Shown one piece after another: positions 1-64,000 of a DNA stretch of 64,000 bases (positions are counted from its first letter, which is position 1; every line of letters begins with the position of its first letter). The DNA lies in assembly GCA_949494735.1 (NCBI GenBank), contig CATABD010000004.1, forward strand, positions 1 through 64,000, read 5' to 3'. The notes under the pieces were generated by a model. The model was not told the origin of the DNA. It saw only the letters and a list, made by a program, of their open reading frames with translations, and ran no database searches. Source of the DNA: an uncultured Oscillospiraceae bacterium (lineage in GTDB: Bacteria; Bacillota; Clostridia; Oscillospirales; Oscillospiraceae). Made by a program: the position numbers and the translations under genes.

Positions 1-63
1 TCTCTAAACCTGCTGATACTGAATTTATTAACCTGAAACTTATTATACGAGGAGGATAAAATC

Positions 64-513
64 ATGTTGAACCACATCGTAATCATGGGCCGTCTGACCC
101 GGGACCCGGAGCTGCGGCACACCCAGTCCGGCACGGCCGTGGCCAGCTTCACCGTGGCGGTGGACCGGGATTTCAAGGACAAGGAGACCGGCGAGCGCAA
201 GACCGACTTCATCGACTGCGTGGCTTGGCGCTCCACCGGGGAGTTTGTGAGCAAGTATTTCGCCAAGGGCCGTATGGCCGTGGTGGAGGGCAGACTTCAG
301 CTCCGTGACTGGAAGGACAAGGAGGGGAACAAGCGGCGCAGCGCGGAGGTGCTGGCGTCCAGCGTCTATTTCGGGGACAGCAAGCCCAAGGACGGTGACA
401 GCAAGGCCAAGGCGGGCAAGGATGACGATTTCCAGCTGCCTGGTGATTTCGGCGCCGGCTCTGACAGCGGCTTCGCGGATCTGGCGGATGACGACGGCGA
501 CCTGCCGTTCTGA
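64..513 (+). CDS. ssb: Single-stranded DNA-binding protein
   Basis: MLNHIVIMGRLTRDPELRHTQSGTAVASFTVAVDRDF OB-fold start; acidic tip ending DDDGDLPF; RBS gaggagg upstream. Confidence 0.97.
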   Translation: MLNHIVIMGRLTRDPELRHTQSGTAVASFTVAVDRDFKDKETGERKTDFIDCVAWRSTGEFVSKYFAKGRMAVVEGRLQLRDWKDKEGNKRRSAEVLASSVYFGDSKPKDGDSKAKAGKDDDFQLPGDFGAGSDSGFADLADDDGDLPF

Positions 514-633
514 AAACGTGCGGCGGGAGGGGCGACCCTCCCGCCCGCATGGCCCGATTTTGACAGTTGCTATTTTGCCTGTGAACTGATAAACTATAGC
601 TATCTTAAATGAAAGCGAAGGGCGGGATATCGT

Positions 634-903
634 ATGATGTATCCTTACATCACGTTGGCTGATGAAACGGAGATCACCCATTCCCATGTCATGGAGCATG
701 AGGGCGTGCAGTCGGTAGAGGTGCATTTTGAGCGGCCCACAGAGGACGGCTTTGTTTCGGCCCGGTGTGTCCTGCCAAGCTATGAGTGGAAATTCAACGA
801 GGGCTTCCGACCTGACGAACTGGCGCTGTTTGATGAATTTCTGCGCCACAACGCCCACTTGCTTTACCGCTATGCGGCGCAGGGAGGGATACACTGTGCC
901 TAA
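634..903 (+). CDS. Small uncharacterised protein, co-transcribed with DUF4160-like gene
   Basis: 89-aa ORF; stop overlaps the start region of the next ORF. Confidence 0.6.
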   Translation: MMYPYITLADETEITHSHVMEHEGVQSVEVHFERPTEDGFVSARCVLPSYEWKFNEGFRPDELALFDEFLRHNAHLLYRYAAQGGIHCA

Positions 904-1174
904 CCTGTTTCGCGTAGGCGGCTACCTGGTGTTCTTTTGGTCAAATGAAAATGGGGAACCGATCCATGTCCACATCATCAAAGGAAAACCTTCGCCGAAC
1001 GCAACGAAGATTTGGCTGACCAGCTTGGGCCAGTGCATTGTGGCCAACAATCGGAGCAGGATTCCACAGAATGATCTGAATGAGCTGCTGGATGTTATCT
1101 CAGCCCAGTTTTTCTTGATTTGCCGGAAATGGAAGGAACATTTCTGCGTGGACGAAATCACATTCTTTTGCTAA
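896..1174 (+). CDS. DUF4160-like protein (GTG start)
   Basis: VPNLFRVGGYLVFFWSNENGEPIHVHIIKGKPSPNATKIWL resembles DUF4160 (FRxxGYxxFFxSNE..PxHVHxxKG); the 728..1174 ORF trimmed to the GTG at 896. Confidence 0.7.
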   Translation: MPNLFRVGGYLVFFWSNENGEPIHVHIIKGKPSPNATKIWLTSLGQCIVANNRSRIPQNDLNELLDVISAQFFLICRKWKEHFCVDEITFFC

Positions 1175-1208
1175 ACGCAAGGGATATCAAGGGATATAGA
1201 ATTTTAGA

Positions 1209-1256
1209 GACGAAGCGGGAACAGAACGGTTCCGCTTCGTCTCGCTTTTTGGAGGA
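1209..1256 (+). terminator. Hairpin with T-run, candidate intrinsic terminator/attenuator
   Basis: gacgaagcggga / ttccgcttcgtc (11 of 12 pairs) followed by tcgcttttt. Confidence 0.6.
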
Positions 1257-1264
1257 ACAGCACA

Positions 1265-1438
1265 ATGAAGAAATATTTTGACTACTTAGACGCACTGCGG
1301 GAATCCGGCGTCACCAATATGTACGGCGCGGTGCCCTACCTTCAGCAGGAGTTCCCGGAGCTGAGCTATGACCACGCCCAAGCTGTCTACATCCTGCGGG
1401 AGTGGATGGCGCACCGTCAGAAGGGTGGGGATGCGTAA
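1265..1438 (+). CDS. 57-aa conserved-looking small protein upstream of VWA gene
   Basis: ATG with ggaggaaca RBS; MKKYFDYLDALRESGVTNMYGAVPYLQQEFPELSYDHAQAVYILREWMAHRQKGGDA; stop overlaps next ATG (taATG). Confidence 0.7.
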   Translation: MKKYFDYLDALRESGVTNMYGAVPYLQQEFPELSYDHAQAVYILREWMAHRQKGGDA

Positions 1439-3021
1439 TGCGCGGGCCCTACCGCACCATTGAGGACGTCCTGCGCTCCCCCTGGGCCGCCATAGAGCGG
1501 CCCGGGGAGGGGCCGGGCACAGACCGGGTACTGCACTCCACCCGACTGGAAGACAGCATTTACGCCGACCTGCGGGAGGGCGACACCGGTTTGGAGCAAA
1601 CCGAGCAGGAGGCGGCAAAAAAGCTGCCCTCCTTCCCGGCCTTGTCCCGGGACGTGTTCCAGTCCTTCTACTCCCTGATGCCCCGGAAAATCGGGGACGG
1701 GGAGCTGTCCGTGGCGGCCCGGAAATTCAACGCGCCCATTTTGGAGCATATCACCCAAAGCGGGGACTATCCCACACTGAAGTCGGTGTGTGAGGGCCGG
1801 GAGCTGCCCGCCTACGAGGCGGCATCCGAGTTCGTGGCCCGCACCGCCGGGGAGCTGGACAGCCTGCTTTCCAACATCGGCGGGGAGAAGAACGCGCTGA
1901 ACACCCTGGAAAAGCTGGAGCAGGGGGAACGGCAGGCACAAAAAGAACTGGCGGAGCTGTTGGAGCGGATGCAGGCCATGAAGGACTGCGGCCAGGACTT
2001 GGAGCAGTCCGTGGTAGACGCCGCCAACAAGGTGGAGAGCAAACGCCGCCAGGTGGAGGCCGTGGGTAAGCTGGTGGACGCCAACGCCGCTAAAAGCAGG
2101 AACGATGTGGCCGAGCTGGTGTCCCTGGCTGTAACCGCCGCCGCTGAAAAGGCGGATGAGGTGCGGAATATCATCGGGGCCTGGAGCGACGACCCCGGCA
2201 ATTTGGAAAAGAACGAGGCAAACGCCGATCTGCTGGCCCTGGTGCGCAAAAGCCAGGTTCTGCGGGATATCGCCAAGTACCTGGGCAGTTTTCGGGAAAT
2301 CTTCGCCCAGGGCAAGCGCAACGGCTACGCCTATGGCCGGGGCGAGAAATATGCCCTGGCGCTGGGCCACGACCTGTCCCGCGCCCTCACCTCCGAGCTG
2401 GCCATGCTGGCCTCGCCTCAGACGGTGCCGCTGTTCCTGCGCAAGTACCAGCGGGGGCAGATCAAGCAGTACCAGCGCCGAGAGCCCATCTACAAGGGCA
2501 TGGGGGACATCATCTGCTGCCTGGATGAATCCGACTCCACCGAGGGCGATCCTGCCGGATGGGGGAAAGCTGTGGCACTCACCCTGCTGGAGATCGCGGC
2601 AGACAGCGGGCGGAGCTTCGCCCTCATTCACTTTTCCAGGTTGGGAAGGTTCCAAACCGATCTGTTCCGGCCTGGAGCGTATACCATGGCGGATAAGCTG
2701 TGCGCCGCGGAAACCTTTTTGGGCGGCGGCACCAATTTCCAGACGCCGATGAACGAGGCCCTGCGGCTGATGGAGGCAGAGGGCTTTGAAAACGCTGACA
2801 TTGTATTTGTCACAGACGGCGAATGTGAGCTGCCGGATCAGTACTTGGAGCAGCTTCGCGCGGAACAGACCGCCCGGCGGTTCACCGTCACCGGGGTGCT
2901 GCTGGACAAGGGCACGCCGGGGATGGCGTTCAGCCTGAAGCAATTCTGCCAGAACATCTACCGCACCAGCGAGCTGCTGGGGGATGAGATCGTGCGGGAA
3001 TTGGTGGGCAAGCGAGTATAA
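1438..3021 (+). CDS. VWA-domain protein (CoxE/ViaA-like)
   Basis: C-terminal IICCLDESDST...GGGTNFQTPMNEAL...DIVFVTDGE, MIDAS-like; start at overlapping ATG 1438. Confidence 0.8.
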   Translation: MRGPYRTIEDVLRSPWAAIERPGEGPGTDRVLHSTRLEDSIYADLREGDTGLEQTEQEAAKKLPSFPALSRDVFQSFYSLMPRKIGDGELSVAARKFNAPILEHITQSGDYPTLKSVCEGRELPAYEAASEFVARTAGELDSLLSNIGGEKNALNTLEKLEQGERQAQKELAELLERMQAMKDCGQDLEQSVVDAANKVESKRRQVEAVGKLVDANAAKSRNDVAELVSLAVTAAAEKADEVRNIIGAWSDDPGNLEKNEANADLLALVRKSQVLRDIAKYLGSFREIFAQGKRNGYAYGRGEKYALALGHDLSRALTSELAMLASPQTVPLFLRKYQRGQIKQYQRREPIYKGMGDIICCLDESDSTEGDPAGWGKAVALTLLEIAADSGRSFALIHFSRLGRFQTDLFRPGAYTMADKLCAAETFLGGGTNFQTPMNEALRLMEAEGFENADIVFVTDGECELPDQYLEQLRAEQTARRFTVTGVLLDKGTPGMAFSLKQFCQNIYRTSELLGDEIVRELVGKRV

Positions 3022-3049
3022 ATCAGGCTATAAAACAAGGCGACGCAAA

Positions 3050-3092
3050 CAGGGGGCAATGGCATTGGGTTGCCATTGTCCCCTGCTTTTTT
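3050..3092 (+). terminator. Intrinsic terminator
   Basis: cagggggcaatggca / tgccattgtcccctg (14 of 15 pairs plus one wobble) then cttttttac. Confidence 0.85.
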
Positions 3093-3195
3093 ACGCAATC
3101 AGTAGGATACGCTTCCGTTAAACTTCTCGTTTACCACATAGCAGGCCGTGCGGTCCTCCGGCTTGACAGACAGCCTCAAATCGGTGATCGATATT

Positions 3196-4344
3196 TTATT
3201 CGTGTTTGGCCTGAACCCAGTCCACCGGCATCCCATTGACCTCCAGCCCCTCCCCGGCAGGGATGAGCAGATACTTCTTCCCGTCGATGATCCGTGTCTC
3301 CACCAGATAGCTCTGCTCCGGCGGCACGGCGATGGTCACATCGGCGGCCTTGACCTCAAACCGCTTGCTGTCGATGAGGTTGGCGGGGCTGAGCGCCGCC
3401 CCTTCTCCGAACAGCTCCCCGCACTTCTCGCAGAATGCGGTAATCTGCGGTTCCTCTGCACCGCAGTCCCGGAGGATGGCCGCCACGTCCTTGGCGGTAA
3501 CGGCCAGGGGCTCCGGGTCTTTGGTCTCCCGGTGCTCCTCAATCTTGGCGGTCAGCCGCTCATGGACGGCCTGCACCACCTCCAGGCCGCAGGCCCCCTC
3601 CAGCCCCTCCCGCAGGGCGGTCTGGAACGCCTCCCTCTGTTCTCCGGCGGACATGGGCGGTTCGGTGTGGAAGATGGCGTCCAAAAACTCCTGGTGCAGC
3701 TCGTCCGGCTTGCGGGCGTAGGTGAGAGCATTGTAGATATTGGCCGCCCGGTCGTCAAAGGCCGGGAACAGGAAGCCCAGCTCCGGCGGGGAGACGATCT
3801 GACTGGGGGCGCAGTTGTGGAACTCATTTTCGCCCGCGCAGTAGCTCAGCTCCAGTTTGCCGTCCTTCACCGGGCACACACAGCACACAATGTAGGAGAA
3901 CACCGTGTCGCCCTCATCCGCGCGATCCTCGCCGTCTTTGCCTCGGTGGGGCACATCGTAGGCGTCGTGGGCCAGCAGGATCAGATAATTGCTCTCTCCC
4001 ATGTCCAGGCTGTCGATGACCGTCTGATAGAATTCCTGCCGCACCTCGCCGTCCTTCAGCCGGGAGTCCCGCAGAGCCATGAGGCGGCGGTGCTCATCGC
4101 TGTCCGCCACCTGCTGGGTGGAGAACACGATGTCGATGAGGTTCCGGCCCAGGGCCCCGGACAGGGTCTTTTTCAGCAGGGCTAAGTATTTCTCCGCCTC
4201 CTCCTCGGGCATCCGGTCCAAGGACTCGTCCAGGTAGGAGACGATCTCCTTTTGACTGTTCACATAGCAGCCGTAAATGCGGCCGATGGCGTTTTTGCCC
4301 AGCCGGAAGCGGCGCTTCAGCTCGCTGATCTCTTTCTGATTCAT
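3196..4344 (-). CDS. DUF4317-like protein
   Basis: MNQKEISELKRRFRLGKNAIGRIYGCYVNSQKEIVSYLDESL matches remembered DUF4317 N-terminus. Confidence 0.8.
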   Translation of the reverse strand: MNQKEISELKRRFRLGKNAIGRIYGCYVNSQKEIVSYLDESLDRMPEEEAEKYLALLKKTLSGALGRNLIDIVFSTQQVADSDEHRRLMALRDSRLKDGEVRQEFYQTVIDSLDMGESNYLILLAHDAYDVPHRGKDGEDRADEGDTVFSYIVCCVCPVKDGKLELSYCAGENEFHNCAPSQIVSPPELGFLFPAFDDRAANIYNALTYARKPDELHQEFLDAIFHTEPPMSAGEQREAFQTALREGLEGACGLEVVQAVHERLTAKIEEHRETKDPEPLAVTAKDVAAILRDCGAEEPQITAFCEKCGELFGEGAALSPANLIDSKRFEVKAADVTIAVPPEQSYLVETRIIDGKKYLLIPAGEGLEVNGMPVDWVQAKHE

Positions 4345-4441
4345 GGTGACCTCGCAGTTTCAAATGTATTTTGCGCGGCGGTGGAAATTCTGGACCGCGC
4401 AATCAAAGCAGACGTCTTATTATAGGGAGAAGCGGCAAAAC

Positions 4442-4852
4442 TTACAAGTCCTGCCCCAGAATTGGGGCTTCAACTTCTAAAATGTCCTCAATGGGGATGG
4501 CGGTGCCGTCTGTGAGGATAACCCGACCCTCCAATGGGTCGATTTTTTTGATCGTACCCACGGCATCCACATAGGTCCCGCCGTCTTTTTTCCCATCGGG
4601 CAGAAAATATGTGAATATGGCTTCTCCGCCTGTCTCACACAGATACCGCAGCTTTTCATCCAGCACGGCCTTTTCGTCCTCGGTGAGCTCTATTCGTTCC
4701 CCGGTGACACGGGCCGTCTCCCGGATGGCCGAACCGAAGCCGGAAAGGGCCTGAAAGGGCGAAAACTGAGCCGCCCGGTCTATCATACGCATACGGGGAT
4801 GCCTGGGCGAGGTGGGATGAGGCAGGTGGATGATGTCGTCATAAGCTCCCAT
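4442..4852 (-). CDS. YolD-like protein
   Basis: HPRMRMIDRAAQFSPFQALSGFGSAIRETARVT; adjacent to UmuC-like gene, the usual pairing. Confidence 0.85.
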   Translation of the reverse strand: MGAYDDIIHLPHPTSPRHPRMRMIDRAAQFSPFQALSGFGSAIRETARVTGERIELTEDEKAVLDEKLRYLCETGGEAIFTYFLPDGKKDGGTYVDAVGTIKKIDPLEGRVILTDGTAIPIEDILEVEAPILGQDL

Positions 4853-4854
4853 TT

Positions 4855-6378
4855 CTAAGCCTTGTGCCCTCCAATACGACTATTGCGGTCGGCTGCGGTA
4901 GCGCCGTCGATCAGGTTCGTTCCCTTCAAAATGGCGTTCTTGCCGTACTTGCTCTTGATACCCAGCATGGTCTCCTGGAGCTTCCGCTCCTTCGCCAGCT
5001 CTGCCTCCTGGGCTTTTCTTTCGGCCTGTGCGGCGGCATAGTCGGTAAACAAATCCATCTGTTCCATGGCTGGCTCATGTGACACAGCGCTTTCGTCCGT
5101 CACCTGATTGGCGGTGAGATTCATGCGCCGGATCAGCAGATCCTTGTCCACGATGCGGTCATACAGCTCCAAAATCGCCGCCGTGATACGCTTGGAAGAG
5201 GCGGTGCGTTCCTCCAGGTTGGCGGTGCCGTGGGCGTGCTTGGGGACCTGCCGCCCGTAACGGTCTGTCTTGACCTCGCCGTGGTACTGCTTCCGGCGCT
5301 GAGAATCGCGCAGGTTGTCAATGTCATAGCCCACGGTGAGGGTGAGCTGATCTGTCACCAGTCTCTGGCTCACCAGCTCCAGAGCCAGTTGATCCGCCAT
5401 CTCCCAGGCCACCATCCGGGCCTTATCAAAGGTGTAGGGGCAGGTGAGCACCTGGCCGGAGCCCACGCTTTTCGTCTCGGGTTTGTACGCCTTGATATCC
5501 GCCATGGTCGCCGGCTCATATCCCCAAGCGTGGTCGATCAAGAGCTCCGCGTTCACGCCGAACATTTTATAGAGCAATTCCTCGTTGTAGTAATCAGTGG
5601 ATTTTCCGATGGAGCACCGGGCGATATCCCCCATGGTGTACAGCCCCTGGGCCTCCAGCTTTTTGGCGTAGCCCGGACCCACCCGCCAGAAGTCGGTGAG
5701 AGGCCGGTGGTCCCACAGCAGGCGGCGGTAGCTCATCTCATCCATCGCCGCAACGCGTACACCGCTTTTGTCCGGCTTGGTGTGCTTGGCCCAGATATCC
5801 ATGGCCACCTTTGCCAGATACAAGTTCGCGCCGATGCCCGCCGTGGCAGTGATGCCGGTGGTGTCCAACACGTCCAGCACGATCTTCCGGGCCAGCTCCC
5901 GGGGAGTGAGCTTGTAGGTGGGCAGGTAGTTGGTCACGTCCATCAGCACTTCGTCGATGGAGTATGCGGAAATGTCAGAAGGAGCCACATACTTCAGATA
6001 GACATTATAAATCTTCGTGCTCCATTCGATATAGTGAGCCATCCTAGGAGGGACCACCAGATAATCCAGGGCCAGCTCCGGGTGGGCCTTCACGTCCGGG
6101 TCATGCCAGGAGGAGCCGGTGAGCTGCCGCTTTGGAGCCTTCTGCTGCCGTTGGGCGTTCACCTCCGCCACCTTCTGTACCACCTCAAACAGACGCGCCC
6201 GCCCGGAGATGCCGTAGGCCTTCAGGGAGGGGGTGACCGCCAGACAGATGGTTTTATCTGTACGGCTCTTGTCCGCCACCACGAGATTGGTGGTGAGAGG
6301 GTCAAGGCTGCGTTCCACGCACTCGACGGAAGCGTAAAAGCTGCGTAGATCGATGGCCATATACACCCTGTCCTTCAT
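4855..6378 (-). CDS. Y-family DNA polymerase (UmuC/DinB-like)
   Basis: YMAIDLRSFYASVECVERSLDPLTTNLVVAD ... AYSIDEVLMDVT; C-terminal QMDLF clamp-binding motif; start trimmed to MKDRVYMAID. Confidence 0.93.
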   Translation of the reverse strand: MKDRVYMAIDLRSFYASVECVERSLDPLTTNLVVADKSRTDKTICLAVTPSLKAYGISGRARLFEVVQKVAEVNAQRQQKAPKRQLTGSSWHDPDVKAHPELALDYLVVPPRMAHYIEWSTKIYNVYLKYVAPSDISAYSIDEVLMDVTNYLPTYKLTPRELARKIVLDVLDTTGITATAGIGANLYLAKVAMDIWAKHTKPDKSGVRVAAMDEMSYRRLLWDHRPLTDFWRVGPGYAKKLEAQGLYTMGDIARCSIGKSTDYYNEELLYKMFGVNAELLIDHAWGYEPATMADIKAYKPETKSVGSGQVLTCPYTFDKARMVAWEMADQLALELVSQRLVTDQLTLTVGYDIDNLRDSQRRKQYHGEVKTDRYGRQVPKHAHGTANLEERTASSKRITAAILELYDRIVDKDLLIRRMNLTANQVTDESAVSHEPAMEQMDLFTDYAAAQAERKAQEAELAKERKLQETMLGIKSKYGKNAILKGTNLIDGATAADRNSRIGGHKA

Positions 6379-6420
6379 ATCTGGATCACCTCCTGTCTCA
6401 GCGTCCCTCAAGCGGTCTTT

Positions 6421-6457
6421 ATTATACACCAAGGAAACCGAACTGTCCATATGTTCG
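6421..6457 (-). promoter_or_regulatory. Sigma-A-type promoter with overlapping LexA/DinR-like half-palindrome for polymerase/yolD
   Basis: Minus strand CGAACATATGGACA, -35 TGGACA (6444-6449), 17-bp spacer, -10 TATAAT (6421-6426). Confidence 0.7.
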
Positions 6458-6570
6458 ATTAAAAATAGGTGGAACCCCTCCAACTATCCGCCCGGGCCCC
6501 GGCATGGTACAATGAGCCTGTATTTCAGGGCGGAGTAAGTTAGGGCGGAGTAAGCGAGGGAGGAACGGCG

Positions 6571-6648
6571 ATGAAAGGGGTGAAGTCTGCCCTCCGCCGG
6601 ACCGAAACGGCCTGGAAGAACAAAATATCAAGGACAAGAAGACTGTGA
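6571..6648 (+). CDS. Possible 25-aa leader peptide
   Basis: MKGVKSALRRTETAWKNKISRTRRL; gggaggaac RBS 5' of ATG; stop codon lies in terminator stem. Confidence 0.4.
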   Translation: MKGVKSALRRTETAWKNKISRTRRL

Positions 6649-6682
6649 GTTGCCCCTGCGGGGCGGTTCACGGTCCTTTTTT
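6641..6682 (+). terminator. Candidate attenuator hairpin before JAMM/E1 genes
   Basis: gactgtga-gtt-gcccc tgc ggggc-ggt-tcacggtc then ctttttt. Confidence 0.65.
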
Positions 6683-6710
6683 GTCCCCAAAAACGAGAGG
6701 AGCAAAAATC

Positions 6711-8114
6711 ATGAGTGAGCAGAGCGGATTCCCCTTTGGTGAAGTGTCCGACGGTGCCGGCTTGGATATCGACGCCATCTTCGGCGGCGCGTCCGGCGGT
6801 TCCGGCAGCGTAAACCCCTTTGAGTCGGCGTTGACCCAGCAGCCCGCGCCCATCCCGCAGGAGGCACCTCAGACAATAGCGCCCCAACCCGTACCCCAGG
6901 CGGTTCAGCAGCCCGCGCCGTCTGTGTTCCAGAACGTCCAGCCCATTCCGCCCGCCCCGGTCCCGGCGGCGCAGCCCGCTCCGGCCCCCGCGCCTGCGGC
7001 GGCCCCGGCAGCCCAGCCCCCATTGGATATCGACCCCCTGGCCGCCGCTATGGCGGAGCAGGAGGCCAAGACTGAACAGAAAGCGGCCAAGTCCCTGTTT
7101 GAGAAGGCCCCGGTGTTTCTCTACGGCAGCGCCCGGGAGGACATCGCCGACCCCGGCATGACCTTTGAGGAGCTTCGCATCGCCAAGTCGGAGGACTTCC
7201 CTGAGCTGGCCGAGGGCAAGAAGGTGTCCTGGACGGTGGAGTACGGCAAGACCGTCAAGCCCATCGCAGACCCCAAGGGCACCACCATCGCCTCCGTCAA
7301 GAAAGAGATCGAGCTGTCCAAGGCGTTCCTGGACAACCTCAAAAAGGCCAAGAACAAGAACCCGGACTGCCTGGTGAAGCCCCGTGTCACCGCCCAGAGC
7401 AAGGGCATCGCCGCCTATAAGGGCGTGTTCGCCTCATTGGAGGAGGCCCGGGCGTCGGACAAGGCCATCTGCACCATCCCCGGCGCGGACGGCAGGGTGT
7501 ACGAGCTGCGCAAAAACGAGCTGGGCGAATTCATCGCTCCCAAAGACTGCGTGATCGACCTGGAATCGGTCAGGGCCGGGTTTACCCCGGCCCTCCCGCT
7601 GGTTCCCATGGAGCTGCTGGCCCAGATCATTTCCTTCTTTCGGTGCTGCATGACCGGCCCCGAGGAATTTGAGGCACTGGCCCACATCCTCTGGGACAAG
7701 CAGGAGCAGGAATTTGTGGTGCGCGTCCCTGAGCAGACGGTGACCAAATCCCACATCGACGCCGAGCTGAGCCGGGACGATCTGCCGGAGGAACGCTACC
7801 TCCACTATATCGACATCCACAGCCACAACAGCATGGAGGCCAAGTTCTCCTCTGTGGATGACAACGATGAGCGGGCCACCCGGATCTACATCGTGGTGGG
7901 ACGACTGGACAAGTTTTTCCCGGATATCACGGTGCGGATGTCCTGCGGCGGCACCTATCTGACGCTGCCCCCGGGGTGCGTGCTGGAAAGCTTTGGCGCG
8001 GTGTTTCCCGCCGAGTGGCGCACTCAGGTGAAGCTGCTGCGCAGAAGCGTCCCGCCGGTGCTGCGTCCCATGACCGGGACGCCGGGGGAGAAACTCTGGG
8101 AGGCTCGCCAATGA
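6711..8114 (+). CDS. JAB/JAMM (MPN) metalloprotease-like protein with Pro/Ala-rich N-terminus and possible Prok_Ub (PRTRC protein C-like) domain
   Basis: HSHNSMEAKFSSVD = HxHx7SxxD JAMM motif; internal DPGMTFEELRIAKSEDFPELAEGKKVSWTVEYGKTVKPIADPKG resembles PRTRC C. Confidence 0.75.
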   Translation: MSEQSGFPFGEVSDGAGLDIDAIFGGASGGSGSVNPFESALTQQPAPIPQEAPQTIAPQPVPQAVQQPAPSVFQNVQPIPPAPVPAAQPAPAPAPAAAPAAQPPLDIDPLAAAMAEQEAKTEQKAAKSLFEKAPVFLYGSAREDIADPGMTFEELRIAKSEDFPELAEGKKVSWTVEYGKTVKPIADPKGTTIASVKKEIELSKAFLDNLKKAKNKNPDCLVKPRVTAQSKGIAAYKGVFASLEEARASDKAICTIPGADGRVYELRKNELGEFIAPKDCVIDLESVRAGFTPALPLVPMELLAQIISFFRCCMTGPEEFEALAHILWDKQEQEFVVRVPEQTVTKSHIDAELSRDDLPEERYLHYIDIHSHNSMEAKFSSVDDNDERATRIYIVVGRLDKFFPDITVRMSCGGTYLTLPPGCVLESFGAVFPAEWRTQVKLLRRSVPPVLRPMTGTPGEKLWEARQ

Positions 8115-8890
8115 AGTTTTCTATGACCCGCCCGGTGAAGATCGTCATGCTGGGCGCGGGCGGCACAGGAGGCCACATCGCGCCCCACCTGTACCGGCTG
8201 CTGTACTCCCTGCGCCGCCCGGTGCGGTTCATCCTCTGCGACGGCAACGTGGTGGAGGAAAAGAACCTGGTGCGGCAGAACTTTACCCCCGCCGATCTGG
8301 GGGAGAACAAGGCCAAAGTGCTGGCGGAGCGGTATTCCGCCGTGTTCGGCCTGGAGACGGAATATGTACCCTCCTTCGTGGAGGATGAGGATCAGCTTGG
8401 CTCCCTGCTGGAACCGGGCTATCTTTGGATGCGCCAGCCCGGCCACGCTTACAACGTGCGGGTATCGGAGCTGGTGATCCTCATCGGCGCGGTGGACAAC
8501 AACAAATCCCGGCAGCTGTGCCACCGGATGTTCTACCGGGCCACAGAGCTGATTTACATTGACAGCGGCAACGGAGAGTTCACCGGCCAGGTGGTGTGCG
8601 GCGTGCGCCGGGGCGGCAAAACCTATTACCCACCCATCGGCATCGTCTATCCGGACGTGCTGGTGGAGACGGACAAGTTCCCCACGGAGCTGTCCTGCGC
8701 CGAGGCGTCGGTGTCAGCCCCCCAGAGTATGGCGGCCAACATCACGGCGGCCACCATTGTGGTGGACATGGTCTACAACATTTTGGCCACGGGCAGCAGC
8801 ACCGTACGGAAAGTAACCTTTTCCACTCAGACTGTCAACGTGCGGCCTGAGCTGCAAAAAACAAGTACAAGGAGGAAACAAGCGGCATGA
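8111..8890 (+). CDS. ThiF/E1-like adenylyltransferase (PRTRC ThiF-like)
   Basis: IVMLGAGGTGGHIAPHL nucleotide loop; FILCDGNVVEEKNLVRQNF; Cys in ELSCAEASVSAPQSMAANI; ATGA overlap with JAMM gene. Confidence 0.85.
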   Translation: MKFSMTRPVKIVMLGAGGTGGHIAPHLYRLLYSLRRPVRFILCDGNVVEEKNLVRQNFTPADLGENKAKVLAERYSAVFGLETEYVPSFVEDEDQLGSLLEPGYLWMRQPGHAYNVRVSELVILIGAVDNNKSRQLCHRMFYRATELIYIDSGNGEFTGQVVCGVRRGGKTYYPPIGIVYPDVLVETDKFPTELSCAEASVSAPQSMAANITAATIVVDMVYNILATGSSTVRKVTFSTQTVNVRPELQKTSTRRKQAA

Positions 8891-9990
8891 GAACAAGAGT
8901 AGACGCGAAAGCGTTCATCCAGGCACTGGACAGGGTGAGCGGCCTGATCCGCAAATCGGCCATCCCCGTCCTGAACGCCGTGCTGGTTCGGTTCGAGGAG
9001 GACCGCTGTACCCTGACCTCCACCAACATAGAAGCCTACCTGTCCGCGGTGCTGCCCGCCCAGGGGGACGCCTTTGCCTTTTTGCTGGACCGCCCCCGCG
9101 AGACCGCCCGGGCCTTCCGGCAGTTTGAGGGCGAATTGGCCCTGGAGCAGACGGAAACAGGGGAAGGCGACCGGCGGCGGATCAAGCTGGTTCTGTCCTG
9201 CGGGCCCCGTTCCGCGGAGCTGCACCCGTTTCTGCCCGAGGATTTTCCCCGGTATCCGATCTGGGAAGCGAAGGACAGCTTCACCGCCAACGCCGCCCGG
9301 CTGTACGCCCGCGTGGAGCGGGTGAAATACGCTGTGGGGATTCCTCGTAAAGAGGAGGCCAGGGCCTGCGTGGTCAGCGTGCAGTTCAGCGGGAACCGCG
9401 TCTACGCTTTGGACGGCTGCCGCATGGCATGGGATACCGACCCGGAGCTGGATGTGCCCCGGCCCTTTATGGCAGCCCCAGACGCGCTGGAGCATTTGAA
9501 GCTGTTCGGGGATCAGGCGGTCTCCGTCCGGCTGGGGGAGCGGTACGCCGAGGTGGCCGATGGCGTGACGTCGCTGCTGTTCCGTCTGCCGGAGGGCGAG
9601 CTGTTCAAGCTGGACAGCGCCATCCCGGAGCGGTATCAGGTGGAAGCCCAGGTGTCCCCAGCGGAGTTCCTGGCCGAGCTGAAGTATCTGAAGCGATCCC
9701 TGCGGGGAAATCGCGCCCACATGGTGCGCTTCAGCGGCGGCAACCTGCTGGCCGAATCCGCGGGAGAGCGGTACGCCACTAAAATCTCGGCCACCGGGTG
9801 CGACGGCGTAGAATTTGGGTTCAACCTGGACTACATGGCGGACGCCCTGGAGCAGTTTGGCAAGGAACCATCTGTGAAAATGAAAGTAAGCGCCGGTTCC
9901 CTTGGCCCGATCATCTTTGAGGCCGATGGCCGGAACGACCACGCCATGGTGCTGCCTGTGCGGCTGAAAGAAGCCAGCAGGGCCGCGTAA
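8887..9990 (+). CDS. DNA polymerase III beta-subunit-like sliding clamp (element-encoded)
   Basis: 367 aa; FIQALDRVSGLIRKSAIPVLNAVLVRFEEDRCTLTSTNIEAYLSAVLP; ends GRNDHAMVLPVRL. Confidence 0.8.
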   Translation: MRTRVDAKAFIQALDRVSGLIRKSAIPVLNAVLVRFEEDRCTLTSTNIEAYLSAVLPAQGDAFAFLLDRPRETARAFRQFEGELALEQTETGEGDRRRIKLVLSCGPRSAELHPFLPEDFPRYPIWEAKDSFTANAARLYARVERVKYAVGIPRKEEARACVVSVQFSGNRVYALDGCRMAWDTDPELDVPRPFMAAPDALEHLKLFGDQAVSVRLGERYAEVADGVTSLLFRLPEGELFKLDSAIPERYQVEAQVSPAEFLAELKYLKRSLRGNRAHMVRFSGGNLLAESAGERYATKISATGCDGVEFGFNLDYMADALEQFGKEPSVKMKVSAGSLGPIIFEADGRNDHAMVLPVRLKEASRAA

Positions 9991-10003
9991 AAAGGAGAAA
10001 ACT

Positions 10004-10477
10004 ATGGATTTCAAAGAATTTAACAGGCTCTACCGCAAGGATACTATCTCGTTTTTGATCGCCCTGAACCTGTACCTGGGCTACGGAAGCACCGTACTCA
10101 GGGCGGGCTCCAGGGAGGATCTTTCCGGGGCGGCGGCCCTGGAGATCTCAAGCCTGTTCGCGGAAGAAAAGCGGGATCACATCATCGAAACGGCGCGGAA
10201 GCTGGCCGAGATGGAGCCCAACGATTTGATCCCGTACATCTCCCAGTGCGGCATCCGTGCCGGGGCCAGCAGCTCGGATGAGCCTGGCGTCTGCCCGGTG
10301 TGCGGCGGCAGGATCAGGTACGACCACCAAGGCTCCTCGGAGTGGAACTTCATCCTGACCTGGCAGTGCCTGGACTGTCAGGCCACCGGCGAGGAGAACC
10401 ACCACCTGGTGTTTGACGCCCACTATAACCTGCATGAGAAGAACGGGGATCCCATTCCCCGGAGATATCAGAAATAG
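10004..10477 (+). CDS. Hypothetical protein with zinc-ribbon-like motif
   Basis: CPVCGG...CLDC in a 157-aa ORF with RBS. Confidence 0.7.
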   Translation: MDFKEFNRLYRKDTISFLIALNLYLGYGSTVLRAGSREDLSGAAALEISSLFAEEKRDHIIETARKLAEMEPNDLIPYISQCGIRAGASSSDEPGVCPVCGGRIRYDHQGSSEWNFILTWQCLDCQATGEENHHLVFDAHYNLHEKNGDPIPRRYQK

Positions 10478-10491
10478 GAGGAGAGCGCACA

Positions 10492-11061
10492 ATGAAAACC
10501 GTTTATATCCCCACCGGGACAGAAGTTTCCCATATGAACCTAGCCACCGGGCATTTGGTGGTAGACGGCAGCCTGACCATCACCGGCACGCTCAAGGCCA
10601 AAACCATCGGAGGCCGGGGCTTCGTGGAGGCGGGCACTGTGTCCGCCGACGGCATCCAGGTGGATGATCTGAAGGCGGTCAGCGTCACCTGCCGGCGGCT
10701 GTACGCAAAGCGGGCGGAGGCGTCCCAGATCTTCGCGTCGGAGGGCATTGACGTGTCCTGTTTCCTGGGCGCGGACCGGGTAGTGACGCCCAAGCTGACC
10801 GTGGCTCTCAGCGACATCGACGAGGTGACGGTGGATGAGACTGTCCACCTGCCGCCGAAAAAGCGGAGCCTGCTCCGCTTCTGGCTGGCGTCCGCCTTGC
10901 GGTCGCTGTTGATCAGGCTCACCGCAGATGACGGGAGCCAGGTAATCGACGCGGAGTATAAGCCCGCAGATGAGCACAAAAATGTATACCAAATCGGAGC
11001 CCAGCGCAATGGGTCCGATTTGGAGAGGAGGAGTGGCGAGACAAATGAGCGTTCGGCGTAG
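10492..11061 (+). CDS. Bactofilin/polymer-forming-cytoskeletal-like protein
   Basis: Repetitive beta-helix pattern LVVDGSLTITGTLKAKTIGGRGFVEAGTVSADGIQVDDLKA; RBS ggaggag. Confidence 0.55.
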   Translation: MKTVYIPTGTEVSHMNLATGHLVVDGSLTITGTLKAKTIGGRGFVEAGTVSADGIQVDDLKAVSVTCRRLYAKRAEASQIFASEGIDVSCFLGADRVVTPKLTVALSDIDEVTVDETVHLPPKKRSLLRFWLASALRSLLIRLTADDGSQVIDAEYKPADEHKNVYQIGAQRNGSDLERRSGETNERSA

Positions 11062-11166
11062 CCGGAAGCAAAGGATGTGAAGCCTATGACAACGAGGCTG
11101 CGGGCGAACCAAGGGACAGGGAGCGGCCGCTTCCTGTCCTCCCATTACATCGAGGAGGTCAAGAAA

Positions 11167-11616
11167 ATGTCCCACAAATCACAGGAAAGGAATATGCGCA
11201 GGCTGGCCGGGCTGCTGGGCCAGGAGCTGAGCTATATCTGGGGCGGGAAAGAGAGCGGCCCCAACGGCGCGAAGAAGCAATTTTTGAATACGGGCCGGAC
11301 ATTCCTCCGGGCGCTGGGCAAAGACCTGGGCCTGCGGGACGCCGAGGCGCACTCTAATCCCGGCGGCATCGCCGTGCCTGGGGACTGCTCCCTGATCGGG
11401 ATGTGGCAGACCAACGGGCTGTATGTCCATCTGTCCCAGCCCTGCTGCGACCGGGAGCGGGTGCTGCTCTACCGCACCGTCCGCCACAGCAAAGACTACA
11501 CCGGCGGGCGGAATCTGTATCTCACCCGCCGGGATCTGGCGGAGATGAGCTATCCCGACCTGCTGTTCCTTCTGGCGTCGGTGCGGGAGGAGGGCGCCCA
11601 TGAGCGGGCAGCCTGA
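11167..11616 (+). CDS. Hypothetical element protein
   Basis: gaggagg RBS before ATG 11167; overlaps next gene start. Confidence 0.65.
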   Translation: MSHKSQERNMRRLAGLLGQELSYIWGGKESGPNGAKKQFLNTGRTFLRALGKDLGLRDAEAHSNPGGIAVPGDCSLIGMWQTNGLYVHLSQPCCDRERVLLYRTVRHSKDYTGGRNLYLTRRDLAEMSYPDLLFLLASVREEGAHERAA

Positions 11617-13015
11617 CGTATCTCAGGCCGGACAGCGCAGCTATGCCCTGGAGAGGCTGCGGGGGCTTCAAAGTGAAGTCCCCCAGCTCACCCAGGCCAT
11701 GGTGCTGTGCCGGGCCAGGGTGGAGCAGCACCGAAACACCGACCTTGCCGCCGCCCGGGACGAGTACAATGATTTGCAAAATGCCCGGAAGCGGCTCGCT
11801 GAGGCGTTGGGCGAGGTCCAGCTTTTGCTGATGGAGGTGGAGGAATACCATCTGGCCGCCAACGCGGGACAGCTGAAGGAGGGCCTGCTGGGCTTTGACC
11901 TGCTGAGCAATACCTACCGCCCGGTATACGACGCGCTGAACGGCTTTGCCGCCCGGCTTCCCGTGGACGGAACTACCAACGCCCAAGTGGTGGGGCGGCT
12001 GATGAACAACATTAAAATGGGCTATTACCCCACCGACCCGGACAACATCTCGCTGATTTTGAAGGGCGTCCAGTTCCCGGAGGGTGTCACCACCAACCTG
12101 CTGGACCCCTGCTGCGGCTGCGGAAAGGCTCTGCGGCAGATGGCCGACGGGAACAACTGCTACACCTACGGCGTGGAGCTGGACGGGGCCCGGGCCGATG
12201 AGGCACAGACCCGGCTCCATCGGGTGGGCTTCGGCAGCTTCTTTTTCAGCCAGGTCAGCGCCAACGCCTTTCATCTGCTGTTTCTCAACCCGCCCTACCT
12301 GTCCGTCCTCAATGAGAGCGGCGGCCGGGCGCGGCACGAGAAGCGGTTCCTCATCGAAAGTCTGGGCACGCTTGCCCTGGGCGGGCTGCTGGTGTATGTG
12401 ATCCCCTATTACCGGCTCACGCCGGATATTTGCCGGGTACTGACGGACAATTTTGAAAACCTGAGCCTGTGGCGGTTTACCGATGCCGAGTTCAAAAAGT
12501 TCAAGCAGGCGGCCATCCTGGGCACTCGAAAAAAACGGGATGTTGTTCCCCAGGATACCCAATGGCTGGAGTGGTTTTCCACCCATCCCGGTTCCATTCC
12601 CTGCCTCACGGAATTGCCCGAGGGGCGCTACGCGCTCCCAGCCAAACCGCTGGAGGTAAAGACCTTCCGGGGTGAGAAGTTCAACAAGAAGGAGCTGGAG
12701 CGGCAGCTGGGCCGTTCGGACAGCTTTCAGCGGATGATGGCCCGCAGCGAGCTGGACAGCGGGGTGAAGCGCCCGCCGCTGCCCCTGTCCATCAGCCAGA
12801 TCGGTCTGATCGGCGGCTCGGGGTTGATTAACGGCCTGATCGAGTGTGACACGCCCCACGTCATCAAGGGACGGATTGTGAAGGTGACCCGGAACGAGAC
12901 GGAGGAGCAGTTTGACGCCAAGGGGCGGCACACTGGCGCTGAGCTCCACGAGACCATTACCAACAAAATGATATTCAACATCTTGACGCCCAACGGCTTC
13001 AAGGCGCTGACGTAG
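11600..13015 (+). CDS. DUF6094-like / N6-adenine methyltransferase-fold protein
   Basis: LLDPCCGCGKALRQMA (motif I-like) and LFLNPPYLSVL (NPPY motif). Confidence 0.75.
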   Translation: MSGQPDVSQAGQRSYALERLRGLQSEVPQLTQAMVLCRARVEQHRNTDLAAARDEYNDLQNARKRLAEALGEVQLLLMEVEEYHLAANAGQLKEGLLGFDLLSNTYRPVYDALNGFAARLPVDGTTNAQVVGRLMNNIKMGYYPTDPDNISLILKGVQFPEGVTTNLLDPCCGCGKALRQMADGNNCYTYGVELDGARADEAQTRLHRVGFGSFFFSQVSANAFHLLFLNPPYLSVLNESGGRARHEKRFLIESLGTLALGGLLVYVIPYYRLTPDICRVLTDNFENLSLWRFTDAEFKKFKQAAILGTRKKRDVVPQDTQWLEWFSTHPGSIPCLTELPEGRYALPAKPLEVKTFRGEKFNKKELERQLGRSDSFQRMMARSELDSGVKRPPLPLSISQIGLIGGSGLINGLIECDTPHVIKGRIVKVTRNETEEQFDAKGRHTGAELHETITNKMIFNILTPNGFKALT

Positions 13016-13027
13016 AGGAGAATTTTT

Positions 13028-13312
13028 ATGAGTGTTATTACTGTGAATCCCCGGTTCAACCCGGGCAGGCTGATGATTACCCGCAACGCGAAGAATGCGC
13101 TCCCCCGCAGAGAGGTGGACGCCGCCATCAACCGTCACCTGAGCGGGGACTGGGGCGATGTGTGCCAGTCCGATTGGCAGCGCAACGAGCAGGCGCTGCG
13201 CGATGGCGACAGGCTGTTGTCTGTCTACCAGACCCAGGCCGGCGAGAAGTTCTGGATCATCACGGAATCGGACCGTTCCACCACCACCGTCCTGCTCCCC
13301 AGCGACTGTTGA
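13028..13312 (+). CDS. Small conserved plasmid-type hypothetical protein
   Basis: 94-aa ORF in operon with RBS gaggag. Confidence 0.6.
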   Translation: MSVITVNPRFNPGRLMITRNAKNALPRREVDAAINRHLSGDWGDVCQSDWQRNEQALRDGDRLLSVYQTQAGEKFWIITESDRSTTTVLLPSDC

Positions 13313-13324
13313 GGGGGTGGGCGC

Positions 13325-13624
13325 GTGAGTATGAAGCTGAACCTGAAACTGCTGTCCACCCGGTTTTCCCAGGCGAAGGAGCAGCTGTATGTGCCGGATG
13401 ACGGCGTCAACCCCTATCTGCTGGAGCATATTCTGCGCCCCAATCTAGAGGGGGAGTTTCTCCGCCTGGGGGACATCGACTTTGACGCTTTTGAAGCGGA
13501 CGACGTGCCCGCGCTGGAGGAGTATTACGACAGGCTGTATAAAACGTCGCAGAATCTCGCCCAGTTCGCGCAGACTGTGGCCCGGGTTCCGCCCGCCCCC
13601 AAGGCGGCGCGCGTGTTTTGCTGA
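13325..13624 (+). CDS. Hypothetical protein
   Basis: 99-aa ORF, GTG start, tightly packed in operon. Confidence 0.55.
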   Translation: MSMKLNLKLLSTRFSQAKEQLYVPDDGVNPYLLEHILRPNLEGEFLRLGDIDFDAFEADDVPALEEYYDRLYKTSQNLAQFAQTVARVPPAPKAARVFC

Positions 13625-13633
13625 GGTGCCGCC

Positions 13634-14203
13634 ATGGAGGATCTGAGTTCTTACTTTTTCCATATGCTGTACCTGGCGAAAACGGTTCATGACAATCCAA
13701 GATTGAAAAAAGGGTGGCCGTCGTTTAACAGCATTCCCCTGGATGAAGACGCGTTTTATGAGCTGTCCATGGAATTGGCTGTGTCGATCTTTGAAGATAC
13801 CAGCAGCTACTATAACGAGGAATCGGGTATAGAGACCTGGGTGCTGTCCGATCCCATGGTAGACCGCTTCTGTGAGCTGTGCGCACGGCTTGAAACGGAA
13901 AAAGGGCTGGAGGAGGGGATCAACCCCTACCGCCGAAACGCCGAGCAGGTGATCCACGAGGGTTTCCGTCTGAACAGCTACAGCTATGACTACGGCTGGC
14001 GGCTGTCCGCCGGTGATCGGGGACGCTGGTGTGTCCTGTTTTTCTCGAACGAGGAGTTTTATGGGCTGGAGGAACTGCCCATGGCATTTATGGAAATCCT
14101 GGACGGGTTTCAAGAGCTGAACCGGCAGCTGGAAGCGGTGCTGGGTCTGAACAAGATCGTCCCCATCTACTCGATGCCAAACGAATGGAAGGAGGCTGCG
14201 TGA
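13634..14203 (+). CDS. Hypothetical protein
   Basis: 189-aa ORF; end overlaps next start. Confidence 0.65.
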   Translation: MEDLSSYFFHMLYLAKTVHDNPRLKKGWPSFNSIPLDEDAFYELSMELAVSIFEDTSSYYNEESGIETWVLSDPMVDRFCELCARLETEKGLEEGINPYRRNAEQVIHEGFRLNSYSYDYGWRLSAGDRGRWCVLFFSNEEFYGLEELPMAFMEILDGFQELNRQLEAVLGLNKIVPIYSMPNEWKEAA

Positions 14204-14880
14204 TGCGGCCAGAATTTGATATGACCATCCACATCAGCACCGAGCGCGGCGAGGTGGTGGTGGAGCAGCAAAAAGCGGGCGGCGTCACCACCCATAAAAA
14301 CATCACGCCCCAGGCCCTGTGCGACTGCTTCCTCACCAGCCGTTATGATGATGAACGCCGCCCTACCGGGCTGCTGCCCGAGGGCTGCATCGCGGTGGTG
14401 ATGGAGAAGAAGTACGTCACCTATTTCATGCGCTATCCGGAGCTGTACGCGGACATCACCTACTATGACACCGAGTACCGGGATTTCCCGCTGCCCCGGC
14501 TAGTGTTCGGCTTCCAGTATATGCCCCAGGAGGGCAAGGTGGCCGGATGCCGGGTCTGCGTGGCGAAGGATGAGCGGCGGCTGACGCCGGACACGCCCAC
14601 TTACCGTTACCCATTTTCCAACGTGCATGGGAACAACAGCATCTGCACTGGGAACAACGCCCTGCCCATCTACAGGGACCCCGCCCGGCTGCACACGCTG
14701 ATGGGCTATCTCCTGCGTCTGCCCAACAACAACGACCTCTATTCCAGGGACAACAACCGGCTCCATGCCGAGTACCGCGACCTCTTAGAGCAGATGAAGG
14801 GGAAAACGCCGTCCCACTATTACACCGATGTGCTGGTGCCGGACGGCGGAACACTGAGAGACTTTTTGGACGCGAGGTGA
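14203..14880 (+). CDS. Prokaryotic E2-like (Prok-E2_D / PRTRC protein B-like) protein
   Basis: YRYPFSNVHGNNSICTGNNALP resembles the catalytic-Cys region of PRTRC protein B; overlapped start (tgATG). Confidence 0.6.
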   Translation: MRPEFDMTIHISTERGEVVVEQQKAGGVTTHKNITPQALCDCFLTSRYDDERRPTGLLPEGCIAVVMEKKYVTYFMRYPELYADITYYDTEYRDFPLPRLVFGFQYMPQEGKVAGCRVCVAKDERRLTPDTPTYRYPFSNVHGNNSICTGNNALPIYRDPARLHTLMGYLLRLPNNNDLYSRDNNRLHAEYRDLLEQMKGKTPSHYYTDVLVPDGGTLRDFLDAR

Positions 14881-15758
14881 ACACAGTGAAAGAAAAAGAC
14901 CCGAGACAGATCCAGGCGGAGCTGGCCATGCCCTTCGCGCCGGAGGATTTAGAATGGCGGCTGCAAAAGGTGATCGAGGCAAGGGAACTGGGCATTGCCG
15001 TCCCCTACGTTACCAACCGGGCCATCATGGGCCGGCTGGATGACGTGGTGGGGGCGGAGAACTGGTACAACGAGTTCAAGCCCTGGCACGGCGCCGGCGG
15101 AAAAGAAGCCCAGTTGTGCGGCATCTCCATCCGTTATGGAGAGGGCTTCATCACCAAATGGGACGGCGCTGAGAATTCGGACATCGAGCCTGTGAAGGGC
15201 GGTCTGTCCGACAGCATGAAGCGAGCCGCCGTCCAGTGGGGCATCGGCCGGGTGCTGTATAACATGGATGTGGTCTTTGTGGACGTGGAAAAGCGGGGCA
15301 AGACCTGGTACATGAAAAAGGACCAGCAGGAGCGTTTGGACTACGCCTATCTCAAGATGTTGGGCAAGCTGAACCTCACTCCGGCCCCGGCCGGCGGTCT
15401 GCGGCCCCAGGCGGAGACGGAGGGCGGCGGCGAAGGCCCGGCGGGACAGGCCAAGCCGGCTGAAACATCCGGCGGTAAGACCGAAGGGATGCCTGCGGGC
15501 GGAAGCAAACCGGAGGGCATCACCTACATTATCCGCCATGCCCGGATCAACAAGGGCATGAATTCCAGCAGCACCCAGCTGAAGCTGGAGTCCTCCCAGG
15601 GGGACAAGCTGGAAGCCTTTGTGCGCGGAGAGCATCCCGAGCTGGCCGTGGGCGTTGTTTTAGCCAACGCAAAGCTGGAAAAGCGGCAGAAGGATACCGT
15701 GGTCTACTATATGCTGGAGGAGTTCAAAATCGCGGAGACACAGCCCCAGGCGGCGTAG
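14877..15758 (+). CDS. Rad52/22-like single-strand annealing protein
   Basis: VTNRAIMGRLDDVVGAENWYNEFKPW...CGISIRYGEGFITKWDGAE...GGLSDSMKRAAVQWGIGRVLYNM. Confidence 0.88.
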   Translation: MNTVKEKDPRQIQAELAMPFAPEDLEWRLQKVIEARELGIAVPYVTNRAIMGRLDDVVGAENWYNEFKPWHGAGGKEAQLCGISIRYGEGFITKWDGAENSDIEPVKGGLSDSMKRAAVQWGIGRVLYNMDVVFVDVEKRGKTWYMKKDQQERLDYAYLKMLGKLNLTPAPAGGLRPQAETEGGGEGPAGQAKPAETSGGKTEGMPAGGSKPEGITYIIRHARINKGMNSSSTQLKLESSQGDKLEAFVRGEHPELAVGVVLANAKLEKRQKDTVVYYMLEEFKIAETQPQAA

Positions 15759-15771
15759 AGAGGAGCGGAAC

Positions 15772-17580
15772 ATGGAGAAAATCCAAAGCTTTCAGATCAC
15801 CGACATGACCATCGCCGGGTTCAAATCCTATGTGGAGCCTACGAACCTGGTGTTCGGCAATCCTACAGTCATCACCGGCGGCAACGGACGGGGCAAAACC
15901 AGCATCGCAGACGCCATCGCCTTCGTAGTCACCGGCCTCCCCTTTTTCGGGGAGCGGGGCATCGACCGGCTGCACAACGAGGTTCAGCCCGATGTGTCCA
16001 TCACCATGAGCTTTGTGGATGAAACGGGCACGGCCCATGTGCTCACCCGCACCCGGCACAAAAACCGCATGACCATCCTCTATGACAGCTGCGAGATCCG
16101 CCAGATGGATCTCACCGAACTGTTTGGAGAGAAGGACGTATTCCTGTCCATCTTTAACCCTCTCTACTTCATCGAGGAGCTGGGGGAGGATGGCAAAAAC
16201 CTGCTGGAGCGGCACCTGCCCCTGATTTCCCATGAGGCGGTGCTGGCCCAGCTCTCCGACGCCACCCGGGCGGCCCTGGAGCATGAGCAGCTTCTCTCGC
16301 CGGACACCTACCTGAAGAAAAAGCGGGCGGACATCCGGGAGCTGGAGGAGACCATCATCTACCTCCAGGGTCAGAAGGATCTGGCGGACAGCCAGGCCCA
16401 GGACTGGAGCAGGACTGTAGAGGGCCTGTCCGCCCGCCGCGACACCCTTATCAGGACGGTGGAATCCCTGGAGGCCAAGCGGTTCGGCGGCTTGGACGCC
16501 AAGGCCATGGAGCAGCGGCTGGTGGAGCTCAGCGCCCGCTACGACGAAGCGGCCCGGGACGGCTCGCCCCTGGACGCGGAAATTTTGGAAGTAGAGCGGA
16601 AGCTGGCCGCCCGGAGGGCGGAGCAATACCAGTCCCCCTACACCCAGGCCGTGGCCGAGGCCAACGCCCGGCTGGCGGAGCTGGCCGAGCGGTTCAACCG
16701 GGACAAGCAGGCGTTCCACGCCTGTGTCCCCGGCGCGCCCTGCCCCACCTGCCGCCGCCTCATTACTGAGGAGGCCCTGCCGGAAATCCGGGCCGCTCTG
16801 GAACAGTCCTCAAAGGCGGCCATCGCCGCCGGACAGGAGCAGCGGGCCCAGCTCAATGAGCTGACGGAGAACGACGCCAAGGCCAGGGCGGTCTTTGAGC
16901 AGTTCCAGGCCGATGATGTAGCCAAGCTGGAAGGGCAGCTGGCCGGCCTTCGGGCCCAAAAGACGGAGGACAGCCCCGCGGACGATCTGCGCTCCCAGAT
17001 CCAGCAGCTTACTTCTGATTTGGAGTACGGAAATCTCTCTGAGGCGGAGTACGCTCAGTTGAAGGAGTGCCGGGAGGAACTACGGGAGTGCGTCGCCGAT
17101 TTGAAGGCGGCCCAGGCCGCGGCGGAGCAGAGGCCGGAGGACTTTGACGGAAAGATCAAAGCCGCCCAGGACAAGATCACGGCGCTGAAAAAGCTGATCG
17201 CCGACGTTGCCATCTATGTGAGCGAACGGGCAAAGCTGACCTTCTCGGCGCTGAAAATGAACCGAGTGGAGATCTCCCTCTACGACGTGGTAAAGTCCAC
17301 CGGGGAGCGGAAAGACGTGTTCAAGTTTACCTACGGCGGGCGGCGCTATGACCGGCTTTCCCTGTCCGAGAAGATCCGGGCGGGGATGGAGGTGTCCGAA
17401 CTGATGAAACGGCTCACTGGGCGCAATTACCCGGTGTTCGTGGACAACATGGAGTCGGTGGACGACCTCAACAACGTGCGGCCCACCGGGCAGGTCATCA
17501 TGGCCAAGTGCGTCAGCGGCGCGCCCCTGGCGGTGCGGCCTGTGCGGCCTATTGACGTGGCCCAGCGGCAGGCGGCGTAG
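15772..17580 (+). CDS. Rad50/SMC-like AAA ATPase
   Basis: Walker A GGNGRGKTSIADAI; coiled coil; CPTC zinc-hook-like motif; C-terminal VFVDNMES. Confidence 0.85.
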   Translation: MEKIQSFQITDMTIAGFKSYVEPTNLVFGNPTVITGGNGRGKTSIADAIAFVVTGLPFFGERGIDRLHNEVQPDVSITMSFVDETGTAHVLTRTRHKNRMTILYDSCEIRQMDLTELFGEKDVFLSIFNPLYFIEELGEDGKNLLERHLPLISHEAVLAQLSDATRAALEHEQLLSPDTYLKKKRADIRELEETIIYLQGQKDLADSQAQDWSRTVEGLSARRDTLIRTVESLEAKRFGGLDAKAMEQRLVELSARYDEAARDGSPLDAEILEVERKLAARRAEQYQSPYTQAVAEANARLAELAERFNRDKQAFHACVPGAPCPTCRRLITEEALPEIRAALEQSSKAAIAAGQEQRAQLNELTENDAKARAVFEQFQADDVAKLEGQLAGLRAQKTEDSPADDLRSQIQQLTSDLEYGNLSEAEYAQLKECREELRECVADLKAAQAAAEQRPEDFDGKIKAAQDKITALKKLIADVAIYVSERAKLTFSALKMNRVEISLYDVVKSTGERKDVFKFTYGGRRYDRLSLSEKIRAGMEVSELMKRLTGRNYPVFVDNMESVDDLNNVRPTGQVIMAKCVSGAPLAVRPVRPIDVAQRQAA

Positions 17581-17599
17581 GGGGTGAGTCCGTCTGGCC

Positions 17600-18664
17600 G
17601 TGAAGCAATACGAAAAAATCCCCATCGTGGACGCGGCCAGACGGTGCGGCATAGCCTTGGATTCCCGGACGCTGCGGCATCGGGAGGTGGAGGCCACCTG
17701 CCCCTTCTGCCACGACCACGGGCCGGGGAAGTACCATCTCAGCCTGAACACCGCCACCGACCAGTACCGCTGCCACCTGTGCGGCGCCCATGGCAACAGC
17801 GTGACGCTGTACGCCCGGCTCATGGGCGTGACCAACCGGGAGGCATACCAGGCGCTGAAACAGGAGGGCAAGGTCTACCCCATGTCCAGGCGGGAAGCAT
17901 CCCCATCGGACGCCGAACGCCAGCCCTTGCCCCTGGAACAGCGGCATGAGGCGTACACCGCCATGCTGGACCACCTGACGCTGCTGGATAAGCACCGGGA
18001 AAACCTGCTGGAGCGGGGGCTGTCTGAGGAGCGCATCCAGGCAAATCAGTACCGAAGTATGCCGGAAACGGAGGCGGGGCGGCGGCTTTTGGCCGCCCTG
18101 CTCCGCTCCTGTGGCCATGAGCTGCTGGGGCTGCCGGGGTTCCGTACTTACTATGGCGATTGGACGATCACCGGCCCAAAGGGCTTCTTGATCCCTGTCC
18201 GCAACAAAAACGGGCTGATCCAGGGCATGAAGATCCGCCTGGACGACGCGGACAAGCCAAACCGAAAATACCGCTGGCTGTCCAGCCGGGATCTGCCCAA
18301 CGGCACGCGCAGCTATTCCTACATCCATGTCACCGGCGACACCACCCAAAAGCGGGCCTTCCTCACGGAGGGCCCGCTAAAGGGGGACGTGGCCAGCTAC
18401 CTGGCCCATGACGCGCTGTTTGTGTGCGTGGGCGGGGTAAATGCCATCCGCGGGCTGAAGAAAACGCTGATGGGATTGGGCGTCTCCCGGGTGGTGGAGG
18501 CCATGGATATGGACCAAATGACCAACCCAGATGTCCGCAATGCCGTGCTGGCGATGCGGAGGGAAGTGCAGGCCATCAAGGGCCTAAAATACACGAAATA
18601 CACATGGGACCCGGCGTACAAGGGGATCGATGATTACCTTCTCAGTCGGGTAGAGGCCATGTGA
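17600..18664 (+). CDS. CHC2 zinc-finger / Toprim-like primase
   Basis: CPFCHDHGPGKYHLSLNTATDQYRCHLCGAHGNSVTLYARLMG; Toprim-like C-terminal half; GTG start. Confidence 0.85.
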   Translation: MKQYEKIPIVDAARRCGIALDSRTLRHREVEATCPFCHDHGPGKYHLSLNTATDQYRCHLCGAHGNSVTLYARLMGVTNREAYQALKQEGKVYPMSRREASPSDAERQPLPLEQRHEAYTAMLDHLTLLDKHRENLLERGLSEERIQANQYRSMPETEAGRRLLAALLRSCGHELLGLPGFRTYYGDWTITGPKGFLIPVRNKNGLIQGMKIRLDDADKPNRKYRWLSSRDLPNGTRSYSYIHVTGDTTQKRAFLTEGPLKGDVASYLAHDALFVCVGGVNAIRGLKKTLMGLGVSRVVEAMDMDQMTNPDVRNAVLAMRREVQAIKGLKYTKYTWDPAYKGIDDYLLSRVEAM

Positions 18665-18682
18665 AAAAACAGGAGGGCAAGT

Positions 18683-19660
18683 ATGGATAACGTATTTGAT
18701 ATGCACGATTTTATTGGCACGTCCCAGGGCGACGAGGCCCATATGCTGGGCAAGTTTCTCTATTTCTCCCTGGCGAACCTGCTGGTGGACAAAGAGGATC
18801 TGTCCAAGCTGTGCGAGGACATGGGCATCCCCTACGCCGGCGGCACCCGGCTGTCCGTGGGGGACGCGTTCCGCTCCGCCACCGGCGACATCCGGGAGCG
18901 CATCCCGGTGACGGCCATGGGGGAGACCAATATCTACCTGGCCTACTGCCGGGACAATAAACGCACCAGCGCCGATATTTTATCCCGGGAGCTGGTGAAG
19001 GAGACGCTGAACCAGCGTACCAACAACTACGAAAAGCTGGCGAACATCAGCTATGATAAGAAAGACGGCGTGTTTCGAGCGGAAAACATGGCACCGGACG
19101 ACGCCATCGACGTGCCGGCCTGCTGCCGCAAGGCGGAGGAGCTGTTCGAACTCTATCAGAAGTGCGCCAACCGAAAACAGATCGAAACCATCTGCGTCAA
19201 TTATCTGCGGGGGCTGGAGGCCACCAAGCTGAGCATCACAGGGCATATGTACTTCGTGCCCCGCACCCACATGGACAAGGTGGACGTGTTTGAGGACTTC
19301 ATCGGCCTGCTGGGCGGGCTCAACCGCAGAGAGACGCCGCTGATGGTGAACAGCTTTTTCATTATCGACGATGAAAAGCAGCGGTCTAAAATGACCGAGG
19401 AATTCTATGCGGCGGTGAAGAAGGAAATTGCTACCTACCAGGAGCGGGCGGACTACCTCATCAAATCCGGCAGCCAGAGCCCGGCGGTGATGGAGCGTTG
19501 GGTGCTGAAGATCCAGGCGCTGGAGGAGAAAAAGAAGCACTATGAGGGTGTACTCCGTCGGGAACTGGATGGCTTGGACGATGAATTTTCCACGCTGAAG
19601 TTCCTGGGGCAGGAGCTCCAAATGAGGGCACAGAGTATTCGCTTTCAAAAGGCGGCATAA
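18683..19660 (+). CDS. Conserved element protein (possibly DUF6744-like)
   Basis: 325-aa ORF at end of the operon; family name from memory only. Confidence 0.55.
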   Translation: MDNVFDMHDFIGTSQGDEAHMLGKFLYFSLANLLVDKEDLSKLCEDMGIPYAGGTRLSVGDAFRSATGDIRERIPVTAMGETNIYLAYCRDNKRTSADILSRELVKETLNQRTNNYEKLANISYDKKDGVFRAENMAPDDAIDVPACCRKAEELFELYQKCANRKQIETICVNYLRGLEATKLSITGHMYFVPRTHMDKVDVFEDFIGLLGGLNRRETPLMVNSFFIIDDEKQRSKMTEEFYAAVKKEIATYQERADYLIKSGSQSPAVMERWVLKIQALEEKKKHYEGVLRRELDGLDDEFSTLKFLGQELQMRAQSIRFQKAA

Positions 19661-19673
19661 ACGGGAATAAGCG

Positions 19674-19711
19674 TGCGGGGGAAGGTTCAGTCTTCCCCCG
19701 CATTGTTTTCT
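19674..19711 (+). terminator. Intrinsic terminator closing the element operon
   Basis: tgcgggggaag / cttcccccgca perfect 11-bp stem then ttgttttc. Confidence 0.8.
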
Positions 19712-19958
19712 CTATTTGTTGCGATGCCTCTTATGCAATTAAATAGAAAGCCTTTCACATAGCATGAGCCTGGAGCCTGTCTCTTAACGAGATGTGGTCT
19801 GTTAGCTGGCCGTTTCGTCTCCTAATATTGGGTATCGTTCTGCTCCAGCTTCTCTGGCGAGCAGCAGTGGACTGCCAGACTATAATAAAAATAATGGTTT
19901 GTATGCAACTGGCAGGCTGTGCTCTGGCACAAGAACGGCTGACAGCTCAATGTGCTTC

Positions 19959-21002
19959 CTAAGAAGCTGGAAGTGCTGACAGCGTGATCACAAACGTAGT
20001 TCCCACGCCCACCTGGCTGGACGCTTCAATTTTTCCGCCATGAAGGTCAACAATTCTTTTTGTGAGTGAAAGGCCCAGCCCATTCCCAGCTGTTTTATGG
20101 GATGTATCACCTTGATAAAATTTTTCGTATATTCGTTGGAGTACCGCTTGATCCATGCCAATCCCATCGTCTTGGATTACAACTTGAATGTCAGTTCCTA
20201 TCTTCCTGAGCAGTACACGGATTTTTCCGGCTTGCTTGACAAATTTAATTGCGTTTCCAAGCAGGTTTTGCCAAATCTGTAGGAGTAGATCACGGTTGGC
20301 ATAACAGTCCACTGGATCTAGGTCAATATCCAACTCAAGATGTTTTCCGTTCCACTGCGGTTCCAACATTAGGATAGCCTCCCGCAGTTGCTCATCCAGG
20401 GAGAACCACTCCCTCTGAATTTCAATCTCTTGGTGTTCCAGCCGCGACAAAAGTAGAATATTACCGATCAGTGTGGAAAGCCGCCGTGTGTTAAACAGGA
20501 TGCGCCGAGTATATTCAGTCCGTTTTTCTTCGGAAAGCTCTTTGCGCTGCAGCAGTGTGGCGTATCCCTCAATCGCCGATAAAGGTGTCTTGAACTCATG
20601 GGACACGTTTTCAATAAAATCATTTCGGAGAATTTCAGTCCCAGCTAACTCTCGGGTCATTACGTTGAAATTGTGGGCCATCTCCCGGATCTCAGAAGCT
20701 GGTATATCCTCATTCAATTCGATATTGAAATTTCCTTTTGCCACCTCTTGAGTGGCTTTGCTGATTTCAAGGATCAGCTCTAGCGGGCGTTTTCCAATCA
20801 GCCTAAACAAAATTGTTCCAATGACGATGCTGACCGTTGGGGTGACGAACAGCCCCCGCAGAAGATGCTGAGAATCCAAAAAACCGATACGAAACAGCAA
20901 CACAGCAAAGGCGGTGGAAAGGGTCATGGTTATGCTCAAAACCAAGAAGAGTAGAATGGAAAACATTGCGGCTGTTTTTATAGTCCGCTGATGCAGTTTC
21001 AT
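19959..21002 (-). CDS. HAMP-containing sensor histidine kinase
   Basis: ENVSHEFKTPLSAIEGYATLL H-box; NLLGNAIKF; GNGLGLSLTKRIVDLHGG; two TM segments. Confidence 0.95.
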   Translation of the reverse strand: MKLHQRTIKTAAMFSILLFLVLSITMTLSTAFAVLLFRIGFLDSQHLLRGLFVTPTVSIVIGTILFRLIGKRPLELILEISKATQEVAKGNFNIELNEDIPASEIREMAHNFNVMTRELAGTEILRNDFIENVSHEFKTPLSAIEGYATLLQRKELSEEKRTEYTRRILFNTRRLSTLIGNILLLSRLEHQEIEIQREWFSLDEQLREAILMLEPQWNGKHLELDIDLDPVDCYANRDLLLQIWQNLLGNAIKFVKQAGKIRVLLRKIGTDIQVVIQDDGIGMDQAVLQRIYEKFYQGDTSHKTAGNGLGLSLTKRIVDLHGGKIEASSQVGVGTTFVITLSALPAS

Positions 21003-21670
21003 TTCTTCACCACCTTATAACCCAGTCCTCGGATAGTGATAATATCAAAGTCTGGATTTCCACGGAAACGCTCTCTAAGTCTGCTAATATGTACGTCTAG
21101 AGTATGGGGGTCCGTTTCGCTGTCCACTCCCCATATATCGTCCATGAGCTGACGCCTCGTAAATATGTGGTTGGGAGAGGCCGCCAGCTTGAACAGGAGG
21201 AGGAACTCCTTCTGAGGGAGTTCTGTTTCCTCGCCGCCAGTATGGACGGTCAACGTGTCGCAGTCAAGAATTGTATCGCCCAGCTTTGTCCTGCGCTGAC
21301 TGGCGATTTGGGATCGGCGCAGCAGGGCCTCCACTCGCCATACCATCTCATTGACATCAATTGGCTTGACCATATAATCATCTGTGCCGATGCGGAAACC
21401 TTCTCGTTTATCCGCCGCACTGGATCTTGCTGTAATCATCAGAACAGGCGTGTTGTAATGTGCTTCCCGCAACGCTTTAATCAGCTCAAACCCGTCCATA
21501 CGCGGCATCATAATATCCGAAATAATCAAATCGACATACGTCTCGTCCAAAATATCAAAGGCATCAATTCCGTCTACAGCCGGAACCGCAGTGTATCCAT
21601 TTTCCGTCAGAACCGCACAGAAAAGATCCCTCAGCTCATTATCGTCCTCTACCACCAGGATTTGAAACAT
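20999..21670 (-). CDS. OmpR/PhoB-family response regulator
   Basis: ILVVEDDNELRDLF...DLIISDIMMPRMDG...winged-helix LDVHISRLRERF...IRGLGYKVVK; start trimmed to MFQILVV. Confidence 0.95.
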   Translation of the reverse strand: MFQILVVEDDNELRDLFCAVLTENGYTAVPAVDGIDAFDILDETYVDLIISDIMMPRMDGFELIKALREAHYNTPVLMITARSSAADKREGFRIGTDDYMVKPIDVNEMVWRVEALLRRSQIASQRRTKLGDTILDCDTLTVHTGGEETELPQKEFLLLFKLAASPNHIFTRRQLMDDIWGVDSETDPHTLDVHISRLRERFRGNPDFDIITIRGLGYKVVKK

Positions 21671-21733
21671 TTCTACCACCTCTTTTTCACAGTATAGCAA
21701 AGATATCAATATTGTGGAAGCATTTTAAACCAA

Positions 21734-21817
21734 AAATCTCAACTGAACCTCAACGACATCAAATTGAGGTTCAGTTGAGATTTGGTTGAGTTTTAGTTGA
21801 GAAAAACAGCGTATGAT
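21734..21817. promoter_or_regulatory. Response-regulator operator: 20-bp perfect inverted repeat plus four TTGAG boxes phased at 11 bp, then -10 TATGAT
   Basis: aaatctcaactgaacctcaa (21734-21753) / ttgaggttcagttgagattt (21764-21783); TTGAG at 21764, 21775, 21786, 21797; TATGAT at 21812-21817. Confidence 0.85.
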
Positions 21818-21849
21818 CTCGTTACTAAACGGCAACAGGAGGGAAACCT

Positions 21850-24645
21850 ATGCTGCAAATTCAAAACATAAAGAAGCAATATAAAACAGGCTATCTGATC
21901 CAGCAGGCCCTAGACAATGTCAGCTTGAGCTTTCGGGACAGCGAATTTGTTTCAATCCTTGGCCCCAGCGGTTCTGGTAAAACCACGTTGCTGAATATCA
22001 TCGGCGGACTGGATCAATATGATAGCGGCGAATTAATGATCAACGGCATCTCCACCAAAAAATATAGGGATAAGGACTGGGATTCCTACCGAAACCACAC
22101 CGTTGGCTTCGTTTTCCAAAGCTACAATTTGATTCCTCACCAGTCCATCCTCGCGAATGTGGAGTTGGCGCTGACTATCTCCGGCATCTCTCGCAGGGAG
22201 CGCCGCCAAAGGGCAGAGCAGGTGCTGACTCAGGTGGGGCTGGGGGATCAGCTCCATAAGCGTCCCAATCAAATGTCTGGGGGACAGATGCAGCGAGTGG
22301 CCATTGCAAGGGCGTTGGTCAACAATCCAAGCATCCTTCTGGCCGACGAGCCCACCGGAGCACTGGACACCGCCACCAGCCTCCAGATCATGGAGCTGCT
22401 GCGGGAGGTTTCTAAAGAACGTCTGGTTGTCATGGTGACTCACAATTCTGAGTTGGCGGAGCGGTATTCCACTCGTATTGTCAAACTGCAGGACGGTAGG
22501 ATTACGGACGATTCCGCGCCTTATACCCCGGAAGTGGGGGAGCTCCCGACACCAAAGTATCAAAGCATGGGCCGGGCTAAAATGTCGCTCCTCACAGCAT
22601 TGTCGCTCAGCTTTAATAATTTGCGCACAAAAAAAGGGCGGACGCTGCTAACATCTATTGCTGGTTCCATTGGCATCATCGGCATTGCATTGATCCTGGC
22701 CCTTTCCTCCAGTGTAAACCGCTATATCGCAGATATGCAGAAGGACACAATGACCTCTTATCCCATCACGATCAGTGCGGAAACCTTTGATATGTCTGGC
22801 ATGATGGCTGGCGGGCAGCGGATCGGCGGGCCAAACACGCGATCCGAACTGCGGGATGGCGTACACGCGGATTACCGGGATCTTGAACTGAGCGAAACTG
22901 TATTCGCCAGTATCATAGAAAATAACCTGACAACGTTCAAGAGCTATTTGGACGACCCAAACAGCGAAATCCATCAGTATTTGGGGGAAAATGGATTTGT
23001 CTACACCTATGATGTGTGCTTTGATGTTTATTCTTATGACGCGAACGGAGTGTTGATTAATAGCGGCGCGGATGTTGGGACCTTAATCAGTTCCGGCGGG
23101 GGATTCAGCTCCATGCCAGGCGGGATCGGAGATATGTCAATGATGATGGGCGGATCTGCTGGGGCCGAGAATTTTTCCGAGCTGATGGCAAGCCCTGACG
23201 GCAATATGGTCAGTCATATCGTCACCGACAGCTATGAAATGCTTTACGGGGCCTGGCCAGAGCATTTTGATGAGGTGGTGTTGGTTCTGGATGAGAATCA
23301 GTCCCTTTCTGCCGGCACTCTCTATCAACTGGGTCTGCTGACAGCGGAGGACTATGAGGAGGCCTCCGAGCAAATCAAAATGGGAGAAGAAGTGACCGCA
23401 AAGGACTGGAGCTATGAGGAAATCAGCGGCCATCGTTTTTATCTTGTTTTGCCCAGCAGTTACTATGCCGAACATGAGAACGGCACGTTTTCCTATATTG
23501 GCGATAAGGCTTTGAACGCAGAGCAGCTTTTGGAGGATGCTCTGGAACTGAAAATCTGCGGTATCGTCAAGCCGCGGGAGGATGCTGCAAACGCTGTCAT
23601 TTCCACTGCTGTGGCCTATACCTCCCAGCTGACAGACTATGTGATCCAACAGACAGGTGGAAGCTCTGTGGTCCTTGCCCAAGAAGCAAATCAGGAAACC
23701 AATGTCCTCACAGGGATGAAATTTGAGGCGCTGGATGATGCTGAAAAAATTGTGGAAGCCTCTGCCTATATCTCGGCGATGGGCATATCGGATAAGGCAT
23801 CCCTTTATTCTATGATTTTGTATTACAGCTCCGCAGATGCACAGGGAACCGCTCCCGTAGAGCAGCAAAGCGGGCTTCAGCCCATGCAGGGGGCAGGCCA
23901 GACAGGTACTGCGAATATGGGCGGCGCAAATATGGATGAAGCCGCTATGGCGCAGGCATTGGACGTCTGGCTGGCGGAAACGCCGGACAATGAGATCTTG
24001 CTGTCCGTTTACAACGAGTATATCGACGGGGCCTCATATGCAGACAACATGAAAAAGTTCGGCAAGGTCAGTTATGATGCGCCCGCATCCATCAGCATTT
24101 ATACCGACAGCTTTGAGGATAAGAACGCGGTTTCCGCCTGCATTGAGCGCTATAATGACAGCGCTGACGAGGCTGGCAAGATCACCTATACCGACTATGT
24201 GGCCCTATTGACCAGTTCCATTACATCAATGGTCGACGTGATCTCGTATGTCTTGATTGCCTTTGTGGCGGTGTCCCTGGTTGTCTCCTGTATTATGATC
24301 GGCATCATCACGCACATCTCCGTGATGGAGCGGACGAAAGAGATCGGCATCCTCCGGGCGTTGGGAGCATCCAAGCACAACGTTTCCCAGGTATTTAATG
24401 CCGAGACATTTATCGTTGGCATCTGTGCAGGCTTGCTGGGTGTAGGGGTGTCCGCGTTGCTGACAATTCCCATTAATGCCGTACTGGAAAGTCTGCTGGG
24501 CATTGAAGCGCTTACGGTAGCCCTGCCCGCCGTATATGCAGTAGTTTTGGTCACGTTGAGCGTGGTCATCACCATGATAGGCGGGCTGCTGCCCGCGAAA
24601 AGGGCGGCAAAACAGGACGCTGTCATTGCGCTGCGTACAGAATAG
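21850..24645 (+). CDS. ABC transporter, fused ATPase and MacB/FtsX-type permease
   Basis: LGPSGSGKTTLLNIIGG, NQMSGGQMQRVAIARAL, LLADEPTGALD; C-terminal FtsX region with MERTKEIGILRALGASK. Confidence 0.93.
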   Translation: MLQIQNIKKQYKTGYLIQQALDNVSLSFRDSEFVSILGPSGSGKTTLLNIIGGLDQYDSGELMINGISTKKYRDKDWDSYRNHTVGFVFQSYNLIPHQSILANVELALTISGISRRERRQRAEQVLTQVGLGDQLHKRPNQMSGGQMQRVAIARALVNNPSILLADEPTGALDTATSLQIMELLREVSKERLVVMVTHNSELAERYSTRIVKLQDGRITDDSAPYTPEVGELPTPKYQSMGRAKMSLLTALSLSFNNLRTKKGRTLLTSIAGSIGIIGIALILALSSSVNRYIADMQKDTMTSYPITISAETFDMSGMMAGGQRIGGPNTRSELRDGVHADYRDLELSETVFASIIENNLTTFKSYLDDPNSEIHQYLGENGFVYTYDVCFDVYSYDANGVLINSGADVGTLISSGGGFSSMPGGIGDMSMMMGGSAGAENFSELMASPDGNMVSHIVTDSYEMLYGAWPEHFDEVVLVLDENQSLSAGTLYQLGLLTAEDYEEASEQIKMGEEVTAKDWSYEEISGHRFYLVLPSSYYAEHENGTFSYIGDKALNAEQLLEDALELKICGIVKPREDAANAVISTAVAYTSQLTDYVIQQTGGSSVVLAQEANQETNVLTGMKFEALDDAEKIVEASAYISAMGISDKASLYSMILYYSSADAQGTAPVEQQSGLQPMQGAGQTGTANMGGANMDEAAMAQALDVWLAETPDNEILLSVYNEYIDGASYADNMKKFGKVSYDAPASISIYTDSFEDKNAVSACIERYNDSADEAGKITYTDYVALLTSSITSMVDVISYVLIAFVAVSLVVSCIMIGIITHISVMERTKEIGILRALGASKHNVSQVFNAETFIVGICAGLLGVGVSALLTIPINAVLESLLGIEALTVALPAVYAVVLVTLSVVITMIGGLLPAKRAAKQDAVIALRTE

Positions 24646-24656
24646 GAGGGATTGTT

Positions 24657-25799
24657 GTGTTGAACTGCTCATTTTGGAAAAATGCTGTATACACGGCAAA
24701 GAGGATCGCTGTCCGGGGGATTGCCGGCGCACTGCTGTGTGCGGTGCTGATATTGTTCCTTGCTCCGGCCTATGCCGTAGGCTGCGCAGATCCTCTTGCC
24801 ACTGAAACTGGAAAAGCGGAAATTCATGCGGGAGATGTGGTGTGCTTTGGCATATGCGATGATGCTTGCGGTTTTGACGGGAAATGGTTGGCTTTGGATA
24901 CGGAGCATACCAATACCGGCGAGCCGGGCATGTTCCTTATGGCGCTGAATCTCATTTCGGATGAAAAGGGAGGCAGCCTTCTGTTTCGCGACATTGGTGG
25001 AGATGTATCTGTCTCTTTTGCGGACAGGGGAGACGCCTTTGCGGCGGAACACCCCGGATCGACTGACTATCGGAACAGCGATATTCAGATCTGGTGTGAA
25101 GACTTTGCACAATCCCACCTGACCCAGGCGGAATACGGTGCGCTCCTCCCTACGCTGAAATCAGATGCAGGTGTTGCGATTCCGGGCTTTGGAATCCCAA
25201 TTCCCGGGGTTTCTACCGGCACGGTGGATTTTGACCCGGTTGATGAAATCCTGAACGGCGACAGGTTATTCCTGCTTTCCGCTGAGGAAATCACGAATCC
25301 GCAGTATGGTTTTGTGGATGCCCGTTCCCGTGTTGCCCAGTACAAGGGAACGGAGGAAGGCTACTGGCTCCGTTCCCCTCATATCCCTACATTCCCGTTG
25401 GATGTAGGATTTGTATTCAGCTTCGGAGCGGTGATGGATTTCCCCGTGAACGGAAATTTTGCGTTTGAAATGAATTCCTATGCCCGTCCGGCCTGCAATC
25501 TGGACAGCAGTAAAATCACAGATGCGGAAGTTTTGGCAGTGCGCGGCGAAAAAACGATCTGGCGGTTAAGCTTCCAAGATGGCGAGCACAACGACCGGGA
25601 GTATGATACCAGCCTTCCGATCATCGGTGAGGTTATGGACCTGACGGCGCTGCTGAAAAAGGCGCTGGTGATTACCGCCTGCGTGTTGATCCTTCTGATC
25701 GTTGTCATAGTGGTGGTGATTCGGAACGTGCTTCGCAAACGGCGAACAAAACGGATGGCAGAGAAAAAACAGGAGGAAGGATCGCTCGGTGGAGAATAA
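24657..25799 (+). CDS. Membrane protein with extracellular DUF6273-like domain
   Basis: N- and C-terminal hydrophobic segments; GTG start; follows ABC gene by 11 bp. Confidence 0.65.
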   Translation: MLNCSFWKNAVYTAKRIAVRGIAGALLCAVLILFLAPAYAVGCADPLATETGKAEIHAGDVVCFGICDDACGFDGKWLALDTEHTNTGEPGMFLMALNLISDEKGGSLLFRDIGGDVSVSFADRGDAFAAEHPGSTDYRNSDIQIWCEDFAQSHLTQAEYGALLPTLKSDAGVAIPGFGIPIPGVSTGTVDFDPVDEILNGDRLFLLSAEEITNPQYGFVDARSRVAQYKGTEEGYWLRSPHIPTFPLDVGFVFSFGAVMDFPVNGNFAFEMNSYARPACNLDSSKITDAEVLAVRGEKTIWRLSFQDGEHNDREYDTSLPIIGEVMDLTALLKKALVITACVLILLIVVIVVVIRNVLRKRRTKRMAEKKQEEGSLGGE

Positions 25800-25857
25800 C
25801 TGGGAATTGTATTGAGAACTGCACAGTCAGGTGGGCAGTGAATAATTAAAGAATTTT

Positions 25858-25891
25858 CAACTACCGGCACCTGTTGGGGTGCCGGTAGTTG
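25858..25891. terminator. Strong hairpin, possible terminator (no clear T-run)
   Basis: caactaccggcacc / ggtgccggtagttg perfect 14-bp stem, 6-nt loop. Confidence 0.5.
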
Positions 25892-26058
25892 CATGAAGAA
25901 AAAATCTCCCTATGAAGTAATATGATGAGCTCCCCCCAAAGCACCGAATTTAAGTGATTAAAAGAGACAAATGGCTTCATACCATTTTCCTTTTTTGCTG
26001 TTGGAGTGTTGTGGAGTTTAATCTGTTCCTATAGAAAGATTTTGATTCTCCAACACAA

Positions 26059-26091
26059 AAGGTTATGCCGTAAAATGGCAAGGCTGTGCGG
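26059..26091 (+). promoter_or_regulatory. Candidate LytTR response-regulator operator upstream of GH78
   Basis: aaggttatgccg-N9-aaggctgtgcgg, 21-bp spacing; TATAAT at 26120-26125. Confidence 0.75.
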
Positions 26092-26189
26092 TTGCCCTTT
26101 CTTATCATATGACAATATGTATAATTGCTGCAGAATAGGCTGCGGATATTTATATAAAATAGCGCAGGCCGGTTTGAGGAGGAGAGTAT

Positions 26190-28607
26190 ATGATAAAAAG
26201 GGAATGGCTTACACGAGGTACCGCGTTGCTGATCTGCGCTGTCTCTGTGTTCTCGTTGCTGGCCGGATGTAACAGTGAGGATAACATTAAACCCGCTTCT
26301 TCTGCCCCAGTGGAGGTAGAAAACGTTGTCCCGGATCGGGGCATGGCAGACCGTTCGGATCTTATGTATTTGGATAGCATTGAGAGGTATAAAAAGACAG
26401 ACTGGACCGCCAATTGGATCTGGACTGAGGGCTGCGCCGAGGACAGCTATGTGGCTTTCCGCAAGACCTTCACCCTGGACCAGGCCGTCCCCTCCGCCAC
26501 CGCGTTTATTTCCGCCGTGGACAAATACGTGCTGTGGGTGAACGGGGAGCTGGTGGTGCTGGACGGCGCGCTGAAACGGGGCCCAACCCCCTACGACAGC
26601 TACTATGACACGGTGGAGCTCACCAACCTGAAGCAGGGGGAGAACACCATCGCCCTGCTGGTGGCCTTTAATGGCCGCTCCGGGGACGGCTCCATCGTCC
26701 CCGTCCTCCTGGACGAGGAGGGGGACGAGTACACCCAGGCGGGGCTTATTTTTGAGCTGGACGCCGGGGGCGTATCTATATGCTCGGACAGCTCCTGGAA
26801 GGCCGCCCGCCACACCGGCTACAAGAACCGGGTCACCTCTGGGGCGGATTACCCCGGCTACACCCAGTCCTCCATGCTGGCCGAGCGCAACGTCTATTTC
26901 GACGCGCGGGACGACCTGGGCGAGTTCATGGCCGAGGGCTATAACGACAGCGGGTGGGAGAGCGCCGCGCTGATTGCCAAGGCCGGGGACATCCCCTTCG
27001 GCGGCCTCTACTCCGCCATGATTGCCCCCATCAAATTTGAGGAGATCACCGACTTCGCCAACGCCGGGGACTATGTGGGCGCGGCCCTGGCCCAGGACAC
27101 CACCCTGGTGCTGGAGCTGCCGGGCAACATCCAGTTTACCCCCTATTTCGAGCTGGAGGCTCCGGCGGGCAAAAAGCTGACCTTCTACACCGACACCTAC
27201 ACTGACAAACAGGACATGCCCAACTTCAAGGACACCTATGTCACCGCCGAGGGGGCCCAGTGCTATGAGAATTATCCCTGGCGCAGCGGCTCCAAGCTCA
27301 TTATCGAGGCGGAGGCAGGCGTGACCTTCACCCGGCTGGGCTACCGCGTCAGCGGCTTCAACGGCGAATGGGCGGGGGCGTTTAGCTCCTCCGACGCGGG
27401 GCTGGACCAGCTGTGGCAGGAATCCCTCAACACCCTGGCCATCTGTATGCGGGACACCTACATGGACTGCCCCGAGCGGGAGCGGGGCCCCTACATGGGG
27501 GACGCCTCCAACCAGATCGACGCGGTGCTGTACAGCTACGACCAGGCGGGGCTGGATATGACGAAAAAGGCCATCCTGGCCTGCGTGGCCTGGACGCGGA
27601 CGGACGGGGCCATTCCCAGCCGCGCCCCCAGCGTGAAACCCCAGGAGATTCCCAATCAGAGCCTTATCTTTATGACCAGCGTGTATCACTACTGGCTCCA
27701 CTCCGGGGACCGGGAGACGGCGGCGGCCTACTGCGAGGCCTTCCTCAACTACCTGAAAATGGTGGAGATGGAAAACGGCCTGCCGGTGTACCGGGAGGGC
27801 TCCTGGACGTGGAACGACTGGGGGGATCGCATCGACACCCAGCTGCTCCAGGCGGGCATCTACTACTATGCCCTCAACGTCACCAAATCCATGGCCGACG
27901 AGCTGGGCATCACCGAGGACACTGGGTTCCTCACCGAGCGGATGGACGCCATGCAGGAAAACTGGCGGACCGCCTACTACACTGAGGAGGGCTTCAAGAG
28001 CCCGGACAGCAAGTATGTGGATGACCGCGCCAACGCCATGCTGGCCCTGTCCGGCCTGGCGGGGGAGGAGGACTACGCCCTCATCACCGACGTGGTCATG
28101 AGCACCTATGAGGCCAGCCCCTTCATTGAGAAGTACGTGTTGGAGGCCCTGTGCGTCATGGGACGGACGGATCTGGCCCTCCAGAGGATGCGGGAGCGCT
28201 ACGCGCCCATGCTCCAGGACGAGTATGATACCCTGTGGGAGACCTTCGACGGGGAGACCGGAACCGTCAACCACGGCTGGACCGCCGCACCGCTGTACAT
28301 CCTGTCCAAGTACGCGGCGGGGGTGCGCCCCACCGTGGCAGGGTTTGAAGAATACAAGATCGCACCCTGCGCCGCCCTGGACAGCTTTGACTGTACCGTC
28401 TGGACGCCTAAAGGGGAAATCGGCGTGAAGCTGGAGACTACGGCGGAGGGGAAAACGCTCACCGTGAACGCCATTGATGCCGTGGGGACGATCATCGTGC
28501 CGGAGGGCATGGGCACGGATATCACCGTCACCGGCGGGGACTGCCAGGTGGACGGGAACCGGGTGGTCGTCACCCAGGCGGGGGAGTACATCGTCACCAT
28601 CCGATAA
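26190..28607 (+). CDS. GH78-like alpha-L-rhamnosidase lipoprotein
   Basis: Lipobox SLLAGC; TANWIWTEG...; DCPERERGPYMGDA; C-terminal beta domain. Confidence 0.85.
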   Translation: MIKREWLTRGTALLICAVSVFSLLAGCNSEDNIKPASSAPVEVENVVPDRGMADRSDLMYLDSIERYKKTDWTANWIWTEGCAEDSYVAFRKTFTLDQAVPSATAFISAVDKYVLWVNGELVVLDGALKRGPTPYDSYYDTVELTNLKQGENTIALLVAFNGRSGDGSIVPVLLDEEGDEYTQAGLIFELDAGGVSICSDSSWKAARHTGYKNRVTSGADYPGYTQSSMLAERNVYFDARDDLGEFMAEGYNDSGWESAALIAKAGDIPFGGLYSAMIAPIKFEEITDFANAGDYVGAALAQDTTLVLELPGNIQFTPYFELEAPAGKKLTFYTDTYTDKQDMPNFKDTYVTAEGAQCYENYPWRSGSKLIIEAEAGVTFTRLGYRVSGFNGEWAGAFSSSDAGLDQLWQESLNTLAICMRDTYMDCPERERGPYMGDASNQIDAVLYSYDQAGLDMTKKAILACVAWTRTDGAIPSRAPSVKPQEIPNQSLIFMTSVYHYWLHSGDRETAAAYCEAFLNYLKMVEMENGLPVYREGSWTWNDWGDRIDTQLLQAGIYYYALNVTKSMADELGITEDTGFLTERMDAMQENWRTAYYTEEGFKSPDSKYVDDRANAMLALSGLAGEEDYALITDVVMSTYEASPFIEKYVLEALCVMGRTDLALQRMRERYAPMLQDEYDTLWETFDGETGTVNHGWTAAPLYILSKYAAGVRPTVAGFEEYKIAPCAALDSFDCTVWTPKGEIGVKLETTAEGKTLTVNAIDAVGTIIVPEGMGTDITVTGGDCQVDGNRVVVTQAGEYIVTIR

Positions 28608-28611
28608 GGGT

Positions 28612-28653
28612 ACAAAGCAGCCGGGACCGCTTACGCGGCCCCGGCTGCTTTGT
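28612..28653. terminator. Bidirectional hairpin between convergent genes
   Basis: acaaagcagccggg / cccggctgctttgt perfect 14-bp stem with inner ccgc/gcgg. Confidence 0.8.
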
Positions 28654-30014
28654 CATGCGGTCTTGTCCCTGTTCCTGCCAAGCGGGAAGCGGACGGTGAG
28701 GAAAAACATATTGTCCACCACCTTGATGTCCATCGTGCCACCGTACTGCGCCGCGATATACTGGATGCTTTTTGTGCCGAAGCCGTGGCGGGAGCTGTCT
28801 CCCTTGCTGGTGGCGGGCAGGCCGTGATCCAGCTCCAGCCTGCCGCTGAAGTAGTTGGATTCTTCGACCACCAGCGAGTCCTTTTCCTCCCAGCAGGAGA
28901 GGGAGATCACCCGCTCCTCCAGCGGGAGGGGCTTCACGGCCTCCACCGCGTTGTCGATGATGTTTCCAAACAGGGTATAGGTCTGTACCGGGGTGAGGAA
29001 ATCCAGCTTTTCTCCGTCTGCCATGCAGGAAAAGGAGATGCCGCTTTTCTGGCAGGTCATGGCCTTTTCGCACAGCACCACGTCCAGCACCTCGTTGCCG
29101 GTTTTGATATTGGCGTCGTAGAACTGGATGGCCTCTCGTAGGGAGGCCGCTTCCTCTCCGGTGAGCTTGTCCTCAATCCTGTCCAGAATGTGCTTGAGGT
29201 CATGGCATTTCATGTTAATGACATCCATGTTGGCCTTGACAGACTCAAACTGCGCCCGATCCTGCCGCCAAAGCTGGTGGAGGACACCAATCTGCTCCTC
29301 CTGCTCGCTCTGGGAAAAGATGCCCGCGCAGATCGTCAAGATGGTGAAGCTGAAGCCTACATAGAGTATCTTTGTCACAATATTGAGCATGGGACTTTCC
29401 CCTTCGTACACCCGGGAGATACAAATCAGGATATTCACCAGCGTTATCGTGGCAATGGACAGGATAATAACATTGCGAGTGGTGCGCCGGTTGTGGACCA
29501 GCCGGTTTTTCGGCGTGAAAAGTAAGGCCAACACAACAATGGACAGCAGATGAAAACCAAAAAAGAGCGTCCAGTCCAGATTTGAGATACTTGCATCTCC
29601 CGGATGGAGCAATGCCAGCGTTTCCCGGTCATTAATCCCCCGCAGATTTTGCAGCAGAGGATAGAGCTTGTTGGTGAACTGATAGGCCGCCATACCGGAG
29701 CAGAAGGCCAGCAGCATCTCTTCAATATCGTCCCTCCAGCAGAACATGAGCGCGGTAAAGTTCGACACAGTGATGGCGGAGTAGCACAGCACCCGCACCA
29801 GGAGAGAGTCTGCTTCCGTATACCAAATAGCCAGGAGATAACAGACCACCATTCCCTCCAGCAGGGTGAGGATGATACGAACGAGGAAAAAATCCCGCCG
29901 CTCAAACCTGCGAGCAAAGAGGGCGATGCAGGCATAACACTCCGTATAAGTCAGCATCAGGTTGACGCTCTGCATGGTGTAGGGCGTGGTAAAGGCCGCG
30001 ATCAGCTCATTCAT
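28653..30014 (-). CDS. GHKL (AgrC/LytS-like) sensor histidine kinase
   Basis: Multiple N-terminal TMs; MKCHDLKHILDRIE; LFGNIIDNAVEAV; HGFGTKSIQYIAAQYGG. Confidence 0.9.
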   Translation of the reverse strand: MNELIAAFTTPYTMQSVNLMLTYTECYACIALFARRFERRDFFLVRIILTLLEGMVVCYLLAIWYTEADSLLVRVLCYSAITVSNFTALMFCWRDDIEEMLLAFCSGMAAYQFTNKLYPLLQNLRGINDRETLALLHPGDASISNLDWTLFFGFHLLSIVVLALLFTPKNRLVHNRRTTRNVIILSIATITLVNILICISRVYEGESPMLNIVTKILYVGFSFTILTICAGIFSQSEQEEQIGVLHQLWRQDRAQFESVKANMDVINMKCHDLKHILDRIEDKLTGEEAASLREAIQFYDANIKTGNEVLDVVLCEKAMTCQKSGISFSCMADGEKLDFLTPVQTYTLFGNIIDNAVEAVKPLPLEERVISLSCWEEKDSLVVEESNYFSGRLELDHGLPATSKGDSSRHGFGTKSIQYIAAQYGGTMDIKVVDNMFFLTVRFPLGRNRDKTA

Positions 30015-30717
30015 AGCGTTTTGTCTCCATAAATCGGACAAAGGCGTCGGTAAACGCTTTCCGTTTGGGGTGGCTGATCTGGAGCGGTTCCCCGCCCACG
30101 ATCACATTCATGCCGTCAATGCGGTCCACATGGGTCAGGTTGACCAACAGGAAGCTGTTGCAGCGGACAAAGCCCTGCCCCGCCAGGGCAGATTCGGCGC
30201 TTTTCATGGTCTGGTACTGGCGGTATTCCCCGCTGGCGGTGTGGTAGACGCAGTGGTGCCCCTTGACCTCCACATAGCGGACATCACGGGGCGAGAGGCG
30301 CACAAAGCTGGTGTCCGTGCGGATGAGCACGTCGGGGGGCATCACGTGCTCCAGCCTGGCCAGCACCTTGGTGAATTTCAGCGCAAACTCCGGGTAGGCC
30401 ACCGGCTTGACGATGAAATCAGAGGCGGCAACCTCATAACCCTGGATGGCGTACTGGCGCATGGTGGTGACAAAGATGAGGATCACCTTTTCGTCCTTTT
30501 CCCGCAGCAGCCTGGCCGCGTCCATGCCGTTGAGCATGGGCATCATGATGTCCATGTACACGATGTGGAACGGGGAGTATTTTTCCAAAAAAGTAATGGG
30601 TTCATAGAAGATTGAGACGGAGACAGACAACTTATGGTCAGCGGCGTAGGTCTTGATATGGCTTTCCAGCGCCGCGGCCTGCTCCCGGTTGTCCTCCACA
30701 ATGGCAATATCGATCAT
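30007..30717 (-). CDS. LytTR-family response regulator
   Basis: IAIVEDNREQAAAL receiver; VRLSPRDVRYVEVKGHHCVYHTASGEYRQYQTM and FVRCNSFLLVNLTHVDRIDGMNVIVGGEPLQISHPKRKAF LytTR domain. Confidence 0.95.
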   Translation of the reverse strand: MIDIAIVEDNREQAAALESHIKTYAADHKLSVSVSIFYEPITFLEKYSPFHIVYMDIMMPMLNGMDAARLLREKDEKVILIFVTTMRQYAIQGYEVAASDFIVKPVAYPEFALKFTKVLARLEHVMPPDVLIRTDTSFVRLSPRDVRYVEVKGHHCVYHTASGEYRQYQTMKSAESALAGQGFVRCNSFLLVNLTHVDRIDGMNVIVGGEPLQISHPKRKAFTDAFVRFMETKRYE

Positions 30718-30793
30718 GTCTGTCCGCCTCCTTCTGCCTATTCAATATAGCAATTTTAACAAGGAAAGTCAAGGTTGGGCTGTCCGTGTTTGT

Positions 30794-30826
30794 AAGGTTG
30801 TGCGGCCAGAGACAAAGGTTATGCGG
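30794..30826 (+). promoter_or_regulatory. Candidate LytTR operator upstream of lipoprotein/GH3 operon
   Basis: aaggttgtgcgg-N9-aaggttatgcgg, 21-bp spacing; AT-rich -10-like ataaatt at about 30855-30861. Confidence 0.75.
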
Positions 30827-30914
30827 TTCCCATTGAAAACTTTGGGCATATCGAATAAATTGGGGGTGCGAAAAGGGGGAGAGCCCCTGACAAATATAAG
30901 AGGAGGATATTTCG

Positions 30915-31574
30915 ATGAAAAAGCACACGAAACTGGTTACCCTGTTCCTGGCCGGGGCGATGGCCCTGTCTCTGGCCGCCTGCAGCGGCGGCGGTGGCGG
31001 GAGCAGCGCCGGCGGCAAGGTCACCGGCGTCTACCTCAGCCCCGCCAACCTGAGCTATCAGAATATGCGGCCCCAGTATAACTACTACCTCACCACCTTC
31101 ACCCACGAGGAGCTCACGCTGATGGATAACAATACCTACTGCCTGGTGCTCTCCTCCTCCACCTTCTCCGCCCTGGAGCTGGCCGAGAGCACCAACGACG
31201 CCAAGGGCAACGAGCGGGCAAATTCCATTTATAAGCTGTACGGCGCCTGCACCAGCAAAACCAACGACTTGGACGACGACCTGCTGGACGTTACCCTCTC
31301 CGCCCCCACCCGCGTGGTGCTGAGCAATGACCAGACCTACTGGCTGGACACCGATAACTGGAACGACAGCATGGGCAAGGTCGTGGTTCCGCCCACCGGC
31401 TATGACGACAACGGCAATCCCATCTACGACCAGAACGCCGAGCCCTGGACCGCCCAGCAGTACCTGGAGGACATTGCGTTCCCTGAGATGACGATCCAGG
31501 TCAACCAAAAGACGGCCAGCTTCGATTACACGGACTTCGGCATTTACAATTTCAGCGTTGATATGCCGGGCTGA
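30915..31574 (+). CDS. Uncharacterised lipoprotein
   Basis: MKKHTKLVTLFLAGAMALSLAACSGGGGG lipobox; RBS aggagg. Confidence 0.8.
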   Translation: MKKHTKLVTLFLAGAMALSLAACSGGGGGSSAGGKVTGVYLSPANLSYQNMRPQYNYYLTTFTHEELTLMDNNTYCLVLSSSTFSALELAESTNDAKGNERANSIYKLYGACTSKTNDLDDDLLDVTLSAPTRVVLSNDQTYWLDTDNWNDSMGKVVVPPTGYDDNGNPIYDQNAEPWTAQQYLEDIAFPEMTIQVNQKTASFDYTDFGIYNFSVDMPG

Positions 31575-31604
31575 TACGCCTTGTGTAATCGGGAGGACCA
31601 CTTC

Positions 31605-34487
31605 ATGAAAAAAACATACATATGGCGGGGACTTTGCACCCTCCTGGTGCTGGTCTTCTCCCTTACCATGTTCGGCCAGAGCCTGGCCTTCACCCGGGAA
31701 GGGGACGTGAACCTGTTCCTGGGCACCCTTCCCCCTGCCGTCCAAGTCACCGGCGACACCAACTACTACCCCTCCAGCTATGCCTCCATGGACGAGATGC
31801 GCGCCGCCCTGAAGGACTACCTCATCGAGAGCCAGGAGGAGGGCAGCGTACTGCTGCGCAATGAAAACGGGGCGCTCCCCCTGGCCTCCAACGCCAGCGT
31901 GACGCTGTTCGGCTTCGCCGCCGCCACCCCTGTCTACCACGGCGGCTCCGGCGGCCCGCCCAACAACGGCATCAACCTCTACGACGCCATGAAGGAGGAG
32001 GGCTTCCAGGTCAACGAGACGGTGTACAACGCCATCGTGGCCGCCAACGGCGCCCGCACCAAGACCGGACTCATCGGCGAGATCTCCGCCAGCGCCTACG
32101 CCGGGACGGAGAGCTCCTACGCGTCCGGCTACAACGACGCCGCCATCTACGTCATGAGCCGCTTCGGCGGCGAGGAGGGCGACCTGAACCACGGCCTCCA
32201 GGGCGACTGGCAGGAGGGCCCCGCCGGTGTACCCGAGCTGTCCCTCCACCAGGACGAGATCGACACCCTCAACATGATCCGGGATTCCGGCAAGTTCGAC
32301 AAGATCATCGTGGTGCTCAACTCCGGCTACGCCATGGATCTGGGCTGGCTGGCGGACTACGGTGTGGACGCCTGTTTGTGGATCGGCTACCCCGGCAACT
32401 ACGGCATGACCGGCGTGGCCCGGGTGCTGGGCGGACAGGCTGACCCCTCCGGCCGCAATGTCATCACCTACGCCGCCGATTCCCTCAGCTCCGCCGCCAT
32501 GCAGAACGCCGGCGACTTCACCTTTGACAACCTCACCGGTCTGTACAAGAACAAGTACCTGGTGTATGCCGAGGGCATCTACGTGGGCTACAAGTACTAT
32601 GAGACCCGCTATCAGGACCAGGTGCTGGGCATCAACAACGCCAATGGACCCAAGGGCGTGTACGCCAGTAAGGACGGCGCGTGGAACTACGCCGACGAGA
32701 TGGTGTTCACTTTCGGCGCGGGGCAGTCCTACGCCGATTTCACCCAGGAGCTGCTGAGCGTGGACTGGGACAAGTCCGCCCACACTGTCACCGCCCAGGT
32801 GAAGGTGACCAACAACGGCGCGGCCAACTACTCCGGCAAGAGCAAGGACGTGGTGCAGCTCTATGTCCAGCTCCCCTATGAGGCTGGGCAGGCGGAAAAA
32901 AGCGCCATCCAGCTGGCCGACTTCGCCAAGACCTCCGCCTTGGCGGCGGGGGAGAGCGAGACGGTGACCATAGAGTTCTCCGACTACATCTTCGCCGCCT
33001 ATGACAGCAATGCGGTCAACGGCGCGGACAGCTCCAAGACGGGCTGCTATGTGTTCGATCCCGGCGAGTATTTCTTCGCCATCGGCGATGACGCCCACGA
33101 CGCGCTGAACAACGTGCTGGCCGCCCGGGGCGTCACCGGGATGTTCGACGCCGAGGGCAATCCTGTGGAGGGCGACGCCGCCAAGGTTTACAGGGACGAG
33201 CTGGCCAGCCTGGACAACACGACCTACGCCGTCTCCCCCTACACCGGCGAGGTGGTGTCCAACCACTTCGAGGACCGGGACATCAACTACTTCATCCCCG
33301 GCTCCGTGACCTACCTGACCCGTTCCGACTGGAACACCTTCCCCGATACGGTGGCCAGCCTCACCGCTACCCCGGAGATCCAGGACCTGATGGAGAACTT
33401 CCAGTACGAGAAGCCCGCCGACGCCCCGGATATCTCGGAGTATAAGTATAAGCAGGACAACGGCATCTCCTTCATTGAGATGAAGGACGCAGCCTTTGAC
33501 GACCCCAAGTGGGAGGAGTTCATCGACCAGCTCACCCCCAGCGAGCTGGCCCAGATTACCGGCGATAAAATGGGCATGGATATGATCGAGAGCATCGCCC
33601 TCCCTGCCTACGCCGGCGGCGACGGTCCGGACGGACATCAGGGCGGCGTGCTGTTCAACGCGGAGATGGTGGCCGCCTCCACCTTCAGCAGGGAGATGCT
33701 GGAGCAGCGCGGCAAGTTCTTCGCGGAGGAGAGCTACTGGATCGGCTTCCGCCAGATCTACTCCCCCGGCGGCAACATCCACCGCACCCCCTATTCCGGC
33801 CGTAACTTTGAGTACTACTCCGAGGACGCCAACCTGAGCTACATCTGCAGCGAGGTTCAGACCAAGGCTATGGCGGAGGGCGGCTGTGTGGGCACCTTTA
33901 AGCACTTCTGCGGCAACGACCAGGAGACCAACCGACACGGCGTAGCCACCTTCATGACCGAGCAGACCTACCGCGAGGGCCCCCTGCGGGGCTTCGAGGG
34001 CGGGCTCCAGGCCGGGCACAGCATGGCCACCATGACCGCCTACAACCGCATCGGCTGCGTGCCCACCGCCAGCGACTACGAGACCATGACCACCGTGCTG
34101 CGGGATGAGTGGGGCTTCACCGGCATCAACATGACCGACAGCTCCAAGGACTCCGCCAGCTACATGGGCACCGCCGACGCCATCCGGGCGGGCACCTGCC
34201 AGTTCAACAACGACCCCGGCCGCGTGCCTGAGGCGTCCAACCTGCTGGTGAAGGACAAGGACGGCTTCATCTGGGGCAAGCTCCGGGAGGTGGCCAAGTA
34301 CTACCTGTATACCATGAGCCGCTCCAACCTGGTAAACGGTTTGAGCAAGACGGAGACCGTCCAGAACTACACCCCCTGGTGGAAGCCCGCCCTCACCGGG
34401 CTGAACGTCGCCATCGGCGTGCTGACCGCAGGCACCGCGGCGCTGTATGTCCTGTCCGAGATCAAGTCCAGGAAGGGGGGCAAATAA
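31605..34487 (+). CDS. GH3 family glycosidase, membrane-anchored, permuted domain order
   Basis: GH3_C-like region first (EGSVLLRNENGALPLA, FGAGQSYADF), catalytic barrel last (GGNIHRTPYSGRNFEYYSEDA, FKHFCGNDQE, GINMTDSSKD); TM segments at both ends. Confidence 0.88.
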   Translation: MKKTYIWRGLCTLLVLVFSLTMFGQSLAFTREGDVNLFLGTLPPAVQVTGDTNYYPSSYASMDEMRAALKDYLIESQEEGSVLLRNENGALPLASNASVTLFGFAAATPVYHGGSGGPPNNGINLYDAMKEEGFQVNETVYNAIVAANGARTKTGLIGEISASAYAGTESSYASGYNDAAIYVMSRFGGEEGDLNHGLQGDWQEGPAGVPELSLHQDEIDTLNMIRDSGKFDKIIVVLNSGYAMDLGWLADYGVDACLWIGYPGNYGMTGVARVLGGQADPSGRNVITYAADSLSSAAMQNAGDFTFDNLTGLYKNKYLVYAEGIYVGYKYYETRYQDQVLGINNANGPKGVYASKDGAWNYADEMVFTFGAGQSYADFTQELLSVDWDKSAHTVTAQVKVTNNGAANYSGKSKDVVQLYVQLPYEAGQAEKSAIQLADFAKTSALAAGESETVTIEFSDYIFAAYDSNAVNGADSSKTGCYVFDPGEYFFAIGDDAHDALNNVLAARGVTGMFDAEGNPVEGDAAKVYRDELASLDNTTYAVSPYTGEVVSNHFEDRDINYFIPGSVTYLTRSDWNTFPDTVASLTATPEIQDLMENFQYEKPADAPDISEYKYKQDNGISFIEMKDAAFDDPKWEEFIDQLTPSELAQITGDKMGMDMIESIALPAYAGGDGPDGHQGGVLFNAEMVAASTFSREMLEQRGKFFAEESYWIGFRQIYSPGGNIHRTPYSGRNFEYYSEDANLSYICSEVQTKAMAEGGCVGTFKHFCGNDQETNRHGVATFMTEQTYREGPLRGFEGGLQAGHSMATMTAYNRIGCVPTASDYETMTTVLRDEWGFTGINMTDSSKDSASYMGTADAIRAGTCQFNNDPGRVPEASNLLVKDKDGFIWGKLREVAKYYLYTMSRSNLVNGLSKTETVQNYTPWWKPALTGLNVAIGVLTAGTAALYVLSEIKSRKGGK

Positions 34488-34488
34488 G

Positions 34489-34896
34489 ATGAAGCGCTTG
34501 ACGCAAGACGCAAAGCTGGGCTTCTGGCTGAGCGCGATTGCCGCCGTCGTCGCCCTGGCGGGCGCTGCGGCCTACGTTGTCATCTACATGGCCACCGCCG
34601 GCGAGACGGTGGACCGGGTATTCTCCTGGCTCACCCTGGGCCTGATGCTGGGCGGCGCAGTCGTCACCCTGGCGGGCGAGGTGCTCAAACTCCCCTTTAC
34701 CCCCATCCTGGGCGGGGCCTGCTTCGCCGTGGGCTTTGCCAACCACCTGGTAGAGACCGCCTATCCCCTGGCCGACGTTCTCACCGGCGTGCCCTTCTTC
34801 GGGGGCAACCCCACCCTGGCCATCGCCTTTTCCGTGGTGTTCGGCGTGGCCGCTATCCTCAATGTGGCCGGCGCTTTCATGGCCCACCGCAAATAA
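34489..34896 (+). CDS. Small multi-TM membrane protein (GH3-associated)
   Basis: Four hydrophobic segments; resembles 45204..45605. Confidence 0.8.
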   Translation: MKRLTQDAKLGFWLSAIAAVVALAGAAAYVVIYMATAGETVDRVFSWLTLGLMLGGAVVTLAGEVLKLPFTPILGGACFAVGFANHLVETAYPLADVLTGVPFFGGNPTLAIAFSVVFGVAAILNVAGAFMAHRK

Positions 34897-34911
34897 TTCC
34901 TGGTTTCTCGG

Positions 34912-34936
34912 CCCTCCCCGGCATAGCCGGGGAGGG
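34912..34936 (+). other. Intercistronic hairpin
   Basis: ccctccccggc / gccggggaggg perfect 11-bp stem, 3-nt loop, no T-run. Confidence 0.6.
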
Positions 34937-34969
34937 TGGGAACGATATAAAAAATTGGAGGAAACTGCT

Positions 34970-36112
34970 ATGAAAATGAAAAAACTCTTGGCCGCCGCCC
35001 TGTCGGCGCTGATGCTTGTCTCCCTGCTGGCCGCCTGCGGCGGAAGCCCCAGCGGGAATTCCCAGGCCCCCTCTGAGGAGCCGTCCAAGTCCTCTGGCGG
35101 CGAGGGCGGAAGCAAGACCTACCAGTTCTGGGGCACCTATGAGGAATCCGGCGAGAACGCTTCCATGCTGAACGCCGCGTTCCTGCTGAACCTGAACGAG
35201 GACGGCACCGCTGTTGCGGACAAGTATATGTTCGCCAACTTCAACGCCTCCGATGCCGCCACCAACCCCACCTTCACCGCCAGCTATATGTCCGGCACCT
35301 GGAAGGAAGTTGAAAAGGACGGCGTGGCCTGCCTTCAGATCAAGCTGGCCTATGTGGACGAGGCGGGCACTGAGTCCAACGCCCAGACCGCCTACGCCTA
35401 TGACGTGGCCGGGGTGTACTCCTTTGACCTGACCTTCCCCGTGGTGCCCGGTATGTCCTACACCCGCGTGGCCCCCATGGAGGGCAAGGAGGGCCAGACC
35501 TACGCCGACGCCAACGCCTTCATCCAGGCCTATAAGCAGGACTTCACCGCCCCCGAGCACGTGGGCACTTTCACCGACACGGACAACAACGGCACCGCCT
35601 ACCTCCAGGCCGACGGCACGGTGCTGGTTTACGCCGGCTACGACAAGTTTGCCGACGGCACCTGGACCCTGGCCGACGGGGCCATTGCCATCACCCTGGG
35701 CGGCGAGGCCGTGGATGTGACCATGGACGGCAATAAGGCCACCTTTACCGCCGAGCGCAATCTGGGCGACGGCAACACGGCCAGCTACACCCTGGTCTGC
35801 GAGGACATCTCCACCCTGTCCGCCCCCGAGGGCGGCCAGGCCCCCGCTGAGGGCGGTGAGCCCACGGAGGAGGGCATCGCCTCCTATGAGGCCGGCGGTC
35901 TGGTGCTGGTGCTGCTGGACGACACCAACATGAAGGTCAAGTACCCCGAGTACGGCATGGAGCGGGACGGCTTCACCTACGTGCTGGACGGCGACACCCT
36001 CACCGTCACCGCCCCCGGCGAGGACGTGCTGGGCGCCTTCGCCCAGATCTGGGGCGCTATGGGCGGCGAGACCTGGACCATCGACGGCAATACCGCCGTC
36101 AAGGCCGAGTAA
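34970..36112 (+). CDS. Uncharacterised lipoprotein, beta-rich
   Basis: MKMKKLLAAALSALMLVSLLAACGG lipobox; RBS ggagg. Confidence 0.8.
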   Translation: MKMKKLLAAALSALMLVSLLAACGGSPSGNSQAPSEEPSKSSGGEGGSKTYQFWGTYEESGENASMLNAAFLLNLNEDGTAVADKYMFANFNASDAATNPTFTASYMSGTWKEVEKDGVACLQIKLAYVDEAGTESNAQTAYAYDVAGVYSFDLTFPVVPGMSYTRVAPMEGKEGQTYADANAFIQAYKQDFTAPEHVGTFTDTDNNGTAYLQADGTVLVYAGYDKFADGTWTLADGAIAITLGGEAVDVTMDGNKATFTAERNLGDGNTASYTLVCEDISTLSAPEGGQAPAEGGEPTEEGIASYEAGGLVLVLLDDTNMKVKYPEYGMERDGFTYVLDGDTLTVTAPGEDVLGAFAQIWGAMGGETWTIDGNTAVKAE

Positions 36113-36145
36113 CCGGCGCATAGAAGCAAGCCGAGACCCAAACGC

Positions 36146-36187
36146 AAAAAAGGCTCCAGGCCGGTTCGTTCGCCTGGGGCCTTTTTT
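36146..36187 (+). terminator. Intrinsic terminator
   Basis: aaaaaaggctccaggc / gcctggggcctttttt stem with T6. Confidence 0.8.
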
Positions 36188-36206
36188 AGAAAAGGAGTGT
36201 CATGCT

Positions 36207-39164
36207 ATGAAGAAAAAAGGCAGCCTGCTGTGGACCATCCTCACAGTGGTCACCGCCTTGCTGCTGGTGGTGTGCATCGTGGCCATCCCCGTCACCAACG
36301 CCTTTGCCACCGCTATCAACGTGGCCCTGGGGGCCAAGACCCAGGAGGTCATCCCCGACCCCGACGCCAAAATCTATTTCTGGAGCGATTACGAGAACGA
36401 AGACGACCTCGTGGCCTTTGAAAAGCAGCTGTGCCACGACATTGAGGCGGAGGGCGCGGCCCTGCTGGTCAACCGGGACAACACCCTGCCCCTGGCCGCG
36501 GGCACCAAGTTCACCCCCTTCTCCCAGTCCAGCTTTAACCTGCTGTACGGCGGCACCGGCTCCGGCCAGGTGTCCGCGGACGACGCCATCTCCCTCAAGG
36601 CCGCCATCGACGGGGCCTTCGGCGACAATTCCGTCAACCCCGAGCAGTGGAAGTTTTACGCCGGCGCCGGCTACAAGCGGGTGAACGCCGACACCACCGG
36701 CGGCAACCAGGCGCAGTACCGCATCAATGAGGTGCCCTGGAGCGAGTATTCCGACGCCCTGAAGGGCACCTGGTCCCAGTACGGCGACGTGGCCCTGGTG
36801 GTGCTGGCCCGGTCCGGCGGCGAGGGGGCGGACCTGCCCAGCGGCCTGCCCGAGCTGGAGCCCTATATGACCGATGGCGACTACCTGCGCCTGTGCAAAG
36901 AGGAGATCGAGATGCTGGAGAACCTGGAGCAGCTCAAGGAGCAGGGCACCTTCAAGAAGATCGTGGTGCTGCTCAACTCCTCCAACACCCTCCAGCTGGA
37001 CTTTGTGGACGACTACGGCATCGACGCGGTGCTGTGGATCGGCGATGTGGGCATGACCGGCATCACCGCCGTGGCCGACATCCTGGCCGGCACGGTGAAC
37101 CCCTCTGGCCGCATCGTGGACACCTTCCTCAAGGACAACCACTCCTCCCCCGCCATGCAGAACTTCGGCGCGTACCCCTATACCAACGGCGCGGATTACG
37201 ACGTGGCCACCGCCCAGAACAACACCGACCCCGGCATCGGCAAGTGCAACCGGGACTACGTGGTGTACCAGGAGGGCATCTACGTGGGCTACCGCTACTA
37301 CGAGACGCGGTATGAGGACTATGTGCTGAACCAGGGCAACGCCGGGGAGTATGACTATAGCTCCGACGTGGCCTTCCCCTTCGGCTACGGCCTGAGCTAC
37401 ACCACCTTCGAGTACTCCAACTTCTCCGTCCAGGAGCAGGGCGATACCTTCCAGGTGGAGGTGGACGTGAAGAATACCGGCGCGGTGGACGGCAAGCACA
37501 CCGTGCAGATCTACTTCCAGTCCCCCTACACCCAGTATGATATCGACAACCAGGTGGAGAAGGCCGCGGTGGAGTTGTGCGGCTTCGACAAGAAGTTCAT
37601 CGCCGCCGGTGACACCGAGCACTTTACCATTACGGTGGAGAAGGAGGATCTGACCTCCTACGACCACATGAACGCCAAGACCTACATCCTGGAGGACGGC
37701 GATTACTACTTCACCGTGGGCAAAGACGCCCATGACGCCATCAACAACATCCTGGCCGCCAAGGGCGCGGACCAGGGCCGCATGACCGCCGCCGGGGACG
37801 CCGGGCTGGCGTCCAAATGGAACAACCCCGCCTTTGATAAGGCCACTTACGCCGTGTCCTCCGTCACCGGCAAGCCCATCACCAACCTGTTTGAAGATGC
37901 CGACTTGAACAAGTATGAGGGCGACGACGGCCAGGATATCACCTACCTGAGCCGGAGCGACTGGACGGGCACCTGGCCCTCCACCGTCTCGCTGAAGATC
38001 ACCGATCAGATGTGGAAGGACGGCCTGTCCCACAACGAGGCGGACCGAAAAGCCATGGTGGAAACCGCCAAGAGCCGTTACTGGGCTGACGCCACTATGC
38101 CCCAGGTGGGTGTGTCCGGCACGCTCAACGCCAGTATGTTCGCCGAGACCGAGGCGGACGACCCCTCCTGGAACGACCTGGTCAGCCAGATCCCCTACAG
38201 CGAGATGACCAACCTCATCTACAACGGCTTCCACCTCACCCAGCCGGTGCCCTCCATCAGCCTGCCCGGCACCAACGATGAGAACGGCCCCCAGGGCTTC
38301 ACCAAGAGCCTGATGGGCGGCGCCTCCGCCATGGCCTACACCTCTGAGGATGTGATGGCCGCCACCTTCAACCTGGAGCTCATTGAGAACATGGGCAAGT
38401 GCATCGGCGAGGACTTCCTCCACGCCACCGACGAATCCGGCACCGTGTTCTCCGGCATCTACGGCCCCGGGGCCAATATCCACCGCACCCCATACTGCGG
38501 GCGCAATTTCGAGTACTACTCCGAGGACGGCTGGCTGTCTGGCCGGGTAGCCGCCGTGGAGGTGGCCGCCATCCAGGATCGGGGTGTGTACGTGTTCACC
38601 AAGCACTTTGCCCTCAACGACCAGGAGGAGGGGCGCTACGGCATCTCCACCTGGTCCAACGAGCAGGCCATCCGCGAGCTGTACCTGGAGGGCTTTGAGG
38701 GCAGCGTGGCCCGGGGCGGCGGCATGGGCGTGATGAGCTCCTTCAACCGCCTGGGTGTCACCTGGAGCGGGGCCCACCACGGACTGATGACCGGCGTCCT
38801 CCGGGACGAGTGGGGCATGAAGGGCGCAGCCATCACCGACTGCTCCGTCATGGCGGCCTACATGGACTACCGGCTGGGCGTGCTGGCGGGCCAGGACCTG
38901 TGGGACGGCTACAGCATGGGCATGGAGACCCTGGACGGGCTGGACAACGACCCGGCCATTGTTTCGGCCGTGCAGACCGCCGTCAAGCACATCGCCTACT
39001 CCATCACCCACAGCCACGCCATGAACGTGGGCAACGCCACCGTGCGGGCCATCACTCCCTGGTGGCAGATGGCCATCTACGCCGCCACGGGTGTAATGGC
39101 AGTACTCACCGCGGGCAGCGCGTTTATGCTGATCCGCAGCAAAAAGAAAGCAAAGAACGGCTGA
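36207..39164 (+). CDS. GH3 family glycosidase, membrane-anchored, permuted
   Basis: GH3_C/FnIII-like first; YGPGANIHRTPYCGRNFEYYSEDG, TKHFALNDQE, LRDEWGMKGAAITDCS last; terminal TMs. Confidence 0.9.
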   Translation: MKKKGSLLWTILTVVTALLLVVCIVAIPVTNAFATAINVALGAKTQEVIPDPDAKIYFWSDYENEDDLVAFEKQLCHDIEAEGAALLVNRDNTLPLAAGTKFTPFSQSSFNLLYGGTGSGQVSADDAISLKAAIDGAFGDNSVNPEQWKFYAGAGYKRVNADTTGGNQAQYRINEVPWSEYSDALKGTWSQYGDVALVVLARSGGEGADLPSGLPELEPYMTDGDYLRLCKEEIEMLENLEQLKEQGTFKKIVVLLNSSNTLQLDFVDDYGIDAVLWIGDVGMTGITAVADILAGTVNPSGRIVDTFLKDNHSSPAMQNFGAYPYTNGADYDVATAQNNTDPGIGKCNRDYVVYQEGIYVGYRYYETRYEDYVLNQGNAGEYDYSSDVAFPFGYGLSYTTFEYSNFSVQEQGDTFQVEVDVKNTGAVDGKHTVQIYFQSPYTQYDIDNQVEKAAVELCGFDKKFIAAGDTEHFTITVEKEDLTSYDHMNAKTYILEDGDYYFTVGKDAHDAINNILAAKGADQGRMTAAGDAGLASKWNNPAFDKATYAVSSVTGKPITNLFEDADLNKYEGDDGQDITYLSRSDWTGTWPSTVSLKITDQMWKDGLSHNEADRKAMVETAKSRYWADATMPQVGVSGTLNASMFAETEADDPSWNDLVSQIPYSEMTNLIYNGFHLTQPVPSISLPGTNDENGPQGFTKSLMGGASAMAYTSEDVMAATFNLELIENMGKCIGEDFLHATDESGTVFSGIYGPGANIHRTPYCGRNFEYYSEDGWLSGRVAAVEVAAIQDRGVYVFTKHFALNDQEEGRYGISTWSNEQAIRELYLEGFEGSVARGGGMGVMSSFNRLGVTWSGAHHGLMTGVLRDEWGMKGAAITDCSVMAAYMDYRLGVLAGQDLWDGYSMGMETLDGLDNDPAIVSAVQTAVKHIAYSITHSHAMNVGNATVRAITPWWQMAIYAATGVMAVLTAGSAFMLIRSKKKAKNG

Positions 39165-39177
39165 TCTACCGCAATCC

Positions 39178-39215
39178 GGCGGGCCGAGGGCTGAGACCTG
39201 TGCCCGCGGCCCGCC
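39178..39215 (+). other. Intercistronic hairpin between tandem GH3 genes
   Basis: ggcgggccgagggc / gcccgcggcccgcc, 13 of 14 pairs. Confidence 0.6.
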
Positions 39216-39241
39216 CATTTCTTTCATTCAGGAGGACAGCT

Positions 39242-42199
39242 ATGAAAAAGAGGAACTTTTGGAAAATACCCATGGCGGTTTTCGCCGTGTTCACAGTGAT
39301 CTGCGTGGCTGCAATCCCCATCACCAACTATTTCGCGCCCATGATCAACGTAGCGCTGAACGCCGAGACCCAGCGCATCATCCCCGACCCGGACGCACAG
39401 ATCTTCTACTGGACCCGTTACGACTCCGAGGAAGAGCTGGTGGCCAACGACTGGAACGTGTGCCGCCAGGTGATGGCGGAGGGGGCCTCGGTGCTGCTCA
39501 ACCGGGACGATACCCTCCCCCTGGCCGCTGACACCAAGTTCTCCTGTTTCTCCCAGTCCTCTGTGGACCCGGTGAAGGTGGGAACCGGTTCCGCTTTCGT
39601 CTCCACCGGCGAGGGTGCCAGCCTGTACTCCGCGCTGGAGGACAGCTTCCAGCCGGGGTGTGTGAACACCGACCTGTGGAAGTTCTATGTCACCAGCGGC
39701 TATAAGCGGGAAAACGCGGCCCTGTCCGGCGGCGACCCCTCCCAATACCGCATCAACGAGGTGCCCTGGGAAAAGTACACCGACGCGCTGAAATCCACCT
39801 TTGCCGACTATGGCGACGCCGCCCTGGTCACCCTGTCCCGCTCCTCCGGCGAGGGCGCCGACCTGCCCAGCGGGTTGGAGGCGCTGGAGCCTTACATGAC
39901 CGGCGGCGACTATCTCCGGCTGTGCAAGGAGGAGATGGAGCTGCTCCAGAACCTGAAGGAGCTGAAGGACCAGGGCGTGTTCAAGAAAATCGTAGTGCTG
40001 CTCAACTCCTCCAGCACCCTCCAGCTGGACTTCATCGACGCGTACGATGTGGACGCGGTGGTGTGGACGGGCAACCTGGGCATCAACGGCCTGCCCGCCG
40101 TGACGGACATCCTGGCGGGCAAGGTGAACCCCTCCGGGCGGATCGTGGACACCTTCCTGAAGGACAACCACTCCTCCCCCGCCATGGTGAACTACGACGC
40201 GTTCCCCTATACCAACGCCGCCCAGCTGGATCTGGCCTTTGCCCAGAACAACACCGCCCCCGGCATTGAAAAGTGCAATATGAACTATGTGGTGTACCAG
40301 GAGGGCATCTACGTGGGCTACCGCTACTACGAGACCCGGTATGAGGACTATGTGCTGGGCCAGGGCAGCGCCGGGGAGTACGACTACAGGGCCGACGTGG
40401 CCTTCCCCTTCGGCTCCGGCCTGAGCTACACCACCTTCGAATACTCCAACTTCACCGTGGAGGACCAGGGCGACGCCTTCCAGGTGGGGGTGGATGTGGC
40501 CAACACCGGCAGTATGGACGGCAAGCATACCGTGCAGATCTACTTCCAGTCCCCCTACACCGACTATGACCGGGAGAACGGGATTGAGAAGGCCGCCGTG
40601 GAGCTGTGCGGCTTTGACAAAAAGGAGATCAAGGCCGGCGAGACCGAGCACTTTGATATCCGCGTCCTGAAAGAGGATCTGACCAGCTATGACGCCAACG
40701 CCGCCAAGACCTACATCCTGGACGCCGGAGACTACTACTTCACCGTGGGTACTGACGCGCACAACGCCATCAACAACATCCTGATGGCCAAGGGGGCAGA
40801 TGCCTCCCGCATGACCGGTATCGGCGACGCGGCCCTCACGGCCAAATGGAATAACCCTGCCCTGGATACCACCACCTATGCGGTCTCCTCCGCCACCGGG
40901 AAGCCCATCACCAACCTGTTCGACAACGCCGATCTGAATAAGTACGAGGGCGCGGAGGATCAGCAGGTGGTCTACCTCACCCGCAGCAACTGGACCGGAA
41001 CCTTCCCCCAGGCCACTGTGAGCCTTCGGGCTACAGACGCCATGTGGGACGACGGCCTGACCCATGAGGACGCCGGCAGGGACGCCCTGGTGGAGCAGTA
41101 CAAGCAGCTCTATTGGTCCGACGTGAGCCAGGCTCCCGCCGCCGGGACGGGCGGCTCCCTCAACGCCATTGACTTTGTGGACAAGGACTATGACGACCCT
41201 GCCTGGGATGAGCTGATCGGCCAGCTCTCCTACGAAGATATGCTGAACCTGATCTATAACGGCTCCTACCAGACCCAGGTGCTCCCGGCCATCAACCTGC
41301 CCGCCACCCAGGAATTTGACGGCCCCACCGGCTTCACCAAGAGCATCGTGGGCGGGGCCAACGGCATGGCCTTTACCTCCGAGGATGTGATGGCGGCCAC
41401 CTATAACCGAGAGCTGATCCAGGAGGTGGGCAAGTGCATGGGCGAGGATATGCTCCACGCCCAGTCCGGGGACAACGCAGCCGCCGTGGCCGGCATTTAC
41501 GCCCCCGGCGTGAACATCCACCGGAGCCCCTATCTGGGCCGGCACAACGAGTATTACTCCGAGGACGGCTGGCTGTCCGGCGAGATCGCCGCCGCCCAGG
41601 TCCAGGGCCTCCACGACCGGGGGATGCTGGCCTTTGTGAAGCACTTCGCCCTCAATGACCAGGAACAGGGCCGGTATGGGATCTCTGTGTGGGCCAACGA
41701 GCAGTCCATCCGGGAGCTGTATCTGGAGAGCTTTGAAGGTGCGATCCGGGGCGGCGCTTCCAATGTCATGAGCTCCTTCAACCGCATCGGCGCGGTGTGG
41801 TCCGGCGCCCACCACGGTCTCATGACCGGCGTGCTCCGGGACGAATGGGGCATGGAGGGCTCCGCCATCACCGACATGGCCATCAACGCCAAGTGGATGG
41901 ACTACCGGATGGGCGTGCTGGCCGGACAGGACTACTGGTGCGGCCAGAAGGGCGGCATGGGTACCCTGGACGGGACCGGCAATGATCCGGCCATCGCCGC
42001 GGCGGTCCACAACGCGGCCAAGAACGTGGTATTCAGCATCACCCGGACCAACGCCATGAACATGGGCAACGCTACTGTTGTCAGTGTGACCCCCTTGTGG
42101 CGGATCGCGCTGTACGCCGCCACCGGCGTGTGCGCCCTGCTCACCGTGGGCAGCGCGTTTATGGTGGTGCGCAGTAAAAAAGCAGCGAAAGGCGGCTGA
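39242..42199 (+). CDS. GH3 family glycosidase, tandem paralogue of 36207..39164
   Basis: Same length (2958 nt) and architecture as preceding gene; YAPGVNIHRSPYLGRHNEYYSEDG, VKHFALNDQE, ITDMAI. Confidence 0.9.
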   Translation: MKKRNFWKIPMAVFAVFTVICVAAIPITNYFAPMINVALNAETQRIIPDPDAQIFYWTRYDSEEELVANDWNVCRQVMAEGASVLLNRDDTLPLAADTKFSCFSQSSVDPVKVGTGSAFVSTGEGASLYSALEDSFQPGCVNTDLWKFYVTSGYKRENAALSGGDPSQYRINEVPWEKYTDALKSTFADYGDAALVTLSRSSGEGADLPSGLEALEPYMTGGDYLRLCKEEMELLQNLKELKDQGVFKKIVVLLNSSSTLQLDFIDAYDVDAVVWTGNLGINGLPAVTDILAGKVNPSGRIVDTFLKDNHSSPAMVNYDAFPYTNAAQLDLAFAQNNTAPGIEKCNMNYVVYQEGIYVGYRYYETRYEDYVLGQGSAGEYDYRADVAFPFGSGLSYTTFEYSNFTVEDQGDAFQVGVDVANTGSMDGKHTVQIYFQSPYTDYDRENGIEKAAVELCGFDKKEIKAGETEHFDIRVLKEDLTSYDANAAKTYILDAGDYYFTVGTDAHNAINNILMAKGADASRMTGIGDAALTAKWNNPALDTTTYAVSSATGKPITNLFDNADLNKYEGAEDQQVVYLTRSNWTGTFPQATVSLRATDAMWDDGLTHEDAGRDALVEQYKQLYWSDVSQAPAAGTGGSLNAIDFVDKDYDDPAWDELIGQLSYEDMLNLIYNGSYQTQVLPAINLPATQEFDGPTGFTKSIVGGANGMAFTSEDVMAATYNRELIQEVGKCMGEDMLHAQSGDNAAAVAGIYAPGVNIHRSPYLGRHNEYYSEDGWLSGEIAAAQVQGLHDRGMLAFVKHFALNDQEQGRYGISVWANEQSIRELYLESFEGAIRGGASNVMSSFNRIGAVWSGAHHGLMTGVLRDEWGMEGSAITDMAINAKWMDYRMGVLAGQDYWCGQKGGMGTLDGTGNDPAIAAAVHNAAKNVVFSITRTNAMNMGNATVVSVTPLWRIALYAATGVCALLTVGSAFMVVRSKKAAKGG

Positions 42200-42214
42200 T
42201 CTGCAACAATTCAG

Positions 42215-42249
42215 CGGGCCGCAGTTCCACGAACTGTGGCTGCGGCCCG
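42215..42249 (+). other. Intercistronic hairpin
   Basis: cgggccgcag / ctgcggcccg perfect 10-bp stem plus inner ccac/gtgg. Confidence 0.6.
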
Positions 42250-42271
42250 AAAACATCTCAGGGGGCACGTC

Positions 42272-45202
42272 ATGAAGAAAAAATATCAGAAATGGCTGGG
42301 ACTGGCTGCGGTGTTTGCCCTGCTGCTGTCTGCCGCCTTGAGCCTTACCAGCTCTGCATTTTATTACAGCGGCTATGTAAACAGCTTTTTGGGCATCACC
42401 GGCGAAAGCATTGAAGTGAGCGGGGACACCAATTACTATCCCTCCGCTTACGGGCCGCTGAATGCGGAGAACGCCGACCGCCTTATTGCAGATGAACGGG
42501 ATCATAATATTCGGGCTATGTACGAGGGGACGGTGCTGCTGCGGAACGAAAACAGTGCGCTTCCTCTGGCCGCTGGTGAGCGGAGCGTTACTGTTTTTGG
42601 CAATTCAGTCAACGACCCCATCTATAAATCCAATGCCGGAAACGCCAGCTTTAACGCTGACCGGGGCGGCGAACTGTATACCGCCTTGGAGGCCGCCGGT
42701 TTCCAGGTCAATCCCACCATGCGGGACGCATATGCAAACAGCGGCATCGTCCGCACCTCGGTGGCGACCCGGGGCGGTTCTACTGTGGGCGAAGCGCCCG
42801 CCAGCTTTTACACCGACACGCTGAAAAGCTCCTATGCATCCCAGTACAATGACGTGGCCATTGTCTTGCTTACCCGTTACGGAGGGGAAGGTGTTGACCT
42901 TGATCCTCTGGACGCGGATGGCGTTCCCATGCTGTCCCTCCACCAGGAAGAAGCAGATCTGCTGAGGATGATCCATGACAGCGGGAAGTTCGGGAAAACC
43001 GTGGTCCTCATCAACAGCCCGTTCGCCATGGATATCGAGTGGATCGAATATGAAGAGTACGGGGTGGATGCCTGCCTCGTGTTCGGCGCGGCAGGCGACT
43101 ATGGCTTTATCGCGCTGATGGATATCCTTACGGGAGCGGCGGATGTGTCCGGGCATCTGCCGGACACCTGGGCCTCCAGTTCCTTGTCCGCGCCCGCCAT
43201 GCAGAATTTTGGCGATTACAAATTCACCAATCTGGAGAAGATGTACGGCGACCGCTACCTGGTGTATGCGGAAGGGATCTATGTTGGTTACAAATACTAT
43301 GAGACCCGCTACCAGGACCAGGTGCTGGGCATCAACGACGCCAACGGCCCTGCCGGAGCGTTTGCCAGCGATGGCGGCTGGGACTATGCCGCTGAGATGG
43401 CTTATCCGTTCGGCTATGGCCTGTCCTACGCCCAGTTCACCCAGGCGGTGGAGAGCATCCTCTGGGATCAAAGTGCGCACACCGTCACCGCTGCTGTAAA
43501 GGTTACCAACAACGGCGGATTTGATGGAAAGTCCAAAGCATTGGTCCAGCTCTACGCCCAGCTCCCCTGGGAGCCTGGACAGGCCGAGAAGTCCGCCATC
43601 CAGCTCATCGGCTTCCAGAAATCAAGCGGGCTGGCGGCTGGGGAAAGCGAGACGGTCACCATCACCGTGCCTGATTACTATTTCGCAGTTTATGATGAGA
43701 ACGCTGAAAACGGCGCGGATCCCTCCAAGACCGGCTGCTACATATTTGACGCAGGGGATTATTGGTTTGCCATCGGCGGCAGCAGCCATGACGCGTTGAA
43801 CAACATTATGGCCGCCAGGGGGATCGAGGGCCTGTTTGATGAAAAGGGGAACCCTGTGTCCGGCGTTCCCTCCAATGCGGTAAAAGCAGAGCTGGGGCAG
43901 TACGACAACACTACCTATGCACTCAGCCCCACAACTGGGGCCATCGTGTCCAACCAGCTTCAAGATGCTGACCTGAACGAGTATCTTCCCGGCACTGTCA
44001 CCTATCTGAGCAGGTCGGACTGGAACACCTTCCCTGAGAGCTATACCGGCCTGACCGCCACGGACGCCATGGCGGAGCTAATGATCGGGAAAACCTATCA
44101 AAAGCCCGGCGACGCCCCGGATACCGGCGATATGGTTTTCGGTGAGGACGCTGGCTTGAAGCTGGTAAGCATGAAGGATGTGGAGTTCGGGGCGGATCAA
44201 TGGAAGACGTTTATCGATCAGCTTAGCATCAACCAGCTGGCCACCATCTGCGGTGACAACCGGGGCAATGTGGCCATCCCTGAAGTGGGTAAGCCCGCAA
44301 ATGCCTCCACAAACGGCCCCTGCGGCGTTCAGGGCAGCTATACCAAGGGGAACCGGAAGGGCTGCACCCTGTTTGTGGATGAGCCGATCCAGGCCGCCAC
44401 ATTTAACCTGGATCTGGCCAGGGAGCGGGGCGCCCTTATGGCGGAGGACGCCATGTATGCCGACGTTACCATGGTGTTTGGTCCCGGCGCCAACATTCAT
44501 CGGACTGCCTACCTGGGCCGCAACAGCGAGTATTTCTCCGAGGACGGCCTGATGAGCTATCTCATGAGCCGTGCCAACGCCCAACCCATGACAGAAAAGG
44601 GCGTCATCACCGGCTTCAAGCACTTCTGTCTCAACGACCAGGAGGTCAACCGCCATGGTGTGGCCACTTTTGCCACTGAGCAGGCCTGCCGGGAGATTTA
44701 TTTCAAGGCATTTGAAGGCGCGTTGAGCGATGGCGGCGGTCTGGGCGTCATGACCAGCTACAATCGGATCGGGATGACCGCGTCACCTGCCCACTACGGC
44801 GCACAGGTGGAGATCCTCCGCAACGAATGGGGCTTTAAGGGCATCAATATCACCGATTCCTCCAAGGATGCCTCTGATTATGTGCTCACTGCCGAGTGTA
44901 TCACCAGCGGCACCGATCTGTTCCTCTCCGACACCGGGCGCACCAGCGAGCTGACCAATCTGGCGATCAAAGATCGGGACGGAAACATCCTGAACTGGAT
45001 GAAAACAGCCAATGAGCATTTCTATTATGCCCACAGCCGAAGCATTCTGATTAACGGATTGGCAGAAGAAACTGTCGTCCATGAGACCGTTTACTGGTGG
45101 CAGCCGGCGCTGATTGCTGTTTGCGCCGCCCTTGCTCTATTGGCCGTGGCATCCCTGGGGATGTTTGCCTGGAATGCTTACGTAAAAAAGGAGAGACGCT
45201 GA
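42272..45202 (+). CDS. GH3 family glycosidase, membrane-anchored, permuted
   Basis: N-terminus like 31605 protein (ITGESIEVSGDTNYYPSAYG); FGPGANIHRTAYLGRNSEYFSEDG, FKHFCLNDQE, GINITDSSKD. Confidence 0.9.
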   Translation: MKKKYQKWLGLAAVFALLLSAALSLTSSAFYYSGYVNSFLGITGESIEVSGDTNYYPSAYGPLNAENADRLIADERDHNIRAMYEGTVLLRNENSALPLAAGERSVTVFGNSVNDPIYKSNAGNASFNADRGGELYTALEAAGFQVNPTMRDAYANSGIVRTSVATRGGSTVGEAPASFYTDTLKSSYASQYNDVAIVLLTRYGGEGVDLDPLDADGVPMLSLHQEEADLLRMIHDSGKFGKTVVLINSPFAMDIEWIEYEEYGVDACLVFGAAGDYGFIALMDILTGAADVSGHLPDTWASSSLSAPAMQNFGDYKFTNLEKMYGDRYLVYAEGIYVGYKYYETRYQDQVLGINDANGPAGAFASDGGWDYAAEMAYPFGYGLSYAQFTQAVESILWDQSAHTVTAAVKVTNNGGFDGKSKALVQLYAQLPWEPGQAEKSAIQLIGFQKSSGLAAGESETVTITVPDYYFAVYDENAENGADPSKTGCYIFDAGDYWFAIGGSSHDALNNIMAARGIEGLFDEKGNPVSGVPSNAVKAELGQYDNTTYALSPTTGAIVSNQLQDADLNEYLPGTVTYLSRSDWNTFPESYTGLTATDAMAELMIGKTYQKPGDAPDTGDMVFGEDAGLKLVSMKDVEFGADQWKTFIDQLSINQLATICGDNRGNVAIPEVGKPANASTNGPCGVQGSYTKGNRKGCTLFVDEPIQAATFNLDLARERGALMAEDAMYADVTMVFGPGANIHRTAYLGRNSEYFSEDGLMSYLMSRANAQPMTEKGVITGFKHFCLNDQEVNRHGVATFATEQACREIYFKAFEGALSDGGGLGVMTSYNRIGMTASPAHYGAQVEILRNEWGFKGINITDSSKDASDYVLTAECITSGTDLFLSDTGRTSELTNLAIKDRDGNILNWMKTANEHFYYAHSRSILINGLAEETVVHETVYWWQPALIAVCAALALLAVASLGMFAWNAYVKKERR

Positions 45203-45203
45203 G

Positions 45204-45605
45204 ATGAAGAATGTGTTTAAAAACCGGGGTTTGGGGTTTTATATGAATCTGATTGCGGGGGCCACAGCCCTGCTGGGCGCTGTCCTGTATATTGTGCTTG
45301 ACGGAACAGACAAAACGTTTACATTCATTGGCTTTGCCCTGGCGTTGGCAGGCGCGGGCTCCGCCGCGCTGACGGTGTTCACCCGGCTGAAATTTGCCGC
45401 TTTTGTGCCTACAGCGTTTTATGCCGCCGCTTTTGGGGTAGTGCTCCGTGTCGCGGTGCCCAGCTTGTCCGATGTGTGGAACAAAGTCAATTTTATCGGC
45501 GGAAATGCCGCTATGGGCATGGCCTTTGCGGGCGTGTTTTTCCTGTGTGCGGTATTGGGCGTGGTTTCCTGCTTTGTTGGATCAAATGGGCAGGACATGA
45601 AATAA
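45204..45605 (+). CDS. Small multi-TM membrane protein (GH3-associated)
   Basis: Shares LGF(W/Y)..IA..AL.GA..Y and FxGGN...A.AF pattern with 34489..34896. Confidence 0.8.
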   Translation: MKNVFKNRGLGFYMNLIAGATALLGAVLYIVLDGTDKTFTFIGFALALAGAGSAALTVFTRLKFAAFVPTAFYAAAFGVVLRVAVPSLSDVWNKVNFIGGNAAMGMAFAGVFFLCAVLGVVSCFVGSNGQDMK

Positions 45606-45618
45606 GAGGATAACTGAA

Positions 45619-46659
45619 ATGAACAAAAAAATCTTTATTATTTCGGCGGTGCTTGGGCTTCTCCTTGTCCTGGGCGCCTGTGCGGACAGATCCCCTGATC
45701 GTCAAGGGGATCCTGCCAGCGATCCGTCGGGCGGAGTTTCTTCGGAGGCCTCTGCTGTGTGGAAGCTCTCCATCGCACAGCCGCCGGAGAAGCTGGAGTA
45801 TGAGGAAGGCGAAACCTTCGATCCGGCCGGGGTTGTCATCAACGCCAAGATGAAGGACGGCTCAATACTGGAAAACGTGGCCTATGAGGGGATCATCGTA
45901 GACCAGCCGCTGACGCGGACGTCCCTGTTTGCCAAGTTTGTCTATGGAGGGGAAACCGTGCAGCAGAACATCAAGGTCACGCTAAAGGGGAACCGGGAGG
46001 AGTACTCCGTCGCCAGCACGCAGGGGATTGCGGACAGCCCCCTGGCGGGAAAAGTCATCTTTTGGCTGGGTTCCTCTGTCTCAGAAGGGGCCAGTTCCGG
46101 TCAGGAATCTATGGCGGATTTCCTGGCCAAAAAGCACGGGGCCCAGTGCATCAAGGAGGCCGTGTCCGGCACCACGCTGGCGGACCGGGCCAACAGCAGC
46201 TATGTAAGTCGGCTGGACCAGTATCTGGCCTCTGATGAAAGGGCAGGCCATGTGGACGCGTTCATCTGCCAGCTGTCCACAAACGACAAGGGCTTCCCTG
46301 ATGGCTTTGGCGCTGTGACGCCGGCGGATGTGCGTGACGCGGCAGCCTTTGACACCGCCACCACCTTCGGGGCAATGGAGTACATCATCGCCACAGCCAA
46401 AGACACATGGGACTGCCCCGTATATTTCTACACCAACCCGCCCATGGGCGACGAAAACTATGAAACGATGGTGCAGGCGCTGGAGGAGCTTGCGGAAAAA
46501 TGGGGCGTGACCATCATTGACCTGTATCGGGATCAGGCGTTCAACGACATCAGCGAGGAAGAACAGGCGCTCTATATGGCGGACAGCATCCATCCGACAA
46601 AGGCCGGCTATCGGGAGTGGTGGCTGCCCAAGTTTGAAGAGGCCCTGTCCGGAATTTGA
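45619..46659 (+). CDS. SGNH/GDSL hydrolase lipoprotein with Ig-like N-terminal domain
   Basis: Lipobox LVLGAC; KVIFWLGSSVSEGA block I-like; DSIHPTKAGY C-terminal block. Confidence 0.8.
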   Translation: MNKKIFIISAVLGLLLVLGACADRSPDRQGDPASDPSGGVSSEASAVWKLSIAQPPEKLEYEEGETFDPAGVVINAKMKDGSILENVAYEGIIVDQPLTRTSLFAKFVYGGETVQQNIKVTLKGNREEYSVASTQGIADSPLAGKVIFWLGSSVSEGASSGQESMADFLAKKHGAQCIKEAVSGTTLADRANSSYVSRLDQYLASDERAGHVDAFICQLSTNDKGFPDGFGAVTPADVRDAAAFDTATTFGAMEYIIATAKDTWDCPVYFYTNPPMGDENYETMVQALEELAEKWGVTIIDLYRDQAFNDISEEEQALYMADSIHPTKAGYREWWLPKFEEALSGI

Positions 46660-46685
46660 AAATAGGAAAAGGGGGAGCATCATCC

Positions 46686-47534
46686 ATGCCGATCAAAGCA
46701 GTCCAGCAGTTTATGCTGGGCACGGTGCTGAATAACGAAGCCCAGGCCCGGGACACGCTGCAAAAAATGAAAGACGCCGGGTATGACGGGATCGAGCTGT
46801 GCCGCTTTATGATCCACCCCAGCGGCCTTTTGGTCCGCCTCATCACCAAAGCCGCCGGCATGCCTGTGGGCGGGGGCGGCAGGCTGGACTGGCCCCGGCT
46901 GGTAAAGGAATCCGGCCTCCGGGTGGTCAGCCTGCATATGGACTTGGACAGTGTGGAAAAGGACGTCCCTGCCGCCGCCGCCGAGGCTAAGGCGCTGGGG
47001 GCGAAGTACGCGGTGATTACAGGGATGTACCGCTTCCCCTATAGCGACGAAAAGGCGGTCAGGGAACTGGCCGCCCGGCTGAACCGGGTGGGGGAAGCGC
47101 TGGGGCGTGAGGGAGTCAGCCTGCTCTACCATAACCACAACTGCGAATTGCAGTGGGTAAACCGGGAACAGCGGGCCTACGACCTCCTATTGTCCGAGAC
47201 CAGCCCGGCGGCGGTGGGCTTTGAATTCGACAGCTACTGGTTCACGGAAGGGGGCGCCAGCGCCCTGTCCTGGATGGAGCGGCTGGGGGGACGCATGAAG
47301 CTGTGGCACATCAACGACCGCGGGACGCGGCTGTCCGGGCCGGCCATGACCCCCATCCTGAAAAGCGACAGCATGGAGCTGGGCTATGGGAACATGGATC
47401 TGCTCCCCCTGGTGGAACAGGCCAAGTCTGTGTCTGTGGACGCTGTGATTTTGGAAAGCCACCGCAACTGGGTGGAAAAATCGCCGGTCAAAAGCTTTCA
47501 GCGCAGTGCCGGCTTTTTGGAGAAATACATTTGA
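46686..47534 (+). CDS. Sugar phosphate isomerase/epimerase (xylose-isomerase-like TIM barrel)
   Basis: MKDAGYDGIELC, VVSLHMDLD, LLYHNHNCEL, FEFDSYWF. Confidence 0.85.
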   Translation: MPIKAVQQFMLGTVLNNEAQARDTLQKMKDAGYDGIELCRFMIHPSGLLVRLITKAAGMPVGGGGRLDWPRLVKESGLRVVSLHMDLDSVEKDVPAAAAEAKALGAKYAVITGMYRFPYSDEKAVRELAARLNRVGEALGREGVSLLYHNHNCELQWVNREQRAYDLLLSETSPAAVGFEFDSYWFTEGGASALSWMERLGGRMKLWHINDRGTRLSGPAMTPILKSDSMELGYGNMDLLPLVEQAKSVSVDAVILESHRNWVEKSPVKSFQRSAGFLEKYI

Positions 47535-47547
47535 GTAGGTGAGGCAA

Positions 47548-49479
47548 ATGGAACTACGAACAAGGATCAATATCAATGAGGGCTGGAGCTTCACCGGGCC
47601 ACGCGGCGGGACACAGCGTGTGAACCTGCCCCACACCTGGAACGCGATAGATGGCCAGGACGGTGGGAACGACTATTGGCGGGGGACGTGCATCTACTGC
47701 AAATCCTTTCCCAAGCCGGAGATCGCTGCGGGCCAGCGGGTATACCTGGAATTCCAGGGGGTAAACGCATCGGCCAAGGTGGAGCTGAACGGGACGCTTG
47801 TTGGGATACATAACGGAGGGTATTCCGCCTTCCGCTGGGATGTGACCGAATCAATCTCAGACAGCAACGTGCTGACCGTCCACGTGGATAACGGCGTCAA
47901 CGACCGGGTATACCCCCAGAAAGCGGACTTCACCTTCTACGGCGGCATCTACCGGGATGTCTCGTTAATCGTGGTCAACAAATGTCACTTCGATTTGGAC
48001 TGCCTGGGTGGGTCAGGCATCATGGTCACGGCCAAGCCCATAGAAAACTACAGCAAGGGCGAGGTGCAGGTAAAAACCTGGAGGAACTGCGAAGACGGCC
48101 AGGTGCATATCTCCATTCTGGATGGCGCCGGGAAAAAGGTCTCTGCTATTGATGCGGACAGCGGCAAGCTGGATTTGCCCAATGTGCATTTATGGGATGG
48201 GATAAGGGATCCTTATCTTTACACTGTAGTGGCAACCCTTGCCATAGGGGGTGAAACGGTAGATCAGGTCAGCGCCCGTTTTGGTGTGCGGGACTTCCGG
48301 GTAGATCCCAGAGAGGGCTTTTTCCTCAACGGGCGCAGCTACCCCCTCCGCGGCGTCAGCCGCCACCAGGACTGGAAGGGCCTGGGCAACGCAATTACAA
48401 AGGAGCACCATGAGGCCGATATGGCGCTGATCCGGGAGATGGGGGCCAACACCATCCGGCTGGCCCACTACCAGCACGACCAGTATTTTTACGACCTGTG
48501 CGACCAGTACGGCATGGTGGTGTGGGCGGAGATCCCCTATATCTCCGAGCATATGCCCAACGGCCGCGCCAATACGATCGGCCAGGCCAAGGAGCTGGTG
48601 ATCCAGAACTACAATCATCCGTCTATTGTGGTGTGGGGCGTGTCCAATGAGATCACCATTTCCACCAAGGACAAGGCAGACATGCTGGACAACCACCGGG
48701 TGCTCAACGACCTGTACCACCAGCTGGATCCCACCCGGCTTACCACCCTGGCCTGCTATGCCATGTGCGGGCCCTTCAACAAAACCGCCCACATCACCGA
48801 CGTGGTAAGTTGGAACCTATACCTGGGCTGGTATGTGCCTGGATTGTTCCTAAACGATTTCTGGATTGACTTTTTTCACAAATGCTACCCGGACAGGCCG
48901 CTGGGCTACTCAGAATATGGCTGCGAGGCCATGCCCAACCTGCACTCCTCCAAGCCCCATCGGGGAGACCACACAGAGGAATACCAGTGCATCTATCACG
49001 AGTATATGCTGCGCTGTTTCGAACACAGGCCCTTCCTCTGGGCCACCCATGTGTGGAATATGTTTGACTTTGCCGCCGATGCCCGAGATCAGGGCGGCGA
49101 ACCAGGCATGAACCACAAGGGGCTGGTCACCTTTGACCGCAAAACCAAAAAGGACAGCTTCTACATCTACAAGGCGTGGTGGAGTGATGAGCCCTTCGTC
49201 CACATTTGCGGCAGCCGGTACGTGGATCGGCCCGAATCGACCATCAAGGTCAAGGTCTACTCCAACCAGGGTAGAGTGGCGCTGTATGCAAATGGCAAGC
49301 TTGTGGAAGAAAAGGCCGGAGACAAGGTGTTTGAATTCAAAGTCCCTCTGGAGGGCGATGTGGAGTTGAAAGCGGTTGCCGGCAACTGCACCGACCTATG
49401 CGCTGTTCGCCGGGTAAGTGCACCTAATCCAGCCTATAAACTCCATGGGAAAAGCTCCAACAGCGCCAACTGGGTGTAA
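47548..49479 (+). CDS. GH2 family beta-glycosidase
   Basis: VNLPHTWNAIDGQDGGNDYWRG; IRLAHYQHD; VVWGVSNEI acid/base; GYSEYGCE nucleophile. Confidence 0.92.
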   Translation: MELRTRININEGWSFTGPRGGTQRVNLPHTWNAIDGQDGGNDYWRGTCIYCKSFPKPEIAAGQRVYLEFQGVNASAKVELNGTLVGIHNGGYSAFRWDVTESISDSNVLTVHVDNGVNDRVYPQKADFTFYGGIYRDVSLIVVNKCHFDLDCLGGSGIMVTAKPIENYSKGEVQVKTWRNCEDGQVHISILDGAGKKVSAIDADSGKLDLPNVHLWDGIRDPYLYTVVATLAIGGETVDQVSARFGVRDFRVDPREGFFLNGRSYPLRGVSRHQDWKGLGNAITKEHHEADMALIREMGANTIRLAHYQHDQYFYDLCDQYGMVVWAEIPYISEHMPNGRANTIGQAKELVIQNYNHPSIVVWGVSNEITISTKDKADMLDNHRVLNDLYHQLDPTRLTTLACYAMCGPFNKTAHITDVVSWNLYLGWYVPGLFLNDFWIDFFHKCYPDRPLGYSEYGCEAMPNLHSSKPHRGDHTEEYQCIYHEYMLRCFEHRPFLWATHVWNMFDFAADARDQGGEPGMNHKGLVTFDRKTKKDSFYIYKAWWSDEPFVHICGSRYVDRPESTIKVKVYSNQGRVALYANGKLVEEKAGDKVFEFKVPLEGDVELKAVAGNCTDLCAVRRVSAPNPAYKLHGKSSNSANWV

Positions 49480-49496
49480 GAGGAGGTTGGGATTCC

Positions 49497-49943
49497 ATGA
49501 AGCATGAGGACTTGATCCGGCAAATGTCCTTAGAAGAAAAGTGCTATTTCCTGTCCGGCAAGGACTTCTGGCAGACGCGGAGCGTGGAGCGGCTGGGGGT
49601 GCCCAATATGACCCTGTCCGACGGCCCCCACGGCATCCGCAAGCAGGCCGGGGAGGGGGATCATCTGGGGCTGAACCCGTCCCTGCCCGCCACCTGCTTC
49701 CCCACCGCCGCTACAATTGCGAACTCCTGGGATCCCACACTGGGGGAGGAAATCGGCAAATATTTGGGTATCGAAGCCGCTTCCCAGGGGGTGGGCGTAG
49801 TGCTGGGCGGGATGTGCACCATGGAAATGGCGGAGGGCATCCTTACCATCTGCAACGGCCACTTTTTCAAGGGGCTGGGAGCCGTTGTCGGCGGGTTCTT
49901 CCGCTCGGGTAAGAAACGCAAGGCGGCGGCCGCCATTAAATAA
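49497..49943 (+). pseudogene. Truncated conventional-order GH3 (N-terminal barrel fragment joined to a C-terminal-like tail)
   Basis: MSLEEKCYFLSGKDFWQTRSVERLGVPNMTLSDGPHGIRKQAG then breaks after GVGVVLG into MCTMEMAEGILTICNGHFFKGL; no catalytic Asp. Confidence 0.65.
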
Positions 49944-49955
49944 GGAGGAATTGTT

Positions 49956-51536
49956 ATGAGCCAAGAACCCAATACCACACTGAACCGTGCAAAGCCGTAT
50001 CAGTTGATGCTGTTCCCGCTGAACAACGGCGCGACCAATGTGTATTTTGTCCTGATTTTGTCCTATGTGGCCCAGTTCGGCTCCAGCATTTTGAAGCTGG
50101 GGATGTTTGCCTCCATCATGGTCACGGTGATGCGGGTGGCCGATGCCGTTACCGACCCCATCATCGGTGCTATGATGGACCGCACCAGCACTAAAATCGG
50201 CAAATTCCGGCCCTTCATGATCCTGGGCAGCGCCGTCATGGCGGTAAGCGTTGTCGCGCTTTATGTGCTGCTGCCGTTCATTCCTGAGAGCATGATGTGG
50301 CTGCGCTACGTGGCTTTCGTGGTAGTGTATTTCGTCTGGGTCATCGGCTACACCTTCCAGACCTCCTGCACCCGCGCCGGCCAGACGGTGCTCACCAACG
50401 ACCCCAACCAGCGGCCCATGTTCACCATCTTCAATACGGTGGGATCCCTGCTGGGCATGGGGGTCATGCAATTCATGATCCCGCTGGTGAAGGGGATGTA
50501 CGATGTGAAGGACGCGGCGGGCAACGTTATCACCTCCGGCTACGCCGATCCTATGGTGTACCGTATCATCACCCCCATTGGCATCGCCATCTCCGTGTTC
50601 CTCACCATCCTGGCCATCATCGGCATTGCCGAGAAGGATAACCCCAAGTACTATGGTATCGGCGGCGAAAAGCAGGAGAAGGTGAAGCTCTCCGAATATG
50701 TGGAAATCATCAAAAACAACAAACCCATGCAGCGGCTGATGGTGGCCGGCGCAGGATGCAAGCTGGCCCTGGCCATCGCTACCAACACCACTGTCCTGCT
50801 GGCGCTGTACGGTATCCTGATGGGCAACTACAACTCCCTCTACCTGCCCATGATGGTGCTGGGCTACGTGTGCGCGGTGCCCTTCTTCCTGCTCAGTATG
50901 CGCACCTCCCAGAAGCTGGGCCAGCGGGCCTCCCTGGTGCGCTACGTCTCCGTGGCCCTGGTCTGCTACGTGGGCGTGCTGGCCCTAATGCTGTTTAGCG
51001 ACCACGGTACTCCAGCCCTTATGCTATCCTTCCCGTTCAACGGAGGCGGCGCCATCAACCTGTACACCATCCTGTTCATCGCCTTCTTCGGCATCGGCTA
51101 CGGGGCATACTACGCCACCGCCGATATGCCCATCCCCATGGTGGCCGACTGCTCCGACTACGAGACCTACCGCTCCGGCAAGTACATACCGGGCATCATG
51201 GGTACCCTGTTCTCCCTGGTGGACAAGCTGGTGTCCTCCCTGGCCCAGACGCTGGTGGCGTTTATTTTCCTCATCTGCGCGGGCCTGCACGAACTGCCGG
51301 ACGACGGTACGCCTTACTCCGGCGGCATCAAGGTGGCGGTGATCGTGATGTTCTGTATCATCCCCATGCTGGCCTGGGCGGCCACCCTGCTGGCCATGAA
51401 GGGCTACTCCCTGACTGGCGAGAAGATGAAGACCATCCAGGCGGTGAATGCCGCCCGGAAGGAGGCTGTTGCAGGCGGCATGAGCCTGGGGCAGGCCATG
51501 GAATCTATCACAGACGAAACAGTGGGCAAAAAATGA
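49956..51536 (+). CDS. GPH-family (MFS) glycoside/sugar transporter
   Basis: RVADAVTDPIIGAMMDRTSTKIGKFRPFMILGS; 12-TM pattern. Confidence 0.9.
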   Translation: MSQEPNTTLNRAKPYQLMLFPLNNGATNVYFVLILSYVAQFGSSILKLGMFASIMVTVMRVADAVTDPIIGAMMDRTSTKIGKFRPFMILGSAVMAVSVVALYVLLPFIPESMMWLRYVAFVVVYFVWVIGYTFQTSCTRAGQTVLTNDPNQRPMFTIFNTVGSLLGMGVMQFMIPLVKGMYDVKDAAGNVITSGYADPMVYRIITPIGIAISVFLTILAIIGIAEKDNPKYYGIGGEKQEKVKLSEYVEIIKNNKPMQRLMVAGAGCKLALAIATNTTVLLALYGILMGNYNSLYLPMMVLGYVCAVPFFLLSMRTSQKLGQRASLVRYVSVALVCYVGVLALMLFSDHGTPALMLSFPFNGGGAINLYTILFIAFFGIGYGAYYATADMPIPMVADCSDYETYRSGKYIPGIMGTLFSLVDKLVSSLAQTLVAFIFLICAGLHELPDDGTPYSGGIKVAVIVMFCIIPMLAWAATLLAMKGYSLTGEKMKTIQAVNAARKEAVAGGMSLGQAMESITDETVGKK

Positions 51537-51716
51537 TGAGATCACTTGGATAAATCAACAGCTCCACATTTTTTGAGGTGCTTACGCGCAATGCTGTAAC
51601 AAAATATTTCTCAATCATTCGCCTCTGAAAACATGAAATAAAATGATACAGTATGTTGAAAAAGGGTGGCTTTTTGTCATTGTGGAACACACCCGAATCC
51701 CCTATTATTTATTGTA

Positions 51717-51732
51717 GGATTTGTACAAATCC
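51717..51732. promoter_or_regulatory. 16-bp perfect palindrome, candidate operator
   Basis: GGATTTGTACAAATCC 52 bp upstream of the transporter ATG at 51785. Confidence 0.6.
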
Positions 51733-51784
51733 AGGCTCTGATTGATTGTGACCGTCAAGTAAAATGACAGAGGGAGAGATTGTT

Positions 51785-53257
51785 ATGGTAAAACGCACCA
51801 GAGTTAAAAACCCGGATGCCGTTACGCTGCGAGACTGTTTCGGCACCACCGCGCTGTCCACTGTAAATGGGCTTTGCACCGTGTTCATGTCCAGTCTATT
51901 CATGCAGTATATGACCGACTATGCGGGGCTGGGCGCCATGGGAGCCACGCTGGCCACATCGCTGCTCCTGTTCGCCCGCATCTTTGATGCGGTGGACGAT
52001 CCGATTCAGGGATTTGTGATGGATCGCGGGAAGCGGACCAAGATCGGAAAATACAAGCCCTTCTTCCTCCTCAGCATCCTGCTGACCGGCATTGGCTGCA
52101 TCCTCCTCTACTCGCTCCCGTCTGCCTTTGCGACAAAGCCGGTGCTGATTGTCGTGTGGGTCATCTTCTTCTACCTCATGTTCGACGTTGGCACGTCTTT
52201 CTACAAGGATAACCTCCTGTTTCGGACGATGACCAATGACCCCAATGAACGCTCCAAGCTGGTCATCGGCCCCCGGGTGTGGACCATGATGCTGGGTGTT
52301 GTTACCTCCGCCTTTACGGCCGTGCTGGTTACGGTGAACGAAACGGTTGGGAACTATCACGACTCGTTTGCCATCCTGATCACCGTTATTGTTGGCGCGG
52401 CGATGGTGATTGCCCTGATCGGCTGGTTCTTGGTCAAGGAAAAGCACAGCGCGCAGGGAAATGAGGCAGAACCGGTAAAATTTAAGGACTTCTTCCTTCT
52501 GTTCAAAGAGAACAAGCCCATGGTGATCTATTATTTAAAGGGCATCTTTGCCGGCTTTATCTGGTCCCTCATTTTCGCCACCCCTGCGTACTACATCAAA
52601 TGGGGCTTCTGTACTGACCTTGCCACCGGCGTCACCAACATGGAGCAGTATGGTGTCCTCAACGGCATTTCCTCCATGATGATGCTCATCCCGCTGCTGT
52701 TTGGCGCGGTCATTGGCCGCCCGATCCTGAAGCTCTTTAAGAATAACCCGATCAAAATGACCTGCTCCCTGCTGGTCATGCAGTCGGTGGGCGGCCTGAT
52801 CCTGTTCATTGCCCAAATGACGGGGCTTCTGGCGAAAACTCCCGCGCTGTTCTTCATCACCATGTTCATCATGGCGGTGGGGGTGGGAACCGACTTTGTC
52901 CCCCAGTCCATGGTGGAGATGGAAATCATGGACTACAACATTTACAAAACCGGCAAGGATCGCTCCGCCCTGACCATGGTGGCCGGCGGCTTCATCGTCA
53001 AGGCTCAGGCGGCGCTTTCTGCGGCAATCATCGGCTCTGTGCTCATGGCGATCGGCTACAACGTAGACCCCGTCACCTCTGATTACCTGGGCGAGCTGTC
53101 GCAGATCCCCACCATGCTCAACTGGTTCATCGTCATTATGGGCCTGGTCCCCGCAATTCTCGGCGTGATATCCGCCCTGATCCTGCGTAAATACCCCATT
53201 AAGGAAGACGAGCGCAGGAAGATCCGCGAATGCCTCGATCAGCGCAACGCAGGATAA
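51785..53257 (+). CDS. GPH-family (MFS) sugar transporter
   Basis: FDAVDDPIQGFVMDRGKRTKIGKYKPFFLLS; 12-TM pattern. Confidence 0.9.
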   Translation: MVKRTRVKNPDAVTLRDCFGTTALSTVNGLCTVFMSSLFMQYMTDYAGLGAMGATLATSLLLFARIFDAVDDPIQGFVMDRGKRTKIGKYKPFFLLSILLTGIGCILLYSLPSAFATKPVLIVVWVIFFYLMFDVGTSFYKDNLLFRTMTNDPNERSKLVIGPRVWTMMLGVVTSAFTAVLVTVNETVGNYHDSFAILITVIVGAAMVIALIGWFLVKEKHSAQGNEAEPVKFKDFFLLFKENKPMVIYYLKGIFAGFIWSLIFATPAYYIKWGFCTDLATGVTNMEQYGVLNGISSMMMLIPLLFGAVIGRPILKLFKNNPIKMTCSLLVMQSVGGLILFIAQMTGLLAKTPALFFITMFIMAVGVGTDFVPQSMVEMEIMDYNIYKTGKDRSALTMVAGGFIVKAQAALSAAIIGSVLMAIGYNVDPVTSDYLGELSQIPTMLNWFIVIMGLVPAILGVISALILRKYPIKEDERRKIRECLDQRNAG

Positions 53258-53260
53258 AGC

Positions 53261-54292
53261 TCAGTCCTCCGAATCGTGCCGGCGGTACTCCAACGGTGTG
53301 AGATGATACTCCTGCTGAAATACTTTGTAGAACTGCGTCCTGTTCTCGTATCCCAGCGATGCTGCGATCTGGCTGACCGGGAATTCCGTGTTCCTCAGCA
53401 GACGTGCAGCCTCAGCCAGCTGCACCTTCTGGCAATACGCTTTGAGGGTGTACCCGGTGTGCCTCTTGATGATGCGGGAGATATGCTCACAAGAGTAGTT
53501 GAGCGCCTCCGCAAGCTCAGTCCGGCGGATGACCCCGTGTTGTGCTTCGATCAGCTTCTTGGCCTGCTCCACGGCCATCAGCTCCCGGCTGTGCCCCAGC
53601 GAAACATGGGTGGCCTTATAGACATCGGGGCTTTCCAGCGCGGCAAACAGCCGAAGTAAAGAGGAATAGATGTCAAACTGATAGCCAATCCGCTTCACGG
53701 AAAATGCGCGGATCAGCTCCTGGGTCAGCTGCGGGATCGCGTCCGTCCCCAGAAGGGTAAAGTCCAGGTAGTCCTTTTTATAGGCGGCGCGCTCCGAAAG
53801 GTTGTCACTGAAAAACTGATTGAGGATGCTTTTGTACTGGAACGGCGGCGGAAATGATTTGGGCCACTGCGTCAGCAGCGCGGGGTCGATGCCGATGTAA
53901 ACGATATCCGCGTTTGACATATCTGTTTCCCGGTGCATGGTATTTCGGTTGAGGAGGCAGAGGTTCCCCTGAGTATAGGCGGTCTCTGCCTCCTCAATCA
54001 TGACCCGGACGTCCCCCCGCTGCACATACATCAGCTCGAAGAAGTTATGCTTGTGCATATAGGTTTCATGAAAGAACTCGCTTCTTGCCGGAGTGTGGAC
54101 GCAAAAGGACCACGTATCCATATAGTTGGAAAACAGGTACTCCTGGGGCGTATGGATGCTGGTCACCACCGACAACGGAGAAAAATAGTCCCGCTCGGCC
54201 GTATGGTCGCGAAGATAGTTCGGGCCATGGCTGTCGGTTTGATCCCGCATCTCATCAATGCTGTCAAAATACAGATGTGTCATGTTTTCCAT
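53261..54292 (-). CDS. AraC-family transcriptional regulator
   Basis: C-terminal LAEALNYSCEHISRIIKRHTGYTLKAYCQKVQLAEAARLLRNTEFPVSQIAASLGYENRTQFYKVFQQEYHLTPLEYRR. Confidence 0.95.
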   Translation of the reverse strand: MENMTHLYFDSIDEMRDQTDSHGPNYLRDHTAERDYFSPLSVVTSIHTPQEYLFSNYMDTWSFCVHTPARSEFFHETYMHKHNFFELMYVQRGDVRVMIEEAETAYTQGNLCLLNRNTMHRETDMSNADIVYIGIDPALLTQWPKSFPPPFQYKSILNQFFSDNLSERAAYKKDYLDFTLLGTDAIPQLTQELIRAFSVKRIGYQFDIYSSLLRLFAALESPDVYKATHVSLGHSRELMAVEQAKKLIEAQHGVIRRTELAEALNYSCEHISRIIKRHTGYTLKAYCQKVQLAEAARLLRNTEFPVSQIAASLGYENRTQFYKVFQQEYHLTPLEYRRHDSED

Positions 54293-54354
54293 GCTAACGC
54301 CCCCTTGAGGGCAGTATACCACAAAAATGCGCGTTTTTAAAGGAGGAACCACCA

Positions 54355-55818
54355 TTGAAACGGCAATGCTACAATCCCTATCTCCCCAGCTGGGAATACA
54401 TCCCCGACGCTGAACCGAGGGTGTTCGGCGAGCGGCTGTACATCTATGGGAGCCATGACCTGTTTGGAGCCAAGGAATACTGCGAGGGCAATTACGTCTC
54501 CTGGTCGGCCCCGGTGGGCGACCTTTCCGACTGGCGGTACGAGGGCGTGATCTTCAAAAAAGAGGATACCCCGTGGAATCAGGAAAAGCTGTCCTACTAT
54601 GCCCCGGATGTGGTGCGCGGCACGGATGGGCGGTATTATCTCTACTACTCCGTGGCCAATACGTCCATCACCTCCGTTGCCGTGTGCGACACCCCCGCGG
54701 GGAAATATCAGTATTTGGGCGACGTCCATTTCCCGGACGGGCGGGTTTATGGCTCAAAGCCGGAAGACTGGTTCGTGTTTGACCCCGCCGTACTGGTGGA
54801 CGACGATGGACGTGTTTTCCTCTATGTGGGGAGCGGTCAGGCGTCAAACGGGAACTTTGGACACGAGATCAAAGGCCTGTTTGTGATGGAACTCGCGCCT
54901 GATATGCTGACCATCATCAGCGAGCCGACGATTATCATGCCGGCGGATTTTGACCCCAAGAAGCCAAACTATTGGGAGGGCCCCTCCATCCGCCACATCG
55001 GTGAGTGGTATTATCTGGTCTATCCGGCCACTAATATCACCGGCCTCAATTACGCCATGAGCCTGTTTCCCGACAAGGGTTTTGTCCACAAGGGGCCGAT
55101 CCACTCCTCCAGCGATATCGGTTTGAACGGCAGAAAGCTCATGAACGCCGCCTATCCCATGGGCAACAGCCACGGCGGCATGGTGTGCGTCAACGGCCAA
55201 TGGTACATATTTGACCACCGCACCACCAATGGAGTGAAAAAGAACCGGCAGGCCGTGGCCGAGCCCATTGAGATCCAGGAGGACGGCACGATTCAAATGG
55301 TGGAGGCCACAAGCTGTGGATTGAACGGCGGCCCCCTGAAGGGGATCGGGACCTATCCGGCCTACATTGCCTGCGTCCTTCATCACGCCGGGGTGTTTGG
55401 CATCCGCAACCCTATGGGCGGGCCTGAGATCACCCAGGACGGCCCGGACTATGAACCGCCGGAGCCAGAGGACGGCGAAGTGACGATGGACACGGAGCTT
55501 ACCGCGCCAACGGCCTATGTCTCCAAAATGAAGAATGGCAGCGTCGCCGGGTTCCGATATTTTGACCTGGAAGAAACCACGCGCATCGACGTGACGGTTC
55601 GCGGCGGGGGCGGCGTACTGGAGCTTTTGCCCGGGGAAAAGGGTGTCGTCATAGCTTCCATTTCCATTGCCGCCGCGGACAAATGGACGGCTGCCGGCAC
55701 GAAATTCAACGCCAAGCGGCTGGCGCTGGAAAGCCGCCGGCCCATCGGCTCCTGCCCCCTGTATTTTCGGTATAAGGGCAAAGGCGCCCTTGATATTTTG
55801 AACTTTACACTCGCATAA
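54355..55818 (+). CDS. GH43 family glycosidase (TTG start)
   Basis: NPYLPSWEYIPDAEPRVFGERLYIYGSHD; YYAPDVV; FDPAVLVDDDGRVFLY; YWEGPSIR; C-terminal CBM-like region. Confidence 0.88.
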   Translation: MKRQCYNPYLPSWEYIPDAEPRVFGERLYIYGSHDLFGAKEYCEGNYVSWSAPVGDLSDWRYEGVIFKKEDTPWNQEKLSYYAPDVVRGTDGRYYLYYSVANTSITSVAVCDTPAGKYQYLGDVHFPDGRVYGSKPEDWFVFDPAVLVDDDGRVFLYVGSGQASNGNFGHEIKGLFVMELAPDMLTIISEPTIIMPADFDPKKPNYWEGPSIRHIGEWYYLVYPATNITGLNYAMSLFPDKGFVHKGPIHSSSDIGLNGRKLMNAAYPMGNSHGGMVCVNGQWYIFDHRTTNGVKKNRQAVAEPIEIQEDGTIQMVEATSCGLNGGPLKGIGTYPAYIACVLHHAGVFGIRNPMGGPEITQDGPDYEPPEPEDGEVTMDTELTAPTAYVSKMKNGSVAGFRYFDLEETTRIDVTVRGGGGVLELLPGEKGVVIASISIAAADKWTAAGTKFNAKRLALESRRPIGSCPLYFRYKGKGALDILNFTLA

Positions 55819-55833
55819 CGAAGGAGGATAACC

Positions 55834-56958
55834 ATGGACTGGACACCAATTTGGCATCAAGCCGCCGCCCCCGCATTCGCTATGGGCCTGTTGGCAGGGA
55901 AAAAGAAAACGGTGGTGTTTCATGTAACGCCCCAGGTTTCCGGCGAGAAGCTTCGGGTTCGTTTCTCAAATTACTATGGGAAGAAACCCTATGCCATCGG
56001 CGGACTGACGATATGGGCGCAGGGGAAGATGCACCCCGTCACGAGCGGCGGCAGCGGCTCCTTCTCTGTCCCCGTGGGGGAAAGCTGCTATTCTGACGAG
56101 ATTCCGTTCCCGACGGCCCAGGGCGAGGAGCTGGAGATCAGGCTCTATTATGCGTCAAAGGTCATGGACAGCAATATGACCGAGGAGGCCGCCGTGGTCT
56201 ACCCGGGCGATCACACCGGGGACAAGGAGCTTCCCCCGGCCCGCAGGGAGGGCTATAAGGAGCAGTACAACCTCTATGAAGCCGTTCCCGGGATGGATCA
56301 GATTGATGTGCTCACCGGCCAGCCGTCGAAGATCATCGCAGCCTTCGGGGACAGCATAACGGCCATGAACCGCTGGGTAAAACCGCTGCAAAAGCGCCTG
56401 TCCGACGCTTACGGTGGCAGGTACACGCTGATGAACGCCGGTATCGGCGGGAACTGCCTGCTCTATGATATTCCGGGGCTGATGGGGGCTTCCTACGGGG
56501 AAAAGGGGGTATCCCGTTTTGAACGCGATGTGCTCCGCTTTGACGGCCTCCACGGGGTGATCCTCGCGCTGGGCGTCAATGACGCGGCTTATTACTCCAA
56601 AAAGACAGAGGCAGTCATCTCCCTGGAAAAATACGCGTCTGCCGTAACAGACATCGTGGAGCGGCTCCACAAGATGGGCGTCCGGGTGTTTGCCCAAACC
56701 CTCCCGCCCCGCATCGGGTTTGTGAAAAAGGGCTATACCCCGGAGATGGAGACCCTGCGGGTCAGTATCAACGGATGGATCAGGGAAAGCACGATGTTCG
56801 ACTACATATTTGACGCGGATGCCCTGCTGCGGGATCAGAACAATCCCTCGGTCACCGACGAGCGCTACCATCAGGGCGACCACCTGCACCCGAACCAGGC
56901 CGGCGGTATGCTGCTGGCACAGGCATACGATTTGAAACAGCTGACCGGGGAGGTGTAG
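55834..56958 (+). CDS. SGNH/GDSL hydrolase (carbohydrate-esterase-like)
   Basis: IIAAFGDSITAMNRW; NAGIGGN; LALGVND; GDHLHPNQAG. Confidence 0.9.
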   Translation: MDWTPIWHQAAAPAFAMGLLAGKKKTVVFHVTPQVSGEKLRVRFSNYYGKKPYAIGGLTIWAQGKMHPVTSGGSGSFSVPVGESCYSDEIPFPTAQGEELEIRLYYASKVMDSNMTEEAAVVYPGDHTGDKELPPARREGYKEQYNLYEAVPGMDQIDVLTGQPSKIIAAFGDSITAMNRWVKPLQKRLSDAYGGRYTLMNAGIGGNCLLYDIPGLMGASYGEKGVSRFERDVLRFDGLHGVILALGVNDAAYYSKKTEAVISLEKYASAVTDIVERLHKMGVRVFAQTLPPRIGFVKKGYTPEMETLRVSINGWIRESTMFDYIFDADALLRDQNNPSVTDERYHQGDHLHPNQAGGMLLAQAYDLKQLTGEV

Positions 56959-56960
56959 GC

Positions 56961-57701
56961 ATGGGCAAGAAGTATTTTACGCTCAGCTTCGATGATGGGC
57001 TGGAGCAGGACAAACGGGTGATCCGGCTGATGAAGCAATACGGGCTTAAAGGGACCTTCAACCTCAATGCCGGCCTGTTCGGCGCCCGCGGCGAGGTGAA
57101 GGGGATCGGAACCTTCTCTTTCCAGGACTGCCCCGAGGGGGTAACGCACAAATGGCCCTTCTCCTATGTGCGGCACAATCGAATCCCGCAGGACGAGGTT
57201 CTCCAGGTTTATGAGGGGATGGAAATTGCCACCCATGGCTTCCGGCATGAATCCCTGGGCGCTGTCAGCGAGGACGAAATGCGCGCGTCGGTGGACGCGG
57301 ACAAGGCCGCCCTGGAGGGGCTCTTTGGCGCCCCCATCGTGGGCCATGCCTATGCGCAGGGCTCCACTTCGCCGGCAGTGCAGGCGTATCTGAAGGAACG
57401 GGGCTACCGGTATGCCAGAGCGGTGTTCCCCTCTGGCGGCTATGAGTTCCCCGAAGACCCGCTGAACTTCCGTCCCTCCACCTCCATCATTTTGAAGGAC
57501 GCCATGAAGCTGGTGGAGCGCTTCAAGCGCGAGGAGGCCCAGGATCGGGACTTGCTGCTATACCTCTGGGCGCACAGCTATGAAATGGACTACGGAAAGG
57601 GCAATGCCAGCTGGGATGCCCTGGAACGGCTTTTTGAGGCCATCGCGGGGCGCAGCGATATCGTATACTGCACCAACAGCGAGGCATTCTCACATATTTG
57701 A
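56961..57701 (+). CDS. Polysaccharide deacetylase (NodB-like)
   Basis: YFTLSFDDGLEQDKRVIRLMKQYGLKGTFNLNAGLFG; ATHGFRHESLG. Confidence 0.9.
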   Translation: MGKKYFTLSFDDGLEQDKRVIRLMKQYGLKGTFNLNAGLFGARGEVKGIGTFSFQDCPEGVTHKWPFSYVRHNRIPQDEVLQVYEGMEIATHGFRHESLGAVSEDEMRASVDADKAALEGLFGAPIVGHAYAQGSTSPAVQAYLKERGYRYARAVFPSGGYEFPEDPLNFRPSTSIILKDAMKLVERFKREEAQDRDLLLYLWAHSYEMDYGKGNASWDALERLFEAIAGRSDIVYCTNSEAFSHI

Positions 57702-60115
57702 GGGGGCGCAGACAGATGAAAAAACAAAACTTCAACACGGGCTGGCTGTTCAGTGCCGTGGGCGGGGAGCAGGCCATGAAGCCGGTCACGCTTCCCCATG
57801 ACGCGATGCTGTACGAGAAACGCTCGAAGGATGCCGCTACGGCAGGGGCCTGCGGATATTTTCCCGGCGGCGCCTATGTCTATATCAGACGGCTTCCCGT
57901 GCCCGAGGAGTGGCGGGAGCAGTCCGCCGTCCTGGAATTTGAGGCGGTCTATCAAAACGCCCAGGTGTTCGTGAACGGCACCCTCGCCGCCGAGCAGCGG
58001 TACGGCTATATCAGCTTCTTTGTGGCGCTGGAGCAGTATCTGAAATACGGTGAGGAAAATGAGATAAAGGTGATCGCCGACAACTCGGCGGTGCCCAATT
58101 CCCGCTGGTATTCCGGAAGCGGGATATATCGGAACGTAAACCTTTTCCTTGGGGATCGGAACCATATCATCCCCGACGGCCTATTGATCTCCACCTCCGG
58201 GAACAACACGGCCCATGTGAAGGTGTCGGTCACCGGCGGCGACACGGTTCGGGTTTCCATCCTGGACGGCGAAAGCCTCGCGGCGCAGGCCGAGGTGCCG
58301 GTAAAGGACGGGACAGCTTCCGTGGACATCCCCGTTTCCCAGCCCCGGCTTTGGGACGCAGACCACCCCGAGCTGTATCTGTGCCGGACGGAGCTGCTGA
58401 AGGATGGCGAGGTGGTTGACACGGCGGAGGAGCGGTTTGGTTTCCGCACCCTCAGCTGGAGCGTCAAGGGCTTCTTCGTGAATGGGCAGGAGACGCTGCT
58501 TCGCGGCGCCTGCATCCACCACGACAACGGCATCCTGGGCGCGTGCTCCTTTGAAGCTGCTGAACTCCGCCGCGTCCGGCTGCTCAAGGAGGCCGGCTTC
58601 AACGCGATACGTTCCTCCCATAACCCGGCGTCCAAAGCCTTGCTGGATGCCTGTGACCAGCTGGGTATGTATGTCATGGATGAATTCTGCGACAACTGGC
58701 TGGTGCATAAAAACCCCTACGACTATGCGGACAAGGATTTCCGTGCGTGGTGGGAACGGGATCTCACTGCCATGGTGATCAAAAACTACAACCACCCCAG
58801 CGTAGTCATGAATTCCATCGGGAACGAGATCTCCGAGCTGGCCATCCCCGAGGGACAGGAGTACTGCAAAAAGCTGGCCGTCCTGGCCCGGAAGCTGGAT
58901 CCGGGGAAAGCCGTGACCCTGGGTGTCAACCTGATGCTGTGCAGTATGTCGGCCAAGGGCGGCGGCATATACGGCGACAAAAAGGACGGGAAAGAGAACA
59001 AGAACGGCAGTCAGACCATGGATAATGTCCCTACCAGCGCGTTCTTCAATATGCTGATGAACATGGCCGGGGGGATGATTGAAAAAATGGCCGCCAAGCC
59101 CGCCGCGGATAATGCCACAAAGGTGTGCTTCTCCTACCTGGATATCGGCGGGTATAATTACGCCGCCTCCCGGTATGAGAAGGACGGCACACTTCATCCG
59201 GACCGGGTTATCGTTGGCTCCGAGACCCTGCCCAAAAACCTCTATCACAACTGGCAGCTGGTGAAAAAGCTCCCCTATGTCATCGGCGACTTCATGTGGA
59301 CCGGCTGGGACTACCTGGGGGAGTCCGGCATCGGCACCGTCCGCTACAAAAGCTTCAAGAATCCCGGTCAGGACGCGCCTATCATTTCCGGCGGCTGCGG
59401 CGTGATCGACATCTGCGGAAAGCTCCGCCCCGAGGTGCAGTGGAACCGGCTGACCTGGGGACTGGATCACACCCCCGGTATCGGTGTGGAACCGTATACC
59501 CACGCCGGGGAGACGGGCTCTGTATCCATGTGGCGTGACACAGACGCGGTGGCAAGCTGGTCTTGGGCCGGCTGCGAGGGGAAGCGGAACAAGATCACCG
59601 TGTATTCCGACGGTGACACGGCGGAACTCATCATAAATGGGCGTTCCTATGGGAAGAAAAAGACAAAGGAGTATAAGGCCGTCTTCAAACACATTGCCTA
59701 TGAGCCCGGAACGATCACCGCGATCAGCTATGACAGTGCCGGGAAAGAGCTGTCCCGCACCTCCATGAAGACTGCCGAGGGCGCCAGCGAACTGCGCGTG
59801 GCTGCTGATCGGAGCGCCTTGAAGGCGGGGACGCAGGATCTGGCTTATTTGAGCATCGACCTGACCGGCGCGGACGGGATCACAAAGTCTTCCGAGGACA
59901 CCGCAGTTACGGTGGAGGTCAGCGGCGCCGGCGAGCTGCTGGCCCTTGGCTCTGCAAAGCCCAATATGGGGGAGAACTTCTTCTCCAATACCCATACCAC
60001 CTATTATGGGAAAGCGCTGGCCGTTGTCCGCGCCGGAGACGCCCCCGGCGGGATCACGGTGACTGTGCGGGCAGATGGGATGCAGGCCAGGACGGTCGAA
60101 CTGAACGCGATCTAA
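57698..60115 (+). CDS. GH2 family beta-glycosidase
   Basis: VTLPHDAMLYEKRS; RGACIHHDNGILGA; NAIRSSHNPASKALLDACD; NSIGNEI; VGSETLP. Confidence 0.93.
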   Translation: MRGRRQMKKQNFNTGWLFSAVGGEQAMKPVTLPHDAMLYEKRSKDAATAGACGYFPGGAYVYIRRLPVPEEWREQSAVLEFEAVYQNAQVFVNGTLAAEQRYGYISFFVALEQYLKYGEENEIKVIADNSAVPNSRWYSGSGIYRNVNLFLGDRNHIIPDGLLISTSGNNTAHVKVSVTGGDTVRVSILDGESLAAQAEVPVKDGTASVDIPVSQPRLWDADHPELYLCRTELLKDGEVVDTAEERFGFRTLSWSVKGFFVNGQETLLRGACIHHDNGILGACSFEAAELRRVRLLKEAGFNAIRSSHNPASKALLDACDQLGMYVMDEFCDNWLVHKNPYDYADKDFRAWWERDLTAMVIKNYNHPSVVMNSIGNEISELAIPEGQEYCKKLAVLARKLDPGKAVTLGVNLMLCSMSAKGGGIYGDKKDGKENKNGSQTMDNVPTSAFFNMLMNMAGGMIEKMAAKPAADNATKVCFSYLDIGGYNYAASRYEKDGTLHPDRVIVGSETLPKNLYHNWQLVKKLPYVIGDFMWTGWDYLGESGIGTVRYKSFKNPGQDAPIISGGCGVIDICGKLRPEVQWNRLTWGLDHTPGIGVEPYTHAGETGSVSMWRDTDAVASWSWAGCEGKRNKITVYSDGDTAELIINGRSYGKKKTKEYKAVFKHIAYEPGTITAISYDSAGKELSRTSMKTAEGASELRVAADRSALKAGTQDLAYLSIDLTGADGITKSSEDTAVTVEVSGAGELLALGSAKPNMGENFFSNTHTTYYGKALAVVRAGDAPGGITVTVRADGMQARTVELNAI

Positions 60116-60136
60116 GCGGAGCAAAGAAGGGACGTT

Positions 60137-61600
60137 ATGGACAAAAAAGAAACTGGCTTCTGGAACACCCCCCTCACCAGCTCGCTGGTGGGATCCCAGA
60201 GCGCAAAGCTGCCGGAAATGCTGCTGGGCTACTTCATCGGCCCCTTCGGGGCGCTGCTGTCCTCCGGCATCTTCACCAGCATCCTGCAAAACTACTTCAC
60301 CGATGTGCTCAAGCTGGATTTGAGCTTCCTCACCGGGTTACAGCTGTTTTCCACCATCCTGATCGTGGCGGCCAACCTTGTGGTGGGCCAGCTTATTGAG
60401 CGCACAAAGGCCCTGGCGGGCAAGGCCCGGCCCTGGGTGCTGCTGTCTGCGCTGACGCTGAGCGCGGCCAGCGTGCTCATGTTCATCGTCCCCTTCCAGA
60501 GCCCCACGGCAAAAATGGTGTGGATCGCCATCGCCTATAATCTCTACTACGCGGTGGCCTATCCCATCTACAACACCGCCAACTCCACCCTGATCCCTGT
60601 GTCCACCCGGGACAGCAAACAGCGGGCCACCCTGGCTTCCTTCACCAACGTGGCGGGCCTGGGGGTCATGGGTGTGGGCTCCATGGTGTTCCCCATGCTG
60701 GTGTCCTTTGCCCTGAAGGAAAACCAGGGGCTTTGGTTCATGACCATGCTGGCTGTGGCAATATTCACCGCCCTGACCATCTTCCTCCAGTTCAAGTTCA
60801 CCCGAGAGCGGGTCACGGAGGAGAGCATGGGCACAGCCGGCAGCGACGCCCAGGACAAAACGGCCACCCTGGGGGAACAGCTCAAGGCTGTGGCCAGCGA
60901 GAAGTGGTGGTGGATCACCATGATCTTTTACATGGGCTTCCAGTGGAGCGGGGCCATGAAGAACGGCTCCATGGCTTTCTTCTGCAAATGGGTGCTGGAC
61001 AACACCTTCTTTGGCTCCGCCGACGCCTGGGGCGCGTCCCAATCCCTGCTGGCGGTGCTGGGGGCCATCCCCATGGCGGTGGCGGCGGCGCTGGTGGTGC
61101 CGTTGGCCAACAAATTCGGCAAGCGCACCGTCACCATCATCGGCATGGTGGTCGGCGTCATCGGCGGCGTTATTGCCGGGCTGGGGCAGGGCCAGATCGT
61201 CCCGGTGGCCGCAGGCGTGGCGATCAAGTGCCTGGGCTCCGCCCCGGCGTGCTACCTGATTTTGGCCATGCTGGCGGACGTGATCGACCACATCGAATTT
61301 AAGAGCGGCATCCGCACAGACGGGCTTACCATGTCCATCTACAGCTCCATCATGGTGGCCGCCACCCCCATCTGCAACGCGATTTTCAGCGCCATCCTGA
61401 ACGGTAGCGGCTATGCCCAGGGGGCCGACGTGGCCCTGGGCACCGCGGGGCAGACCGCCGCGGCCCAGGGAGCCATCACGGTGAGCTATATCTGGATCGA
61501 GACCATCGCCTACGCCCTGTGCGCGGTGCTGATGCTGCTGTGGACGGTGGAGAAAAACCTCCCCGAGGAGCAAAAGGCCATCGCGGAGCGCAAAAAGTGA
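60137..61600 (+). CDS. GPH-family (MFS) sugar transporter
   Basis: LIERTKALAGKARPWVLLSAL; YIWIETIAYALCAVLMLLW; 12-TM pattern. Confidence 0.9.
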   Translation: MDKKETGFWNTPLTSSLVGSQSAKLPEMLLGYFIGPFGALLSSGIFTSILQNYFTDVLKLDLSFLTGLQLFSTILIVAANLVVGQLIERTKALAGKARPWVLLSALTLSAASVLMFIVPFQSPTAKMVWIAIAYNLYYAVAYPIYNTANSTLIPVSTRDSKQRATLASFTNVAGLGVMGVGSMVFPMLVSFALKENQGLWFMTMLAVAIFTALTIFLQFKFTRERVTEESMGTAGSDAQDKTATLGEQLKAVASEKWWWITMIFYMGFQWSGAMKNGSMAFFCKWVLDNTFFGSADAWGASQSLLAVLGAIPMAVAAALVVPLANKFGKRTVTIIGMVVGVIGGVIAGLGQGQIVPVAAGVAIKCLGSAPACYLILAMLADVIDHIEFKSGIRTDGLTMSIYSSIMVAATPICNAIFSAILNGSGYAQGADVALGTAGQTAAAQGAITVSYIWIETIAYALCAVLMLLWTVEKNLPEEQKAIAERKK

Positions 61601-61611
61601 GGGGGCGCGGC

Positions 61612-63087
61612 GTGAAAACAAAGCAGGCGCTCAACCCCTATCTCCCCAGCTGGGAGTATATCCCGGACGGCGAGCCCCATGTGTTTGAAAACCGGGTCTA
61701 CGTCTACGGTTCCCACGACAGGTTCAACGCGCCCATCTTCTGCGTCAACGACTACGTGTGCTGGTCCGCCCCGGTGGACGACCTGTCCGACTGGCGGTAT
61801 GAGGGCGTGATCTACCGCAAGAACCAGGATCCGAAAAATAAGCTGGGCCTGCGGCTGCTGTTCGCCCCCGACGTGTGCCGGGGGGTGGACGGGCGGTATT
61901 ATCTCTACTACGCCTTTGACTTCATGGGGATTATGGGGGTGGCCGTCTGCGACACCCCGGCAGGGAAATACCAATTCCTTGGCCATGTCCATTATCCCAA
62001 CGGCACTGTCTGGGGACGGCGGAAGGGCGACCAGTTCCCCTTCGACCCCGGCGTGCTGGCGGACGACAACGGGCGGATCTGGCTGTACTCCGGGTTTTAT
62101 ACGCCCACGCCCGCCTTCGTCACCGGCTTCAAGAAGCTGCGCAATGACGGCGGCACGGTGGTGGAGCTGGAGCGGGATATGCTCACCATCAAGGGGGAGC
62201 CCCAGGTGATTTTTCCCAAGGAGGGCCCCGGCTCCTTCTCCAACCACGAGTTTTTTGAGGCCAGCTCCATCCGCAAGGACGGGGACAAGTACATCTTCGT
62301 CTACTCCTCCCGACACAACCACGAGCTGTGCTATGCGGTCAGCGGCCGGCCCGACGGCGGCTTCACTTTCGGAGGCACGCTGGTGAGCCAGGGCGACCTG
62401 TTCCTGGACGGCAACGAGGACGAGCGAAAGGGCCTGAACTACCTGGGCAATACCCACGGCGGGCTGCTGAACATCGGGGAGGACTGGTATATCTTCTACC
62501 ACCGGCAGACCAACCGCCACTCCTATTCCCGTCAGGCCTGCGCGGAAAAGCTGGTTCGCAGCCCCGACGGCTCCTTCCGGCAGGCGGAAGTGACCTCCTG
62601 CGGGCTGAACGGCGGGCCGCTGCGAGGCATTGGGCGCTATCCGGCCTATATTGCCTGCAACCTGTGGAGCAGGGATGGCGTGGGGCGCTACGACTGTCCC
62701 AGTCCCCGAAGGGCATTTGCCGCCCACCCCTATTTCACCCAGACGGGGAAGGACCGGGAGGGGAACGGTGACCAGTACATCGCCAATATGCGGGACGGCG
62801 CTGTGGCAGGCTTCAAGTATTTTGACATCCGGGGGGTCAAAGCTGTATCGGTGGAACTGAGCGGCACCGCGGAAGGAGAATTTTTACTCTCCGACACGCC
62901 GGGCTTTCAGACGATATCGGCGCGTATCCCGTTGAAGCTGATCGATGGATGGGCAGAATTTCGAGCAGGCTGTGCCTTAGATAACGGGGCACGGACGCTG
63001 TATTTCAAATTCTGCGGAGTGGGAAGTGTTGATTTCCATTCCTTTTTACTGGAGGAGGAGAAACATGAAGGCAAATCAATTCAATGA
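61612..63087 (+). CDS. GH43 family glycosidase (GTG start)
   Basis: LNPYLPSWEYIPDGEPHVFENRVYVYGSHD; FDPGVLADDNGRIWLY; FFEASSIRKDG; C-terminal CBM-like region. Confidence 0.88.
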   Translation: MKTKQALNPYLPSWEYIPDGEPHVFENRVYVYGSHDRFNAPIFCVNDYVCWSAPVDDLSDWRYEGVIYRKNQDPKNKLGLRLLFAPDVCRGVDGRYYLYYAFDFMGIMGVAVCDTPAGKYQFLGHVHYPNGTVWGRRKGDQFPFDPGVLADDNGRIWLYSGFYTPTPAFVTGFKKLRNDGGTVVELERDMLTIKGEPQVIFPKEGPGSFSNHEFFEASSIRKDGDKYIFVYSSRHNHELCYAVSGRPDGGFTFGGTLVSQGDLFLDGNEDERKGLNYLGNTHGGLLNIGEDWYIFYHRQTNRHSYSRQACAEKLVRSPDGSFRQAEVTSCGLNGGPLRGIGRYPAYIACNLWSRDGVGRYDCPSPRRAFAAHPYFTQTGKDREGNGDQYIANMRDGAVAGFKYFDIRGVKAVSVELSGTAEGEFLLSDTPGFQTISARIPLKLIDGWAEFRAGCALDNGARTLYFKFCGVGSVDFHSFLLEEEKHEGKSIQ

Positions 63088-64000
63088 TTGCTGGCAAGTG
63101 AGATATCTGGAAGATGAGGGCCCCGGTGTTCCCGTGACCCTTCCCCATGACGCCATGCTGTCCGAGCCCCGGACGGAGTTGTCCGCCGGGGGTATCAATA
63201 CCGGCTGGTACGAGGGGCGGGACTATCTCTACACCAAGGTTTTTACGCCGGACAGAGCGCTGACGGATCAATGCGCTGTGTTGGAGTTTGAGGGCGTGTA
63301 CCACAACGCCGAGGTGTGGCTCAACGGGGAAAAGCTGGCTTTCCGGCCCTACGGCTACACCAACTTCTATGTGGAGCTGACGGGGAAGCTGCGGGCGGGG
63401 GAGGAAAATACCTTGGAGGTCATCGCCCGCAACGCCGACCAGCCCAACTCCCGCTGGTACTCCGGCGCGGGCATTTACCGGCCTGTTGTCTTGTGGACGG
63501 CGGATCGGGAGCACATCAAGCTCAACGGGGTGAAGATCCGCACACTATCCCTGGATCCGGCCCAGATCGAGGTGCGGGTGGAGACGGAGGGTGCGGGGCC
63601 GGTGTCCGTGGCCGTTCTGGACGACGGACGAGAGCTGGCCGCCGCATCCGGGGAGACCAAGGGGCAGTTTACATTTACCATGATCCTGGAAGGGGCTAAG
63701 CCCTGGAGCCTGGACGATCCTCAGCTCTATGCGTGCCGGATAAGGTTTGGGACGGATGAGGTGGTGGAGACCTTCGGTCTGCGCACCCTGGAGTGGGGCC
63801 GCCGCGGTCTGCTGCTCAACGGGGAGCGGGTCATTGTCCAGGGGGCCTGCATCCACCACGACAACGGTGTGCTGGGGGCCTGCTGCTACGAGGACGCGGA
63901 GTGGCGCAAGATCCGCATTTTAAAGGAAAACGGCTACAACGCCATCCGCTCCGCCCACAACCCCTGTTCCAAGTTCCTGCTGGATGCCTGTGACCATCTG
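63065..64000 (+). CDS. GH2 family beta-glycosidase, runs off the window
   Basis: MKANQFNDCWQVRYLEDEGPGVPVTLPHDAMLSEPR; RGLLLNGERVIVQGACIHHDNGVLGACC; NAIRSAHNPCSKFLLDACD; overlaps GH43 end by 23 nt. Confidence 0.9.
   Translation, partial: MKANQFNDCWQVRYLEDEGPGVPVTLPHDAMLSEPRTELSAGGINTGWYEGRDYLYTKVFTPDRALTDQCAVLEFEGVYHNAEVWLNGEKLAFRPYGYTNFYVELTGKLRAGEENTLEVIARNADQPNSRWYSGAGIYRPVVLWTADREHIKLNGVKIRTLSLDPAQIEVRVETEGAGPVSVAVLDDGRELAAASGETKGQFTFTMILEGAKPWSLDDPQLYACRIRFGTDEVVETFGLRTLEWGRRGLLLNGERVIVQGACIHHDNGVLGACCYEDAEWRKIRILKENGYNAIRSAHNPCSKFLLDACDHL

Follow-up and report, generated by a model that had tools for sequence, protein, structure and literature searches.

The stretch of DNA analysed here (the window) comprises 64 kb at the start of a 72-kb contig from the MAG of a gut bacterium of the Clostridia, and the element it carries is cut by the contig start. 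An operon of 15 genes on the + strand extends from position 6711 to 19660 with intergenic gaps of -17 to +19 nt and is flanked by a leader hairpin and a terminator-like hairpin. A search against Rfam gave no matches across window positions 1-20000. The operon contains the following features:

6641-6675 (+): leader hairpin and T-tract, 35 nt 5' of the JAB start; kept with covariation in related loci
6711-8114 (+): Ubl-JAB fusion protein, 467 aa; from N-terminus to C-terminus a disordered Pro/Ala/Gln-rich stretch, the Ubl, a JAB-N-like linker domain and the JAMM protease
7110-7406 (+): ubiquitin-like beta-grasp domain, residues ~134-232, ending at K231-G232 as predicted cleavage/conjugation terminus
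7671-7859 (+): JAMM active site; E321 (7671) and H370-S-H372...S380..D383 (7818-7859)
8111-8890 (+): E1-like activating enzyme of the ThiF family, 259 aa; catalytic Cys196 at 8696-8698
8887-9990 (+): divergent DNA polymerase III beta (sliding clamp)
10004-10477 (+): zinc-ribbon-like protein, 157 aa; weak matches only
10492-11061 (+): conserved operon protein, function not assigned; kept in related loci
11077-11616 (+): conserved operon protein, function not assigned; kept in related loci
11600-13015 (+): DUF6094 methyltransferase-like protein (NPPY), E 9.9e-176
13028-13312 (+): small conserved operon protein, present in related loci
13325-13624 (+): X, small acidic protein; its homologue in Bacillota plasmids is encoded two genes 5' of E2 (hhalign E 3.2e-6)
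13634-14203 (+): Y, directly 5' of E2 as in Bacillota plasmids; likeness by position alone
14203-14880 (+): E2-like conjugating enzyme, Prok-E2_D/PRTRC_B-like; Cys148 at 14644-14646
14877-15758 (+): Rad52-family protein, 33% identical to annotated Rad52/Rad22
15772-17580 (+): Rad50/SMC-type AAA ATPase
17600-18664 (+): CHC2 zinc-finger primase-like protein
18683-19660 (+): DUF6744, the final operon gene
19673-19703 (+): intrinsic-terminator-like hairpin 3' of the DUF6744 gene

The JAB, E1 and E2 reading frames are present at these coordinates, each with a ribosome-binding site. An earlier note on this DNA had described them as interleaved with genes of replication and repair, and the sliding clamp, the NPPY protein (identified as DUF6094), Rad52, Rad50/SMC and the primase were all confirmed. 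A chance arrangement can be ruled out because the gene order is kept across independent genomes. Judging from the sequence, the mobile element holds a complete, predicted ubiquitin-like tagging system within a DNA replication/repair operon.

Catalytic components of the cassette

The JAB protein matched the profiles PRTRC_A (TIGR03735, E 2.8e-12) and Prok-JAB (E 2.5e-4). The motif H370-S-H372-x7-S380-x2-D383 together with E321 provides all residues of the metal site and is invariant in 11 family members, and E321, H370, H372, S380 and D383 are also invariant in 19 sequences including phage homologues. An AlphaFold model of the JAB part gave CsRpn11-ubiquitin as top structural match, besides Cap3, AMSH and PfJAMM1-SAMP2. 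Based on alignment and model, the protein that had been noted earlier for its HxHx7SxxD motif has both the E...HxHx7SxxD zinc site and the JAB fold that characterise JAMM/MPN+ proteins.

The predicted E1, previously described as a ThiF/E1-like protein with a candidate catalytic cysteine (ELSC), matched ThiF (E 3.2e-12) and PRTRC_ThiF (E 1.8e-28). Both C196 and the GxGGxG core are conserved in 22 homologues, and the protein thereby shows the nucleotide loop and the catalytic cysteine of the E1/ThiF superfamily.

The likeness of the third protein to PRTRC protein B and Prok-E2 also held: it matched Prok-E2_D (E 2e-8, above the curated cut-off) and PRTRC_B (E 2.4e-8), and C148 of YPFSNVHGNNSIC is invariant in 26 homologues. 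By these profile matches and the conserved cysteine the product of 14203-14880 is classified as E2-like. The E2 alignment (A6) contains no invariant histidine downstream of the cysteine, its conserved positions there being P174, N176 and D178. A sequence search of the PDB with the E2 profile returned chance matches only.

The ubiquitin-like domain and its KG end

A search of the own genome with Pfam Prok_Ub gave no matches, and a separate Ubl gene was not found. The Ubl was located by comparing the N-termini of the JAB proteins with Bacillota plasmid relatives, and its position within the JAB protein accounts for the missing Prok_Ub gene. According to the earlier note, its reading would be refuted if no Ubl domain existed anywhere in the operon; the domain is present but fused within the JAB protein, where it had been overlooked.

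The window Ubl ends in T-A-Q-S-K231-G232. Modelled alone with AlphaFold (pLDDT 86.9, pTM 0.78), it shows the topology beta-beta-alpha-beta-beta-(helix-helix)-beta with a floppy SKG tail. In Foldseek this model was matched for the most part by ubiquitin-like folds, namely USP15/USP11 UBL, Atg8, FAT10, elongin B and ubiquitin, but by no structure with E <0.001, and sequence searches of the PDB with the Ubl profile yielded chance matches only. In the full-length AlphaFold model residues 229-252 are disordered, with a linker pLDDT <50 from residue 229, which places the KG at the start of the linker.

The KG at the domain end is invariant in 11/11 aligned Clostridial fusions. According to hhalign the window-type and the Bacillota Ubl profiles are related (E 2.3e-6, aligned over the first-helix region), and the Bacillota-type Ubls end in KG in 16/17 cases and in NG in the remaining one; six of the seven stand-alone Ubls terminate at the conserved glycine. 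Pfam detected Prok_Ub in 5/14 Bacillota Ubls (best 3.6e-5) and ThiS in 2/14.

The gene structure around this end varies among the relatives. Plasmids of B. halotolerans, B. velezensis, B. paralicheniformis and B. thuringiensis israelensis encode a small cassette protein with the C-terminus GAKKG or GAKNG, one of which carries a MoaD/ThiS family annotation. The Ubls of Metabacillus and Cytobacillus end in GGAKG and their gene overlaps the JAB gene that follows it, and in Rossellomorea the KG is followed by two more residues. The Ubl forms the N-terminus of the JAB protein with an internal KG in Thermobacillus, Paenibacillus, Lysinibacillus, Sporosarcina, Alkalihalophilus, Alicyclobacillus and Rubrobacter, and in this comparison the window protein is assigned to the fused Ubl-JAB type.

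JAB was absent from two of the four plasmids with a stand-alone Ubl, these Bacillus plasmids retaining E1, E2 and Ubl; the idea that JAB loss strictly accompanies a stand-alone Ubl holds in half of the cases and was dropped. Protein X (13325-13624) was also considered as a Ubl and rejected, being homologous to the X protein of the Bacillota plasmids and ending in FC, FF or FL instead of glycine.

Distribution and related systems

The cassette has a patchy distribution among relatives, with E2 homologues in 14/301 genomes of the same family and JAB homologues in 9/396 genomes of the same order. A single-sequence E2 query against the genome contigs matched only two contigs, both of one very near genome. 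The gene-neighbourhood survey suggested in the earlier note bore out the proposed co-occurrence: the set recurs in the same order in 17 complete Clostridial loci from JAB to E2 (window, L025, L027, L030-L033, L036, L038-L040, L107, L110, L113, L114, L055/L090, L057/L092), which lie in ICEs where the context is long enough. None of the three outcomes named in the earlier note as refuting its reading occurred, since E2-family profile matches with a conserved cysteine, a Ubl domain and co-occurrence are all present. E1, DUF6094 and Rad52 are present in 17/17 of these loci, SMC and primase in every locus whose contig extends far enough, and the sliding clamp adjoins the cassette in nine loci and was not detected beside it in the other eight. 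In the chromosome-level genome G292 the module is preceded by genes for TrbL, PrgI, a TraG-type ATPase, a CD1115-family VirD4 coupling protein, RepA_N, a second beta clamp and a MoxR/RavA-type ATPase with a vWA protein; these conjugation and replication genes identify the element as an ICE.

Plasmids of Bacillaceae show the order Rad52-dnaN-X-Y-E2-JAB-E1 in Sutcliffiella and nearly so in B. thuringiensis CT-43 and Cytobacillus, and dnaX lies directly 3' of E1 in Sporosarcina and Lysinibacillus. Taken together with the Clostridial gene order, the link to replication and recombination holds in two distant Bacillota groups.

A viral scan with the closer E2 alignment detected three loci; a more divergent alignment of E2 proteins varied too much to be used in this way. 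The phage context was taken from named phages. Large phages carry the same cassette together with head-to-tail polyubiquitin-like genes. In several of these phage Ubl genes, which are separate from the JAB gene, tandem repeats are linked through an internal GTKG, which would fit protease cleavage there, and the adjacent JAB belongs to the same family as the window protein and has no fused Ubl.

We assign the window cassette, on sequence grounds, to a divergent relative of the PRTRC and Iyer-Aravind class 6d systems in which modifier and protease are fused. It resembles PRTRC systems (TIGR03735-TIGR03737) in having homologues of the proteins A, ThiF and B within one element. However, all scores are below the curated PRTRC cut-offs (PRTRC_A 46.6/101.8 bits, PRTRC_ThiF 99.5/144.75, PRTRC_B 33.6/131.45) and a stand-alone protein C (PRTRC_C) is lacking. 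The earlier description as a PRTRC-like set is therefore supported by the profile matches and invariant catalytic residues but does not extend to curated membership. Neither a ParB-related nuclease nor proteins D, E and F were found among ten proteins of the window, whose element is truncated, and seven genes of the G292 ICE.

Class 6d (PMC1779556), for which Iyer, Burroughs and Aravind named B. cereus and B. thuringiensis among the hosts, likewise combines JAB, E1 and an E2-like protein with Cys, to which are added a helical accessory protein and a small Ubl that terminates in Gly. JAB, E1 and an E2-like protein with a conserved cysteine lie in one operon in the window, too. The small beta-grasp domain with invariant KG is also present but forms one protein with JAB, whereas it stands alone in class 6d as in some Bacillus plasmids. 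Further differences are the two-helix insert of the window Ubl, the histidine downstream of the E2 cysteine, which is conserved in class 6d but not in the window family, and the additional Rad52, SMC, primase and DUF6094 genes. A Ubl-JAB fusion is not mentioned in the class 6d text consulted (PMC1779556). A full-text search of the open literature on PRTRC and Prok-E2 retrieved no functional study of the family and no description of such a fusion; later Burroughs/Aravind reviews lay beyond its coverage and priority for the fusion is uncertain.

BilABCD also comprises Ubl, E1, E2 and a JAB that processes the modifier precursor (review PMC11354881). However, BilA is a double Ubl, in contrast to the single Ubl fused to JAB in the window, and the large Bil E1 with an inactive adenylation domain and a Cys domain differs from the short ThiF-type E1; neither Bil feature was found in the window set. 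Archaeal CsRpn11, the best structural counterpart of the JAB model, is a JAMM enzyme processing the precursor of CsUb (PMC6043591), but the two archaeal proteins are encoded by separate genes outside any replication operon.

Predicted cascade, possible substrates and alternatives

JAMM enzymes cleave ubiquitin-like proteins behind the final glycine, as described for CsRpn11 (PMC6043591) and for BilC acting on BilA (review PMC11354881). For operons of this kind Iyer et al. predicted that the JABs both mature the Ubls and take them off again (PMC1779556). The window cascade most likely represents a self-processing modifier system. Translation would yield the modifier joined to the N-terminal side of its own JAMM protease. 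The JAB, acting in cis or in trans, would then cut after K231-G232 and release a free Ubl with a glycine terminus. The E1 would adenylate this glycine and then take the Ubl onto C196, and thioester transfer to C148 would allow the E2 to pass the Ubl to target proteins, probably with the assistance of X and Y. The JAB would presumably also strip the tag from conjugates; the system would thus probably make, attach and remove its own protein tag.

The targets would most likely be encoded in the replication/recombination operon of the element itself, and their tagging could provide a switchable control of element replication or transfer. Operon linkage suggests the replication/repair proteins of the element as substrates, although linkage is not proof of substrate identity. 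No conserved lysine common to eight element clamps was found; taking furthermore into account that the clamp is adjacent in only 9/17 loci, it does not seem to be a universal conserved acceptor. Rad52, SMC, DUF6094 and the primase appear to be better candidates by linkage. The model as a whole, a mobile-element-borne ubiquitin-like conjugation cascade with the modifier fused to its own protease and with its most likely targets among the operon proteins, is considered rather likely. Points against it are the missing class 6d histidine of the E2, the lack of PDB matches to the E2 profile, the partial linkage of the clamp and the Bacillus plasmids that retain E1, E2 and Ubl but no JAB.

Systems of the class 6d/PRTRC type have been recognised since 2006, and the window locus offers a compact and complete version in which the modifier is located. 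The predicted cleavage site is sharp (after G232), and the candidate substrates are few and encoded in a single transcription unit. Tentatively, the self-processing fusion of modifier and protease may feed a tagging dedicated to mobile-element replication and recombination, in parallel to the eukaryotic control of PCNA and Rad52 by ubiquitin and SUMO. Should the targets be confirmed, bacterial mobile elements would join the systems in which DNA replication and recombination are under ubiquitin-like control.

Alternatively, the cascade might serve defence or competition between elements. It would then tag proteins of phages or rival plasmids, in the way of Bil or type II CBASS, and simply ride with the replication genes. 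The window E1 resembles the E1 domains of defence E1-E2 proteins, the bacterial Ubl cascades of known function are antiviral (PMC10097602; Bil, review PMC11354881) and the patchy, mobile distribution would be in accordance with such a role. However, a PADLOC scan of ten operon proteins detected no complete defence system, the cassette is fixed in a replication/repair operon rather than in a defence island, and phages themselves hold it. A defensive function therefore seems unlikely.

Release of the modifier, as assumed in the self-processing model, is a prediction with respect to cleavage at G232, and the best Foldseek match of the Ubl model, the DUSP-UBL of USP15, is a Ubl domain of the fixed kind. 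The Ubl might accordingly stay uncleaved and, like that of USP enzymes, serve in targeting or autoregulation, the real modifier being another Ubl. This appears quite improbable since the KG is invariant despite its position in a disordered linker, and the own genome contains no separate Prok_Ub match. Related genes are moreover split exactly at the KG or encode the Ubl alone with a KG end, which is the best argument that the Ubl functions with its KG end free; the GTKG-joined phage repeats are the second.

A sulfur-carrier chemistry, in which E1 and Ubl would form a thiocarboxylate and JAB would mature the Ubl without any protein tagging, could be suspected from the ThiF type of the E1 and from PAPS-reductase-family genes close to the cassette in three Bacillota plasmids, but is very improbable, as no sulfur gene was seen in the Clostridial operon and the cassette always includes a dedicated E2, whose cysteine is invariant.

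Relatives of the cassette in phages

Relatives of the E2-JAB-E1 cassette were detected on viral contigs of 168-188 kb and in the isolated Salmonella phage Arash and Vibrio phages D69, D181 and D148. Several of these cassette-bearing phages and viral contigs encode polyubiquitin-like proteins, in which repeats of the ubiquitin-like modifier (Ubl) are arranged head-to-tail and end in GTKG.

Viral loci of the cassette and Ubl observations (coordinates within each locus)
L060:7477-7860, viral locus
L062:7486-7875, viral locus
L072:7317-7739, viral locus
L082:7321-7743, viral locus
L086:7220-7645, viral locus
L124:3352-4143, Vibrio phage D69

The two repeats are identical at the protein level in L072 (66/66 residues) and in L062 (59/59 residues), their 31 of 198 and 20 of 177 nucleotide differences, respectively, all being synonymous. 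The Ubl gene of Vibrio phage D69 comprises three repeats followed by the short C-terminal cap INYSK. The E2-like and E1-like products of phage Arash (gp248c and gp246c; L123:1519-4539) are annotated as structural proteins and, based on this annotation, might be carried in the virion.

Leader hairpin and companion genes

The following features were located upstream of the JAB gene in the window:
1438-3021, vWA protein
3196-6483, divergent, DUF4317, YolD and Y-family polymerase (DinB/UmuC-like) genes
6641-6675, terminator-like leader hairpin, approximately 35 nt 5' of the JAB start

The hairpin is present in most related loci, and an alignment of 12 loci revealed compensatory changes at 9 of its 19 pairs, despite the upstream gene in the window being the divergent DinB. 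It possibly mediates transcription attenuation of the whole operon.

The vWA protein gene accompanies the module, and is preceded by a MoxR/RavA-type ATPase gene in the chromosome-level genome G292. In a cyanobacterial plasmid a vWA protein of 30% identity is likewise encoded near E2. Besides the window gene, these vWA observations cover L105:14671-16044 and L028:12535-14112. A comparable polymerase/YolD pair lies about 10 kb away from the cassette in Thermobacillus.

Interrupted and possibly rearranged cassettes

Genes for group II intron type reverse transcriptases were detected within or beside the E1/E2/JAB genes of four Bacillota plasmids:
L024:9245-12677
L047:7709-9613
L049:7997-9793
L054:3908-5719

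One such gene interrupts the E1 gene of Paenibacillus lautus.

The metagenome-assembled genome containing the window also harbours a second copy of the element with about 87% identity (G000:C26; L003:10456-11112). In this copy, all sequence between the middle of the E1 gene and the late part of the SMC gene is missing, and the remnants of the two genes are joined in frame as a single E1-SMC fusion ORF. This arrangement represents either a real deletion or an assembly chimera.

Follow-up and report, generated by a model that had tools for sequence, protein, structure and literature searches.

LytTR regulators are known above all for their part in virulence and quorum sensing, and in gut Firmicutes they are often found beside glycosidase genes; in a survey of the open-access literature, no description of an operator or regulon for such regulators, or of the operators of LytTR-GH3 modules, was found. 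In the VirSR system of Clostridium perfringens, the VirR boxes are located directly upstream of the -35 element (PMC2838878). At the agr P2 and P3 promoters of Staphylococcus aureus, AgrA binds as a dimer to two direct repeats upstream of the promoter, centred at about -60, and the -35/-10 spacers of AgrA promoters are 18-20 bp long (PMC4227749). For Butyrivibrio proteoclasticus, a 2010 report describes three LytTR regulators, each near a gene for a secreted GH3 protein with a C-terminal transmembrane helix, and proposes a common function (PMC2914790). The Gram-positive polysaccharide utilisation loci of Roseburia combine glycosidase genes with adjacent regulators, one of which is of the LytTR type (Ros-7) (PMC5320581).

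The window, by which the whole analysed stretch of 64,000 nucleotides is meant, contains a direct repeat upstream of a GH78 gene, in which AAGGTTATGCCG (26059-26070) is followed after nine bases by AAGGCTGTGCGG (26080-26091), with 9 of 12 positions identical and a period of 21. This repeat had been reported in a sequence-only reading, and its sequence, coordinates and 21-bp spacing proved exact when the window was re-read. The TATAAT named there is present at 26120-26125 (plus strand), as a perfect -10 behind a 16-bp spacer, and the candidate for the weak -35 is TTTCTT (26098-26103, plus strand), which lies at the conserved offset 39. The LytTR gene, which had been placed about 4 kb away, ends 3.9 kb from the repeat. 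The interpretation as paired 9-mers of the AgrA/LytTR kind was retained for the LytTR type and abandoned for both the 9-bp unit, which is instead about 13 bp long (AAGGTTRTGCGGT), and the fit to the AgrA consensus. From the AgrA/ComE-type 9-mer consensus, [TA][AC][CA]GTTN[AG][TG], AAGGTTATG departs at positions 3 and 8; the VirR half-site, CCAGTTNTNCAC, shares only the core GTTNTGC with AAGGTTATGCGG.

Counted in 13-bp units, the candidate operator half-sites of GH78 are AAGGTTATGCCGT (26059-26071) and AAGGCTGTGCGGT (26080-26092), both on the plus strand. The first predicted target is the gene at 26190-28607 (plus strand), encoding an alpha-L-rhamnosidase-like GH78 lipoprotein (Pfam PF17389, 93.8 bits; PF08531, 32.8 bits; lipobox LLAGC); the nearest solved structures of the product are rhamnosidases, and the enzyme is named by family only. 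A hairpin at 25858-25891, whose T-rich tail was scored on the minus strand, lies between a DUF6273 gene and GH78, and is proposed to set GH78 apart from upstream transcription. Further upstream, at 19959-24645, another two-component system, made up of a kinase and a winged-helix-like regulator on the minus strand, lies next to and divergent from an ABC transporter fused to its permease, an arrangement typical of peptide-resistance modules and named here from reading frames only.

A degenerate search with the previously reported 12-mer yielded another pair at 30794/30815, again in the 21-bp register. This twin pair, with half-sites AAGGTTGTGCGGC (30794-30806, plus strand) and AAGGTTATGCGGT (30815-30827, plus strand), is situated between the gene of the LytTR response regulator (30007-30717, minus strand; PF04397, 54.6 bits; PF00072, 51 bits; best PDB matches, receiver domains) and a divergent lipoprotein-GH3 operon on the plus strand, and both pairs are oriented toward the glycosidase genes. 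The GH3 operon promoter is TTGAAA-N17-TAAATT (30833-30861, plus strand), with offsets conserved across the family sites. Since the regulator gene has a promoter of its own, TTGACT-N17-TATATT (30744-30772, minus strand), the regulator is probably produced already in the uninduced state and then waits for a signal. The element AAGGTTGGGCTG (30771-30782), 23 bp before half-site 1 of the twin pair, adjoins the regulator's -35 and resembles a degenerate third half-site. Overlapping the regulator gene is the gene of a GHKL sensor kinase (28653-30041, minus strand; PF14501, 70.3 bits) with an HDLKH motif and a hydrophobic N-terminal half.

The GH3 operon opens with a small lipoprotein gene (30915-31574, plus strand) that is without a Pfam match and is kept beside the regulator; it heads the operon in every family locus, carries the motif YLSPA..SY.NMRP.YN, and may encode a substrate-binding or sensing partner. 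It is followed on the plus strand by the GH3 enzyme (31605-34487), recognised by its Pfam domains and having a hydrophobic segment at each end, a small membrane protein (34489-34896) and a second lipoprotein (34970-36112). The Pfam domain order of the GH3 enzyme is reversed (C-terminal domain, Fn3, N-terminal domain); its nearest solved structures are beta-glucosidases, and this enzyme too is named by family only. Behind the operon, a terminator-like hairpin (about 36146-36187) is followed by three further tandem GH3 genes (36207-45202); an AAGG-type pair is absent in front of all three, and read-through may extend to them.

Relatives of the regulator were collected regardless of their neighbouring genes, and in 14 of 14 loci (L008-L021; regulator identity 53-97%) the pair was found at the divergent promoter next to the regulator. 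In the consensus operator, two copies of AAGGTTRTGCGGT are separated by eight bases, and the -35 has offset 39 and the -10 offset 61 or 62; the period is 21 in every family site, the distance from the end of half-site 2 to the -35 position is 5-6 bp across these sites, and L019 and L020 have three half-sites in register. A weight matrix run over 48 loci produced 34 hits, versus 0 in reversed sequences, many of the 34 being training sites or near duplicates (outside the matrix are L012:17756, L017:5288, L018:9941 and both L026 sites). With the GH78 site as the sole query, the divergent promoters of 10 of the 11 loci of the regulator-orthologue family, a set that includes the window's own 30794 site, scored above all 1000 shuffles, and in the eleventh (L016) the score was matched by 1 shuffle in 1000. 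In L026, where regulator identity is 45%, the pair has diverged to CAAGCTACGCGGT-N8-CAGTTTACGCGGT, followed by TTGAAA and TATAAT. In the Paenibacillus relatives, whose regulators are 46% identical, the gene order is preserved, and neither an AAGG-type pair nor another convincing repeat is present.

The predicted regulon is wider than GH78. A site stands directly before GH78 in the window, L010, L011, L016 and L018, those of L016 and L018 counting as independent; in L008 and L009 it precedes a DUF6273-type gene that is followed by GH78, and in L012, from the culturable relative Gemmiger formicilis DFI.6.10, a GH3 gene that is followed by GH78. GH3 paralogues with sites occur in L018, L020 and L021. 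Only the GH3-operon site was found in L013-L015, with no GH78 match within the stretch examined. At L017:5288 (minus strand) the operator faces some 220 bp that precede the end of the kinase gene and lack a long reading frame; this segment may be what is left of a lost GH78 gene, or may encode an RNA. A weaker site at L018:1234 (minus strand; score 21.1) lies before an unrelated 282-aa reading frame, which may be an additional target.

From these comparisons, the LytTR response regulator encoded at 30007-30717 very probably uses the repeat as an activator operator, and it would co-control the membrane-anchored GH3 and the GH78 glycosidases. Two imperfect direct repeats about 20-22 bp apart, the mark of a LytTR operator, were found, together with a cognate regulator that carries a LytTR domain, encoded beside the twin site and co-occurring with the sites. 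In the proposed mechanism, the GHKL kinase would phosphorylate the regulator, a dimer of which would bind the two 13-mers, one monomer per half-site on the same helix face, directly upstream of the -35 region. The bound regulator would then aid RNA polymerase at the GH78 promoter, with its perfect -10 and poor -35, or at the moderate promoter of the GH3 operon, and through the twin site at 30794-30827 one sensor pair would activate the GH3 operon, with its membrane-anchored enzyme, together with the rhamnosidase-like surface enzyme. The inducing signal may be an extracellular glycan product or a peptide. Sites, geometry, conservation and co-occurrence with the regulator were computed, whereas we infer that the regulator is phosphorylated, binds there and activates instead of repressing, as we do the nature of the signal.

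Three other explanations were weighed against this activator reading. Because 9/12 repeats at 21 bp are common in the window (218 positions with at least a 9/12 match at period 21, compared with a mean of 66 at other periods), the GH78 pair taken alone is weak, non-significant evidence and could be a functionless chance repeat. That is nonetheless extremely improbable, being contradicted by the twin site, the fixed promoter geometry and conservation down to 53% regulator identity; once the twin pair and conservation are counted, the GH78 pair is, on sequence comparison, highly significant. The paired pattern, loosened after both sites were known, gave 2 window matches versus 0.01 expected. In its strict form it has two matches in the whole 3.18-Mb draft genome, both of them within the window, and a sequence profile built from 24 sites recovered the same two genome sites and no others at E <= 10; both window sites are in the training set of the profile, so that the new information is the absence of other sites, and in a genome about 85% complete further sites may be missing. 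Looser genome matches with 2 mismatches were dropped, their count being about that of a reversed-pattern control. The operator might also be genuine and conserved and yet serve a different regulator found together with the locus, whether another of the LytTR paralogues or an unrelated factor. There are 12 LytTR proteins in the genome, and the eleven besides the regulator could in principle bind, the closest (C90) being 44.5% identical to it; a related site is also found with the L026 regulator at a similarly low identity. Against this stand the 37 same-genus genomes: strong sites (E < 1e-11) are present, two per genome, in exactly the four that have a regulator orthologue of at least 95% identity, and in none of the other 33, many of which have several LytTR paralogues. 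Fisher's exact test for this co-occurrence gives 1.5e-5 on the assumption of independent genomes, the four being close relatives and not independent events; weak profile matches in other genera (E 0.0003-0.008) were excluded as evidence for the regulon. With the site staying next to the regulator in all 14 loci, and other modules of the genome having different repeats or none of AAGG type, control by a different factor is very unlikely. The LytTR-type interpretation is supported by the twin site, uniqueness in the genome, conservation in 14 loci and co-occurrence with the regulator orthologue, evidence that the sequence-only reading lacked.

That the bound regulator represses, or works mainly on its own divergent promoter, is suggested by the position of the twin site between divergent promoters, and by L013-L016, where the regulator's -35 overlaps half-site 1 and autoregulation is therefore possible. 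In the window, however, the regulator's -35 is clear of the twin site, and at GH78 there is no regulator promoter nearby, the site lies upstream of the promoter and not over it, and the -35 is poor, all of which is the arrangement of known LytTR activation; repression or mainly self-directed control is accordingly judged unlikely, and activation of the glycosidase genes is preferred.

LytTR regulators and GH3 genes were also surveyed beyond this family. A GH3 match was present in the analysed stretch around the regulator in 44 of 52 loci, and for 6 of the 12 LytTR genes of the genome, one of the 22 GH3 domains encoded there is no more than about 10 kb away. Upstream of GH3 genes near non-orthologous LytTR regulators, 29 regions were compared, and 11 of them have 13-mer repeats with at least 10/13 matches at period 21 (among them L048, L051 and L052, which resemble chance matches, and the mutually close relatives L035, L036 and L038); at any other period between 13 and 35, the number of such regions is 0 to 4. 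Most of the period-21 repeats fall between -104 and -128, and a -10-like sequence often follows. Candidate repeats in the genome besides AAGGTTRTGCGGT are GCAAATYCTGCC (C2), GCATTTCGTACC (C8), CCRACMGCTTGTG (C52) and, read by eye, TGCAGTTYRSGC (C22), while no convincing repeat was found for C90. Because the repeat sequences differ between modules, including within the genome, it is moderately probable that gut Clostridia harbour widespread insulated modules, each a LytTR-GHKL pair with a secreted, often membrane-anchored GH3 and its own operator sequence, which would have a common geometry (a repeat of period 20-21 placed some 100-130 bp ahead of the GH3 operon) and no cross-talk between paralogues. 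The operator consensus allows target prediction, grouping of paralogous systems and a test of the LytTR recognition code from natural variants; it also places a rhamnosidase-like enzyme under the same signal as a GH3 operon, which leaves a smaller field of candidates for the sensed substrate.

Compared with the described systems, the locus shares the LytTR-GH3 neighbourhood of Butyrivibrio proteoclasticus, for which the available part of the report mentions neither an operator nor a second target such as GH78 (PMC2914790). The Ros-7 enzymes of Roseburia are GH25, GH43 and GH51, with no operator given in the accessible portion of that paper (PMC5320581); and in contrast to the Roseburia loci, no sugar transporter was seen inside the window's block of GH78, regulator and GH3 operon. 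An agr-like peptide system was considered and rejected, AgrB (PF04647) being unmatched in the draft genome, which is 85% complete. The targets of VirSR are toxins, whereas those proposed here are glycosidases. The -35/-10 spacers of 16-17 bp differ from the 18-20 bp of AgrA promoters, which counts against the activator reading. On the other hand, the GH78 and GH3 operators are, like the VirR boxes, directly upstream of the -35 (PMC2838878), and their centre, at about -57 from an estimated transcription start, is close to the -60 of AgrA, with about two helical turns in both. By analogy, position, spacing and promoter strength are consistent with activation as carried out by VirR (PMC2838878) and AgrA (PMC4227749).
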